A stretch of DNA of 49,827 bases. Origin: Phycisphaera sp. (GTDB taxonomy: Bacteria; Planctomycetota; Phycisphaerae; Phycisphaerales; Phycisphaeraceae). This document shows positions 1 through 49,827 of this stretch, one piece after another; positions within the stretch are counted from its first letter, which is position 1; each line of letters starts with the position of its first letter. Both the position numbers and the translations under genes were made by a program. The notes beneath the pieces were generated by a model. That model was given only the letters and a program-made list of their open reading frames with translations. It did no database searches and was not told where the DNA came from. The stretch covers positions 1 to 49,827 of the forward strand of contig JANQPR010000015.1 in assembly GCA_028285385.1 (NCBI GenBank), given 5' to 3'.

Positions 1-235
1 GAGCCCGACGGGGCGGTCGGCGGTGACGGTTTACCTGTTCTGGTACTACGGCGCGGGGTGGCAGGTCGACCGTGTCCGGCCGTGGCGGGTGAACCCGGAC
101 AACCTGCTGCCGCCGATGCCGACGGACATCCCCAGCGCCGCGCCGCCGGGCGCGGCGCAGCAAGGCGGCAACACTGCGGGCGGCGCCGCGGCAATCGTTG
201 AAGACGCCGCGGTCGAAACACAACCCACGGAGTAA
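1..235 (+). CDS. 3' end of an unidentified gene (truncated at left edge)
   Basis: The frame starting at base 2 is open from the window edge to the TAA at 233-235, so this is the last 77 or so codons of a gene that begins outside. The visible part has an aromatic stretch (YLFWYYGAGW), then a Pro/Ala/Gly-rich tail ending AVETQPTE. A GTG at 23 is in frame, but nothing supports it as a start. The next gene begins 5 bp after the stop with its own GGAG ribosome site inside this gene's last codons, so the two are probably one transcript. I cannot name the product; the low-complexity tail suggests an exported or envelope protein. Confidence 0.55.
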   Translation, partial: SPTGRSAVTVYLFWYYGAGWQVDRVRPWRVNPDNLLPPMPTDIPSAAPPGAAQQGGNTAGGAAAIVEDAAVETQPTE

Positions 236-240
236 CCGCG

Positions 241-1506
241 ATGCGATGCCACGAGCCACGGACGGCGGTGGGTGCAAAGCAGGGGGGCGACAATTCCTTG
301 GCCGGACCCTCCCGGTTGACGCGGCATGTTTTGGCCTTGGCGTTGGTGGCGTTCGTCACGGTTTTCTCGACCGCATCGGCCACGTTCGCGCAAGGCGGTC
401 TGGACGAAGTCGACCCGCTCGCGGACCAGGCCTCCGCCGCGGCGTCGCTGCCCGGCGAGGTGAACCGCCCGGTGATCGACGCCGAGACGCCGCCTTGGGT
501 GCAGCCGCGTCCGACCCGCGTCGGCGTGCCGGCCACCGCCGTCGACCTGGACCCGGCAATCATCGGCCCGCCGCCCGGTCAGCCGCAGCCGACGCTGCGC
601 CGTGAGGGCGACTTCGTGATCGACCAACCTGGTCGGCTGCGCCTGTTGGACAACGGCGTCGCGGTCTTCGATTTCCTGGTGGATGATCGCGTCGCGTCGG
701 CGGGCACGGACGGGGCGCTGCGCTCGGTGTCGCCGACCACGCTGCCGTCGATGGTGCTGCAGCCGTGTCAACGGCTCGAGAGCATGCTCGACGCCGCCGA
801 GCAGCAGGGCCAGTCGGTGGTGTTCCGCCTGACCGGGCAGGTGCACGTGTACCGCGGGTTGAACTACCTGCTGCCGACCGAGTTGACCGGGTACAACACC
901 GAAGCGCCGACCGACACGGCCGTAGACGAAGCGCAAGGCGTACAGGCCGATGACGTCGAACGGGCCGCCGACCCGCTGGCGTTTGAAGATGAGGAGGACG
1001 CGTCGGCCGTGCGGGTCGGGGTTACCGACGACCCGCCGAGCGACCCGTCGGCGTTGATGGACCAGCTCGCCGACGAGTTGGCGGAGGACGTGACCGACCG
1101 CCGCGTCGGCGTGCCGGCCGGGATGTCCGCGCCGCTCGACCCCGACCGCCGTCGCCCGCGCACCGCGGTCGGGGCCGGGCCCGCCGTTGCACCGTCGAAC
1201 AATGCTGAGGCGTCCGAGCTGCGTCGCGAGGGCGAGGTGCTCGTGAGCCGTGCAGGCCGGCTCACCCGCGCCGCGGACGCCCGGCAGGTGATGTTCGTCT
1301 TCGAGTCCGACGGCCCGACACTCGCGGAGCCGCCGATGGCGTTGCTGGCGTGCCGGCTCCGCGCGTTCATGGAAGACGCCGTCTCCGAACGCGGCGACGC
1401 GCAGGTCTTCGACGTCACCGGCCGGGTCTACCAGTTCCAAGGACAGAACTTCCTGCTTCCCACGGGCGTGAAGCTACGGATCGACAGCGATCACCTCGGC
1501 GGGTGA
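241..1506 (+). CDS. Secreted protein with a duplicated domain of unknown function
   Basis: This 421-residue protein has a long basic N-terminus, a hydrophobic core at about residues 29-48 and a likely signal peptidase site after TFA (residue 50), so it should be exported. The mature part contains two copies of one domain, at about 119-213 and 327-408. Both start LRREG, contain a GR-L segment and a single Cys about 45-55 residues in, and end with V..VTG/LTG, a Y-x-G/Q-x-N element and LLPT. The linkers also repeat: RVGVPA followed by LDP occurs at 93 and again at 288. ATG 241 has GGAG at 229-232, 8 nt upstream. I do not recognise the domain; tight coupling to the upstream gene suggests an envelope role. 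Confidence 0.75.
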   Translation: MRCHEPRTAVGAKQGGDNSLAGPSRLTRHVLALALVAFVTVFSTASATFAQGGLDEVDPLADQASAAASLPGEVNRPVIDAETPPWVQPRPTRVGVPATAVDLDPAIIGPPPGQPQPTLRREGDFVIDQPGRLRLLDNGVAVFDFLVDDRVASAGTDGALRSVSPTTLPSMVLQPCQRLESMLDAAEQQGQSVVFRLTGQVHVYRGLNYLLPTELTGYNTEAPTDTAVDEAQGVQADDVERAADPLAFEDEEDASAVRVGVTDDPPSDPSALMDQLADELAEDVTDRRVGVPAGMSAPLDPDRRRPRTAVGAGPAVAPSNNAEASELRREGEVLVSRAGRLTRAADARQVMFVFESDGPTLAEPPMALLACRLRAFMEDAVSERGDAQVFDVTGRVYQFQGQNFLLPTGVKLRIDSDHLGG

Positions 1507-1543
1507 ACGGTTGGCGTCCTCGATAGGCCCGATGAGAGCAGCG

Positions 1544-2281
1544 ATGGACCCGGACGAGTTGCGTCAACAATGGTTTGACCTCTCGGGCCCATGGATCGAG
1601 GAAGCCCGTATCGGCCGCAACCCGACGCGGACCGGGCTGCTTGACCCTGCGATGCTATCGCTTTGCGGCAACGTGTCGGGGCTCCGCGTGCTCGACTGCG
1701 GTTGTGGCGAAGGGCGGCTTTGCCGGATCATGGTCGAGCGTGGCGCGGGGTTCGCGCTCGGCGTGGATTCCTGTCCGCCCATGATTGAGGCGGCACGCGA
1801 ACTCCAGACCAATCGAGACGAGTACCGTGTTGCGGATGCGCAGGACCTGAGCTTTCTCCGTCCTTCGACGTTCGACCTGGCGCTTTCCTGCCTGAATCAT
1901 TGCGATCTACCGGAATACGAGGCCAACATCCGCGAGGTGTTCCGGGTTCTCCGACCCGGGGGGCGTTTTCTCGTGGCGAACCTGCACCCGATGCGGTCGG
2001 CGTCGGGGATGTGGCAGCGAGACGAGTCGGGCGTGAAGCAGCACGTGATCGTGGACGACTACTTCGACGAAACCGAACGCCAATGGCGGATGATGGGCGT
2101 CGATTTCACGAACTTCCACCGCAGTTTGGAGAGCCAAGTCAACGCGTTCCTCGGCGTAGGGTTTCGGCTGGAGCGGTTGATGGAACCGACGATCACTACC
2201 GACTTGGCCGAAGCCTATCCCGAGCTCGCTGACGAGCGGCGTGTGCCCAACTTCATCGTGTACGCGTGGCTCAAGCCGTGA
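1544..2281 (+). CDS. Class I SAM-dependent methyltransferase
   Basis: A soluble protein of about 245 residues with a Rossmann-fold methyltransferase core. The SAM-binding motif I is VLDCGCGEG near residue 49, followed by an acidic residue at the end of strand 2 (GVDSCPPMIEAA), a motif near YRVADAQDL, and the post-motif RVLRPGGRFLVANLHP. This is the arrangement of UbiE/COQ5-like small-molecule methyltransferases; the acceptor cannot be told. In-frame starts are TTG 1511, ATG 1532 and ATG 1544. I chose 1544 because MDPDELRQQW begins the conserved part, and none has a strong ribosome site. It converges on nadE with 14 bp between stops. Confidence 0.8.
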   Translation: MDPDELRQQWFDLSGPWIEEARIGRNPTRTGLLDPAMLSLCGNVSGLRVLDCGCGEGRLCRIMVERGAGFALGVDSCPPMIEAARELQTNRDEYRVADAQDLSFLRPSTFDLALSCLNHCDLPEYEANIREVFRVLRPGGRFLVANLHPMRSASGMWQRDESGVKQHVIVDDYFDETERQWRMMGVDFTNFHRSLESQVNAFLGVGFRLERLMEPTITTDLAEAYPELADERRVPNFIVYAWLKP

Positions 2282-2295
2282 CGTCGATTTGAGCT

Positions 2296-4059
2296 TTACC
2301 CGACCCCGTGCCGCGGGTCGTAACGCTGCGCGATCGGCATGCGGCGGCCGAAGCCGAACGCACGGCCGGTGATCTTCAGGCCCGGCGCCGCTTGTTTTCG
2401 CTTGTACTCGTTGAGGTCGATCAGGCGCACGATCCGCAGCACGGTCTCGGCGTCGAACCCCGTCTCGGCAATGATCGTCCGGGCCGACTGTTCGTCCTCG
2501 ACGTAACGCTCGATGATCTCGTCGAGCTGCTCGTAGGGCGGCAGCGAGTCCTGGTCGGTCTGGTCGGGGCGTAGCTCGGCGGAGGGCGGCTTGGTGATCG
2601 TGTCTTCGGGGACAACGGCGCGGCCGAGTTGCTCACGCAACGGCGAGTGTTCGTTGTCGTTGATCCAGCGCGCGAGCCGGTACACGAGCAGCTTGGGCAC
2701 GTCGGAGAGGACGGAGAACCCGCCCGCCATGTCGCCGTAGAGCGTGCAGTAGCCCACGGCGAGCTCGGACTTGTTGCCGGTGGTGACCAGCAGGGAGCCA
2801 AACTTGTTCGAGAGCGACATGAGGATCACGCCGCGCAGCCGGGCCTGGATGTTCTCCTCGGTGACGCCGGGCCGGTTCTGGTTGCCGAGCACGTCGTCGA
2901 AGACGGGTTGAACCGTCGCCTCCATCGCACGGTGTGGCTCCTCGATGGGAACGACGTGGAAAGCGATGCCGAGGTGTTCGGCGAGCAGACGCGCGTCGGT
3001 CACCGAGCCTTCCGAGCTGAACCGCGAGGGCATCGCCACACCGCGTACCCGATCCGGCCCCAACGCCGCGACCGCGACCGCCGCCGTCACCGCCGAGTCG
3101 ATCCCGCCGGAGAGCCCGATGACCACATCCTTGAACCCGCACTTGCGGGCGTAGTCGCGTAGCCCGAGGACGAGAGCGTCGTGCACCTCGTGCTCTTCCG
3201 AGAGCGTGGAGCCAGCGCCCGAGTTGCGGTCTGGCGAGGTTAGTTGGCTCTCGCCCCTCGAACCTTGCCGCTTCTCACCGTCAATCTCGATGACGATCAG
3301 GTCTTCCTCGAATCCCGCTGCTTCGGCGATCACGGCGCCTCTGCTATCGAACGCGCACGACCGGCCGTCGAACACGAGCTCGTCGTTGCCGCCGACCTGG
3401 TTACAGAACAGCACGGGCAGGCCGTGCCGCGCGGCGAGGGCGGACATGATCTCCATCCGCTTGGGGTGTTTGCCGGCGACGAACGGCGACGCCGAGACGT
3501 TCACAAACACCTTGGCCCCCGCGGCGGCGAGCTCATCGATCGGGTTGTCGTGGTAGATGCGTCGGTCGGTGTGCTCTGCCGCGCCCCAGAGGTCTTCGCA
3601 GATCGAGATGCCGAGATTGATCTCGCGGTCGCCGTCTCGTTGAGGCAGCGGGGTCAGGTCTAACCGCGGCCCGGGCTCGAAATAGCGCAGCTCGTCGAAC
3701 ACGTCATAGGTCGGCAGCAGCGACTTGTGGTGCCACGACCGGATTGCGCCGCCTACGCACACCGCGGCCGAGTTGTGCAGGGTCCGGCCTTGGTTGCGTT
3801 CGGACCAGACGGGTAGCCCGATAACCGCCATGACCTGCGTGCATTCGGAGGCGAGTTCCTCGACGGCGGCGCGGCAGCGGTCGATCACGTCGGGCTTGAG
3901 CAGCAGGTCCTTCGGCGGGTAGCCGATGATCGCCAACTCGGGGAAGACGGCCAGGTCGGCCCCGGCGTCGGCGGCGCGGCGCAGGTCGCGCCGGATCAAC
4001 TCGGCGTTGCCGGCGATGTCGCCGACCGTCGGGTTGATCTGTGCCAGGGCGATCCGCAT
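2296..4059 (-). CDS. nadE: Glutamine-dependent NAD+ synthetase
   Basis: This enzyme amidates nicotinic acid adenine dinucleotide to NAD+ in the cytoplasm, using ammonia from glutamine. The 587-residue product has the two-domain form. The N-terminal nitrilase-fold glutaminase carries the Glu-Lys-Cys triad in FPELAIIGYPPKD, HHKSLLPTYDVFDE and SICEDLW. The C-terminal synthetase has the ATP-pyrophosphatase loop GLSGGIDSA and the TTGNKSE segment. The frame is open further upstream, but the start at 4059 (MRIALAQINPTVGD) matches the family N-terminus. TACAAT lies 8 nt before it (4068-4073 on the minus strand), consistent with a leaderless transcript. It diverges from the TPR lipoprotein gene. Confidence 0.95.
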   Translation of the reverse strand: MRIALAQINPTVGDIAGNAELIRRDLRRAADAGADLAVFPELAIIGYPPKDLLLKPDVIDRCRAAVEELASECTQVMAVIGLPVWSERNQGRTLHNSAAVCVGGAIRSWHHKSLLPTYDVFDELRYFEPGPRLDLTPLPQRDGDREINLGISICEDLWGAAEHTDRRIYHDNPIDELAAAGAKVFVNVSASPFVAGKHPKRMEIMSALAARHGLPVLFCNQVGGNDELVFDGRSCAFDSRGAVIAEAAGFEEDLIVIEIDGEKRQGSRGESQLTSPDRNSGAGSTLSEEHEVHDALVLGLRDYARKCGFKDVVIGLSGGIDSAVTAAVAVAALGPDRVRGVAMPSRFSSEGSVTDARLLAEHLGIAFHVVPIEEPHRAMEATVQPVFDDVLGNQNRPGVTEENIQARLRGVILMSLSNKFGSLLVTTGNKSELAVGYCTLYGDMAGGFSVLSDVPKLLVYRLARWINDNEHSPLREQLGRAVVPEDTITKPPSAELRPDQTDQDSLPPYEQLDEIIERYVEDEQSARTIIAETGFDAETVLRIVRLIDLNEYKRKQAAPGLKITGRAFGFGRRMPIAQRYDPRHGVG

Positions 4060-4067
4060 CGGGCCGG

Positions 4068-4073
4068 ATTGTA
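4068..4073 (-). promoter_or_regulatory. Candidate -10 element of nadE
   Basis: TACAAT on the minus strand, 8 nt before the nadE ATG. A transcript starting 7-9 nt downstream would be leaderless or nearly so. No clear -35 box is seen. Confidence 0.4.
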
Positions 4074-4168
4074 GGGCCACGCCCGACGCCCGCATCTGGC
4101 ATGATGTGTTTCGCCGACGCGAACCGATGAAACCGAAACGACCGCGACCCTCCCAACGGGGACCCCGC

Positions 4169-5179
4169 ATGCACCGCCCGACCGCAGCGCCGCTTCCGAT
4201 CCGTGTCACCCTCGCCGCGCTGGTGCTCGGCGTCGCGACGTTCGTGGTCGGCTGCGTGAACACCAACCCGAACCGGCCGTCGGCCCGCGTGCAACGGTCG
4301 AACACCTACCTCGCCGACGCGCGGGAACTGCTCGCCCAGGGCCTGGACGACGCGGCGCTCGCGACGCTGAGCCTCGCGATCGAAGAGAACCCCAAACTCA
4401 CCGACGCCTACCTCGAGATCGCCCAGATCCAGAAGCGTCGGGGCAACTACGAAGAGGCCGGCCGGCAGTACGACGCCGCGATCGTAGCCAACCCCGAGAG
4501 CTTCGACGCGCACTACGGCAGCGCGCTGATCAAGCAGATCACCGGCAAGCTCCGCGAGGCCGTGCGCGGCTACCTCACCGCGCTGACGATCAACCCCAAC
4601 AGCTTCTTGGCCAACCGCGACCTGAGCGCCGCGTACCTGCAGCTCGGCGAGCCGGCGCAGGCCCTGCCGTACGCGCAGCGGGCGACGCGGCTGAACCCCG
4701 ACGCGCAGCCGGCGTGGTCGAACCTGGCGGTGACCTACTCGATGCTCGGGCGGTGGGAGGCGGCGATCAACGCCTATCGCATGGCCGCCGAACTCGGAGA
4801 ACTGGACGACCCGGTGCTGCTCGGCCTGGCGGACGCCCACATCCGCATGGGCAACTTCGGCCGGGCGATCAACACGCTCGAGACCCTGATGCGCCGCAGC
4901 CCCAGCGCGACGGCGTTCGAGCGGATGGGCTACGCGAACTTCAAGCTCCGCCGGTTCGAGCGCGCGCTGGAGTACTACAACGCGGCCCTGCAGCGCTCGC
5001 CGAACGACACCGCGGCGCTCAACGGCAAGGGCGTCTGCCACGTCACGCTGTTCATCGAGGGCCGGTACGAGAACCCCTACCACAAGGTCAAGGGCATCGA
5101 GGCGTGGCGGAAGTCGCTGTCGATCAACTCGAACCAGCCCCGCATCATCGACCTGCTCGCCCGCTACGGGCAGAAGTAA
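4169..5179 (+). CDS. TPR-repeat lipoprotein
   Basis: A 336-residue protein with a lipoprotein signal peptide: hydrophobic run, then FVVGC with the lipidated Cys at residue 29. The rest is a chain of tetratricopeptide repeats, with recurring A..Y..A and NP.. units such as YDAAIVANPESFDAHY and YNAALQRSPNDTAALN. It is probably a membrane-anchored scaffold in the periplasm. I chose ATG 4169, preceded by GGGGA at 4158-4162. ATG 4127, in frame 14 codons earlier, would give a longer Arg-rich N-terminus without a ribosome site. It diverges from nadE and its 3' end faces the glycyl radical activase gene 8 bp away. The binding partner is unknown. Confidence 0.85.
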   Translation: MHRPTAAPLPIRVTLAALVLGVATFVVGCVNTNPNRPSARVQRSNTYLADARELLAQGLDDAALATLSLAIEENPKLTDAYLEIAQIQKRRGNYEEAGRQYDAAIVANPESFDAHYGSALIKQITGKLREAVRGYLTALTINPNSFLANRDLSAAYLQLGEPAQALPYAQRATRLNPDAQPAWSNLAVTYSMLGRWEAAINAYRMAAELGELDDPVLLGLADAHIRMGNFGRAINTLETLMRRSPSATAFERMGYANFKLRRFERALEYYNAALQRSPNDTAALNGKGVCHVTLFIEGRYENPYHKVKGIEAWRKSLSINSNQPRIIDLLARYGQK

Positions 5180-5187
5180 CCCGCCGC

Positions 5188-5943
5188 CTACGACGTGACC
5201 GGGAAGCCCGTGAGTTCTTCCCAGCGGGCCCGGTCGTCCGCCGTCGGCTCGGGGTACACGGGGGCGTCCCGCCGCTTGCCCCGCCCCAGCGCGTGGTACG
5301 GGAGCAGGTCGACGCCCCGCACCGGCAACTCCTCCGCAAGGCGCGCGATCGTGCGTAGGTGCTCATCGCCGTCGTTGACGCCCGGCACGAGCGGGCAACG
5401 CAGCCGAACGTCGGCGCCGGCGTCGGTGAGTCGCCGGAGGTTGCCGAGGACCTCCGTCGGATCGACGCCGGTGAGTTCGCGGTGCACACCGTCGCCGGTG
5501 GCCTTGTAGTCGAACAGGTAAAGGTCGGTGACCGGGAGCGTCCGGCGGAGCTGGTCCCACGGGGCGTGCCCGGACGTATCGAGGCAGGTGTGGACGCCGA
5601 GCGTGTGTGCCGCGCTCAGCAACGCAGCCGTGAAGTCTGGCTGCGCCATCGGTTCGCCGCCCGAGAGCGTCATCCCGCCCCCGCTGTGCTCGTAGAACGC
5701 CCGGTCCCGTTCGACTACGGCCATCACTCCGCCGACGCTCATCCGTGTTCCGACGCGTCTTTCGCTCGGCGTGCCCCGGTCAACAACCTCCGGAGCGAAG
5801 CGCTGCGATTCGGGGTTGTGGCACCACCGGCAGCGCAGCGGGCAGCCCTTGAGGAACACCGTGGTCCGCAGCCCCGGCCCGTCGACGAACGAGCCGCGTT
5901 GCAGGTCGAACACGATTCCTTGCGAGCCGGGTTTCAAGCGCAT
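5188..5943 (-). CDS. Glycyl radical enzyme activase (PflA-type radical SAM protein)
   Basis: A 251-residue radical SAM protein with the 4Fe-4S motif C34-x3-C38-x2-C41 (KGCPLRCRWCHNPE) typical of activases that abstract hydrogen from the glycine of a glycyl radical enzyme. Later GGEP (SGGEPMAQ) and TSGH segments fit SAM binding. Length is close to pyruvate formate-lyase activase and too short for the ferredoxin-like insert of about 300-residue dehydratase-type activases. A GGGGAG ribosome site lies 7 nt before the ATG. The gene starts 15 nt after the stop of the glycyl radical enzyme, which is its evident substrate. I give no symbol because the partner is not a clear PflB. Confidence 0.9.
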   Translation of the reverse strand: MRLKPGSQGIVFDLQRGSFVDGPGLRTTVFLKGCPLRCRWCHNPESQRFAPEVVDRGTPSERRVGTRMSVGGVMAVVERDRAFYEHSGGGMTLSGGEPMAQPDFTAALLSAAHTLGVHTCLDTSGHAPWDQLRRTLPVTDLYLFDYKATGDGVHRELTGVDPTEVLGNLRRLTDAGADVRLRCPLVPGVNDGDEHLRTIARLAEELPVRGVDLLPYHALGRGKRRDAPVYPEPTADDRARWEELTGFPVTS

Positions 5944-5958
5944 GGTCGATACTCCCCG

Positions 5959-8115
5959 TCAGGTCGCACCGTGGCACGTCCGGCTAATGATCTCGAGTTG
6001 TACGTCACGGTCGAGCTCGACGAACCGGGCGCTGAAGCCGCCGACGCGCACGAGCAGGTTGGGGTAGCGCTCCGGGTGGTCCATCGCGTCGCGGAGGTCG
6101 TCGGCGTTGACGGTGGTGACCATCAGCTGCGTCCCGCCCTGGTCGAAGTAGGCTTCGAGCATCGCGCGGAGCTTCGGTCGGTGAGCGGGTGAGAACAGCC
6201 GTGGGCTGAGCTTGAGGTTCTGCACGGTGCCGGCGTGGATCGACGGGTCGAGCCGGGTGAGCGAGCGGAGCATCGCGGTGAGCCCGTGGCGGTCGGCGCC
6301 GCCGGACGGGTTGTTGCCGCAGGCCAAGGGTTCGCCGGCGTGTCGCCCGTCGGGGGAAGCGCCGGTGTGTCGGCCAAGGATCGTGTTCGCGTGGTTGTTG
6401 ATCACGACCACGAGGTAGCTGTCGAGGCCGACTCGCTCGGCCTGCGCCGCGGTTGCCCGACACGCGTGCTCGTGCACCCGCGCCGCCATCGCGTCGGCGG
6501 TGTCGTCGTCGTTCCCGTACTTTCGCGCGGTGTTCAGCAACGCCCGGGCCGCGTCGTGGCCGGTGAAATCGTCGTGAAGCGCCGAACGGACTTGCTCGAA
6601 CGTGAGGCTGGCTTGGTCGTAGACGCAAGCACACAACGCCGTGAGGCTGTCGGCCGTATTGGTGTTGCCGTACGTCTCGAGCGTGCCGCCCAGGTGCGCG
6701 ACGCCCCCGTCGAAGATCGCTCGGCTTCGTTCGAGGCAGTGGTCGTAGAGCAGGGTGAAGTAGAGGCACGACGCTTCCGCGGCGACGACGTCGTATTCGA
6801 GCTTCTGTTGCTCGGCCAGCCACGCGATATGCCGTTCGACGCAGGCTTCGTAGGCGTTGATCAGTCCGTCGAACGTCGCAAAACCACCGGGCGGCGCGGC
6901 GAGCACCACCTGCCGCAACGCTTCGAGCAGGTTGATAACCCCGCTGGGCGTGCCGAAGCTGTGCCCTTCCAGCACGTACTCGCCGCAGCCAAAGGGAACG
7001 TAGCGTTCGGCGAGTTCACGCGGGACCCCAAAGGCGTGCATGACCGCGGGCACGTTGGTCGCGTCGTCGTAGAGGATCGGGTACGTCAGGCCTTCACCGA
7101 GCAAATCGAGGGCGGTGTCGAACAGCCCCGGGTCCTGGTCGTCGCTGAGCCGGAGGGAGAGCTGGGGCTCGGGGCCCGGGGCTTGCCGGGTGGCCTCGAG
7201 CGCGAGCCGTGCGAAGGCGTCGGCGGCGGTCGGGTCGGGACGACCGGTGCCGCCGATGACGACCCGGCCGTTGAAGACGGTGTTGCGCTCGGCGATCACC
7301 CGCCACCACGCGGTGACCAGCTCCTGAGCGGCATGCTGATCGAGTCTGCCTGACGCCAGGTCGGCCGTGAGGAACGGCCCGAGGTAGGCGTCGGCCCGAC
7401 CGAAGTTCGAGGCGCCGCTGACGAGGGCGAACAACCAGACGAGTTGAATCGCCTCCCGCAGGGTTTCCGGCGGGCGATCGGTGATCGCACCGAGGGTTGT
7501 GTTGAGCTCATGTTCGCCGAGTCGTTCAGCCTCTTGCGCGTACCGCCGGCACAACCCGTTGAGCAACCCGACCGCCTGGCCGAGGGCGGCACGGAGGACT
7601 TCGTCGGACACGCTGCGGCAGTCTTCGGCCAAGCCCGGGAGGCCGCGCCGCAGCAGCTTGCCGTAGTCCAGCGTCGCCCCGGCCATGCGGTACAACGGGA
7701 ACGCGATGCCCGGCTCGTCGGTCCACGCGTCGCTCGGCAGGCCGGCGGAGAGAGCGGCGGGGTAGGCGCGACGTACCACCGCGTCGGTCCGGTACCTGGC
7801 CCAGTACGTCGCGACGCGCTCCAGCCTGCTCCTCTCGGCGCGCGTCAGCGCGTCCCGGTCGATCCACGAGACCAGCCGGTCGGCGTGGAAGACGTAGCCG
7901 ACGCCGCTGTCCTCCGGGCTGAACAACAACGGCAACGCGTTCAGCCGGCCCGCAAACACGTCGCCCGGCCGCAGTGGGGCGAACTGCCAGGGGAGTTGGA
8001 GTCGGAGACACGCGGCCTCGCGCAGCGCGGGCGGGCCGTCCATGAGTCGGCGGTGCGTCTGGGTGAACGCCTCGAGGTAGGCCAGGCGTTCCGTGGCCCG
8101 TGCGCGGGTTTTCAT
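5959..8115 (-). CDS. Glycyl radical enzyme of the PFL/dehydratase superfamily, substrate unknown
   Basis: This 718-residue protein has both signature sites of glycyl radical enzymes. The thiyl Cys is C377 in VPFGCGEYVLEG, with E379 giving the GCxE form seen in dehydratases and C-N/C-S lyases rather than the paired Cys of true pyruvate formate-lyase. The glycyl loop near the C-terminus is RVGGFSARF, with G693 as the likely radical site 26 residues from the end. A TGASPDGR segment typical of the fold lies upstream of it. Its activase follows at once, and a Fe/2-oxoglutarate dioxygenase precedes it by 15 bp. The substrate cannot be inferred. Active radical enzyme is destroyed by O2, so it should work only under anoxic or microoxic conditions. 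Confidence 0.88.
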   Translation of the reverse strand: MKTRARATERLAYLEAFTQTHRRLMDGPPALREAACLRLQLPWQFAPLRPGDVFAGRLNALPLLFSPEDSGVGYVFHADRLVSWIDRDALTRAERSRLERVATYWARYRTDAVVRRAYPAALSAGLPSDAWTDEPGIAFPLYRMAGATLDYGKLLRRGLPGLAEDCRSVSDEVLRAALGQAVGLLNGLCRRYAQEAERLGEHELNTTLGAITDRPPETLREAIQLVWLFALVSGASNFGRADAYLGPFLTADLASGRLDQHAAQELVTAWWRVIAERNTVFNGRVVIGGTGRPDPTAADAFARLALEATRQAPGPEPQLSLRLSDDQDPGLFDTALDLLGEGLTYPILYDDATNVPAVMHAFGVPRELAERYVPFGCGEYVLEGHSFGTPSGVINLLEALRQVVLAAPPGGFATFDGLINAYEACVERHIAWLAEQQKLEYDVVAAEASCLYFTLLYDHCLERSRAIFDGGVAHLGGTLETYGNTNTADSLTALCACVYDQASLTFEQVRSALHDDFTGHDAARALLNTARKYGNDDDTADAMAARVHEHACRATAAQAERVGLDSYLVVVINNHANTILGRHTGASPDGRHAGEPLACGNNPSGGADRHGLTAMLRSLTRLDPSIHAGTVQNLKLSPRLFSPAHRPKLRAMLEAYFDQGGTQLMVTTVNADDLRDAMDHPERYPNLLVRVGGFSARFVELDRDVQLEIISRTCHGAT

Positions 8116-8130
8116 GAGGAGCGCTCGTGG

Positions 8131-9057
8131 TCAGTGCGAGTTGCCAGTGCCGAAGCGTTGCTCGAAGAGGTCGGGGTAGTCGCGGGTGGGGTCGGCGTAG
8201 TGGTTGTCGGGGTGTCCCGTGCCGCGGGCGAGGTAGATCTGGTGCGGGAAGCGGTGGTTCCTGGACTGGTAGAGCACGCTGGCGGGGATGAACCGCATGG
8301 TGTAGCCGCAGCGGCGGAGGTTGCTGCGGTTGGGGTCGCTGCCGTGGATGAGGCGGGCGTCGTGGAGACTGGCTTCGTTGGGGCGGAGCTCGCACTTGGC
8401 GGCGCGGACGCGCAGGCCCTTCGGCGCGTCGCCGGCGTCCTGGACCTGGTCGGTGCGGAGGTTCTTGAGCCAGTTGATCTCGGTGCCGAAGACGTTGGTT
8501 GATTCGTCGACGTCTTCGTAGTCGCTGTACCCGTGCAGCGCGTTGGGGATGACGTTCATGCAGCCGTTCTCGGGCAGGCTGGGGTCGAGGCTGAGCCAGA
8601 CGGTGCAGACGTGCATGGGCTCCATGAGGTCGCGCCAGTAGAAGCTGTCTTCGTGCCAGGGCACGCGCTTTCCGTCGCCGGCGGGCTTGGCGAGGAAGTG
8701 GGAGCTGAACAGCGCGATGTTCGGCCCGACCAGTGGCTCGACCAGGTCGAGCACTTCGTCGCAGAACACCCACTCGAACAAGCGGTGGTCGGCGAAGTGG
8801 GGCGTGTCCATGCTCTCGGGCCGGAGCCCCGCGCGGGTGTGTTCGTCGAGCAGTCGCTCGAAGTGGGCGAAGAGCCCGTCGAACTGCTCGCGTCGTAGCA
8901 CCGGCTTGTGGTAGAGCACGTACCCGTCTCGGCAGTAGGCGGCGACCTCGTCCTGCGTGAGCCGCGGGCGGTTGAAGGTCTCGGGCCGAAAGTCGAAGTT
9001 CGGTGCGAGCCGGGGGTCGTTGGCGGCGACGTCCGGGGCGGCGGCGGTGGTGGGCAT
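8131..9057 (-). CDS. Phytanoyl-CoA dioxygenase (PhyH) family Fe(II)/2-oxoglutarate oxygenase
   Basis: A soluble 308-residue member of the PhyH branch of non-heme iron oxygenases, which hydroxylate small molecules using O2 and 2-oxoglutarate. Iron ligands are visible: WHEDSFYW gives H135 and D137, and LIHGSDPNRS gives the distal H238. The following NRSNLRRCGYTMRF segment supplies the 2-oxoglutarate-binding Arg. ATG 9057 is preferred to a TTG at 9111, 18 codons earlier. It is the first gene of the minus-strand unit with the glycyl radical enzyme and activase, divergent from the araC gene, a common arrangement for PhyH genes in planctomycetes. The substrate is unknown, and the O2 need contrasts with the O2-sensitive neighbour. 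Confidence 0.88.
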   Translation of the reverse strand: MPTTAAAPDVAANDPRLAPNFDFRPETFNRPRLTQDEVAAYCRDGYVLYHKPVLRREQFDGLFAHFERLLDEHTRAGLRPESMDTPHFADHRLFEWVFCDEVLDLVEPLVGPNIALFSSHFLAKPAGDGKRVPWHEDSFYWRDLMEPMHVCTVWLSLDPSLPENGCMNVIPNALHGYSDYEDVDESTNVFGTEINWLKNLRTDQVQDAGDAPKGLRVRAAKCELRPNEASLHDARLIHGSDPNRSNLRRCGYTMRFIPASVLYQSRNHRFPHQIYLARGTGHPDNHYADPTRDYPDLFEQRFGTGNSH

Positions 9058-9143
9058 GACGGTCTCGAGGGTGGGTCGGGAGGTGACGATGGAGGTCGCC
9101 GCATCATGCAAGCCGGGGCCGTTTCAGTCTTCCGATTGGGGCA

Positions 9144-9158
9144 GATAATTGGTACGCT
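9144..9158 (+). promoter_or_regulatory. Candidate -10 elements of the araC-family gene
   Basis: Two -10-like boxes lie in the 107-bp divergent region: GATAAT at 9144-9149 and TACGCT at 9153-9158. The second is 6 nt before ATG 9165, the spacing seen at other candidate leaderless genes here. TTCCGA at 9130-9135 is a weak -35 at 17 nt. A short direct repeat ATTGG at 9135 and 9148 could belong to an operator. Confidence 0.35.
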
Positions 9159-9164
9159 GAGTTG

Positions 9165-9989
9165 ATGTCGATGAGAAAGCTCCGGCTCCGCCCGCTGCTC
9201 GGTCAGGGCGACGTGTTCCACTTCGCGACCGTGTCCGCGCAGCCGGGGTGGACCGCCGAGCACGAGCACGATTTTTTCGAGTTTTTTTGGGTTGTCCGGG
9301 GACACGGCCGAGAGCGGGTTAACAACGAGGAGCGGCGGCTCTTTGCGGGGGGGGTGGCGTTGGTCAGGCCCACGGACCGCCATGCGTTCAGGTCCGAAAA
9401 AAACGATGGTTTGATGTTCCGGAATTTGGCGGTGCTGCCGCGCGTGCGTTCCACGTTCTTTGCTCGGCATCGCGGCTCGCTGGAGGACCCCTGGGGGCCC
9501 GCGGGCGTGCCGGACCGCCGGGTTGGGGTGACCGAGCGGGGCGTTCGCCGGCTGGAGGCGATGGGGGCGGCTTTGCAGTCGGGGCGGCGGGACACGGCGG
9601 CGTTGGAGCACGGGCTGCTGACGCTGGCGTTGGTGCTCGAGGACTGCCGCGCCGAGCCCGTCGCGGGGCCGGCGTGGCTGCGGGCGGCGCTGGCGGACAC
9701 CGCCACGCTGCGCGAAGGCGTTGGGGCGTTCGTCAACGCTTGTGGGCACCGGCACGAACACGTAGCCCGGACCTGTCGGGCGGTGCTGAGCCGGACGCCG
9801 CGTGAGTTGGTCAACGCTGCGCGGCTCGAACACGCGGCCCTGCAACTCGCCGAGACCGACCGCAGCGTCACCGAGGTCTGCTTCGACGCGGGCTTCGGAA
9901 ACCTCGGGCACTTCCACGCGTTGTTCAAGGCGCGGTTCGGGGCCACCCCGCTTCGGTGGCGGCGGCGGCAGCAGCGGGTGCTGCCCTGA
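9165..9989 (+). CDS. AraC-family transcriptional regulator
   Basis: A 274-residue regulator. The N-terminal cupin-type sensor domain is seen in EHEHDFFEFFWVVRGHG and in GVALVRPTDRHAFRS. The C-terminal AraC DNA-binding domain contains the second helix-turn-helix as SVTEVCFDAGFGNLGHF followed by FKARFGATPLRWRR. ATG 9165 is used; ATG 9171 and TTG 9162 are alternatives. It is divergent from the dioxygenase/glycyl radical operon and is very probably its regulator, sensing a substrate or product. It ends 53 bp before the Nudix gene. Confidence 0.9.
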   Translation: MSMRKLRLRPLLGQGDVFHFATVSAQPGWTAEHEHDFFEFFWVVRGHGRERVNNEERRLFAGGVALVRPTDRHAFRSEKNDGLMFRNLAVLPRVRSTFFARHRGSLEDPWGPAGVPDRRVGVTERGVRRLEAMGAALQSGRRDTAALEHGLLTLALVLEDCRAEPVAGPAWLRAALADTATLREGVGAFVNACGHRHEHVARTCRAVLSRTPRELVNAARLEHAALQLAETDRSVTEVCFDAGFGNLGHFHALFKARFGATPLRWRRRQQRVLP

Positions 9990-10029
9990 AGTCTTGTTTG
10001 GGTCGGCCCGCCCGTGTGTGAGGATTGTT

Positions 10030-10035
10030 TAGACT
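10030..10035 (+). promoter_or_regulatory. Candidate -10 element of the Nudix gene
   Basis: TAGACT, 7 nt before ATG 10043. The same hexamer at the same distance precedes thyA, which supports a leaderless start. Confidence 0.45.
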
Positions 10036-10042
10036 GCGGCCG

Positions 10043-10489
10043 ATGGAAACCGACTTCTCCTGCGGGGTCATCCCCGTGTTGTTCGACGGGGCGGCCCGGC
10101 GGTACCTGTTGGTCAAGCACCTGGCCGGGCATTGGTCGTTCCCCAAGGGACACCCGGAGAAGGGCGAGTCGCCGATCGATGCGGCGCGGCGAGAGTTGGC
10201 CGAAGAGACCGGGATCCGACGGGTCGACCTGCTCGCGCGGCCTGCCTTCGAGGAGCGGTACGCCTTCACGAAGCGGTCCGGCAAGACCGTCGAGAAGGAA
10301 GTCGTGTACTTCGTCGGCCGGGTCGAGTTGTCGGTCACCGTGCAGGTTCAGGAGAAGGAGATCGCTGACTTCGCGTGGGGTGATCTCGCGGAGACGGAAG
10401 CCCGGCTGACCTTCGAGGAGGGCAGGTTGTTGCTGTGCGAGGTGGAAGCGTTCTTATCGGACGGCGGGGGCGACCCGGTCGGGTTGTGA
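10043..10489 (+). CDS. Nudix hydrolase, Ap4A-hydrolase-like
   Basis: A 148-residue protein with a complete Nudix box at residues 36-58: G36, E42, then RELAEETGI, matching GX5EX7REUXEEXGU. These acidic residues bind the divalent metals that cleave nucleoside diphosphates linked to another group. The start METDFSCGVIPV, with KHLAGHWSFPKGH before the box, resembles bis(5'-nucleosyl)-tetraphosphatase/NUDT2 enzymes, so Ap4A is a likely but unproven substrate. ATG 10043 is preferred over TTG 10025. It appears to be a single-gene unit between the araC gene and the pilus locus. Confidence 0.9.
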   Translation: METDFSCGVIPVLFDGAARRYLLVKHLAGHWSFPKGHPEKGESPIDAARRELAEETGIRRVDLLARPAFEERYAFTKRSGKTVEKEVVYFVGRVELSVTVQVQEKEIADFAWGDLAETEARLTFEEGRLLLCEVEAFLSDGGGDPVGL

Positions 10490-10678
10490 CGGTGGTGCGG
10501 TTGGTGACGCGAAGCGGTGCCGCTCGCGCGGGTCGTTTCGAGGCTTCGGCTGGCTTTCCGGGAAAGAACATCCGTTGATATCCGCGGTGTTGGTCGGCTC
10601 GTGGCCGGTCAGCGTTTTCTGCGGAGTTTGGCGGTCGGGGTTAAGTATCCCGGTGAGCCGGACGATGCAGCACACGGG

Positions 10679-10753
10679 CCGATGGCTTCTGCCGGCACTC
10701 CTGCGGGGAGGGCCGAATCACGCCCGAGCGAGGGCGTCGGCAGAAACCACCGG
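10679..10753 (+). promoter_or_regulatory. Candidate structured RNA leader (three-way junction)
   Basis: The DNA can form a long closing stem of TGGCTTCTGCCG (10683-10694) with CGGCAGAAACCA (10738-10749): 12 pairs including one G-U. After one mismatch, three more pairs join 10679-10681 to 10751-10753. Inside are two hairpins: CTCC/GGAG around loop TGCGG at 10698-10710, extended by GGC/GCC across one A-G mismatch; and ACGCCC/GGGCGT around GAGCGA at 10720-10737. It ends 103 nt before the pilin ATG, so it would be in that mRNA's leader. It does not match a riboswitch I know, and lacks the c-di-GMP riboswitch cores. Confidence 0.4.
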
Positions 10754-10840
10754 ACCAGGGCGGACCGAGCGCGTTGCCGGCCGCCGGCGTGTGAATGGGT
10801 CGAGCAACGACCCGCACGCAAGCAAGCGTTTCGCGTCCTC

Positions 10841-10848
10841 GGAAGGAG
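10841..10848 (+). promoter_or_regulatory. Strong ribosome binding site of the pilin gene
   Basis: GGAAGGAG, 8 nt before ATG 10857. It decides the start over an upstream open stretch and is among the strongest ribosome sites in the window. Confidence 0.8.
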
Positions 10849-10856
10849 TTTTGGCA

Positions 10857-11390
10857 ATGTCGGCACGTACCTTGAAGCAGAAGGGCTTCACGCTCGTCGA
10901 GATCCTGATTGTCGTGGTCATCCTCGGCATTCTGGCGGCGGTCGTGATCCCGCAGTTCACCTCGGCGTCGGAAACCGCCCGCGCTTCGTCGCTCAAGACG
11001 CAGCTGCAGTCGATCCGTTCGCAGCTCGAGCTCTACCAGGTCCAGCACCTCGGCGACTACCCGACGCTCGCCCAGTTGCAGACCAACGACCCGGACACCT
11101 GGGACCAGCTGACCCGCGTGTCCAACCCGCAGGGTGAGTTCACCGCGACCGGCACCAACCCCGACCCAGACCTGGGCCCGTACCTGCAGAAGGCCCCGGT
11201 GAACCCGTTCATCGGCAGCTCGAACGTGGCCGCCGACAACTCGGCCGCGTGGGAGTACACCGAGGCGAGCGGTGCCATCCGCGCCGTGATCCCGACCGCC
11301 AAGTGGACCAACGACGCCGAGGAGCTCGGCTTGGCCACCGCCGCGGAAGTGACCGCCGGCAGCAACACGGACTTCATCGAAGGCCCGTAA
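10857..11390 (+). CDS. Major pseudopilin / type IV pilin-like protein (GspG-PilE type)
   Basis: A 177-residue prepilin with a short basic leader ending KQKG and the class III cleavage motif G|FTLVE, including the conserved Glu5 of the mature protein. The hydrophobic helix ILIVVVILGILAAVVIPQF follows. The next segment (LKTQLQSIRSQLELYQVQHLGDYP) and the PYLQKAPVNPF element resemble GspG major pseudopilins, so it should polymerise into the fibre after prepilin peptidase processing. No prepilin peptidase gene is in the window. It has a strong ribosome site, a structured leader and its own terminator, so it is probably expressed well above the genes that follow. Confidence 0.9.
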   Translation: MSARTLKQKGFTLVEILIVVVILGILAAVVIPQFTSASETARASSLKTQLQSIRSQLELYQVQHLGDYPTLAQLQTNDPDTWDQLTRVSNPQGEFTATGTNPDPDLGPYLQKAPVNPFIGSSNVAADNSAAWEYTEASGAIRAVIPTAKWTNDAEELGLATAAEVTAGSNTDFIEGP

Positions 11391-11418
11391 TCCCAACGCC
11401 CCTCTGACCTGACTTACC

Positions 11419-11455
11419 GGACGCCGAGGCATGACCGCCTCGGCGTCCTTTCTTT
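11419..11455 (+). terminator. Rho-independent terminator after the pilin gene
   Basis: A perfect 12-bp stem, GGACGCCGAGGC (11419-11430) with GCCTCGGCGTCC (11437-11448), has a 6-nt loop and is followed by TTTCTTT. It lies 29 nt after the pilin stop and separates pilin expression from the assembly genes. Confidence 0.9.
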
Positions 11456-11541
11456 ACGGAGGCTGGCGGAGCACGCCGACACAAGTCGCGCCCCCGAAGC
11501 GCCGATGCTCCTGAAGTCCATCCGTTCCTCGGAGTGAACCC

Positions 11542-11808
11542 ATGCGAAGCCTGCGTTACCTCAACGGCATCCTGACCGTCCTCGCCGTGCTGCTGGCCGT
11601 GAACACCTGGGTGTTGATCGCCGGGACGCCAGCGGGGGCCGTGCTCTCGCCGGTGTCCGAAGCCCGCGCTCAGGGCGTCGGCGGCGCCGCCGAGCGTCAG
11701 GTCGAGATCGTGAACCAGCTCAAGGCGTTGAACAAGTCGGTCACCGCGTTGGAGAAGACGATCCAGCAGGGCGTGACCGTCAACGTCAAGACCATGCCGA
11801 AGAAGTGA
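11542..11808 (+). CDS. Small membrane-anchored or secreted protein, unknown function
   Basis: An 88-residue protein with GGAG at 11531-11534, 7 nt before the ATG. The N-terminus is hydrophobic from about residue 9 to 28. An AxA-type site (EARA, then QG) near residue 45 could be a signal peptidase cleavage point. The remainder (ERQVEIVNQLKALNKSVTALEKTIQQ) looks like a short amphipathic coiled coil ending in a basic NVKTMPKK. It sits between the pilin terminator and the GspH-like gene, so a minor role in pilus assembly is possible. No family is recognised. Confidence 0.7.
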   Translation: MRSLRYLNGILTVLAVLLAVNTWVLIAGTPAGAVLSPVSEARAQGVGGAAERQVEIVNQLKALNKSVTALEKTIQQGVTVNVKTMPKK

Positions 11809-11850
11809 ACACGCCCCGCCCGCGGTTCCGTTGTTGGTGAAGCCGCCGTG

Positions 11851-12366
11851 ATGCATCGCCCACCCACACCCCGTCGTCGTTCCGCCTACACGCTCGTGGA
11901 GGTGTTGGTGATCGTCACGATCCTGGGGATCATCAGCGTCGTCGTGGTGCCGCAGATGCTGACGGCGGGCACGCTGGGTATCCAGGCCGCCGCCCGCATC
12001 GTGATGCAGGACATCCTGTTCGCGCAGAACGAGGCGATCGCTCAGCAACGGACCATCAAGGTGGTCTACGACGCCGCGGGCAACGCGTACTCGGTGACCG
12101 ACGCGACGGGCACGCCCTTGACCATGGGCTGGCTCGACGGCACGGCCGGGAACTACACGATCGACTTCGACACCGACGACCGCTTCGAGGGGATCGAGAT
12201 CCGTTCGGTGACGGTCGACGCCGGCGCGACGCCCGCGACCGAGCTCGAGTTCGACGACCTCGGGTCGCCGACGCTGTCGACGGAGATGGCGATCGTCGTC
12301 GGGTTTGACACCCAGGAACTGACCGTCCGTGTGCAGCCATTCACCGGGCGGGTGACCGTGGACTGA
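11851..12366 (+). CDS. Minor pseudopilin, GspH/FimT-like
   Basis: A 171-residue prepilin-like protein with a basic leader RRRSA, then YTLVEVLVIVTILGIISVVVVPQM. Glu5 is present, but the residue before the cleavage site is Ala instead of the usual Gly. The following part (AAARIVMQDILFAQNEAIAQQRTIKVVYD) and the beta-rich C-terminus match the GspH/FimT pseudopilin domain, which sits at the fibre tip and primes assembly. ATG 11851 is used; GTG 11848 is directly before it. It lies 42 bp after the small membrane protein and before pilM, consistent with a minor component of the same machine. Confidence 0.85.
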   Translation: MHRPPTPRRRSAYTLVEVLVIVTILGIISVVVVPQMLTAGTLGIQAAARIVMQDILFAQNEAIAQQRTIKVVYDAAGNAYSVTDATGTPLTMGWLDGTAGNYTIDFDTDDRFEGIEIRSVTVDAGATPATELEFDDLGSPTLSTEMAIVVGFDTQELTVRVQPFTGRVTVD

Positions 12367-12481
12367 TCCCTCATCGGATCGGCTCGACACGCGGCCTCGA
12401 TCCGCCGTTTCGGCGAGGAGCACGGCCGGGGAGAACGAACCAGGGAGGACGCGGGCGTCAGGGCCCAGCGCGTCGTGAGGC

Positions 12482-13564
12482 ATGAAGCTCGGGACACTGC
12501 AACTCGGCAAGGCGGCGCCGCCCATCGGGGTAGACCTCGGTCGGCACGGCGTGCGGCTGGTCCAGCTCGACCGACCCGGCCCGGCCGGGAGGGTCGCGAC
12601 GACGGCACGGCAGCCGATGCCCGCCGGGGTCTCGCTGCGCGACGAGGGCTACCACCAGTGGGTGACCTCGGCGGTAAAGTCCGCGTTGGAGCAGGGGCAG
12701 TTCGTCGGGCGCAGGTGCGTCAGCGTCTTGCCGTCCGGGTCGGTGGAAGCAAAAAACCTTCGTTTGCCCCGGATGCCCGCCGACGAGTTGCGTGACGCCG
12801 TGGCGTGGGAGATGCGCGACCGGCTCGGGGCCGACGGCGGCGAGTTGTTCGTGCAGTTCATCCAAGCGGGCGAGGTCCGACAAGGAGACGACGTCCGGGA
12901 GGAAGTGATCGCGTTGGCCGCGCGGACGGCGTTCGTCGAGGAGCACGTCGACTCGCTGGTCAAGGCCGGGTTGGCCCCGACGGCCGTGGACGTGTCGGTG
13001 ACAGCGTTGACCCGCGCCTTCGCACAACAGGTCGCCGAGGGTGTGCACGTGCTGCTGGACGTCGGCCACGAGTCGAGCAAGATCGTCGTGGTGCGCGACG
13101 GCCGGGTGGTGTTCTTCAAGCAGTTGGAGGTGGCGGGCCAGGCGTTCGACCGCAGCGTCGCTCAGCACGTCTCGATGCCGATCGCCGAGGCGCCGGAGCT
13201 GCGTCGCCAGTTCCGCCTGGACGACGACCGCGCGTCCGCCAGCCCCGAGCAACGGGCGATGTTTGAAGCGCTTCGGGCGCCGGTCACGGACCTGTCGCGC
13301 GAGGTGGACCTGTGCCTGCGTTACTTCGGCGTGACGTTCCGGGGCGAGCGACCGCGGGCGGTGACGCTGATCGGCGGCGAATCGCTTCAGCCGTGGCTCC
13401 CGGTGATGTTCGCCGAGTCGAGCGGGCTGTCGGTGCAGGTCGGCGACCCGACGGCGGGCGTGCTGCCAGACGCGGGGGCCGGTTGGTCTTCGGCGATCGG
13501 CGCGGCGGCCCGGGCGGACCTGACCTGGGGGGAGCGCCGGCGCGCGGAAAGGGCGGCGGCGTGA
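12482..13564 (+). CDS. pilM: Type IV pilus assembly protein PilM
   Basis: A 360-residue actin-like protein. It begins with GVDLGRHGVRLVQLD, the phosphate-1 loop form of PilM/FtsA proteins. The phosphate-2 segment is HVLLDVGHESSKIVVVRDG, and the GGE segment (LIGGESLQPWL) belongs to the adenosine site. PilM sits on the inner face of the cytoplasmic membrane, binds the PilN N-terminus and links the PilNO(P) frame to the motor. The next gene is pilN, whose GTG overlaps this stop in GTGA, so the two are translationally coupled. The ATG has a weak GTGAGG site just upstream. Confidence 0.9.
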   Translation: MKLGTLQLGKAAPPIGVDLGRHGVRLVQLDRPGPAGRVATTARQPMPAGVSLRDEGYHQWVTSAVKSALEQGQFVGRRCVSVLPSGSVEAKNLRLPRMPADELRDAVAWEMRDRLGADGGELFVQFIQAGEVRQGDDVREEVIALAARTAFVEEHVDSLVKAGLAPTAVDVSVTALTRAFAQQVAEGVHVLLDVGHESSKIVVVRDGRVVFFKQLEVAGQAFDRSVAQHVSMPIAEAPELRRQFRLDDDRASASPEQRAMFEALRAPVTDLSREVDLCLRYFGVTFRGERPRAVTLIGGESLQPWLPVMFAESSGLSVQVGDPTAGVLPDAGAGWSSAIGAAARADLTWGERRRAERAAA

Positions 13565-14277
13565 ACGAGATCAACTTCCTGCCTCAGTCGTACCGCGACC
13601 GGCTGCGGACTCGGCAACGCCGGGTGCGCGAGGGAGCGGTCGTCCTGCTGCTCTGCGGCGCCCTGGGCGTCTACTGGACGTACGGGATGACCGCGCGGAT
13701 GAGCCTGCGTCAGCAGGCGTTGCAGGCCGAGGACCGGCTGGCCAACGCGCTGAGCACCGAGCAACAGGTGCTCGAGTTGCGGGAGGTCAAGGAACAGCTG
13801 ATGGAGCAACGCCGTGTTCAGCGCGCCGTCCGGGTGCCCGTCAGGCACCACCAGGTCGTGCGGGTGCTCGGTTCGCTGCTGCCGGAGTCGATGGCGTTGC
13901 GGGCGTTGACGCTAGAAAACGACCGGCCCACACCCAAGGCGTGGCAACCGCCGGCCGAGGAGATCGATGACGAGCGCGCGGGCGGCGTCCCGGTGTTCAG
14001 CGCCGAGCCGACCAAGGCCGAGCCGAACTTAATCAAGGTCGAGTTCGAGGCGGTCGCCCCCGACGACCTGACGGTGGCGGCGTTGATCGCGTCGATGAGC
14101 GAGCACCCGCTGTTCACCGGCGTCAAGTTGCACTCGAGTCGGTACGTCGAGACGCAAGGCCTCGCGGCGCGGCAGTTCCGTGTGACGGCCAACGTCGACC
14201 TGTCTCGTGAGTATGTCTGGACCGATCCTTCCTCGGCACAGGCCGCCGGCGAAGTGGTGGCGGAGGTGTCGCCGTGA
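13561..14277 (+). CDS. pilN: Type IV pilus inner-membrane protein PilN
   Basis: A 238-residue protein that begins MNEINFLPQSYRDR, very close to the INLLP.R element by which PilN binds PilM. One transmembrane helix follows (VVLLLCGALGVYWTYG, about residues 23-41), then a coiled coil and a periplasmic ferredoxin-like domain ending near FRVTANVDL. The start is GTG 13561 inside the pilM stop, and its stop overlaps the pilO start in GTGA. It pairs with PilO to form the alignment frame of the pilus machine. The product is somewhat longer than typical PilN owing to a loop at about residues 120-145. Confidence 0.88.
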   Translation: MNEINFLPQSYRDRLRTRQRRVREGAVVLLLCGALGVYWTYGMTARMSLRQQALQAEDRLANALSTEQQVLELREVKEQLMEQRRVQRAVRVPVRHHQVVRVLGSLLPESMALRALTLENDRPTPKAWQPPAEEIDDERAGGVPVFSAEPTKAEPNLIKVEFEAVAPDDLTVAALIASMSEHPLFTGVKLHSSRYVETQGLAARQFRVTANVDLSREYVWTDPSSAQAAGEVVAEVSP

Positions 14278-14861
14278 GCAAGGCGTCTCCCCTGTCTCGG
14301 CTGCCCAAGGCGAAGGTCCCCGCGGACGTGTGGGTGACCGCGGCCGTGGTCGTCGGCGTGTTGGCCGGCTTCTTCGGTTTGGTCTGGTACCCGGCCCACC
14401 GGCAGCACACGCAGTTCGAGTCGCGCGCGTCCGGCGCGGTGACGCGACTGTCCGACATCGGGGTGTCCGAGGCCGAGCTGGCTCGGTTGCAGGAAGAAGT
14501 TGCGGCGCTGCGCACGCAGATCGGGAACGACCCGCACGTCGTGCCCGAGTCGCCGCAGTTGTCGTCACTGCTGCGGAGCCTGACCGAGTCTGCCCGGAGC
14601 CAGGGCGTGCAGGACCAGGAGCTGACGACGCGGGACTTCCAGCGTTTCGCCGACTTCGCGGTGATCCCGACGAACCTGGAGTTCGAGGCGGGGTTCGCGT
14701 CGGCGTTGGCGGTGGTGGAAGCGATTGAGAACCACCGCCGGCTGACCGGCGTGGAACGGACCGAGCTGCGCGGGGACAACGACGCGATCGGACGGCGTGG
14801 GCTGCAGACGCGCCTCGAGTTGGCGGCGTACTTCACCGGCGACGGGGAGGCCCGGCCATGA
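14274..14861 (+). CDS. pilO: Type IV pilus inner-membrane protein PilO
   Basis: A 195-residue protein with one N-terminal transmembrane helix (VWVTAAVVVGVLAGFFGLVWY), a coiled coil rich in Glu, Leu and Arg at about 60-85, and a C-terminal alpha/beta domain containing NLEFEAGFASALAVVEAIENHRR, which resembles the PilO segment where a short helix follows the FxGSF-like strand. It overlaps pilN by GTGA and the next gene by ATGA. Position between pilN and the PilP-like gene supports the call more than sequence alone, since PilO proteins diverge strongly. Confidence 0.82.
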   Translation: MSKASPLSRLPKAKVPADVWVTAAVVVGVLAGFFGLVWYPAHRQHTQFESRASGAVTRLSDIGVSEAELARLQEEVAALRTQIGNDPHVVPESPQLSSLLRSLTESARSQGVQDQELTTRDFQRFADFAVIPTNLEFEAGFASALAVVEAIENHRRLTGVERTELRGDNDAIGRRGLQTRLELAAYFTGDGEARP

Positions 14862-15391
14862 AGCACATCGTCCAAGACTACGTCCGTGAGTTGCGTCGCA
14901 GCCCGCTCAAGGGCGGCACGATCGCGGTGCTGCTGGCGGTGGGGCTGCTGCTCTGGGGCCGGTTGCTGCTGAAGGAGGTCCCGCGGACCGCCTCGGCGTG
15001 GCGGGCGTCGGTCGCGGTCGACGACGGCGCGTTCGACCTCGGCGCCAGGCCCGAGAAGCGCCCGATCGAGTTAACGGACCCGGGCCCGCCGGCCCGCGAC
15101 ATCTTCGCCATTGACCCCAGTCACTACAGACGGACCTCGTCGTGGCGCGACGAGGCAGATCGGGAGAAGTCGGGGCGATGGGGTACCGAGAACGGTGTGC
15201 AAGCGGCCGTTGTGTCGGCGGCCGGCAAGCTGCGCCTGACCAGCGTGATCGAAGGCGAGGACCCCGTGGTGATCATCAACAACCAGCTCCTGCGAGCCGG
15301 CGACACCATCGAGGGCTTCACCGTCGTCCGGCTGGAGCGGCGTGCCGTGATCCTGGAAAGCCAGGGGGTCAAGGTTCGTCTCAGCCTCTGA
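14858..15391 (+). CDS. PilP/GspC-like pilotin-side component
   Basis: A 177-residue protein with one transmembrane helix (TIAVLLAVGLLLWGRLLL, about residues 20-37) and a C-terminal HR-type beta domain, GKLRLTSVIEGEDPVVIINNQLLRAGDTIEGFTVVRLERRAVIL, which matches the homology region of PilP and GspC that contacts the secretin N0 domain. RDIFAID before it resembles the RDPF element of PilP. Unlike proteobacterial PilP it has no lipobox and is held by a membrane helix, as in GspC. It starts in ATGA overlap with pilO and lies upstream of the secretin. Confidence 0.8.
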   Translation: MKHIVQDYVRELRRSPLKGGTIAVLLAVGLLLWGRLLLKEVPRTASAWRASVAVDDGAFDLGARPEKRPIELTDPGPPARDIFAIDPSHYRRTSSWRDEADREKSGRWGTENGVQAAVVSAAGKLRLTSVIEGEDPVVIINNQLLRAGDTIEGFTVVRLERRAVILESQGVKVRLSL

Positions 15392-15474
15392 CCACCGACC
15401 GAACTGTTTTGGAAGCAATGATTTTTGACTCCCCCGGGACCACAACTCCCGGCAGGCCCGAAGGAGCACACGGG

Positions 15475-18027
15475 ATGGCCAGCAAGCGTAAACACGAGAT
15501 CAGCAAGAAGAAGTGGGGAACCATCCTCGGCACGGCCGGGGCGTTGTTCGTCTCGCCGCTCGCGGCGTACGGGCAGGACGCCGGCTACGACTTCGACCAA
15601 CTGGCCGAGGTCGACGGGGAAGCGCCCCTGGGCCTGTTCGACGTCGCCGACGGCGACGCCGACGGCGAGTCCAGCATCAACATGGACTCGTTCGGCAAGG
15701 TCGACCTCGCGGTCAAGGACCTCGAGATCGCCAAGGTGCTCCAGCTCCTGTCGATCCAGAGCCAGAAGAACATCGTCACCAGCCGCAACGTCTCGGGCAC
15801 CGTGTCCGCGGACCTGTACGGCGTGACGTTCCACGAGGCCCTGGACGCCATCCTCGAGCCCAACGGGTTCGGGTATGAGGAGAAGGGCAACTTCATCTAC
15901 GTCTACACCGCCGAAGAACTCCAGGAACGCCGCGACGCCTCGCGGGCCCTGCAGACCAAGATCATCCGGCTGAACTACCTCAACGGCGACGACGCCAAGA
16001 CCATCGCCGAGGCGATGATGTCCGACGCCGGCTCCGTGACGTTCAGCTCGGCGGTCGAGGACGGGTTCCTGCCCAGCGAGTCGGACGCGGGCGGCAACAG
16101 CTTCGCGCTGCCGGACTCGATCATCGTCCGTGACTACGAAGAGAACGTCGCCGCCGTCGAGGGCATCATCGCCGAGCTCGACGTGCGTCCGAAGCAGGTC
16201 CTGATCGAGGCCACCATCCTCCAGGCCCAGTTGACCGAGAACAACGCCTTCGGCGTCGACTTCTCCGTGTTCAGTAACCTCGACGCGTTCGACTTCACCA
16301 ACCCGCTCAACGCGATCGGTGAGTTGATCGGCGGCGGCGGTCCCGATGGCGATGCCGGCGGCGGCGTTCAGTCCACCGTCGGCAACACCGCCGGCCCGGG
16401 CGGCGTGAAGGTCGGGTACGTCGGCTCCGACGCGGCCGTGTTCGTCCGTGCGTTGGACTCCGTCACCGACACGACCGTCGTGGCCAAGCCCAACATCCTC
16501 GTGCTCAACCGCCAGAAGGCCGACCTGCTCGTCGGTCAGCGGCTCGGTTACCTCAGCACGACCGTCACGGACACCAGCAACACGCAGACCGTCGAGTTCC
16601 TCGACGTCGGTACCCAGCTGACCGTCCGCCCGTTCATCTCGAACGAGGGCACCGTCCGCCTCGAGTTGCGGCCCGCGATCAGCGACGGTGCGGTGCGCGA
16701 GCAGGCCGGCTTCGTCATCCCCGACGAGACGACCCAGGAGCTCATCACCAACATCATCGTCGAGGACGGTCAGACCGTCGTCATCGGCGGCCTGTTCAAG
16801 GAAGACACGACCAACAACCGCAACCAGGTCCCCGGCCTGGGCAACATCCCGGTCCTGGGCGCTGCGTTCCAGGGCAAGGACGACACGGTTGAGCGGTCCG
16901 AGGTCATCTTCCTGATCAAGACCTCGATCATGGAGCCGTCGCAGCTCACCATCGGTGGCCAGGCCGCCGAAGCCGCGATCCGCAACAAGCGCCTCGGCGC
17001 GAAGCAGGGCCTGCTGCCCTGGTCGACCGACAAGCTCGTCAGCAGCAACCTCCTGACCGCCCGCGAGGCGCTCGAGAGCGGCGACGACAAGAAGGCGATG
17101 TGGCACACCAACCTCGCGCTGCACATCAGCCCGACCTCCGCCGACGCCCTGGCGCTCAAGCAGGAGATCACGGGTGAGCAGATCGCCTATCACGACCGCT
17201 CGCAGCTGCGGGGCATCATGGACTCGATGATCGACGCCGACGTCGAGGCCCTGGCGCCCAAGGCTGAAGAACCCGTGGCGTTCTCCGAGGCCGTGACCGA
17301 GGAGCCCGCCGAGGTCGAGACCGCGGCCGCCGAGACGGTAGTGTCGACGGACATCGAAGACGTGTTCGTTGAGACCGAAGCCCCGGCTGAGGCCGAGGAA
17401 GTGATCGCCGAGGTCGACACGACCGCCGACGCGGGCACGACCGAGGCAACGGACACGTTCGCCGCCGAGTCGGCCGAGCCGCAGCCGGCTGAAGTGATCG
17501 ACACCTTCGAGGCCGAGCCCGTGCAGACGGCCGAGCCGGTGCAGGAAGTGATCGCCGAAGTCGACACCGAGTCGTTCAGCGCCGCCGAGCCGACGCAGGA
17601 CGAGACGGTCGAGGGCGACGCCTTCGACTGGGGCCAGAGCGCCGAGGGCGCCGTGGCCGAGGCCGACGACGAATCGGGCGCGTTCGATGCGCCGCAGAGC
17701 ACCGCCCAGGTGACCGTGTCGGTCGAGACCGACGCGAGCGACTGGGAGTTCGCCGAGCCGATCTCGGTCGAGCCGACGGCCGACGCCCCGGCCACCACCG
17801 CCGAGTTCGCCGGCGACGGGTTCGAGGCCGACACCTTCGACGCCGACCTGTTCTTCGAGAGCACCGGCGGCGACGTCCCGGACTTCGCCACCGAGGTCGC
17901 TGCCGACCCCGTCGAGGCTCAGGCCGAAGCGACGGATGCTGAAGAAGCGACCGATAACGCCGCCGACGAAGGCGACTTCTACGACCAGTTGATGACCGAG
18001 GTCGAAGTAACCGACGACGGCAACTAA
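15475..18027 (+). CDS. Secretin (PilQ/GspD family) with a long acidic C-terminal tail
   Basis: The outer-membrane channel of the pilus/secretion machine, 850 residues. A signal peptide ends near AAYG|QD. An N0/STN domain is at about 76-145 (DLAVKDLEIAKVLQLL), an N1 domain at about 159-238, and the secretin core at 240-487, with KPNILVLNRQKADLLVG and VPGLGNIPVLGAAF as family signatures. A TPR-like stretch follows (490-590). The last 240 or so residues are a Glu/Ala/Thr/Val-rich tail with recurring VIAEVDT and AEPVQ units, which is unusual for a secretin. ATG 15475 has AAGGAG 8 nt upstream; ATG 15418 lacks a usable site. It follows the PilP-like gene by 83 bp. Confidence 0.92.
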   Translation: MASKRKHEISKKKWGTILGTAGALFVSPLAAYGQDAGYDFDQLAEVDGEAPLGLFDVADGDADGESSINMDSFGKVDLAVKDLEIAKVLQLLSIQSQKNIVTSRNVSGTVSADLYGVTFHEALDAILEPNGFGYEEKGNFIYVYTAEELQERRDASRALQTKIIRLNYLNGDDAKTIAEAMMSDAGSVTFSSAVEDGFLPSESDAGGNSFALPDSIIVRDYEENVAAVEGIIAELDVRPKQVLIEATILQAQLTENNAFGVDFSVFSNLDAFDFTNPLNAIGELIGGGGPDGDAGGGVQSTVGNTAGPGGVKVGYVGSDAAVFVRALDSVTDTTVVAKPNILVLNRQKADLLVGQRLGYLSTTVTDTSNTQTVEFLDVGTQLTVRPFISNEGTVRLELRPAISDGAVREQAGFVIPDETTQELITNIIVEDGQTVVIGGLFKEDTTNNRNQVPGLGNIPVLGAAFQGKDDTVERSEVIFLIKTSIMEPSQLTIGGQAAEAAIRNKRLGAKQGLLPWSTDKLVSSNLLTAREALESGDDKKAMWHTNLALHISPTSADALALKQEITGEQIAYHDRSQLRGIMDSMIDADVEALAPKAEEPVAFSEAVTEEPAEVETAAAETVVSTDIEDVFVETEAPAEAEEVIAEVDTTADAGTTEATDTFAAESAEPQPAEVIDTFEAEPVQTAEPVQEVIAEVDTESFSAAEPTQDETVEGDAFDWGQSAEGAVAEADDESGAFDAPQSTAQVTVSVETDASDWEFAEPISVEPTADAPATTAEFAGDGFEADTFDADLFFESTGGDVPDFATEVAADPVEAQAEATDAEEATDNAADEGDFYDQLMTEVEVTDDGN

Positions 18028-18048
18028 GCCGTCCCCCGTGACACCCTC

Positions 18049-18081
18049 GCCGGGGTCGGCCCACCGCCGGCCCCGGCTTTT
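18049..18081 (+). terminator. Rho-independent terminator after the secretin gene
   Basis: A 12-bp stem with one G-U pair, GCCGGGGTCGGC (18049-18060) and GCCGGCCCCGGC (18066-18077), has a 5-nt loop and a TTTT tract. It starts 22 nt after the stop and probably reduces read-through into the TPR and signalling genes. Confidence 0.8.
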
Positions 18082-18102
18082 CCGCTTTACGAGAGACCCG
18101 CC

Positions 18103-19362
18103 ATGTTCAACCGCTCGACCCTGACGCAGACCCTGCTCGCCGCCACCGTCGTCGCCGGGCTCGCGCTGTCCGGCTGCCAGAACCGCCACGACGAGTGGGT
18201 CAAGGAGGCCGACGGCCGGTGGCAGAGCCTGCGCTCGCACGTCATGATCGAGACGGCGACGAACCAGTTCACGGCCGGGCAGCTCAAGCAGGCCGAGAAG
18301 ACCGTCAACGACGCTGCCCGTGTCGACCCGGACAACCCGAAGCTGTTCAACCTCGCCGGCCGTATCGCGCTGGAGAAGGGCGAACTCGAGTACGCGTTCA
18401 AGCTCTTTGCCCGATCAATCGTGCTCAGCGACACCGGCAGCGACGCGTTCGCCGACCCGTATTACTACCAAGGCGTCATCCTGCAGCGCTGGAGCAAGCA
18501 CGAAGACGCGCTCGAGCGCTACGAGGCCGCCCAACGCCTCGAGCCCGACAACCCCAGCCGGCTGCTCGCGGTCGCCGAGACGCTGGTCACGCTTGAACGC
18601 TTCGACGAAGCCGCCAAGGTGCTCGAGGACCGGCTCGACTACTTCGACAGCAACGCGTCGATGCGTGTCGCGCTCGGCCACATCTACGGGCTGAAGAGCG
18701 AGTACAGCACCGCCGCGGATTACTACCGCAACGCCGCGCTGCTCGCGCCCGACGAGACGATCATCCAGGAAGAGCTTGCCCGTACGCTCATCGAGGCCAA
18801 CCAGCCCGACGAGGCCGCGAGAGCGCTCAAGGCCCTGCTCGCCAAGGACGCCTACGCCAACCGCACCGACCTCATGCGTCGCCTCGCCGCCGCCGAGCTC
18901 AGCGCCGGCCGGGTCGCCGACGCCCGGCAGACGTACATCGACCTGACCAACATCGAGCGCGACGTGCCGACCGACTGGATCAAGCTCGGCGAGCTGTCCT
19001 GGCGGATGGAAGACCTGGGCGGCACGCTGATCGCCGCCAACCGCGTCATGGACCTCGCGCCCAACCGGCACGAGGGTTACCTGATGGCCGGCATGGTTTG
19101 GCAGAAACGCGGCCGACTGGTCGATGCGCTCCGGTTGTTCGATCACGCCGCCAAGCTGGCGCCCAACGACACCACGCCGCTGCTGATGCGCGGCCTGGCG
19201 TTGCAGAAGGTCGGCAAGCCCGCCGCGGCGGCCAAGGCCTACGAGGCGGCGCTGAAGCGCAACCCAGACGACAAACGGGCGCAGCGGCTGCTGTCCTCCG
19301 TACAGAAGGAAATCGAGTCGCAGGCCGCCGTGTCCACCGAGGCCGCCGCGACCGGGTACTGA
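18103..19362 (+). CDS. TPR-repeat lipoprotein of the pilus locus
   Basis: A 419-residue protein with a lipoprotein signal (hydrophobic run, then LALSGC, Cys at residue 25) and about ten tetratricopeptide repeats, such as AGRIALEKGELEYAFKLFARSI and YEAALKRNPDDKRA. It is probably lipid-anchored and faces the periplasm. Its position after the secretin suggests the pilotin/PilF role of helping the secretin insert or assemble, although it is longer than PilF of Pseudomonas (an inference from context). It lies 21 bp after the secretin terminator, so it may depend on partial read-through or its own promoter. Confidence 0.85.
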   Translation: MFNRSTLTQTLLAATVVAGLALSGCQNRHDEWVKEADGRWQSLRSHVMIETATNQFTAGQLKQAEKTVNDAARVDPDNPKLFNLAGRIALEKGELEYAFKLFARSIVLSDTGSDAFADPYYYQGVILQRWSKHEDALERYEAAQRLEPDNPSRLLAVAETLVTLERFDEAAKVLEDRLDYFDSNASMRVALGHIYGLKSEYSTAADYYRNAALLAPDETIIQEELARTLIEANQPDEAARALKALLAKDAYANRTDLMRRLAAAELSAGRVADARQTYIDLTNIERDVPTDWIKLGELSWRMEDLGGTLIAANRVMDLAPNRHEGYLMAGMVWQKRGRLVDALRLFDHAAKLAPNDTTPLLMRGLALQKVGKPAAAAKAYEAALKRNPDDKRAQRLLSSVQKEIESQAAVSTEAAATGY

Positions 19363-19430
19363 TCCGGAACCACTGGGGGATCCAGGGCCGACCGCCGCGT
19401 ACGGCGGGCGGCAGACCCGAGGCGGAGAAC

Positions 19431-20900
19431 GTGCAAACTCACTGGTATCGGGCGATCCTGGCGGGGGTGGCCACGTGCCTCGTCGCGGGTGTCTCCTTTG
19501 CCGCGCTCAGTGCGTCACCGATGCCGAGGGGGTGGGGTGTGTGGTTGGCGTCGTGTTTAATCGGAGGCCTGATTGGGTTCGCCGCCTGGCGGATCGCGGC
19601 GGCGCTGCAGCGCGACATCCGCCGGCTGGTCGGGTATCTACACACGCTGTCCGGGGAGGGCGCGACGCTCCCGCCGCGGCTTGGGTTCGGGCTGGGGCCC
19701 GCCGCCAACGTCGCTGCACAGACGATCCAGGCGATGAGCGAACGGCTCGACGAGATGACCCGGCTGCGGCGGGAGCTCGAGCTGCGCAGCCGGGTCAGCG
19801 AAGCCGAGCGCGGCCACCTCGAAGCGATCCTGAACGCCATCACCGACGGCGTGGTGGTTACGGACGCGTTCGACGAGGTCAAGATTGCCAACGGCGCGGC
19901 CGCCCAGGTGCTCGACTTCGAGCTCCAGCCGGCGCTGCGTCGTCCGTTGGACGAAGTGACCGAAGACGCCCGGCTGATCAAGCTGATCAAGGACACCCGC
20001 GACGCCGGCGCGAACCAACGCCGCGGCATGGAGCACCGCGTCGGCGGCCGGTCGTTCCGCGTCACTACCACCTGCGTCGCGGGCAGGGGCGTGGCGGCGC
20101 CGGGTGCGGCCGGCGCCGCCGGCGTGGTCACCGTGCTGCACGACGTGACCCGGGACAAGGAGATCGCCGAGATGAAGTCCGACTTCGTCTCCAAGGTGTC
20201 CCACGAGCTGCGGACGCCGCTCAGCTCGATCAAGGCCTACGTCGAGATGCTGATCGACGGCGAGGCGCACGACGAAGACACCCGCAGCGAGTTCTACGGC
20301 ATCGTCCAGAACGAGACCGACCGGCTCCAGCGGATGATCGACAACATCCTCTCGATCAGCCGGATCGAGTCCGGCGTGACCAAGGTCCACCGCGAGCAAG
20401 TGGAACTCGCAGTGTTGGTCAACGGTTGTGTCGAGGTGGTACTGCCGCAGGCACGCGACAAGGGCGTGACGCTCGACCGTCTCGTCACCGAGCGCGAAGC
20501 CGTTGTGTTTGCCGACCGGGACATGCTGGTCCAGGCCGTGATGAACGTGGTGTCCAACGCGGTGAAGTACACGCCCGCGGGGGGCACGGTCGGGCTTGCG
20601 ATGGTTTCCGACGGGCCGAGTCGGACGGTGACCCTGAGCGTGACGGACACCGGCGTCGGCATCCCCGCCGAGGACGTGCCCCGCCTGTTCCAGAAGTTCT
20701 ACCGCGTGCCGTCCAATAACACGGTCGCGCCGGGTACCGGCCTGGGCCTGAACCTGGTGAAGCACGTCGTCGAGAACGTTCATGCCGGCAGCGTGTCGGT
20801 CGAAAGCACGGTCGGACACGGCACGACGTTCAAAATGGCCCTCCCTTTAGCCGACATTCCCAGTGAGCGAGGGGCAGACTTGTTAGCGAGGCGATGGTGA
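19431..20900 (+). CDS. Membrane PAS-domain sensor histidine kinase
   Basis: A 489-residue kinase with two transmembrane helices at about 7-28 and 37-56 and almost no periplasmic loop, so it likely senses the membrane or cytoplasm. A linker, then a PAS domain at about 130-240 (LNAITDGVVVTDAFDEV), leads to HisKA with phospho-acceptor H258 in SKVSHELRTPLSS. The ATPase domain has the N box NVVSNAVKYTP, G1 DTGVGIPAED and G2 GTGLGLNLVKHVV. GTG 19431 is chosen because it is the first start that fits after the TPR gene and keeps both helices; the frame is open further upstream inside that gene. It overlaps the response regulator by 7 nt. Confidence 0.9.
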   Translation: MQTHWYRAILAGVATCLVAGVSFAALSASPMPRGWGVWLASCLIGGLIGFAAWRIAAALQRDIRRLVGYLHTLSGEGATLPPRLGFGLGPAANVAAQTIQAMSERLDEMTRLRRELELRSRVSEAERGHLEAILNAITDGVVVTDAFDEVKIANGAAAQVLDFELQPALRRPLDEVTEDARLIKLIKDTRDAGANQRRGMEHRVGGRSFRVTTTCVAGRGVAAPGAAGAAGVVTVLHDVTRDKEIAEMKSDFVSKVSHELRTPLSSIKAYVEMLIDGEAHDEDTRSEFYGIVQNETDRLQRMIDNILSISRIESGVTKVHREQVELAVLVNGCVEVVLPQARDKGVTLDRLVTEREAVVFADRDMLVQAVMNVVSNAVKYTPAGGTVGLAMVSDGPSRTVTLSVTDTGVGIPAEDVPRLFQKFYRVPSNNTVAPGTGLGLNLVKHVVENVHAGSVSVESTVGHGTTFKMALPLADIPSERGADLLARRW

Positions 20901-21325
20901 CGCAACCCCCCTTAGTTCTGGTCTGTGACGACGAGTCCCACATCGTCCACGTGGTCTCGCTGAAGCTCCGTAACGCGGGGTACGAGGTCATCACCGCGCC
21001 CGACGGCGCCGAAGCGCTCGAGCTGGTCAAGCGACGGCTGCCCGATCTGATCGTGACGGATTACCAGATGCCCTACGTCTCCGGCGTCGAGCTCTGCGCC
21101 GCCCTGCGCGAAGACGAGGCGACCGCCGACGTCCCCGCCATCATGCTCACCGCTCGGGGCTTCCGCCTCGACCCGGCCGAACTGCACCGGGCGCGGATCA
21201 TCGACGTCGTCAGCAAGCCGTTCAGCCCGCGGGAGGTGCTGCTGAAGGTGCAGGCGATCGTGCCCGTGTCGGGAGGCCGTCAGGCCGAAGCACCCAGCCC
21301 CGACCAATCCCCGGAGGCCGCGTGA
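20894..21325 (+). CDS. Single-domain response regulator (CheY-like)
   Basis: A 143-residue protein made of a receiver domain with the acidic pocket D12-D13, phospho-acceptor D56 in LIVTDYQMP, a Thr in MLTARG and Lys in VVSKPFSP. A short Pro/Ser/Ala tail follows. It has no output domain, so it should act by protein contact. Overlap with the kinase gene (7 nt) and the HD-GYP gene (GTGA) suggests kinase to receiver to HD-GYP signalling. Confidence 0.92.
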   Translation: MVTQPPLVLVCDDESHIVHVVSLKLRNAGYEVITAPDGAEALELVKRRLPDLIVTDYQMPYVSGVELCAALREDEATADVPAIMLTARGFRLDPAELHRARIIDVVSKPFSPREVLLKVQAIVPVSGGRQAEAPSPDQSPEAA

Positions 21326-22968
21326 GTCAGCCCGCCGTCCAACTCGCGTCGCCGCCCGAAGCGACGCTGAGCCCGGAGGTGTTCCGCCGCGCCGAGGCGC
21401 TCGGCGTGACGCTGCTGCGGCTGCGCGACGGCGGCGAGGCGCGAGCGCTGACCGCGTCGGGCCGTGTGGTAGAGGCGATCGTCGCTTCGTCGTTGTTTTC
21501 CGGTGCGCTGCGCCGAGAGTGGTCGTCGCTGACGGCGGCACCCGGCACCGTCCGGGAGTTGTGGCCGGGCGTGCGCGTCGCGTCGTTGAGGCCGGGCCCG
21601 GGCCGGCTGGCGGTGCACCCGCCGGTACCCAAGAAGCTCTACGCCGTGTTGCTACTGGGACCGGAGTTGACGGAGTCCGAGCAGTTCCACGGCGTCTGCG
21701 GCGAGGCCGGGCTCGATCGGGGGGCCGCGGCGGCGGAGGCCCAAGGCGACTCGACCGTTTCCGCCGGAGAAGCGCACCGGCTCGCGCTGACATTGAGCTG
21801 GATGTGTGAAGACGATGGCAACCTTCACCGCCGTGGCGGCGAGTTGCAGGGCCTGTCGCTGGAACTAGCCGACACGTACGAAGAGCTCTCGCTCTTGTAC
21901 AAGCTCGCGAGCAGCCTCCGCGTCAAGGCGTCACCCGAGACGGTGTTACGCGACGCCTGCGAGGAGCTGCACCAGGTCATCGGGTTTCGTTGGCTGGCGT
22001 TGTCGTTGGTGAATGATCCCCGTCTCAACGACGTGAGCGGCCAGACCATCTGTCTCCACGTCGGGGATTTTGACCCGGACGAGATGGACGCCGCCGCCGA
22101 CGCGTTGATGCAGCGGTACCCCGACCTGCACAGCCCCATGATCGTCGACCGTGCGGGCGAGATCGCGCTCCCCGGGGTCGAGTCGCTGGGACAAAACTTT
22201 CTGATCATCCCGATGCGTCTCGATGACGGGGTGCTCGGTGTGATGTTCGGGGCCGACCGACTCGACGGTGACCTGATCTCGTCGGTGGACGCGAAGCTGT
22301 GCGAGTCGCTGGCGGGGTCGCTGACCATCTACCTCGAAAACCACATGCTCTACGACGATGCGCACAGCATGTTCCTTGGCACGCTGCACGCCCTGACCGC
22401 CGCGATCGACGCCAAGGACAGCTACACCCACGGTCACTCCGAGCGGGTGGCCCTGCTGGCCCGGATGCTCGCCGAGCAGGTCGGTCTGGGCCACCAGGTG
22501 TGCGAGCGCGTCTACCTCTCGGGCTTGGTGCACGACGTCGGCAAGATCGGCGTGCCCGAAGCGGTGCTGTGCAAGCCGGGGCGCCTCACCGCGGACGAGT
22601 TCGGGCTCATCAAGCTACACCCGCAGATCGGCGCCAACATCATCCGCGACATCCGGCAGATGGAGGACCTCGTCCCCGGCGTGCTGTACCACCACGAGAA
22701 GTACGACGGCGGCGGCTACCCGACCGGACGGGCGGCGGAGGAGATCCCGTTGTTTGGCCGGCTTATCGGGCTGGCCGACGCGTTCGACGCCATGTCTTCC
22801 GACCGCACGTACCGTAAAGCGATGAAGCTCGAAGACGTGCTCGCAGAGGTCACCCGGTGCGCCGGGACGCAGTTCGACCCCGAGCTCGCCGCGGCCTTTG
22901 TGCAGATGGACTTCGCCCCCTTCGACCGGTTGATCCGCAAGCACGAACGCATGCGGCGTGCGGCCTAG
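21322..22968 (+). CDS. GAF-HD-GYP protein, probable cyclic-di-GMP phosphodiesterase
   Basis: A 548-residue cytoplasmic protein. Residues 1-165 form an unrecognised N-terminal domain; a helix links to a GAF domain at about 205-340; the HD-GYP domain is at about 350-530. Metal-binding and signature residues are intact: H404-D405 in GLVHDVGKIGVP, the HH pair in LYHHEKYDGGGYP and the GYP at 465-467. Such domains hydrolyse c-di-GMP to pGpG or GMP. It starts within the response regulator stop (GTGA) and lies upstream of the STAS and PilB genes, whose ATPase carries a likely c-di-GMP-binding domain. The GAF domain suggests a second, small-molecule input. Confidence 0.92.
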   Translation: MSQPAVQLASPPEATLSPEVFRRAEALGVTLLRLRDGGEARALTASGRVVEAIVASSLFSGALRREWSSLTAAPGTVRELWPGVRVASLRPGPGRLAVHPPVPKKLYAVLLLGPELTESEQFHGVCGEAGLDRGAAAAEAQGDSTVSAGEAHRLALTLSWMCEDDGNLHRRGGELQGLSLELADTYEELSLLYKLASSLRVKASPETVLRDACEELHQVIGFRWLALSLVNDPRLNDVSGQTICLHVGDFDPDEMDAAADALMQRYPDLHSPMIVDRAGEIALPGVESLGQNFLIIPMRLDDGVLGVMFGADRLDGDLISSVDAKLCESLAGSLTIYLENHMLYDDAHSMFLGTLHALTAAIDAKDSYTHGHSERVALLARMLAEQVGLGHQVCERVYLSGLVHDVGKIGVPEAVLCKPGRLTADEFGLIKLHPQIGANIIRDIRQMEDLVPGVLYHHEKYDGGGYPTGRAAEEIPLFGRLIGLADAFDAMSSDRTYRKAMKLEDVLAEVTRCAGTQFDPELAAAFVQMDFAPFDRLIRKHERMRRAA

Positions 22969-23021
22969 CCCGGATAACCGACGCAGCCCACCTGAACCCG
23001 ATGCCGGTTTCGGTCGATGAC

Positions 23022-23027
23022 TTGACA
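23022..23027 (+). promoter_or_regulatory. Possible -35 box before the STAS gene
   Basis: TTGACA, a perfect -35 hexamer, lies in the 89-bp gap between the HD-GYP and STAS genes. The only -10-like box is weak (GACGTT at 23047-23052, 19 nt away), so an internal promoter is possible but not secure. Confidence 0.25.
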
Positions 23028-23057
23028 GGACCGCGCCGGCGCCCGGGACGTTGTGCC

Positions 23058-23396
23058 ATGAAACTCACGCACGAAGACTACGACCAGCTCAGCGTCTTCA
23101 CGCTCAAGGGCGAGTTCGTTGGCGAGGAAGACGCCGAACGCCTCCGCGCGGCGGCGCAGGAGCGGCTCGACCACGCCATCCGCGACGTCGTCCTCGACCT
23201 GGAACACGTCGAGTTCGTAGACAGCCTCGGCCTCGAATCGATGCTCTGGCTGCAGGACACCTGTGCCGAAAAACTGGGGCAGGTCCGGCTCGCGAACGTC
23301 CACGGGAACGTGACCGAGGCGCTACGCGTCACGCGCCTGGCCGGCCGCCTCGAACTCCACGCCGACGTCGACGCTGCCATCAACAGCTTGAGGTGA
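23058..23396 (+). CDS. STAS-domain protein (anti-sigma-factor-antagonist-like)
   Basis: A 112-residue single STAS domain: FTLKGEFVGEEDAERL at the start, VVLDLEHVEFVDSLGLESMLWL in the middle and LANVHGNVTEALRVTRLAGRLEL at the end. In SpoIIAA-type antagonists the regulatory Ser is the second Ser of a DSSG motif; here the motif reads DSLG, so that position is Leu and switching by phosphorylation at that residue looks impossible. The protein may be a constitutive partner or a structural domain. It sits between the HD-GYP gene and the pilus ATPase gene, ending 3 bp before the latter's GTG. Confidence 0.85.
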   Translation: MKLTHEDYDQLSVFTLKGEFVGEEDAERLRAAAQERLDHAIRDVVLDLEHVEFVDSLGLESMLWLQDTCAEKLGQVRLANVHGNVTEALRVTRLAGRLELHADVDAAINSLR

Positions 23397-23399
23397 TAT

Positions 23400-25160
23400 G
23401 TGATCCGACTCGGCGACAACAAGGCCCCGTCGCATACCGGCCTCCGGGCTGGCCCGCCGCTGCGCGTCGGCGACCTGTTGGTCGAACGCGAGCTGATCTC
23501 CCCCGATCAACTCGACCAGGCGCTCGCCCGGCAGAACCAGCAGCCGGGCATGAAGAAGCTGTTGGGCGAGGTGTTGGTGGAGATGGGCTTCGCCACCGAA
23601 GAGCAGGTGATGGCCGTCCTCGCCGACGCGTACGGCGTACCCTTCGCTCGGCTGACCCCCAAGCTCGTCGACCCCCGGGTCATCGAGGAACTGCCCCGGG
23701 AGTTCCTCGAAAAAAACCGAGTCGTGCCGCTCTTCTGTGTCGAGGGCAAACTCACCGTCGCGATGCACGAGCCCGCGAACGTGTTCGTTATCGAAGAGGT
23801 CGAACGTGTGTCCGGCAAGACCGTTCAGGTCGTAGCCGTCACGAACAAGGACATCGAGACGACACTCGCCGCGTTCATGCCCGACGGCAACGTCTTCGTG
23901 ATCGACGAGATGATCGGAGACGGCGGCGCGGACGACGTGGCCGTCGTGGAACGCGACATACAGGACATCTCGAACGTCGAGAACTCCGCCGACGCCTCGC
24001 CGATCATCAAGCTGGTCAACTTCCTGATCTACTCGGCCGTGAAGGACGCCGCCTCCGACATCCACATCGAACCGGACGAGAACAAGCTCCGCGTGCGGTT
24101 CCGCGTTGACGGCCGGCTGTTCGAGAAGATGTGCCCGCCGGCGCAGATGCAGCCCGCGGTTGTCTCCCGCATCAAGATCATGGCCGGGATGGACATCTCC
24201 GAGCGTCGCGTGCCCCAGGACGGCGGCATCACCATCGCGATCCAGAAGTCGCAGATCGACCTCCGCGTCAGCACGTGCCCCGGCAAGTTCGGCGAGAAGG
24301 TCGTGATGCGCATCGTCGACACCCGTAACGCGCTGGCCCGGCTCGAAAAGATCGGCCTGTCGTTCGAGATGCTCGAACGCTTCCGCGAGGTCGTCCACCT
24401 CCCCAACGGCGTGTTCCTGGTCACCGGGCCGACCGGCTCGGGCAAGTCCACGACGCTCTACGGGGCGCTCAACGAGATCAACGAAGAATCGATCAACATT
24501 AGCACGGTCGAAGACCCGGTCGAGAACAACATCCCCGGCGTCAACCAGTTCCAGGTCAACGACAAGGCCGGGTTCACGTTCGCGTCTGCGCTGCGGTCAC
24601 TGCTGCGGCAGGACCCGGACGTCGTCATGATCGGCGAGATCCGCGACCAGGAGACCGCCCGCATCGGCATCCAGGCGGCGTTGACCGGGCACCTCGTGCT
24701 CTCGACCCTGCACACCAACGACGCGCCCTCGGCCGTGACCCGGCTGTTCAACATCGGGGTCGAGCCGTACCTCGTTGCGGCGGCGATCCGCGGCGTGCTG
24801 GCGCAGCGCCTCGTGCGTCGGATCTGCTCGAACTGCAAGGAAGTGGCGGAGGTCAGCCCGCAGATGCGACGCACGCTGGACCGGCTGAAAGACGGCGGCC
24901 GCGACATCGAGACGGTGCACCAGGGCGTTGGCTGCTCCAAGTGCCGGAACTCGGGCTACGCCGGTCGGATCGGCGTGTTCGAGTTGTTGATCCCCGACGA
25001 CGAGATGCTGGACGCCGTATCGCGCGGCGCCTCGCTGCAGGAGATCCGCCGGATGGCGGTGTCGGGCGGGGGGTACACCACGCTGCGTCAGGACGGGATC
25101 GACAAGGTAAAGGCCGGGCTGACCACCCTCGAAGAGTTGTTCCGCGCGACCAGCATCTGA
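23400..25160 (+). CDS. pilB: Pilus/secretion assembly ATPase PilB/GspE with MshEN domain
   Basis: The 586-residue hexameric motor that drives fibre extension. Residues 21-85 form an MshEN/GspE-N domain with two repeated motifs: [20 protein letters not shown] and [20 protein letters not shown]. This pattern binds c-di-GMP in MshE. The ATPase core has Walker A GPTGSGKS (343-350), the Asp box STVEDPVE (368-375), Walker [10 protein letters not shown] (405-413) and the His box [10 protein letters not shown] (431-440). A zinc tetracysteine is C476-x2-C479 and C512-x2-C515. The start is GTG 23400. pilC follows at 43 bp, and no retraction ATPase (PilT) is in the window. It could equally be called gspE. 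Confidence 0.93.
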
Positions 25161-25203
25161 CCGCGACGTGCGACCTCGCGCGAACGCCCGAGAAGACGAA
25201 CCG

Positions 25204-26430
25204 ATGCCGACGTTCCGCTACAAAGCCCGTGACGCCCGTGGCGAGTTGATGACCGGCCTGCTCAACGCGGTGTCGGCAACGGACGCCGGCGCGTTGCTGC
25301 GGGGGGAGGGCAAGTTCGTCGTGGCGATCGACGAGGCGCCGGAGCGCGACCCCGAGAAGACGGACGAAGCGAAAGCCGTCCGCACCGGCGGGCGTGTCCG
25401 GCGGGACGACGTGATCTCCTTCGCGCACCAACTGGCCGCCATGATCGAGACGGGCGTTCCGCTGTCCGACGCGCTGGAGTGCGCCGCCGATCAATGCGAT
25501 GACCCCGCCTTCCGGGCGGTGCTGACGGACGTGTACGACCGCGTGCAGAGCGGCTCGGAGCTGTCGGTCGCGTTGCGGCAGCACCCCAAGGCCTTCCCGC
25601 CAGTGATGATCGCGCTGGTCTCGGCGTCGGAACTCTCAGGCACGATGGGGACGATGCTCGACCGCATCAGCGGGTACCTGCAGAAGGAGCAGCAGACCGC
25701 CAAGAAGATCAAGAGCGCGCTGACGTACCCCGCGATCATGCTCGTGATGATCACCGGGGTCACCATCGGTCTGCTGACGTGGGTGCTACCGAAGTTCACC
25801 GGGATCTTCGCGTCGCGCGGCGCGACGCTGCCGCTGCCGACTCGCATCCTGATGGCGGCGTCGGAGTCACTGCTCAGCTACTGGTACTTCTGGATCGGGG
25901 GCGTGGCTTTCGTCGTCGTGTCGTTTCTGTTTGCGAAACGGACCGAGGGCGGTCGGCGATCGCTCGACCTCTTGAAGCTGCGCTGCCCGGTTTTAGGGGA
26001 ACTCTTCCGCAAGCTCTACATCACCCGGTCGATGCGGACGATGGGCACGATGCTCGAGGCGGGCGTGCCGATCCTCGACATGGTCGCCACGGCGCGCGAG
26101 GTGACGCGCAATGCCTGGTACGAAGACCTCTGGGACGACCTGGACGACCGCATGCGCCGCGGCGGTCAGCTGTCCGACGGCATGTTCGAGACGCCGCTGA
26201 TCCCGCGCAACGTCGCTCAGATGGTCTACGCCGGCGAGAAGTCTGGCCGGCTGGGCAAGACGATGAACAAGATCGCGACGTTCACCGAGGACGAGTTCGA
26301 CGAGCAGGTCAAGGCCACAACGAGCCTGATCGAACCCGCGATGACCGCGGCGATGGGCCTGATCATCGGCTTTATCGCGATTGCGCTGCTGCTGCCGATC
26401 TTCTCGGTGAGCAACGTCGTGGCGAACTGA
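25204..26430 (+). CDS. pilC: Pilus/secretion inner-membrane platform protein PilC/GspF
   Basis: A 408-residue polytopic protein with the two-fold GspF repeat. The first cytoplasmic domain is near 70-185 ([20 protein letters not shown]), then a transmembrane helix ([19 protein letters not shown]), a second helix ([18 protein letters not shown]), the second domain ([18 protein letters not shown]) and the last helix ([19 protein letters not shown]). It transmits PilB motion to the pilin subunits. ATG 25204 ([14 protein letters not shown]) matches the family start. It is the last gene of the pilus locus; its stop faces parE with 26 bp between. Confidence 0.93.
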
Positions 26431-26456
26431 CGCGATTCGGCGTTACCGACATCGCA

Positions 26457-28397
26457 TCAGACGTCGAGCTCTTCGGCCTCCTCTGCGCGATCCATGATGA
26501 ACCGGAACCGGGCTGAGGGGTCTTTGCCCATTAGTTCACTCATGACTTGGTCGGCGGCGAGGGCGTCGGTGATGTCGACGCGCAGCAGACGACGCGTTGC
26601 CGGGTCGAGCGTGGTTTCCCACAGGTCTTTGGCCATCATCTCGCCGAGGCCTTTGAACCGGGTGATCTCGGGCCTGGTGTTGCCCTTCTGTTGGGCGAGG
26701 AAGGCGTCGCGTTCGGCGTCGTCGGCGGCGTAGAAGCGCTCCTTGCCGACCTCGACACGGTAGAGTGGCGGCAGCGCGATGTACACGTGCCCGTCCTCGA
26801 TGAGCGGACGCAGGTGCCGGAAGAAGAAGGTCAACAGCAGCGTCGTGATGTGGTGTCCGTCGGAGTCGGCGTCGGCGAGGAGGATGATGCGTTGGTAGCG
26901 CAGCTTGCCGGGGTCGAAGTGCTTACCGATGCCGCAGCCCAGCGCGGTGACGAGGTCGGCGAGCTCTTTGTTGCCGAGGACCTTCGTGAGCGCGCTGCCC
27001 TCGGTGTTGAGGACCTTGCCGCGCAGGGGGAGGACGGCCTGCGTGGTGCGGTCGCGGCCTTGTTTAGCGCTGCCGCCGGCGGAGTCGCCCTCGACGATGA
27101 AGAGCTCGGAGTCGTGCCGGCCCGGGCCGGTGCAGTCGCTGAGCTTGCCGGGAAGCGTGAGCCGGTTTGAACTGGTGACCGTCTTGCGCGAGACGGCGTC
27201 GGCGGCGGCGCGGCTGGCGGCGCGGGCCCGGGCGGCGTTGACGATCCGGGCGACGATCGTCTCGGCGACGGTACGGTTTTCATTGAGCCACTGCTCGAGC
27301 GCCGGGCGCAACGCGTTGTCGATCGTGGGCTGAACGTCCGGGTTGTTGAGCCGGTCTTTCGTCTGTCCCTGGAACTGCGGGTCGGGGATGAAGACGGAGA
27401 GGATGCCGACGACGCCTTCACGGATGTCGTCGGGGGAGATCTTGACGCCGCGGGGCGTGAGTTTGTGGGTGTCGATGTAGTTACGGACGGCCTTGTTGAG
27501 CCCGGCGCGGAAGCCCGCCTCGTGCGAGCCGCCCGATCCGGTGGGGATGCCGTTGACGTAACTGCGGACGTGCTCGTCGGTGGCGTCCGTCCAGCGGAAA
27601 CACATCTCCATGCGTGTGCCGTTGTCGCGTTCGAGGTTGAACACGGCGTCGGTGATCGGCCGGGCGTTGCGTTGCTTGGTGACGGCGTCGAGGTAGTCGG
27701 CGATGCCGTTCTGGTGCTGGAATGTCTCGCGCTGCTTCTCGTCGTCGTTAATGAAGGTGACCTTGACGCCTTTGTGCAGGAAAGCGACAACCTCGAGGCG
27801 TTGCCGGATGGTGTCCGCGTCGAAGTCGGTCTTGGGGAAGATGGTGGCGTCGGGCTCGAAGGTGATCGTGGTGCCGGTGCCGCGGGCTGAGCCCTTTTTC
27901 TTCAGCAGCTTGGTAGTGGCTTTGCCGCGTTTGAACTCCATGCGGTACTCGCCGCCGTCACGTTTGACGGTGGCGACGAGGGACTTGGAGAGCGCGTTGA
28001 CGACGGACGCGCCGACGCCGTGCAGCCCGCCGGCGGTCTTGTAGTTCTGGCCCTCGAACTTGCCGCCGGCATGGAGCGTGGTGAGAACAACCTGGAGTGC
28101 GGGCACCTTGAGCTTGGGGTGTTTGTCGACGGGGATGCCGCGGCCGTTGTCGCTGACCGTGATCTTGTCCCTGCCCGCGTGGAGGGTGAGGGTGATCTCC
28201 GAGGCGTGGCCGTTCATCGCCTCGTCGACCGAGTTGTCGAGGATCTCCCAGCAGAGGTGGTGGAGCCCGCGTGAATCGACGCCGCCGATGTACATCCCGG
28301 GGCGCTTGCGGACGGGGTCGAGCCCCTCGAGCGCGGTGATGTCGGCGGCGGAGTACGACGGCGTGGCGGCTCTGGGTTTGCTGGGGGCGGCGGGCAT
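26457..28397 (-). CDS. Type IIA topoisomerase subunit B (ParE/GyrB-like)
   Basis: A 646-residue ATPase subunit. The GHKL ATPase starts with the RKRPGMYIG element, ILDNSVDEAMNG (Mg-binding Asn and catalytic Glu), DNGRGIPVD and GGLHGVGASVVNALS. The transducer carries the QTKDRLNNPD Lys loop. The TOPRIM domain has EGDSAGGSAKQGRDR and LLADADSDGHHI. DADSDG and the length fit ParE better than GyrB, which often reads DADVDG, but I cannot exclude a second GyrB. No parC/gyrA gene is adjacent. The ATG has GGAAG upstream. It is alone on the minus strand beside ppk2, 44 bp away. Confidence 0.88.
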   Translation of the reverse strand: MPAAPSKPRAATPSYSAADITALEGLDPVRKRPGMYIGGVDSRGLHHLCWEILDNSVDEAMNGHASEITLTLHAGRDKITVSDNGRGIPVDKHPKLKVPALQVVLTTLHAGGKFEGQNYKTAGGLHGVGASVVNALSKSLVATVKRDGGEYRMEFKRGKATTKLLKKKGSARGTGTTITFEPDATIFPKTDFDADTIRQRLEVVAFLHKGVKVTFINDDEKQRETFQHQNGIADYLDAVTKQRNARPITDAVFNLERDNGTRMEMCFRWTDATDEHVRSYVNGIPTGSGGSHEAGFRAGLNKAVRNYIDTHKLTPRGVKISPDDIREGVVGILSVFIPDPQFQGQTKDRLNNPDVQPTIDNALRPALEQWLNENRTVAETIVARIVNAARARAASRAAADAVSRKTVTSSNRLTLPGKLSDCTGPGRHDSELFIVEGDSAGGSAKQGRDRTTQAVLPLRGKVLNTEGSALTKVLGNKELADLVTALGCGIGKHFDPGKLRYQRIILLADADSDGHHITTLLLTFFFRHLRPLIEDGHVYIALPPLYRVEVGKERFYAADDAERDAFLAQQKGNTRPEITRFKGLGEMMAKDLWETTLDPATRRLLRVDITDALAADQVMSELMGKDPSARFRFIMDRAEEAEELDV

Positions 28398-28441
28398 GGC
28401 GGCTTCCGTGCCGGTTTAGGATCACGGCGGGGTGGCTGGGC

Positions 28442-29263
28442 TCAGTCGATCGTGATCGTCGCGGGATCGAAGGTCGGCTCGGGCAGTTGCGGGTCCATGG
28501 TGGCCAGGGTGTCGGCGACAACGCGCGCCACGAGCAGGTCCCGGAACCAGCGTCGCTCGGCGGGCACGACGTACCAAGGCGCGTGCTTCGGCGAGCACTT
28601 CTCGAATACGTCCTCAAACGCGTGCATGTAGTCGTCCCAACGGGCGCGCTCCGTCAGGTCGTCCGGGTTGAACTTCCAGTGCTTGTCCGGGCGGTCGAGC
28701 CGGCGTTGCAGACGCTCTTTCTGGTAGCCCTTTGAGATGTGCAGGTAGAACTTGACGATCGCCGTGCCTTCGTCGGCGAGCAGTTGCTCGAAGCAGTTGA
28801 TGTGCTCGTAGCGTCGTTTCCACACCGCCTTGGGTTGGAAGCCCTTGACACGGACGATCAGCACCTCCTCGTAGTGCGAGCGGTTGAAGACGGAGATGTG
28901 GCCTCGGCTGGGGCAGCGTTTGTGGACCCGCCAGAGGTAGTCGTGGGCGAGCTCCTGGCTGGTGGGGGCTTTGAAGCTCATCACCTGCACGCCCGCGGCG
29001 TTGAGTGGCGCGAACACCTTGCGGACCGTCGAGTCCTTGCCGGCGGCGTCCATGGCCTGGAAAACGACCAACAGCGAACGTTTCCCCTCGGCGTACAGGC
29101 GTTCCTGCAGGTCGTTCATCCGCTGGTGCTCAAACGCGAGCAGCGTGTGGGCGTGATCCTTGTCGAGCGTGCCGCCGTAGCGCGAGGGCGTGTCGGCGAG
29201 CTTTACGCCCTTGCCGGGCCGGACGCGGTAGTCGTCGGGGTTGAACGGGAAGTCGTTGGGCAT
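28442..29263 (-). CDS. ppk2: Polyphosphate kinase 2 family protein
   Basis: A 273-residue cytoplasmic kinase that transfers phosphate between polyphosphate and nucleotides. The Walker A-like loop is FQAMDAAGKDST (68-79), and the lid region contains FNRSHYEEVLIVRV. A C-terminal RRWFRDLLVARVV matches the PPK2 helix. Typical PPK2 enzymes use polyphosphate to phosphorylate GDP, ADP or AMP; the class cannot be fixed by eye, but the one-domain length suits class I or III. It diverges from anmK with a 116-bp gap and precedes parE. Confidence 0.9.
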   Translation of the reverse strand: MPNDFPFNPDDYRVRPGKGVKLADTPSRYGGTLDKDHAHTLLAFEHQRMNDLQERLYAEGKRSLLVVFQAMDAAGKDSTVRKVFAPLNAAGVQVMSFKAPTSQELAHDYLWRVHKRCPSRGHISVFNRSHYEEVLIVRVKGFQPKAVWKRRYEHINCFEQLLADEGTAIVKFYLHISKGYQKERLQRRLDRPDKHWKFNPDDLTERARWDDYMHAFEDVFEKCSPKHAPWYVVPAERRWFRDLLVARVVADTLATMDPQLPEPTFDPATITID

Positions 29264-29367
29264 GCGTCGCGGCCGGTGTGGCGGTGGCAGAAACCGCTAG
29301 AAAATACGGCATTTCCGCGACGATTGCACGCCCCGCGTTCGCGTCGTGTACGCCCGGCCGATCCTGT

Positions 29368-29373
29368 TATCCT
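29368..29373 (+). promoter_or_regulatory. Candidate -10 element of anmK
   Basis: TATCCT, 6 nt before ATG 29380, in the 116-bp region divergent from ppk2. Position suggests a leaderless transcript; no clear -35. Confidence 0.4.
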
Positions 29374-29379
29374 TCCGCG

Positions 29380-30510
29380 ATGGTTCGCCAGGCGTCGATG
29401 ACGCGCTACATCCTGGGCTGTATGACGGGCACGTCGCTCGACGGGCTGGACGTGGCCTTGGTGCGCGTGGACGGCGTCGGCCTGGACATGACTGCCGAGT
29501 ATCTGGGCATGACCAGCCGGTCGCTCGGGGAGTTGGCCGACGAACTGCGGTCCTTCGCCGCGGGAGAGGCGCATCCGGCGGTAACGTTCTCGCTGTGCTC
29601 GCGCTCTCTGGGGCAGCTGTACGCGGAGGCCTGCGCCGAGTGCGTCGAACGGTTCTTGCCGGACGGCGCATCGCTGGACCTGGTGGTGGCGCACGGACAG
29701 ACGATCTGGCATGCGCCGGAAGACGGCATCAGTTGGCAACTGTTCGATCCGATGCCTTGCGTCCGTGCGTTGCGGGCCCCGGTCTGCTTCAACCTGCGTC
29801 AGGCCGACCTGGTCGCCGGCGGCGAGGGGGCGCCGATCACGCCGATCGCGGATTGGATCATGTTCCGCCACCCCGACAAGCACCGCCTGATCGTGAACCT
29901 CGGCGGGATCGCGAACGTGACGTCGCTGCCGCCGGACCGCCCGGTCGAGCAGATCACGGGCGGGGACATCGGGCCCTGCAACATCCTGATCGACGGGGTG
30001 GTGCGTCGGCTGTTTGCGGGCAAAGACTACGACGCCGACGGCGACATCGCCGCGAGCGGGGACGCGCAAGACGCGATCACGCAGGTGCTGGAGCACCACC
30101 CCGCGCTGTTCGGCGAGGGTCACCACTCGCTGGGGCGGGAGGACTTCCCGGAGCAATGGATCGACCGGTTGGTGGCGGACCTGCGGAAGACGATCAAACC
30201 GGCGGACCTGGTTGCCAGCGCGGTCGAGGGGGTAGCGACGTTGGTCGCGTCGGTCGCTGCGCCCGAGGCGGACGAGATGATCCTCGCTGGCGGCGGGGCA
30301 CGGAACCCGGTCCTGATCGAGCGGATCGCGGAGCTGGCGCCGTTCGACCGCGTGGTGTTGTCGGACGAGTTGGGCGTGCCTTGCGAGGCGCGGGAGCCGG
30401 CGGGCTTCGCGGTGCTCGGGGCGTTGTCGCAGGACGGCGTTCCGATCACCCTGACACAGGTCACCGGCGCGCAACGGCCGGGCCGGGCGGGGATGTGGGC
30501 GTACCCGTGA
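29380..30510 (+). CDS. anmK: Anhydro-N-acetylmuramic acid kinase
   Basis: AnmK opens and phosphorylates 1,6-anhydro-MurNAc released from peptidoglycan, giving MurNAc-6-phosphate. The 376-residue product has the N-terminal ILGCMTGTSLDGLD signature, HGQTIWHAPE, the LRQADLVAGGEGAPITPI segment, NLGGIANVT and the ILAGGGARNPVL adenine-site motif of the ASKHA fold. ATG 29380 fits the -10 box; ATG 29398 (MTRYILG) is an alternative. The stop overlaps the murQ GTG in GTGA, so the two recycling enzymes are coupled. Their presence implies the cell makes and turns over peptidoglycan. Confidence 0.93.
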   Translation: MVRQASMTRYILGCMTGTSLDGLDVALVRVDGVGLDMTAEYLGMTSRSLGELADELRSFAAGEAHPAVTFSLCSRSLGQLYAEACAECVERFLPDGASLDLVVAHGQTIWHAPEDGISWQLFDPMPCVRALRAPVCFNLRQADLVAGGEGAPITPIADWIMFRHPDKHRLIVNLGGIANVTSLPPDRPVEQITGGDIGPCNILIDGVVRRLFAGKDYDADGDIAASGDAQDAITQVLEHHPALFGEGHHSLGREDFPEQWIDRLVADLRKTIKPADLVASAVEGVATLVASVAAPEADEMILAGGGARNPVLIERIAELAPFDRVVLSDELGVPCEAREPAGFAVLGALSQDGVPITLTQVTGAQRPGRAGMWAYP

Positions 30511-31457
30511 GCGGAGGCAACGACGAGCGCGTGATCTCATCCGACCGCGGCCACCTGCTGACCGAGCAACGCCTGGCGGCGGCGGCGGCGCTGGACGACT
30601 GCGGTGTCGAAGAAACGCTGCGGCTGATCAACGCGCAGGACGCGACCGTGCCGTCGGCGGTCGAGCGCGCGATCCCGAAGTTGACGGCTTTGGTCGAGCG
30701 CGTGGTCGAGGGGATGCGGCGCGGCGGCCGACTTGTGTATGTCGGCGCGGGCACGTCCGGTCGGCTCGGCGTGCTCGACGCGTCGGAGATCCCTCCGACG
30801 TTTCACGCCGACCCGGACCGTGTCATCGGTGTTATCGCCGGCGGCGACGGGGCCCTGCGCGTGAGTTCGGAAGGCCGGGAAGACGAGTGGGGCGGCGCTG
30901 GTGCGGCTCTGGAACCCATCAACCTCGACGGCGACGACACGGTGGTGGGTATCGCGGCCGGCGGGACCACGCCCTACGTCTGGGGTGCGTTGGAATACGC
31001 GAAGCGGCAGCGGGCATCGACCGGGTTCATCACCTGCGTGCCGTGGGACCATCTGCCCCAACGGGAGCAGGTCGCCGTCGACTTCCCGGTTGAGCTGTTG
31101 GTCGGCCCCGAAGTGGTGACGGGGTCCACCCGGATGAAGTCCGGCACCGCAACCAAGCTCGCGCTCAATATGATCACGACCACGGCGATGGTCCGGCTGG
31201 GCAAGGTCTGGGGGAACCTGATGGTCGACCTGCGGGCGAGCAACGCGAAGCTGCGCGACCGGGCCGTCCGGACACTCGTCGGGCAGACGGGCCTTAGCCG
31301 TGACGCCGCCGCCGGGCTGCTCGACGCCGCCGACGGTCGGGTCAAGCTCGCGCTCGTGATGGCGTTGAAGAACGTTGACGTTGAAGCCGCACGCCAGTTG
31401 CTCGACGCCAATGAACAGCAACTGCGACCGATCCTCGGCCCGCCGAAACCGACCTGA
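30507..31457 (+). CDS. murQ: N-acetylmuramic acid 6-phosphate etherase
   Basis: MurQ removes the lactyl ether from MurNAc-6-phosphate, giving GlcNAc-6-phosphate, the step after AnmK. The 316-residue SIS-domain protein has the family start LTEQRL, the sugar-phosphate loop [18 protein letters not shown] (with the catalytic-region Glu of DASEIPPTF), [13 protein letters not shown] and [19 protein letters not shown]. The start is GTG 30507, within the anmK stop. thyA follows after 20 bp with its own promoter-like box. No transporter for amino sugars is nearby, pointing to internal recycling. Confidence 0.94.
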
Positions 31458-31464
31458 CCCAACG

Positions 31465-31470
31465 TAGACT
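31465..31470 (+). promoter_or_regulatory. Candidate -10 element of thyA
   Basis: TAGACT, 7 nt before ATG 31478, identical in sequence and spacing to the box before the Nudix gene. It lies in the 20-bp gap after murQ. Confidence 0.45.
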
Positions 31471-31477
31471 CCCGCCG

Positions 31478-32284
31478 ATGCAGACGTACCTCGACCTTCT
31501 CCGCTACGCCCTCGATCACGGGACCCCCAAGAGCGACCGCACCGGCACGGGCACACGGTCCGTATTCGGCTACCAGATGCGGTTCAATCTTGATCACGCT
31601 TCCGGCGGTGGCTTCCCGTTGCTCACCACCAAGAAGCTGCACCTGCGCTCGATCATCCACGAGTTGCTCTGGTTCCTGCGCGGCGACACCAACACGCGTT
31701 ATCTCAACGAGAACAACGTTACGATTTGGGACGAGTGGGCCGACGAGGATGGTGAGCTTGGCCCGGTCTACGGCAAGCAGTGGCGCTCGTGGGCGTCTGC
31801 CGACGGGCGCACCGTGGACCAGATCGCGCGGGTCCTCGAGCAGATCAAGACCAGCCCGGACTCCCGCCGGTTGATTGTCAGCGCGTGGAATGTCGGTGAG
31901 CTGGACGCGATGGCGTTGCCGCCTTGTCACGCGTTCTTCCAGTTCTACGTCGCCGACGGGCGTTTGAGTTGTCAGCTCTACCAGCGGTCGGCGGACATCT
32001 TTCTCGGCGTGCCGTTTAACATCGCCAGCTACGCGCTGCTGACGATGATGGTGGCGCAGGTCAACGGGCTGCGTCTGGGCGAGTTTGTGCATACGCTCGG
32101 CGACGCCCACCTCTACGACAACCACCTCGACCAGGCCCGGGAGCAACTGACGCGTGAGCCGCGGGCGCTCCCGACGATGCGGCTCAACCCGGACGTGACG
32201 AACCTCTTCGAGTTCACGTTCGAGGACTTCACGCTCGAGAACTACGACCCGCACCCGCACATCAAAGCCGCGGTCGCTGTTTGA
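31478..32284 (+). CDS. thyA: Thymidylate synthase
   Basis: ThyA methylates dUMP to dTMP with methylene-tetrahydrofolate, releasing dihydrofolate. The 268-residue product is close to the 264 residues of E. coli ThyA. The catalytic C150 lies in [12 protein letters not shown]; the folate-binding [11 protein letters not shown], the [11 protein letters not shown] segment, the phosphate-binding [10 protein letters not shown] and [21 protein letters not shown] are all intact. The next gene is folA, which regenerates tetrahydrofolate from the dihydrofolate it makes. Confidence 0.97.
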
Positions 32285-32299
32285 CGAACGGTGGCGGTC

Positions 32300-32305
32300 T
32301 ATGCT
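32300..32305 (+). promoter_or_regulatory. Candidate -10 element of folA
   Basis: TATGCT, 6 nt before ATG 32312, in the gap after thyA. It suggests separate, leaderless expression of folA. Confidence 0.4.
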
Positions 32306-32311
32306 GTCGGG

Positions 32312-32806
32312 ATGACGTTGTCCCTGATCTACGCCCGCTCGGAGAACCGCTGCATCGGCGCCGACGGCGGCTTGCCGTGGCGGTTGCCGGACGAGTTCAA
32401 GCACTTCAAGCAGACGACGATGGGCCGGCCGATCATCATGGGTCGGAGGACGTACGCGGATCACGACAACGTGCTGCCGGGCCGCGCCAACGTGGTGCTG
32501 ACGTCGCGGAAGGACTTCAACCCGAAGAACGGCGTTGAACTCCGGCACGACCTGGATGCGGCGCTGCGTGAGTTCGGCGCCGACGGCGGCGAGGTTTTCG
32601 TCATCGGCGGGGCGGGACTGTTTGCTGAGGCCTTCCCGCGGGCGGACCGGGTGTACGAGACCGTAGTCCACGCCGAGGTCGAGGGCGATACGTTCCTGCC
32701 CGAGTTCGATTTCGCGGGCTGGACATCCACCAAGATTGAGACGCACCCCGCCGACGACCGACACCCGTTCGCGTTCACGATCACGCGGTACGACCGCGAC
32801 CGATAA
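32312..32806 (+). CDS. folA: Dihydrofolate reductase
   Basis: FolA reduces dihydrofolate to tetrahydrofolate with NADPH. The 164-residue protein begins MTLSLIYARSENRCIGADGGLPWRLP, with the Met20-loop LPW; the catalytic acidic residue is Asp in LPDEFKHFKQ. IIMGRRTY binds NADPH and FVIGGAGLF is the Gly-Gly nucleotide motif. ATG 32312 is preferred to GTG 32291. It forms the usual pair with thyA. Its TAA shares its last A with the ATG of the K+ channel gene. Confidence 0.95.
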   Translation: MTLSLIYARSENRCIGADGGLPWRLPDEFKHFKQTTMGRPIIMGRRTYADHDNVLPGRANVVLTSRKDFNPKNGVELRHDLDAALREFGADGGEVFVIGGAGLFAEAFPRADRVYETVVHAEVEGDTFLPEFDFAGWTSTKIETHPADDRHPFAFTITRYDRDR

Positions 32807-33930
32807 TGCGCCGCTGGTGTGGTGTTGACCCCGAGTTTTGCCGCTCCGGCCGGGCGGGTCTGCACCGCGTGTTCGCCCCGGTCGATCTGGAAAGGGTGAA
32901 GTCGGACCGGCTCAACTCGGCCTACAGCGACGCCGCGCTCGATCGCCAGCAACGCCGCAACTTCGGCTTCGCGATCCTGGCGCTCGTCATGGTCATCGCG
33001 ACCGGGACGGTTGGCTTCTGGTGGCTCGAGGAGCAATGGGACGCGTGGGACGCGCTGTTCTTTACCTGCATCACGATCACGACCGTTGGCTACGGCGATT
33101 ACGGGCTAGACATGCGCGGCGAGATCTTCGCGCTTTTCCTCATGATCTCCGGCATCGCTACTTGCACGTACGCCTTCAGCCAAATGGTTCAACTCGCGGT
33201 CAGCCAACGGCTGAACTGGAGAAAACGCATGCTCAAGCACATCGCGCATCTTGAGGACCACTTCATTGTCTGCGGCAACGGGCGCGTCGGCCGGGCGATC
33301 TGCGAACGCTTCGAGGAGTCGGGCACGCCGGTCGTAGTGGTCGACCCCAGCGAAGACCGCTGCGAGTGGGCGCGGCAGCACGGCCATTTCGTGGTGCACG
33401 GCGACGCCGGCAAGGACGAGGTCCTGATGCAGGCGAACGTGGAGCGCTGCCGGGGCCTCGTCGCCTGCACGCCCGACGAAAGCGAGAACCTCGTGATCAC
33501 GCTGACGGCGCGCTCGCACAACGAAGGGTGCACGATCATCGCCCGAGCCGAGAGCCACGACGCCGTGGCGAAGTTCCAGCGCGCGGGCGCCGACCGGGTC
33601 GTGGCGCCGTCGTTGTTCGGCGGGCACCAGATCGCGACGATGCTGGTCCGGCCGCACTTGGCGGACTTCCTGACGCAGATGTGCGCCGGCGACGACGACT
33701 ACCAGCTCTCGGAAATCATGATCGACCCGGGCTCCCCGCTGGCCGGCCAGACGCCCGAGACGTACGGCCAGCGCGAGCCGGGGTTGGTCTTCGTCGCGCT
33801 CAAGCGGACGGGCGAGCCGACGCGGATCCGGCCGGATGCGACGGAGTCGTTTGCGGTCGGCGATGTTGTAATCGTGGCGGGCCAACTCGACGCGATCGCG
33901 CGGGCGCGGTCGTTGGCGCAGGCGGCGTAG
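32806..33930 (+). CDS. Two-helix K+ channel with RCK (TrkA) domain
   Basis: A 374-residue channel. Helix 1 is at about 53-73, the pore has the selectivity filter TVGYGD (93-98), and helix 2 is at about 104-125. The cytoplasmic RCK part has the Rossmann TrkA-N domain (HFIVCGNGRVGRAICERF, with VVVDPSEDRCEWA) and a TrkA-C domain near the end (VFVALKRTGEP..AVGDVVIVAG). This is the MthK/Kch plan, where nucleotides or Ca2+ bound to RCK gate K+ flow. ATG 32806 overlaps the folA stop (TAATG), suggesting coupling. The N-terminal 50 residues before helix 1 are unusually long, so a later start is possible. Confidence 0.9.
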   Translation: MRRWCGVDPEFCRSGRAGLHRVFAPVDLERVKSDRLNSAYSDAALDRQQRRNFGFAILALVMVIATGTVGFWWLEEQWDAWDALFFTCITITTVGYGDYGLDMRGEIFALFLMISGIATCTYAFSQMVQLAVSQRLNWRKRMLKHIAHLEDHFIVCGNGRVGRAICERFEESGTPVVVVDPSEDRCEWARQHGHFVVHGDAGKDEVLMQANVERCRGLVACTPDESENLVITLTARSHNEGCTIIARAESHDAVAKFQRAGADRVVAPSLFGGHQIATMLVRPHLADFLTQMCAGDDDYQLSEIMIDPGSPLAGQTPETYGQREPGLVFVALKRTGEPTRIRPDATESFAVGDVVIVAGQLDAIARARSLAQAA

Positions 33931-33954
33931 GCGTTTCGGCACCCTGCGGAGCGT

Positions 33955-33960
33955 TATGAT
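33955..33960 (+). promoter_or_regulatory. -10 element of the tRNA-Val gene
   Basis: TATGAT, 9 nt before the first base of the tRNA. It is the best -10 match in the window; the -35 is poor. Confidence 0.5.
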
Positions 33961-33969
33961 GCCGACGGC

Positions 33970-34043
33970 GGGCGATTAGCTCAGTTGGCCAGAGCGTTCG
34001 GTTTACACCCGAAAGGTCCTCGGTTCGAGCCCGAGATCGCCCA
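33970..34043 (+). tRNA. tRNA-Val (anticodon UAC)
   Basis: A 74-nt cloverleaf. The acceptor stem is GGGCGAT with ATCGCCC, the D arm GCTC/GAGC, the anticodon stem TTCGG/CCGAA around loop TTTACAC (anticodon TAC), the variable loop AGGTC, and the T arm CTCGG/CCGAG with TTCGAGC. The discriminator base is A. CCA is not encoded, so it must be added by the nucleotidyltransferase. Confidence 0.95.
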
Positions 34044-34096
34044 TTGGCGCGGCACCCCGGGTACTCCGGGCGTGTTGGCGACGAGGGGCGTGGTGT

Positions 34097-37000
34097 TCAT
34101 TCTTGCGTTTGGTCCGGCGGTTCGGCCTGTTCCGCTTCGTACTGCGCACGGAGCGCGGCCTCGCGCTGGCGGCGTTGCTCGGCGCGGCGGCGGGCCTCTT
34201 CGGCGATCTCGGCCTCGCGTGCGGCGCGTTCGGCGGCGCGCTGCCGGGCGAGATCTGCGATCGCGTTCGTGTCCTCCGGTTCGTCGTCGTCCGGTGACGC
34301 GAGCGCCAAGGCTCGGCGGAGGCGTTCGAGTTCGCGGCGGTCCGTGGCGTTCAGCGCGAAGTCGCCGGACTCATCGTCGTCGATCCGTTCGTCGATCTCC
34401 GTGAGCGTCAGGGCCGCTGTCTCGAGTTGGTCCGCGGAGAGCAGCTTGTCGACGAGGTTGATCTGCCAGGTGAAGGCGTCGGGTGCGAGCTCGGCAGCGC
34501 GGCGGGCGTGACGGATGGCGTCGTCGTGTTCGCCGCGGGCCTGGTGGATCCGCGCGAGCGTGTCGTGGATGTTGGGGATCTGTGGAGCGAGCTCGACCGC
34601 TCGGTTTGCCAGTTCGAGGGCGCGGTCCAGTTGGTCTTTCATGGACGCCAGCCCGTCGGCGAAGTTGTTGAGCACCACGGGGTTGTCGGGTTGCGCCGCG
34701 ACGAGGCGGTCGTAGTGCGCGGTCATGGCGGGGTAGTCTCCGAGCAGTTGCGCGAGCATGCCCGCCGCGGATTCGGCTGCGAGCGGGACCTCGGCGGGGC
34801 GGCCGTTGTTGCTGCGCGCACGGAGTAGCTGGTCGTCGAGCCAGCGTTTAGCGGCGGCGACGGGTTGCTGGTCGCCGCTGAGCGAGAGGGACTCGTGGAC
34901 AGCCGCGGCGACGCGCGGCCAGCCGTTGGGGTGATCGAGCGGCAGCGTGCCGCCGAGACGCTGGACCCACGCGGTGAGTTCCGCCGGGTTGGCGACGAGG
35001 AGCGGCAGCAGGCGTATCGCCGCTTCGCGCCAGGCGGTCCCGTCGTCGAGGCGCGGCCAGATGAGGTCGCGGGCTTGTTCGTAGCGCCCTCCGCGGACAA
35101 ACACTGCGGCGACCTCGGCGGCGTAGGCCGGGTTGCGCAGGCCGGAGACGCTGCGCCCGACTAGCCCCTCGGCGAGGCCAACGGCGCCGTCATTGGCCCC
35201 GACGGCCGATCGGAGCGAGGCCACCGCCAGCGACAGGGCCGGGTCTCGGTCGGCGGCGGTTGCGGCGAGCAGCGAAGCGTAGTGGTTCGCGCGAACCAAG
35301 TCGCGCGCCTGCACGCAGAGCGTCAGGACTTGTTGCGTCGTCGGTTCGGGCAGCCGGTCGGCCACCATCATCAGGCCCAGGCGGTCGAGGAGCACGGCGG
35401 TCGCGGCCGCCGAGTCGTCCGCCTGGTTCTTTCGATACAGCTCGCGTAGCTGCGTCTGTGGGTAACGCCAGAGACGGTCGCGGAGCGCCGAGGGCCGCGG
35501 CACTGAATCGCCGGGCGCGGCGGTTTGCATTTGGTGGAGGAAGGTCAGAACGGTGGCGGTGTCGGCAGACTGTCCGAGGGCCTCGATGGCTGCGGGCATG
35601 TAGGCGGGATCGGACAAAAGGTCCCTGAGCATTCCGGCCGTCGAGTGCGCGGCGAGTTGCGCGAACCACGGGCCGGAACGGGTGTTGCGGGAGGCCGCGT
35701 CGAGCGTCTCGTCTACGGCGTCGGTGTTGGCGTCGCGCGATGCGTGCAGCAGCGTCAGCCAGTAAAGCCCCGAGTGCTCCGACCCTTCTTCAGTGGGTGA
35801 AAACGAAGGCGACGCGGCGGCCAACCATTCTTTCGCCTCGTCTCCGCGGCGATGGTTGAGCAGCACCGCCGTCCAGAGTCGGCGGCTGGACGGATCGAGT
35901 TCAACACCATTCAACGCCGCAACCCAGGCTCCACGGGTGGTCTCGTCCAACTCGAGCAAGGGCAGGAAGCTCTGCACCGCCCGTCGGTTGGCTTCGAGCG
36001 GAGAACTCCACAACTCCCCGGCCAGTGCTCGCGCAGCTTCGGTTTGCCCGGTCCCGATCCGCCACGACAACAGAGCACGATTGCCTTCGACCGCAGCCCC
36101 CGTGCCCCCGAGTGCGGCGGCGACCGATCCGGCCGCCTCGTCTTCGCCCAGCGCCGCCAGTGCGGCAAACAAGTTGGCGCTTCGGCTTGGCGTCGGGGAG
36201 GCGACACGTCGCTGCGCGGCAGACCGGAGGAACCCGGTGATGGCGTCGGCGGCGTCGTGCTCTCCGACGACCCGGAACAAACGCCCGAGCGCGGCCATCC
36301 GGCGTGGGTCGTCCGGTCGGTGTCGGTGCCACTGCGTCCGCGCTTCCAGGGCGGCGGCATAATCTCCCAGCGCGAGGTTGAAGCGGTCGAGGAGGATGAG
36401 TGCGTCTTCCCGAGCGTGCCCGGCGGACGACGCGACCATGGTTTGTAGCGTACCGCTGTGCTCACGGGCTTGTTCAAACGTGTCGGCCGTCAGGATTCGG
36501 TCTCGTGCTTCGTCGAAGTCCAGCCCGGTGGCGAACCAGACGCCGGCGGGTGTTGCCTGCTCGCGCGTGGCCCGGCGCAGCAGTTCCATTTCACGCCAAG
36601 CCTTCGGCCAACGCGGCAGCGCCGCGAGTAACGCATCGACCCCAACGTCTGACATACCTCGCTGCGCCCATGCCCAGACGCCCGGTTCGTTCAACGCGTC
36701 CGCGATGACCAGCCGCCCGACGAGCGCGTCAGCATCAATCGAGTTCGAACCGGGGCCCCCGAACCGGCTGGTCATGATCGACCACGCTTGATCGCTGCGC
36801 CCCCGGGCTGACAGCCACTTCCCCCACGACGCGAGCAGGTTGGCAGGCGCGTCGGGTTCGGCCAACAACGCTTCCGCGAACGAATCGACCACCGCGCCCT
36901 TCTCCGGCAACGCTTCGATCAACCCCGACCAAGCGGTGTCGGAGCGTGCTTCTGAGACCACGCTCCGCAACGCTGTCGACCACGCTTCGGCCGTCCGCGG

Positions 37001-38650
37001 CGTCGTGTCGGCACCCGCAAGCAGTCGGACTCGGAGTCGCAACAGCGGGTCGATACGGCTGTTTGCTTCGATCTGATCGAGCAGGCCTTTGCGAGTTTCG
37101 TCTTCGATCTCGTCCCATCGCGCCAGCTGGACCCGCAGCCGCAACTCGGGAAGGCCCGCCGAACGCACGCCCGTGGCGTCGAGATCGTCTAGCCGTTCGG
37201 CGGCCCGCGTCTGCCGACCCAGTTCGAGCAGCGCTTCGGCTTGTTCGACCTTGAGCGTGGCCCAGGCCGGAGCGGCGACGATTGCGCGTTCGTATGCGCC
37301 GGCGGCAGCCGCGGGGTTGCCGTGGGCCGCGAAGCCCCTCGCCATCGTGCGGAGCAGTACCGGTTCATTGAGGGTGGGCCACGCCGACCGGAGCGCACCG
37401 AGCCAAGCCGCATCGGGCGGCGTCTCGGACAGCACCGCTTGCCAGACCGGTCGTGCCTCGGGCGTGATCTCGCTCAGGTCGTTGACCGATTCATCTCCCT
37501 GTTGCTGTGCGGCCAACGCCCGGTACACGTGAAGCCAATCTGGCGTGGCGTCGGTCGACACCCGTGCCGCGGTCTCGGTCACGACCGACCAACGGCCGAC
37601 GTAGAACGCCTCCCGTGCCAGCAACAGCTTGACCGCGTCGCCGGCGTCCGTCGCGCCGGCCTGCCGTTGCAGGAAGTCGAGTTGACGATCGAACTGGCCG
37701 CGAGAGCGCAACAACGACGCGACGACCTGTGCCTGACTGGCTTCCAACGCCGGGCGTTCGGTCATGGCGGTGAGCAGTGCTTCGAGTTCGCTTCGGTAGG
37801 CCTCGGCTTGAGACGGGCGGTTCAGTCTCCGGGCACGCTGGCTTGCGTTGTCCAGGGCGATCAGCCGCAACGTGTCGCGCTGGTTCTGCGGCGCATCACT
37901 CAAGCCTTCGACATGGTCCAGCCAGGACTGCGGCTCAGCGATCGGCGTGGAGACCCGCACCCAGCGCTCGAAGTGTGCCAGCGACGTAGGGTCGCCGCTG
38001 AGCGATTCGCGTGCCCATCGCGCGGCCTCCTCCGTCTGGTTCATGGCGACGTGCGACCGGACCAACGCCTCATGCGCCGCGTCGCGGAAGCCGGGCCGGG
38101 GCAGCGGGGTCGCCAGGGCCTGCGACGCGACGCGGACCGCCTCGGCGTGGTCGCCTGACCGCGACAACCCCTGCAGTGTCACGATCAGCGGCAGCGGTTG
38201 GCTGGGCATCTCGTTGTGCAGCTGCTTCGCGTACGCCAACGCCTGCTCGTCGGCTCTGGAGGTCAGCAAGGCCTGAAGCCGGTACAGCTTCGCGGGTCGG
38301 TCGTCGGGGTTCTGGCTTAAGAAAGTGTCGATCGCCGAGAGCGCCTCGAGCCCGTCCTCTCGGGTCGCGGGCTGCTTGCTCAGGTACGACCGCCCGAGCC
38401 AGAGCAGGATCGACCGGTCTTTCGGCCGGCGGAGGTGATAGGACTGGATGACGTCGATCGCTTCGTCGAACCGTTCGGCGTGGAACAGGTCGATGCCCTG
38501 TTGCCGCATGTCGCGGCTTTCAAGGCGGAACATGGTATAGCGCAAAGCCCCGAAGCCCCCGACGCCTACGACGAGCACCGCGACGCCCAGCACGAGTAAC
38601 CAGACGCGCTTGCGGTTGACGCCGGAGTGTTCGGCGGTCGGTTCACTCAC
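34097..38650 (-). CDS. Giant TPR-repeat membrane protein of the exosortase locus
   Basis: A 1517-residue protein with one transmembrane helix at about 16-36 (VWLLVLGVAVLVVGVGGFGAL), then many tetratricopeptide-like repeats (for example AYERAIVAAPAWATLKVEQAE and LELANRAVELAPQIPNIHDTL). It ends in a highly charged Arg/Glu/Ala coiled-coil tail from about 1455. Its GTG overlaps the exosortase stop in GTGA, so it is coupled to it. This recalls PrsT, the TPR protein of proteobacterial exosortase/EPS loci, but is much longer. It probably faces the periplasm and supports export or sorting of exopolysaccharide and PEP-CTERM proteins (inference from context). Confidence 0.85.
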   Translation of the reverse strand: MSEPTAEHSGVNRKRVWLLVLGVAVLVVGVGGFGALRYTMFRLESRDMRQQGIDLFHAERFDEAIDVIQSYHLRRPKDRSILLWLGRSYLSKQPATREDGLEALSAIDTFLSQNPDDRPAKLYRLQALLTSRADEQALAYAKQLHNEMPSQPLPLIVTLQGLSRSGDHAEAVRVASQALATPLPRPGFRDAAHEALVRSHVAMNQTEEAARWARESLSGDPTSLAHFERWVRVSTPIAEPQSWLDHVEGLSDAPQNQRDTLRLIALDNASQRARRLNRPSQAEAYRSELEALLTAMTERPALEASQAQVVASLLRSRGQFDRQLDFLQRQAGATDAGDAVKLLLAREAFYVGRWSVVTETAARVSTDATPDWLHVYRALAAQQQGDESVNDLSEITPEARPVWQAVLSETPPDAAWLGALRSAWPTLNEPVLLRTMARGFAAHGNPAAAAGAYERAIVAAPAWATLKVEQAEALLELGRQTRAAERLDDLDATGVRSAGLPELRLRVQLARWDEIEDETRKGLLDQIEANSRIDPLLRLRVRLLAGADTTPRTAEAWSTALRSVVSEARSDTAWSGLIEALPEKGAVVDSFAEALLAEPDAPANLLASWGKWLSARGRSDQAWSIMTSRFGGPGSNSIDADALVGRLVIADALNEPGVWAWAQRGMSDVGVDALLAALPRWPKAWREMELLRRATREQATPAGVWFATGLDFDEARDRILTADTFEQAREHSGTLQTMVASSAGHAREDALILLDRFNLALGDYAAALEARTQWHRHRPDDPRRMAALGRLFRVVGEHDAADAITGFLRSAAQRRVASPTPSRSANLFAALAALGEDEAAGSVAAALGGTGAAVEGNRALLSWRIGTGQTEAARALAGELWSSPLEANRRAVQSFLPLLELDETTRGAWVAALNGVELDPSSRRLWTAVLLNHRRGDEAKEWLAAASPSFSPTEEGSEHSGLYWLTLLHASRDANTDAVDETLDAASRNTRSGPWFAQLAAHSTAGMLRDLLSDPAYMPAAIEALGQSADTATVLTFLHQMQTAAPGDSVPRPSALRDRLWRYPQTQLRELYRKNQADDSAAATAVLLDRLGLMMVADRLPEPTTQQVLTLCVQARDLVRANHYASLLAATAADRDPALSLAVASLRSAVGANDGAVGLAEGLVGRSVSGLRNPAYAAEVAAVFVRGGRYEQARDLIWPRLDDGTAWREAAIRLLPLLVANPAELTAWVQRLGGTLPLDHPNGWPRVAAAVHESLSLSGDQQPVAAAKRWLDDQLLRARSNNGRPAEVPLAAESAAGMLAQLLGDYPAMTAHYDRLVAAQPDNPVVLNNFADGLASMKDQLDRALELANRAVELAPQIPNIHDTLARIHQARGEHDDAIRHARRAAELAPDAFTWQINLVDKLLSADQLETAALTLTEIDERIDDDESGDFALNATDRRELERLRRALALASPDDDEPEDTNAIADLARQRAAERAAREAEIAEEARRRAEQRRQREAALRAQYEAEQAEPPDQTQE

Positions 38651-40326
38651 CGGTCCACCTCCGAGACCGTCCGGCGGATCTCGTTGATCACGCCCGCGTT
38701 CATGGTCAAGAGCTTAGAGGCCAACGCCCGCCGCTGCTCCCGCGTCGTCTGGGCGTCGAACAGCAGGCTGAGCTGGGCCACGCCCCACGCGTCCCGGATT
38801 CCTTGGAACGCGCTCTGACCGACGGCGTCGGCCTGGTCGGCGCTCACTTGGCCGTCCGGTGTGATGAAGGCGTTCATCACGTAAATGTCCTGCGAGCCGT
38901 CCGGGCTCATGCGTTGGAAGCGGTACTCCGTGACCGGCACCGCTTCGTCGGCCATGGCCACTGTGTCCCGCTGCCGGGCGAGCTCGACCCAGCCCGAGTT
39001 GGGGTAACACACCGGCGGGGTGTGGTGCAGCATGTCGCGGACGTACCGGCAGTGGATCAGCGACACGTACACGCCGGATCCGGTCTGTGGGTCGACGAGA
39101 CGGACGCACCGGAACGCGTTGGGGCGCAGCATGTCCAGCGCCACGCCGGGCAACCCGCTGTCAACGGCCGTCATGCCCGGAAGCGTGAACCGGGCCTCCC
39201 GGACCTGCTCGGCGACTTGCCGGTGGTATGCGGACACGCCAGATGTCGGCCAGTCTTGCGCGGTAACCGCCGTGACGCCGAGCAGCCCGACCGCCAACGC
39301 GGCCGTGACCACGCCAAACCGATGTGGCGGCGTGCCGCGTGCGGCGATGAGGGAGTCCACCTCCCCTTTCGTTTGGCCCACTTTATCGTCCCGTTGTTTT
39401 TCGGATCGCGGTTTCGGTGATTGAAACACACGCAAGCCCGTCCACCGGACCAGGCTCAGCAACCCGAGGTAGACCATGACGATCGACGCGAACGACACGA
39501 TGCCCAGGACGTCGTGCGCCAAGCCGGCGGCGCCCTCGCCCGTGCTGCCGTACATCATCGACGTGGGGATCAACCGCAGCATGTTGCCGAGCACGGCCAT
39601 CACGGGCGTCAGCGCGATCATCCCGATGCGTAGCCACCACACGAACGGCAGAGACAGGCTGAACACCGTGATCACCACGCCCAGCGCAAAAAACGATCGG
39701 ATCCCCGAGCAGGCCTCCGCGACGTTCACTTCGTTGCCGTTGATCACGAGCAAATGCAGGTATTGCTGGACGTCGTAGCCGAGCAGGCGGAGCACGTCGG
39801 TCGTGACCGTCGCCGACACGAACATCAACTGGAACGCCACCGCGGTGACGATCGACTCCGGCGGGGGTACGACGAGGAGGAGTACGCCGAACGCCGCCGC
39901 CAACGGCACGACCACCGAGGTGCCCCACCACGCGATCACCGCGCCGTAGACCACGAGCACCGGTCCGCCGAACCAAGCCAGCGGCCCCACAAGGTCCGGC
40001 CCCAGTCTGTCCGCGTACCGGTAGAGCACGACCCCCGCCGCCGCCACGACCAGCCCGACCCAGCGGTGACGCACCGACAACCCGAGCAGGCGTTTCCGGC
40101 GCTGCCAGATCAGGAGTCCGACGGCGACCGGGATCAACAGCAGGTAGCCGAGCGAAGACTCCCGCAGCCCAATCCGACCGACCGACGCCCAGACATGCCA
40201 GAACGGAGCGACCGCGAGAGCCACCAAGACCACACCGGGTATCCACGCGTGTGCCACCGATTCCGGGGACCGGTGGGGCACGGGCGGGGCGGTGGTGGTA
40301 GGGGCCGAGCAGGTCACGGCGGGCAT
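38647..40326 (-). CDS. Exosortase fused to an EpsI-like domain
   Basis: A 559-residue polytopic protein. The N-terminal 330 or so residues have about eight transmembrane helices and the exosortase catalytic set: C206 in VAEACSGIRSFFAL, R251 in GNMLRLIPTSMM and H271 in LAHDVLGIVSF. This protease/transpeptidase cleaves PEP-CTERM tails. After a polar linker and one more helix, the C-terminal part (VYVSLIHCRYVRDMLHHTPPVCYPNSGWV) resembles the EpsI/DUF3485 partner, fused as in planctomycete exosortases. ATG 40326 is chosen; GTG 40386 would add 20 residues. It is first in an operon with the giant TPR gene and divergent from two PEP-CTERM substrates. Confidence 0.9.
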   Translation of the reverse strand: MPAVTCSAPTTTAPPVPHRSPESVAHAWIPGVVLVALAVAPFWHVWASVGRIGLRESSLGYLLLIPVAVGLLIWQRRKRLLGLSVRHRWVGLVVAAAGVVLYRYADRLGPDLVGPLAWFGGPVLVVYGAVIAWWGTSVVVPLAAAFGVLLLVVPPPESIVTAVAFQLMFVSATVTTDVLRLLGYDVQQYLHLLVINGNEVNVAEACSGIRSFFALGVVITVFSLSLPFVWWLRIGMIALTPVMAVLGNMLRLIPTSMMYGSTGEGAAGLAHDVLGIVSFASIVMVYLGLLSLVRWTGLRVFQSPKPRSEKQRDDKVGQTKGEVDSLIAARGTPPHRFGVVTAALAVGLLGVTAVTAQDWPTSGVSAYHRQVAEQVREARFTLPGMTAVDSGLPGVALDMLRPNAFRCVRLVDPQTGSGVYVSLIHCRYVRDMLHHTPPVCYPNSGWVELARQRDTVAMADEAVPVTEYRFQRMSPDGSQDIYVMNAFITPDGQVSADQADAVGQSAFQGIRDAWGVAQLSLLFDAQTTREQRRALASKLLTMNAGVINEIRRTVSEVDR

Positions 40327-40506
40327 TAGGCGATCGGGTCGCTGGACAAAAACATAGAAATTACCAGCCCTTACGGGAGTTGCCACAGCCCGGATCTGGC
40401 ATTCTGCCCGTGGACGCCCTGGCTTGACATGGGTGAAGCAGACGTCGCTGGTCAGACCAGCCGAGTCTCAAACGGCTCTGTGTCGGGCCGGATCGTGGTG
40501 AAACGG

Positions 40507-40535
40507 TTTACAAGAAGCCTGGCACCTGATACATT
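40507..40535 (+). promoter_or_regulatory. Candidate sigma70-type promoter of the first PEP-CTERM gene
   Basis: TTTACA (40507-40512) and TACATT (40530-40535) with a 17-nt spacer. Transcription would start near 40542, giving a leader of about 38 nt with the GAGGA ribosome site at 40570-40574. Confidence 0.5.
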
Positions 40536-40579
40536 TTTAACACACCGATTCACTCTGATTCACTCTCGCGAGGATTGAG

Positions 40580-41416
40580 ATGCGCTTCCACACAACCGCC
40601 GGACGGTTCGGACTTGCTGTGATCGGTCTGTCCGCGTCTGTCCATGCCGCCACCATTGTCGACACGACAAACACCACCGCGTCGCACGACGGCACGATCA
40701 ACTCGGGCGAATATTTCGACGGCACTTTGGGCACCAACAGCGGCTTCGGCGGCGTTATCGGCACCGGCTCGACGTTGTTCGTCGACTCCGCGATCACGGG
40801 TGAACTGAACTTTGGGCTTCAGCGCGGCTCGGGTGACCTGAACAACCAGATGGTGATCTACATCGATTCCGAGTCGGGCGGGGTCGGCGACACCACTGGC
40901 CTGACGGATACGAGTGACCCGTTGCGTCGGATGATCTCGGGCAGCGGCACGGTGACGAGTTCTGACCTGTTTTTCGCTCCCGGGTTTTTGGCGGACTACG
41001 CCATCGGGGTCGAGGCGGGATTTGCCGGTCTATGGGAGATCGTATCCGGCGGGTCGCACAACTTCGTTAAGAGTGTGGACATCCTGCCGGCGGGATCGCC
41101 GAGCGCGGCGGGTTTCGAGATCGAGTTGTTGCTTTCCGATATTGGCGTCGCGCAGGGCGCGTCGTTTGACTACTTCGCGACCTACGGTAATCCCAACGAC
41201 GCCGGGGGGGACAACGTCTTCCGTTCTGATGAGTTCAACGGCGCGCCGAGTGTGGGTGCCGGCAACCCCGGCCTAAGCTCGGTGACTCTCGCCGCCGGCG
41301 ACTTCCACACCTTCACGAGTGTCCCCGAGCCGTCGCTGCCGCTGTTGGCGGGTGTTGGTTCGTTGCTGGCGTTGGGCGTCACGCGGGGCCGGGCTTTGGA
41401 AGCAGACTTGGCTTGA
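40580..41416 (+). CDS. PEP-CTERM sorting-domain protein
   Basis: A 278-residue exported protein. The signal peptide (about residues 1-23) ends SVHA|ATIVD. The middle is Gly/Ser/Thr-rich and beta-like with no domain I recognise, though DSAITGELNFGLQRGSGDLNNQ and VIYIDSESGG suggest a beta-sandwich choice-of-anchor domain. The C-terminus is a clear tripartite PEP-CTERM: SVPEPS, a hydrophobic helix LPLLAGVGSLLALGV, then TRGRALEADLA. It is thus a predicted substrate of the neighbouring exosortase. The ATG has GAGGA 5 nt upstream, and a terminator follows at 41475. Confidence 0.87.
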   Translation: MRFHTTAGRFGLAVIGLSASVHAATIVDTTNTTASHDGTINSGEYFDGTLGTNSGFGGVIGTGSTLFVDSAITGELNFGLQRGSGDLNNQMVIYIDSESGGVGDTTGLTDTSDPLRRMISGSGTVTSSDLFFAPGFLADYAIGVEAGFAGLWEIVSGGSHNFVKSVDILPAGSPSAAGFEIELLLSDIGVAQGASFDYFATYGNPNDAGGDNVFRSDEFNGAPSVGAGNPGLSSVTLAAGDFHTFTSVPEPSLPLLAGVGSLLALGVTRGRALEADLA

Positions 41417-41474
41417 AGGTCCATTTGATCGGCGACTAGCCGGGTCACTGTCCGAGTGAATCTAGGGAAGACCG

Positions 41475-41496
41475 CTCGGGTTTTCCTGAGTTTTTT
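41475..41496 (+). terminator. Terminator after the first PEP-CTERM gene
   Basis: CTCGGG (41475-41480) pairs with CCTGAG (41485-41490), one G-U pair, around a TTTT loop, followed by six T. Short stem but a strong T tract. Confidence 0.65.
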
Positions 41497-41517
41497 CGTG
41501 CAATCCCAAAAACGATT

Positions 41518-41556
41518 AGGCCACGCCCCGAACCCGTTTTAGGATGGGCATGGCCT
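41518..41556 (+). promoter_or_regulatory. Inverted repeat in the leader of the second PEP-CTERM gene
   Basis: AGGCCACGCCC (41518-41528) pairs with GGGCATGGCCT (41546-41556), one C-A mismatch, around a 17-nt loop. It lies 71 nt before ATG 41628. It may be a leader hairpin, a second terminator or an operator; no T tract follows on the plus strand. Confidence 0.35.
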
Positions 41557-41627
41557 GTCGCATGGACGGATTGCGTGGCGGATCATCTCTATTTGTTTTT
41601 GGCTGAACGGGGACTCGGGAGGCGAGC

Positions 41628-43667
41628 ATGAACGCGGGGCGGAGTGGTTTGACAGGATTCGTGGGGACGGCGGTTGTTGCCGGCGTGGCGGCGACGGCGT
41701 GGGGCGGGGCCGCGTACGACGTGTTGCTGCACAGCGGGCAGGCGTTGACGATCCCCGGGCGACCGGACCTGCCGGCGTTGGAGGTGCGGCAGGTGCTGCC
41801 CCCGTCTCCGCTGAGTTTCGCCGGCGGGCCGTCGCTGAACGCGGCGGGGCACGCGGCGGCGACCGTGCGGCTGCAGGAGACGACGGGCGCGTCGTTCGGC
41901 GACGGCGTGTTCTGGTTCGACACCGACGGCACGTTGGTCCCCATCGCGCTCGCCAACGACCTCGTGCCCGGGCAACCGGCCGGCGTGACGTACGACCAGT
42001 TCCTCGGCCGGCGGCTCATCCTCGACGCGTCGGGCAACCTCGCGTTCGGGTCGCAGTGGGAACGCACGGGCACCACGGCGCTCGACACCGCGATCCAGGT
42101 CTACACCAACGGCGGCCAAAACGCCGGCGTCCGCACCGTCGTGCGCGACTCGCCGACCGAACCGCAGCCGATCGGCGACAACGACCCGGTCAGCCCGACC
42201 GTCGGCTACGAGTTCACGGCCCTGAACGGCGCCGTGGTCAACGCGTACGGTTCGCGTTACGTCTTCAACAGCAACCGCCTCGCGTTCGGCTCGATGATCT
42301 CGCCGCCTTCGGGACAGTCGGGTGGCACCTTCAACGCGCTGTACCGGGAGACCAACGCGGCGGGCCCGCCGAACAGCCCGGCCAGCGCCGTGACGCTGCT
42401 CGCGCGCAACGGCACGGGCAGCACGTTCATCCCGTCCAGCGAGGTCAACGCGTTGAACGCGAACTCGTTGTCGGCGTTCCGCACCACGATCTTCCCGAAC
42501 CCGCCGTCGCCCTCGTCGTTTTCGGCATTGGTCACGTTCTTCAACGACGTCTCGATCGAGGTGCAGAGCGGGTCGGACGCCGGCGGCGACATCTCGTTCT
42601 CGAACCTGAGCAACCGGTTCGGGTTCAACAACGCCGGCCAGGTCGCGTTCACGGCCCGGTTCTCCGACCTGACGGCGAGTGACTCGGGCGTGTTCAAGTC
42701 ACTGGATCCGGATGGCATCGTCGCGACCGAGGGTATCGTCGCCGCCGGTACGCCGGACCTCGGGTCGCCGCAGGGTGTCGGCATCCCCGACGGCGTACCG
42801 GACTTCGTGTTTCAGGACTTCGCCGGCTTCCCGGATGACCCGCTGATCAACGGCAACGGCACCGTCGTCTTCCGCAACAACGCGCGGACGCCCGACGGCT
42901 CGCAGCAGGTCACCGGGCTGTGGACCGACCGCTCGGGCCCGCTCACGGCGCTCGACCTGGTCGCGCTGACGGGGCAGCAAGCGCCGGGTCTGCCGGACGG
43001 GTTCACCTTCACGCAGATCGCCAACAACGGGGTGCACCGTGACGTGGTGATCAACGGGAACGACGACATCGCGTTCGTGGCGCAGTTCATGACGACCGAC
43101 GGCCGGCTGCGCACGGGGCTCTGGGCCGAGCACAACGGCGAGTTGGAACTCGTCGTCGCTCAGGACTTCTCTCAAGTGCAGAACCCGGACGGATCGGTGT
43201 TCCGGGTCGAGGGGTTCGGCTTCCTCGGCGGGTCGGGGAACCAGGACGGCCGGCCGTCGGGCTTCAGCGACAACGGCACGATCGCGTTCCGCGCCGACGG
43301 CCAAGGCTCGCTCACCGGCGCGATGGTGGTCGCGACACTCGGTGTCGACTCGTTCCTGCCCGGCGACTTCAACGCCAGCGGACAGGTCGAGCAGGGCGAT
43401 CTTGACCTTGTGCTACAGAACTGGGGCGTGGACACGCTGGTCAACGGGTCAGCCAACATCCCGACCGGTTGGATCAACTTCCCCGAAGACACATCTGTAA
43501 TCGACCAGAACGAGTTGGACGCGATCCTGCAGAACTGGGGATCGACGGCGTCGCCCGACTTCGCTCTAAACCCCGACGCGGTGCCCGAGCCGGCGACGGT
43601 ATCGCTGCTTGCGTTGCCTTGGGTGCTGGCGCGGCGCTGTCGCCGCGTTACTGCGGCATCAGCGTGA
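41628..43667 (+). CDS. PEP-CTERM protein with dockerin-like repeats
   Basis: A 679-residue exported protein with a signal peptide ending near TAWGGAA. The long central part is built of repeating beta strands in which units like FWFDTDGTLVPIAL and GLWTDRSGPLTALDLVALTG recur, suggesting a propeller-like fold. Near the C-terminus two dockerin-like units appear, FLPGDFNASGQVEQGDLDLV with LQNWG, and NELDAILQNWG, common in planctomycetes. The PEP-CTERM is AVPEPA, a short helix and ARRCRR. The ATG has GGGAGG 5 nt upstream. Its 3' end overlaps the convergent glucanase gene by 20 bp. A predicted exosortase substrate. Confidence 0.88.
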   Translation: MNAGRSGLTGFVGTAVVAGVAATAWGGAAYDVLLHSGQALTIPGRPDLPALEVRQVLPPSPLSFAGGPSLNAAGHAAATVRLQETTGASFGDGVFWFDTDGTLVPIALANDLVPGQPAGVTYDQFLGRRLILDASGNLAFGSQWERTGTTALDTAIQVYTNGGQNAGVRTVVRDSPTEPQPIGDNDPVSPTVGYEFTALNGAVVNAYGSRYVFNSNRLAFGSMISPPSGQSGGTFNALYRETNAAGPPNSPASAVTLLARNGTGSTFIPSSEVNALNANSLSAFRTTIFPNPPSPSSFSALVTFFNDVSIEVQSGSDAGGDISFSNLSNRFGFNNAGQVAFTARFSDLTASDSGVFKSLDPDGIVATEGIVAAGTPDLGSPQGVGIPDGVPDFVFQDFAGFPDDPLINGNGTVVFRNNARTPDGSQQVTGLWTDRSGPLTALDLVALTGQQAPGLPDGFTFTQIANNGVHRDVVINGNDDIAFVAQFMTTDGRLRTGLWAEHNGELELVVAQDFSQVQNPDGSVFRVEGFGFLGGSGNQDGRPSGFSDNGTIAFRADGQGSLTGAMVVATLGVDSFLPGDFNASGQVEQGDLDLVLQNWGVDTLVNGSANIPTGWINFPEDTSVIDQNELDAILQNWGSTASPDFALNPDAVPEPATVSLLALPWVLARRCRRVTAASA

Positions 43668-45729
43668 GCCAGCCGAGCTCGATGGATCGGCCGGAGGCGC
43701 GCTGCCGCCAGTTCTGTCTGATCACGGCCGGGCCCGAGACGGTGCCTTGCAGGACCGACACCGAGGCTCGGAGCAGGCGGTGGTCGTCGGGTTCGACCCC
43801 GAGTGACGACCAGGGGATGACGGCCTCGACCTCGTAGCCTTGGTCGTCGCGGGTCACGGTGGTGTCGTATACACGGCGTTTGCGGCGGACGGTTTCGCCG
43901 GGGTTGTCCGGGGGGACGAACCGGAAACGCAGGTCCATGCGGGACGCGAGCCGGTCCGGGCCGTCGAGCGCGGGCTCGAGGTACAACTCGACGAAGCTAT
44001 CGGCGGGCGTTTCGTCGCCGTTGCCCAGTTCCGCCGGTTCATTGGCTTCAACACGGAGTCGGACATGCAAGGCGTCGTCGGTCCAGAGCGTGGCGAAGCG
44101 CGCGTCGTTCGCCGTGGCGTCTCCGGCGGGGTTGGTCAGCGGGTTCGCGGCGGCGATGGCCTGCCAATCGGCCTGGTCCCAGCCGACGCTGAAGCGTCGT
44201 ACCTTCGCGAACGGCTCGCCCCGCCACGAACCCGCGAGCACGTCGACCGGCAACGCCTCTGCGCCGAAGACGGCGCTGGTGCGCTCCTGCCCCGACTCGT
44301 GCGGGAGCAGCGGGCGGAGGTTGGTCTTGCTCACGGCGGCTTGGATCTCGGGGTTGGCCATGAACCATTGCCAAGGCCGGCCGGTGATTAGGTTCTCGAC
44401 CATGAGCAGGCTGATGCCCTGGTCGATGCCGAGCACGTCGGAGGCGATCCAGCCGGTCTGCGGGTTGAACGCGTCGACGAAGCCGTAGTGCGACCACACA
44501 CGCGGGCCGTACGTCTCGCGCATGTGGCGGAGGGTCTCGATGGCTTCGTGGGGCATGAAGACGATAGCGCCGGCCGCGGCGCAGGGGACGACGGTGCCGT
44601 CGATGTTGCCGGTCGCGGGCGGCCCGCCCCAGGCGGTGTACCCCCCGACGTAGTCCGACGCGGTGATGCCCCAGAGCTGCTCGGAGTAGTGCGGGAAGCG
44701 TTGGCTGAGTTCGTCGACGCACATCTGCCGGTGGGCGGCGGTGGCGAGGACGGAGTTGTGCCAGTAGTCGGCGACGTGGTCGCGCAGGCCGCGCAGGTCG
44801 ACGAACGCGTGGCTGAACTGGTGCGTGAACAGCGGCGGGCAGGCGAGGAACGTCCGGCCGCCCTTGTCGATGATCGCCGGGTCGCGCGACCAGCGGGTCC
44901 ACGTCTCGGCGGGTACCGAGTGCGTCGGTGAGCCGAGCGCGAGCAGTTGTAGCACGATGTGCTCGCTGTAGCCGTCCCACGTCGAGGCGAGGAACCCGCC
45001 CTCGGGTGACCAGCCCATGCTGAACACGCCCGCGTCGTTGAGCATCCACGGGAAGTCGACGCGCTCGTAGATCTTCCGAGCGAGTTCGGCGGCCTCGGTG
45101 TCGGGGAAGTACTGCCGAACGGTCAGCACGCCGGCGAGCAGCAGGGCGGTGTCGATGGATGAGAGCTCGCAGTTCCAGACGCGTTGCCCGGTCTCGTGGT
45201 CGACGAAGTGGTAATACCAGCCGCGTTCGTGGGGCATCTTCTCCCAGAGGAAGCGCAGCGTGGTGAGCGCCCGGTCGTACGCCTGGCCGTCTTCGAGCCA
45301 GCTGTGGGCGTCGCCGATGCACAGCGCGGTGAGGCCGAAGCCGGTGGCGGCGATGCTGGCGACCTCGAACTGCCCGGAGCCGTCGGCGGGCGCGCGGTCG
45401 GCGACGAGGCCGGTCTCGGGGTGGCCTTGCTCCCAGAAGTAGCGGACCGCGGTGCGCTGGATGTCGTCGAGCAGCTGCGCGTTGTCGGGGGACACCGCCG
45501 CCGGGTTGTCGAGTACCGGCGGGTGTTTTGCTTGGATCGGGTCGGGCTCGCGGGTCGTGTCCTCCCTCAGCGGGACGGCAGAACGCCACTCGGTCGGGGT
45601 CTGCGTGGCGAGCATCGGGGACAGCGGCGGCTCGGCGTGGGCGGCGGTGAGCAGCGCGGTCACGACCAGCGCGGCGCGGCACGCGAGGCGGCTGAGGCGG
45701 TGCGGTTGATCGGCGTCCGGCTGACTCAT
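43648..45729 (-). CDS. Secreted glucoamylase-like/GH144-type glycosidase with CBM9-like domain
   Basis: A 693-residue protein with a signal peptide (ACRAALVVTALLTAAHA). The catalytic part is a glycoamylase-like alpha/alpha toroid: AVRYFWEQGHPETGLVADR, IAATGFGLTALCIG, ELSSIDTALLLAGVLTVRQYF, WGGPPATGNIDGTVVPCAAAGA and DQGISLLMVENLITG. These match the PF10091/GH144 group, which includes endo-beta-1,2-glucanases. The C-terminal 190 residues (LWTDDALHVRLRVEANEPAE, DSFVELYLEP) resemble a CBM9/DOMON-like sugar-binding domain. ATG 45729 is chosen because it gives a typical signal peptide; ATG 45792 adds 21 residues. It likely trims an extracellular glucan. No PEP-CTERM is present. Confidence 0.82.
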   Translation of the reverse strand: MSQPDADQPHRLSRLACRAALVVTALLTAAHAEPPLSPMLATQTPTEWRSAVPLREDTTREPDPIQAKHPPVLDNPAAVSPDNAQLLDDIQRTAVRYFWEQGHPETGLVADRAPADGSGQFEVASIAATGFGLTALCIGDAHSWLEDGQAYDRALTTLRFLWEKMPHERGWYYHFVDHETGQRVWNCELSSIDTALLLAGVLTVRQYFPDTEAAELARKIYERVDFPWMLNDAGVFSMGWSPEGGFLASTWDGYSEHIVLQLLALGSPTHSVPAETWTRWSRDPAIIDKGGRTFLACPPLFTHQFSHAFVDLRGLRDHVADYWHNSVLATAAHRQMCVDELSQRFPHYSEQLWGITASDYVGGYTAWGGPPATGNIDGTVVPCAAAGAIVFMPHEAIETLRHMRETYGPRVWSHYGFVDAFNPQTGWIASDVLGIDQGISLLMVENLITGRPWQWFMANPEIQAAVSKTNLRPLLPHESGQERTSAVFGAEALPVDVLAGSWRGEPFAKVRRFSVGWDQADWQAIAAANPLTNPAGDATANDARFATLWTDDALHVRLRVEANEPAELGNGDETPADSFVELYLEPALDGPDRLASRMDLRFRFVPPDNPGETVRRKRRVYDTTVTRDDQGYEVEAVIPWSSLGVEPDDHRLLRASVSVLQGTVSGPAVIRQNWRQRASGRSIELGWLTLMPQ

Positions 45730-45960
45730 CGGGCGTCGGTCCTGGGGAGGGGCGGCGGTACCGTGCTTCCCCTCCATCGGCCGACCGGACATGGATCGTC
45801 AGATCAAACGGTGTGTGTGCTTGGCACGGGGCGATCCAGCCGTGGCGGTTCGTGAGCACGCGACTGGTTACCGGGCCTTTTACCGAAAGCGTCGGCCTCG
45901 ACCGCCGGCCAAGGCGCCTCCGGGTCAAACGCTGGCGGCGTGCCACCCGATAAGCACGAC

Positions 45961-47652
45961 ATGGACGCTCACGGCGCGACAGAGCCGGCGACGGCTCGTG
46001 GGGTGGCCGCGTGGATGGGGCAGTGGTGGCCGCTGCCGGTCTTGGCGGTGGCGGCGCTGCTGCTGGCGTTCGCGTTCCCCAACCCCACGCCGCAGTACGA
46101 CGAGTTCTACCACCTGCTCGCGGCGCGGTCGCTGCTGCACGAAGGGGACCTAACGATCAACGAGGGCGCCCGGCCGTACACGCGGGCGTGGCTGTTCACT
46201 TACGCCGTGGCGGGGAGCCAGCACCTGCTGGGCGAGACGCACGCGGCGGCAAGGCTGCCGTCGGCGGTGTCACACGCGGCGTTGGTGACCTTGCTGTTCT
46301 GGTGGGTACGCCGCCGGGTGAGCGCCATCGCGGCGGCGCTCGCGGCACTGCTCCTGCTGGTTTCGTTGCACCCGTTGCACTACGCGGCGACGGTCCGGTT
46401 CTACAGCCCGCACGCGCTGGCCGTGTTCCTGACGGGCGTTGCGGCGTTCGAGGTGGTGGCGGCATTGCGCGAGCACGGGGTTCGCGCGATCAGACGGTGG
46501 CTACCGTGGTCGATGCTCGCGTTGGCGTCGTTTGGGCTTGCGGTCCATCTTCAGGCAACGACCCTGATCGCCGGCGTCGCGTTGGCGTTGTGGGTCGGCG
46601 GGTGCGCAGTCCGTTGGTGGGCACGGCAGCCAACGCTCGTCCGGCTCCGGTGGGCGATCGGCGTGTTCTGTGCGATCGTGGTATTTGAGGTCGTGATGCG
46701 CGGCGTTGGCGGGTGGGCCTTTGTTGCCCGGCATTACCACACGCCAAGGGATTGGGCGGCGCAGGACGCGGGCGACTGGGCCTTCTACCACCGGCAGTTC
46801 GCGGCGTGGTACGGGTGGGCGTGGTACGGCCTGCCATTGCTGGCGCTACTGGCGTGGCGGAAGCAGAAGACGGTGACGGCGTTCGCACTGGTCATGGCCG
46901 CGGTACCGTTGGCGCTGCACTCGGCGTTGAGCCCGAAAGCGGATCGGTACGTGCTTCATGTGTTGCCGTTTCTGTTCGTCCTCGTGGGCATGGGCGTAGC
47001 CGGCGTGGTCGAGGGGGGGCGGTCGTTCTTGAAGGGGTCACGGGAGAGAGCAACGCTTAGTCCCGGATGGCGGCGATGGGGCGGCGGGCTGGCGGCTCTG
47101 GCTGTGGGGGTCGCGCTCCTGTACGCGGGGTACCGCACGCCGGGGCTGACGCGCTCGGTGCAGTTGATCGCCGGTGCTGAGGTCAACAACCCGTTCGCCC
47201 GCAGCGACTGGTCGAGCGCCGCCGCGAGCTTGAGTCCGCTGTTACGTGAAGCCGACGCGACGGTGACGTCGGCCGGTCTGAAGTCGCTCTACTACCTGGG
47301 CCGGCTCGACGTGACGGTCTCGCGGCAGGGGGTGCGGCTGGCGAAGCGGGACTCGCGTCTGCCGACGCTGCGGGCCGAGCCGATCGCCGACCCCACTTCA
47401 GTGCGGGCTCTGCGTGGCCGGCACGAGACCGGCGTGGTGCTGATCGAGGACGAGCACTGGCGGCACCCGGCGTTCGTGACGGATGCGGTGGCGGACTGCC
47501 TCGAGGCCGAGTTCCGACCCGTTCCGGTTGATCCGGCGTGGCGGCTGCGGGTGTTTCAGTGGGGATTGGATGCACGGCCGGCAATGACCGATAAACCCGA
47601 GGGGCCTGTCGGTCCGACACCGCAGGTTTCGCACGCGCTGCCGAATGGGTGA
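45961..47652 (+). CDS. GT39-like membrane glycosyltransferase
   Basis: A 563-residue polytopic protein with about ten hydrophobic helices. The first loop after helix 1 contains PQYDEFYHLLAARSLLHEGD, in which the acidic pair is like the catalytic Asp-Glu of GT-C enzymes (ArnT, PMT, GT39/GT83 families), which transfer sugars from polyprenyl phosphates at the outer face of the membrane. RPYTRAWLFTYAV and RFYSPHALAVFLTG also fit. ATG 45961 is preferred; GTG 45940 is 7 codons earlier. It overlaps the next gene by 8 nt. Donor and acceptor are unknown, probably envelope glycans or glycoproteins. Confidence 0.8.
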   Translation: MDAHGATEPATARGVAAWMGQWWPLPVLAVAALLLAFAFPNPTPQYDEFYHLLAARSLLHEGDLTINEGARPYTRAWLFTYAVAGSQHLLGETHAAARLPSAVSHAALVTLLFWWVRRRVSAIAAALAALLLLVSLHPLHYAATVRFYSPHALAVFLTGVAAFEVVAALREHGVRAIRRWLPWSMLALASFGLAVHLQATTLIAGVALALWVGGCAVRWWARQPTLVRLRWAIGVFCAIVVFEVVMRGVGGWAFVARHYHTPRDWAAQDAGDWAFYHRQFAAWYGWAWYGLPLLALLAWRKQKTVTAFALVMAAVPLALHSALSPKADRYVLHVLPFLFVLVGMGVAGVVEGGRSFLKGSRERATLSPGWRRWGGGLAALAVGVALLYAGYRTPGLTRSVQLIAGAEVNNPFARSDWSSAAASLSPLLREADATVTSAGLKSLYYLGRLDVTVSRQGVRLAKRDSRLPTLRAEPIADPTSVRALRGRHETGVVLIEDEHWRHPAFVTDAVADCLEAEFRPVPVDPAWRLRVFQWGLDARPAMTDKPEGPVGPTPQVSHALPNG

Positions 47653-48964
47653 CCCGATGACGCACAACGACGCCGACAGGAACCGATCCGGCACCGCCTC
47701 GGTTGACCCGCTCCCGCTGGTGGTGTGTTACGTGCCCGGCTTTGACCGCCGACGCATCGACGAAGCGACGACGCCGTTCGTGAACGCACAACTGGCAAAA
47801 CACACTTCGGTCACGATCAAGACGCAGCCGACGACCGAACTGGTCCCGACGATGATCACCGGCGTCAACCCGCATCAGCACCGGCTGTGGCAGGTGCGGC
47901 TCAAGGCGGATCGGCCACGGGCATTACTGGAGCGCGCGATCGACACGCTGCCCGACGCGGTGACCACCACGTTCCAGTGTGTCCGACACCGGATCGATTC
48001 TTCGTTCGACCTGCCGACGATCCCCCCGCGCCGCCGCCGCCGCTTCGAGCAGCACCGCAACAAGTACCTCCGCCGGCAGAAGTCCGGGAAGTCGTCGATG
48101 GAGAGTATCGGCGGCTTCGACTCGGTGTTCGGCGTGCTCGGCGAAAACAGCCGGTACCGCGTGATCACCAGGTTCGAGACGATGCGTGATACGGCTCGCC
48201 ACACGCCGATCGGCGACGTCAAGCTCGACTTCCTTGAGTTGTACGTCTTCGACCTGTTCTCGCACTGGAACCTCGACCGTCCCGAAGCGATCCGTGAGAA
48301 GATGCGCGAGGTCGACGACACGCTCGCGCTGCTGCACGAGCGCTGCGAAAAGAGCGGGGCGAAGCTGGTGATCCTGGTCGACCACGGGCAGGAACTCGTC
48401 ACCGGCACGGTCGATCTGTCGGCGGCCCTTCGAGACAGCGGCGTATCCAAAAACGACTACACCTTCTACAGCGAAGTGGCGGTGGCGCGTTTCTGGTTCG
48501 GTACCGCGGACGCCCGGCGGCGCATCACGGCGACGCTTGAGGCGTTGCCCAACGTCCGTGTCTTCGACAACCAACAGATGCAGGCGTTCGGCGTTTGCTT
48601 CGAGGACAACGATGGGTTCGGCGACCTCTACGCGGTTACCGATCACGGCCACGTCTTCTTCCCGCACGACTTTTACCACCCGGTCGTGAACTGGTACATG
48701 GGTCGGAAGTACAGCGAACAGACCGCGCGGACCCGCAACCCCGTCCACCGCGGGTATCACGGCCACGTCCCGGACCACCCGGCGGACGACGGGTTCGCCG
48801 TGGTGTGCGACGACGCGGTGGCGTTGGCGGGTGGTGACGAAGGCGTGCTGATCGACGTGGCGCCGACGCTGCTGCGGCTGCTGGACGTCGAGCCCGCGCC
48901 GCACATGACGGGCCGTGTGCTCTTCGAGCGGCGCACCGCGGCGAGCGTGAGCCGGGCGGCGTGA
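47645..48964 (+). CDS. Alkaline-phosphatase-superfamily hydrolase (nucleotide pyrophosphatase/phosphodiesterase-like)
   Basis: A 439-residue cytoplasmic-looking protein without a signal peptide. Metal-binding signatures of the superfamily are present: the first Asp in VVCYVPGFD, the nucleophile region TTELVPTMITGVNPHQH (Thr in place of the canonical Thr/Ser), VDHGQE and RGYHGHVPDHPADDGFAVV, close to the GYHGY..P.MH element of phosphodiesterases. Substrates of the family include nucleotides, phospholipids and phosphoglycans. ATG 47645 overlaps the glycosyltransferase stop; ATG 47657 is possible. Coupling with a GT-C enzyme and a flippase-like protein suggests a role in lipid-linked sugar metabolism (inference). 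Confidence 0.82.
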   Translation: MGDPMTHNDADRNRSGTASVDPLPLVVCYVPGFDRRRIDEATTPFVNAQLAKHTSVTIKTQPTTELVPTMITGVNPHQHRLWQVRLKADRPRALLERAIDTLPDAVTTTFQCVRHRIDSSFDLPTIPPRRRRRFEQHRNKYLRRQKSGKSSMESIGGFDSVFGVLGENSRYRVITRFETMRDTARHTPIGDVKLDFLELYVFDLFSHWNLDRPEAIREKMREVDDTLALLHERCEKSGAKLVILVDHGQELVTGTVDLSAALRDSGVSKNDYTFYSEVAVARFWFGTADARRRITATLEALPNVRVFDNQQMQAFGVCFEDNDGFGDLYAVTDHGHVFFPHDFYHPVVNWYMGRKYSEQTARTRNPVHRGYHGHVPDHPADDGFAVVCDDAVALAGGDEGVLIDVAPTLLRLLDVEPAPHMTGRVLFERRTAASVSRAA

Positions 48965-49827
48965 ACGCTGAGACGGACAGCCCGCCTACGGAACGCCGTG
49001 GCCGACGATCGGGCCGTTTTGTGAAACGGTCATTGCGCCTGGGCATCGCGACGGGGTTGCTCGCCCTGCTGTTCACACAGGTACCGGCTGGGGATGTGTT
49101 TGCAGCACTCCGGGGCGTCGCGCTCCTGCCGGTCGCGTTGGCGTTGGCGTTGGTGGCGGCGATGCAACTGGTCTGGTCTTCGCGCCTGCAGGGGTTGGCG
49201 TCCGTCAACGGCGCGCGGCTGTCGCTGGCTCAGGTGCTTGACATCAACCTGACTACCCGGTTCTACGGACTGTTCGTGCCCGGCGGCAACGTTGCTGGTA
49301 CCGCCATCCGCTTCGCCCGCATGGCCAGGGCTCAGCGGCACGCCGGCGGGACCGCGTTGGCCCTGTACCTCGACCGGCTGCTAGCGACACAGACGCTCGG
49401 CCTGACGGGTTTAATGTTCCTGTTGTGGGTTTCGCCCGATGACGGCGTGGCGTGGCTGGCGACCGTCGTGTTAGTCACGCTCGTGGGGTCGTTGCTGGCG
49501 ATACCTGCGATGGTGGACGTTCCCTGCTGGGTGAAAGCCAGGATGGTCCGCGTTCGGACTACGGCCGAGGCAGCGACGCATGGGTATGCGCTGCGGGCGT
49601 TGGCCAAGTTCGTTGGCATGGTGTTGCGGACGCGTCGCGTCTCGGTTTCAAGGTTGATGTGGGCGTTCGGGGCGTCCGTGTTGATGCACGCCCTCGGCGC
49701 GGCCGTGGTTTGGCAGTTGGCGACGGCGATGGGGCTGACGTTGTCGTTCGCGGAGGCGGGTTGGGCGCGGTCGGCGATGCTCGTGGCGACGCTGCTGCCG
49801 ATCACGTTCGCAGCCCAAAGCCCGCGA
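48961..49827 (+). CDS. LPG-synthase-TM/UPF0104-like membrane protein, truncated at right edge
   Basis: The frame from GTG 48961 stays open to the window edge (289 codons), so the gene continues outside. It starts in GTGA overlap with the preceding stop. The visible part has about six or seven hydrophobic helices and the loop LTTRFYGLFVPGGNVAGTAIRF, which matches the conserved N..R....P.G..G...R motif of the lysylphosphatidylglycerol synthase transmembrane region family (PF03706, AglD-like). Such proteins are associated with moving or modifying lipid-linked substrates. Part of the three-gene envelope module. Confidence 0.8.
   Translation, partial: MNAETDSPPTERRGRRSGRFVKRSLRLGIATGLLALLFTQVPAGDVFAALRGVALLPVALALALVAAMQLVWSSRLQGLASVNGARLSLAQVLDINLTTRFYGLFVPGGNVAGTAIRFARMARAQRHAGGTALALYLDRLLATQTLGLTGLMFLLWVSPDDGVAWLATVVLVTLVGSLLAIPAMVDVPCWVKARMVRVRTTAEAATHGYALRALAKFVGMVLRTRRVSVSRLMWAFGASVLMHALGAAVVWQLATAMGLTLSFAEAGWARSAMLVATLLPITFAAQSPR

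Follow-up and report, generated by a model that had tools for sequence, protein, structure and literature searches.

A type IV pilus-type assembly operon of Phycisphaera sp. appears, with slightly better than even confidence on our part, to have a two-component-to-cyclic-dinucleotide control module built into it. In the mechanism that we propose, a membrane histidine kinase (HK) would sense through its TM/PAS region and phosphorylate a stand-alone receiver (REC), which in its phosphorylated form would bind and tune a separate GAF-HD-GYP phosphodiesterase. This enzyme would lower c-di-GMP near the machine, the cyclases that make c-di-GMP being encoded elsewhere, and the MshEN domain of the assembly ATPase PilB would read the messenger, turning pilus extension or secretion up or down, the sign itself being presumptive. 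A STAS protein would most likely serve as a phospho-regulated partner or adaptor of PilB. The explanation starts from gene order, conservation, residues, predicted folds and a correlation with motif retention, from which we infer the biochemical steps.

Layout of the locus

The window, the whole stretch of 49,827 nucleotides that we analysed, is one entire contig, and the draft genome it belongs to measures 4.4 Mb. The genes of the locus are listed below with their coordinates and strand.

10857..11390, + strand: major pilin or pseudopilin with GspG/ComGC-like N-methylation (Pfam N_methyl 8.9e-09; NCBIfam GspG 5e-16, below cut-off)
11542..11808, + strand: small membrane protein (open reading frame; no confident family; a similar protein occupies the same position at L115)
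11848..12366, + strand: minor pilin, GspH-like (Pfam N_methyl and GspH)
12482..13564, + strand: PilM (PF11104 4.6e-20; TIGR01175 7e-32, below cut-off)
13561..14277, + strand: PilN (PF05137)
14274..14861, + strand: PilO (PF04350)
14858..15391, + strand: PilP/GspB-like periplasmic protein (T2SSB 6.3e-06, just below cut-off; CdsD_C)
15475..18027, start approximate, + strand: secretin, PilQ/GspD-type (Secretin 2.8e-39; TIGR02515 3.5e-63, below cut-off)
18103..19362, + strand: TPR lipoprotein (TPR families; PilW model 2.3e-24, below cut-off)
19431..20900, + strand: membrane HK with two TM segments, a very short loop in the periplasm, and PAS, HisKA and HATPase_c domains
20894..21325, + strand: stand-alone REC with phospho-acceptor D56 (PF00072 4.6e-23)
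21322..22968, + strand: GAF-HD-GYP, predicted cyclic-dinucleotide phosphodiesterase (PF13487 2.7e-34)
23058..23396, + strand: STAS protein whose S56 belongs to a DSxG phospho-site motif (PF01740 3.4e-11)
23400..25160, + strand: assembly ATPase of the PilB/GspE family carrying an MshEN domain at its N-terminus (T2SSE 3e-132)
25204..26430, start approximate (ATG 25204), + strand: PilC/GspF platform protein (T2SSF 5.3e-62)

An earlier note on this DNA had placed the HK, REC, HD-GYP and STAS genes upstream of pilB with overlaps of 7 nt and GTGA, and coordinates, Pfam and NCBIfam confirmed this arrangement. HK and REC overlap by 7 nt and REC and HD-GYP by 4 nt (GTGA), followed by gaps of 89 nt between HD-GYP and STAS and of 3 nt between STAS and PilB. 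The insertion had been described as lying between the TPR/secretin genes and pilB; it does run from the TPR gene to pilB, but the secretin gene lies beyond the TPR gene on its upstream side. A convergent gyrB lies 3' of PilC, which ends at 26430. Rough dN/dS ratios of 0.28–0.54 against a same-genus genome, at fairly high dS, indicate purifying selection on all genes.

A type IVa pilus set is present (PilM, PilN, PilO, secretin, PilB, PilC and pilins), with several NCBIfam scores below cut-off. The window locus has no PilT retraction ATPase; at the orthologous loci L155, L178 and L179 a PilT that scores above cut-off separates PilB from PilC, and PilT also occurs on other contigs of the window's genome. 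PilM/N/O together with PilT at orthologous loci tentatively favour the name type IV pilus over type II secretion system; the machine may have a type II secretion-like role.

As previously claimed, the window contig encodes no GGDEF cyclase: the eight GGDEF matches of the genome are all on other contigs, and there is one EAL match in the genome. A pairing of PilT with one GGDEF gene as an operon on contig C36 was rejected because unrelated genes lie in between. The suggestion that one locus makes both the machine and its control therefore holds for the machine and signalling genes but not for the cyclase or PilT, which are outside it, and the operon probably encodes the machine together with some of the control acting on it.

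Elsewhere in the window, an exosortase gene (38647–40386, - strand) stands beside a gene whose very long product has TPR repeats at its C-terminus (34097–38650, - strand). A pyruvate formate lyase-like glycyl radical enzyme is encoded at 5188–8115 (- strand), and the product of the gene just 3' of it has an N-terminus that, judged by eye, resembles a radical-SAM activase.

Conservation of the gene order

PilB and HD-GYP were searched for in 60 relatives and the flanking DNA was then read, giving 40 loci with an orthologous PilB (L069–L108). HD-GYP lies upstream of PilB with STAS in between at 36 of these loci, STAS adjoins PilB at 38, and HK was detected at 28 (some contigs are cut). A chance gene neighbourhood was rejected on this synteny. 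The earlier note had proposed that its reading be abandoned if homologous loci in close relatives lacked the signalling genes, and the relatives gave no such refutation, with HD-GYP at 36/40 and STAS at 38/40.

Among 76 named loci the order PilM-N-O-P-Q-TPR-HK-REC-HDGYP-STAS-PilB-(PilT)-PilC recurs often. L160 (titled Ca. Kuenenia) and L185 (titled Planctomycetaceae PLA4) are among the loci that show it, though MAG titles may err. Named genomes of several planctomycete lineages share the HD-GYP-STAS-PilB order, and the locus is present in two complete-genome Planctomycetota records, titled ZRK32 and ZRK34. An even draw across the phylum, at E of at most 1e-90, gave relatives of HD-GYP from outside the class that had no matching neighbours within ~1.5 kb on each side; not all Planctomycetota therefore have the module.

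Kinase, receiver and phosphodiesterase

The residues expected of a phosphorelay are kept. The phospho-accepting His of HK (H258) is invariant in 65/65 sequences, and HK adjoins REC in 75 loci. REC retains D12 in 107/107, D56 in 107/108 and K108 in 108/108 sequences, and it lies immediately 5' of HD-GYP in 109 of the 114 loci when all are counted. In HD-GYP, residues H372, H404, D405, K408, H433, H457 and D486 and the GYP motif are present in 97/97 sequences and H458 in 96/97. The AF2 model of this protein (pLDDT 89.6) comprises an N-terminal alpha/beta domain (~18–140), a long helix (148–198), GAF and HD-GYP, and among PDB structures it matches 4MCW, a c-di-GMP phosphodiesterase, best over the whole fold. 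The N-terminal domain has no confident Pfam family; a weak PocR match was obtained in 2/41 members (E 0.055 at best). We consider the enzyme very probably active.

An HK-REC-GAF-HD-GYP trio also occurs in Nitrospirota (L187–L203). It shares with the window the three-gene order and a short GAF-HD-GYP. It differs in that the kinases are much longer, the stretches read hold neither pilus genes nor STAS, and the length of the HD-GYP protein leaves no room for the additional domain at the N-terminus. The kept phospho and metal residues, the 109/114 adjacency and this pilus-free trio together make a strong case that REC governs HD-GYP, which we regard as quite probable.

The N-terminus of PilB

Tandem motifs had been noticed at PilB residues 21–81. 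Two MshEN-type motifs are indeed present, at residues 22–45 (motif I) and 54–77 (motif II), but motif II is inexact relative to the published motif. NCBIfam NF053729 (MshE-related c-di-GMP domain) matched residues 22–75 with 59 bits (cut-off 38), and Pfam MshEN (PF05157) matched residues 78–159 above its cut-off. The Gly at position 3 of the 24-residue motifs is nearly universal (G24 in 81/81, G56 in 80/81). The Gln that ends motif I is kept (Q45 in 80/81), and the corresponding position 77 of motif II is mostly Ala or Gly (A77 in the window), so that the Gln, a residue that contacts phosphate, is missing from the end of motif II in nearly all orthologues. The spacer between the motifs measures 8 residues in the window and 7 in 72/81 orthologues, against a published value of 5; it is also 7 in PilB of G. 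metallireducens. Further departures of the window PilB from the published motif are V23 and E31 in motif I (usually L and G) and A65 and V70 in motif II. The bound PilF structure 9GLG is titled Q218E, and we take the altered residue to be the Gln of PilF motif II; a missing motif II Gln therefore need not abolish binding.

The AF2 model of PilB 1–170 (pLDDT 88.2) shows an MshE-like four-helix bundle and an alpha/beta subdomain, with 5HTL as top PDB match (TMt 0.83). TMt was 0.83 against c-di-GMP-bound MshE and about 0.80 against GSPII-B of PilF (0.79–0.83 over the two), and it was lower against GSPII-A (0.58) and XpsE (0.57–0.65). GSPII-A has been reported not to bind c-di-GMP (PMC11731258), and XpsE to have lost this binding (PMC5013675). 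From these models PilB is predicted to bind c-di-GMP, and we think this likely.

MshEN c-di-GMP receptors are already known (PMC5013675, PMC11731258). Like PilB of the window, MshE of V. cholerae, PilB of M. xanthus and PilF of T. thermophilus carry an MshEN domain on a PilB-family ATPase. The window PilB differs from all three in a spacer of 7–8 rather than 5, in the missing motif II Gln and in sharing an operon with HD-GYP and STAS.

Short MshEN proteins of ~180–260 aa, which leave no room for a full ATPase, were also found and are possible stand-alone cyclic-dinucleotide binders. Such frames include L244 (G000:C212:3664-3909) and frames of 178–266 aa in G006, G013, G015, G019, G025, G030 and G033.

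Motif retention and linkage among PilB groups

A second, paralogous pilus locus consists of HK-STAS-PilB-PilC-PilM-PilN and pilins with REC-HD-GYP nearby (examples are L122–L125, L271–L276 and L283). REC-HD-GYP stands at one end of this locus, mostly on the strand opposite to HK-STAS-PilB (L271–L276, L283). The window's own genome has HK-STAS-PilB-PilC on contig C170 (L128). In a third group of PilBs, arranged as PilMNOP-PilB and frequently accompanied by a PilT-like ATPase and PilC, 20/20 sampled had no linked REC, HD-GYP or STAS, and the tandem motif scores are at or near the level of shuffled proteins. The fourth group (PilB, PilT-like ATPase, PilB) has an intact motif and no local signalling genes. 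Overall, a tandem motif score of at least 16/22 was reached by 81/85 STAS-linked PilBs versus 14/39 unlinked ones (Fisher 2e-12, a value that overstates the evidence because the sequences are related and fall into about four orthologous groups).

The linkage is not strict. Several genomes, G006 and G015 among them, keep REC-HD-GYP without a window-type PilB; at L109, L110 and L115 REC-HD-GYP has no adjacent PilB and a convergent gyrB follows directly; and in G033 the PilB orthologue sits at a separate locus (L105). PilB keeps its motif with no linked HD-GYP at L080, L082, L105 and L107, and HK is absent beside several REC-HD-GYP pairs. Because REC-HD-GYP can outlive PilB and the motif can persist without HD-GYP, exclusive coupling of the two is not established. 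The kinase-receiver-HD-GYP-PilB circuit of the earlier note is partly supported, by residues, adjacency, synteny and the predicted MshEN fold, but not as an exclusive on/off reading. Whether the HD-GYP of the window sets the pool read by its own PilB we put at an even chance.

Such cases raise the alternative that HK-REC-HD-GYP is a global c-di-GMP module which shares the operon for co-expression, the whole-cell pool being read by several PilB paralogues and other receptors, with the PilB of this operon no special target. Besides the persistence of REC-HD-GYP after loss of the window-type PilB, the pilus-free trio of Nitrospirota is consistent with it, and so is the presence in the genome of several proteins with MshEN and of further HD-GYP proteins. 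However, the order is kept at 36/40 orthologous loci, the same parts are reused at the second pilus locus and linked PilBs keep the motif, and we regard this alternative as rather unlikely.

The STAS protein

Within the proposed control module of the pilus operon, STAS is the component to which the earlier note assigned no role; yet it is the most constant neighbour of PilB, lying directly upstream in 90 of 94 loci. It is retained at L080 and L082, where HK and HD-GYP are gone, and its phospho-accepting Ser (S56, DSxG) is kept in 78/79 sequences. The STAS fold and the conserved DSxG Ser are shared with SpoIIAA-type antagonists, but unlike in those systems a Pfam scan of operon genes revealed no cognate SpoIIAB-type kinase or PP2C phosphatase. 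The partner of STAS is probably PilB.

This constancy, which extends to the paralogous locus, is also what would be seen if PilB were regulated mainly by STAS, whether through partner switching or by binding it directly, and the cyclic dinucleotide were secondary or vestigial. Its survival without HK and HD-GYP, the kept phospho-Ser and the degenerate motif II of PilB fit such a role. The conserved active site of HD-GYP and the conservation of most of the MshEN pocket argue against it, as does the failure of the scan of operon genes to turn up either of the two partner enzymes, and we judge it improbable. A bolder form of the built-in module would make STAS and PilB an obligate pair, with STAS as a new cofactor of PilB that brings HD-GYP, under REC control, to the motor and so creates a physically local c-di-GMP pool for one machine, a design used at two paralogous loci of the same cells; we offer this as an unlikely, speculative extension. 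That the messenger is 3'3'-cGAMP instead of c-di-GMP is very doubtful: by sequence, HD-GYP is closest in the PDB to V-cGAP3, a cGAMP-specific phosphodiesterase of V. cholerae, and MshEN is reported to be able to bind cGAMP too (PMC5013675), but over the whole fold the c-di-GMP enzyme 4MCW matches best, with V-cGAP3 ranked lower.

Relation to known systems and significance

In Xanthomonas, the kinase PdeK and the EAL response regulator PdeR act on FimX/PilB (PMC11656802). PdeK-PdeR resembles the module proposed here as a two-component control of a c-di-GMP phosphodiesterase with the PilB machine as target. There, the EAL domain is fused to the receiver and acts via FimX-PilZ, whereas in the window a separate receiver is paired with an HD-GYP enzyme and the genes lie within the pilus operon alongside STAS. 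Literature searches, with most subscription journals outside their coverage, returned no paper on this operon arrangement.

The locus may bear on the question of how one c-di-GMP enzyme among many acts on one target. Kinase, receiver, phosphodiesterase, STAS and MshEN ATPase have apparently been fixed together at two loci in the same lineages, and the unlinked, motif-less PilB group constitutes a natural control. The ZRK32 and ZRK34 carriers of the locus may offer a route to direct tests.
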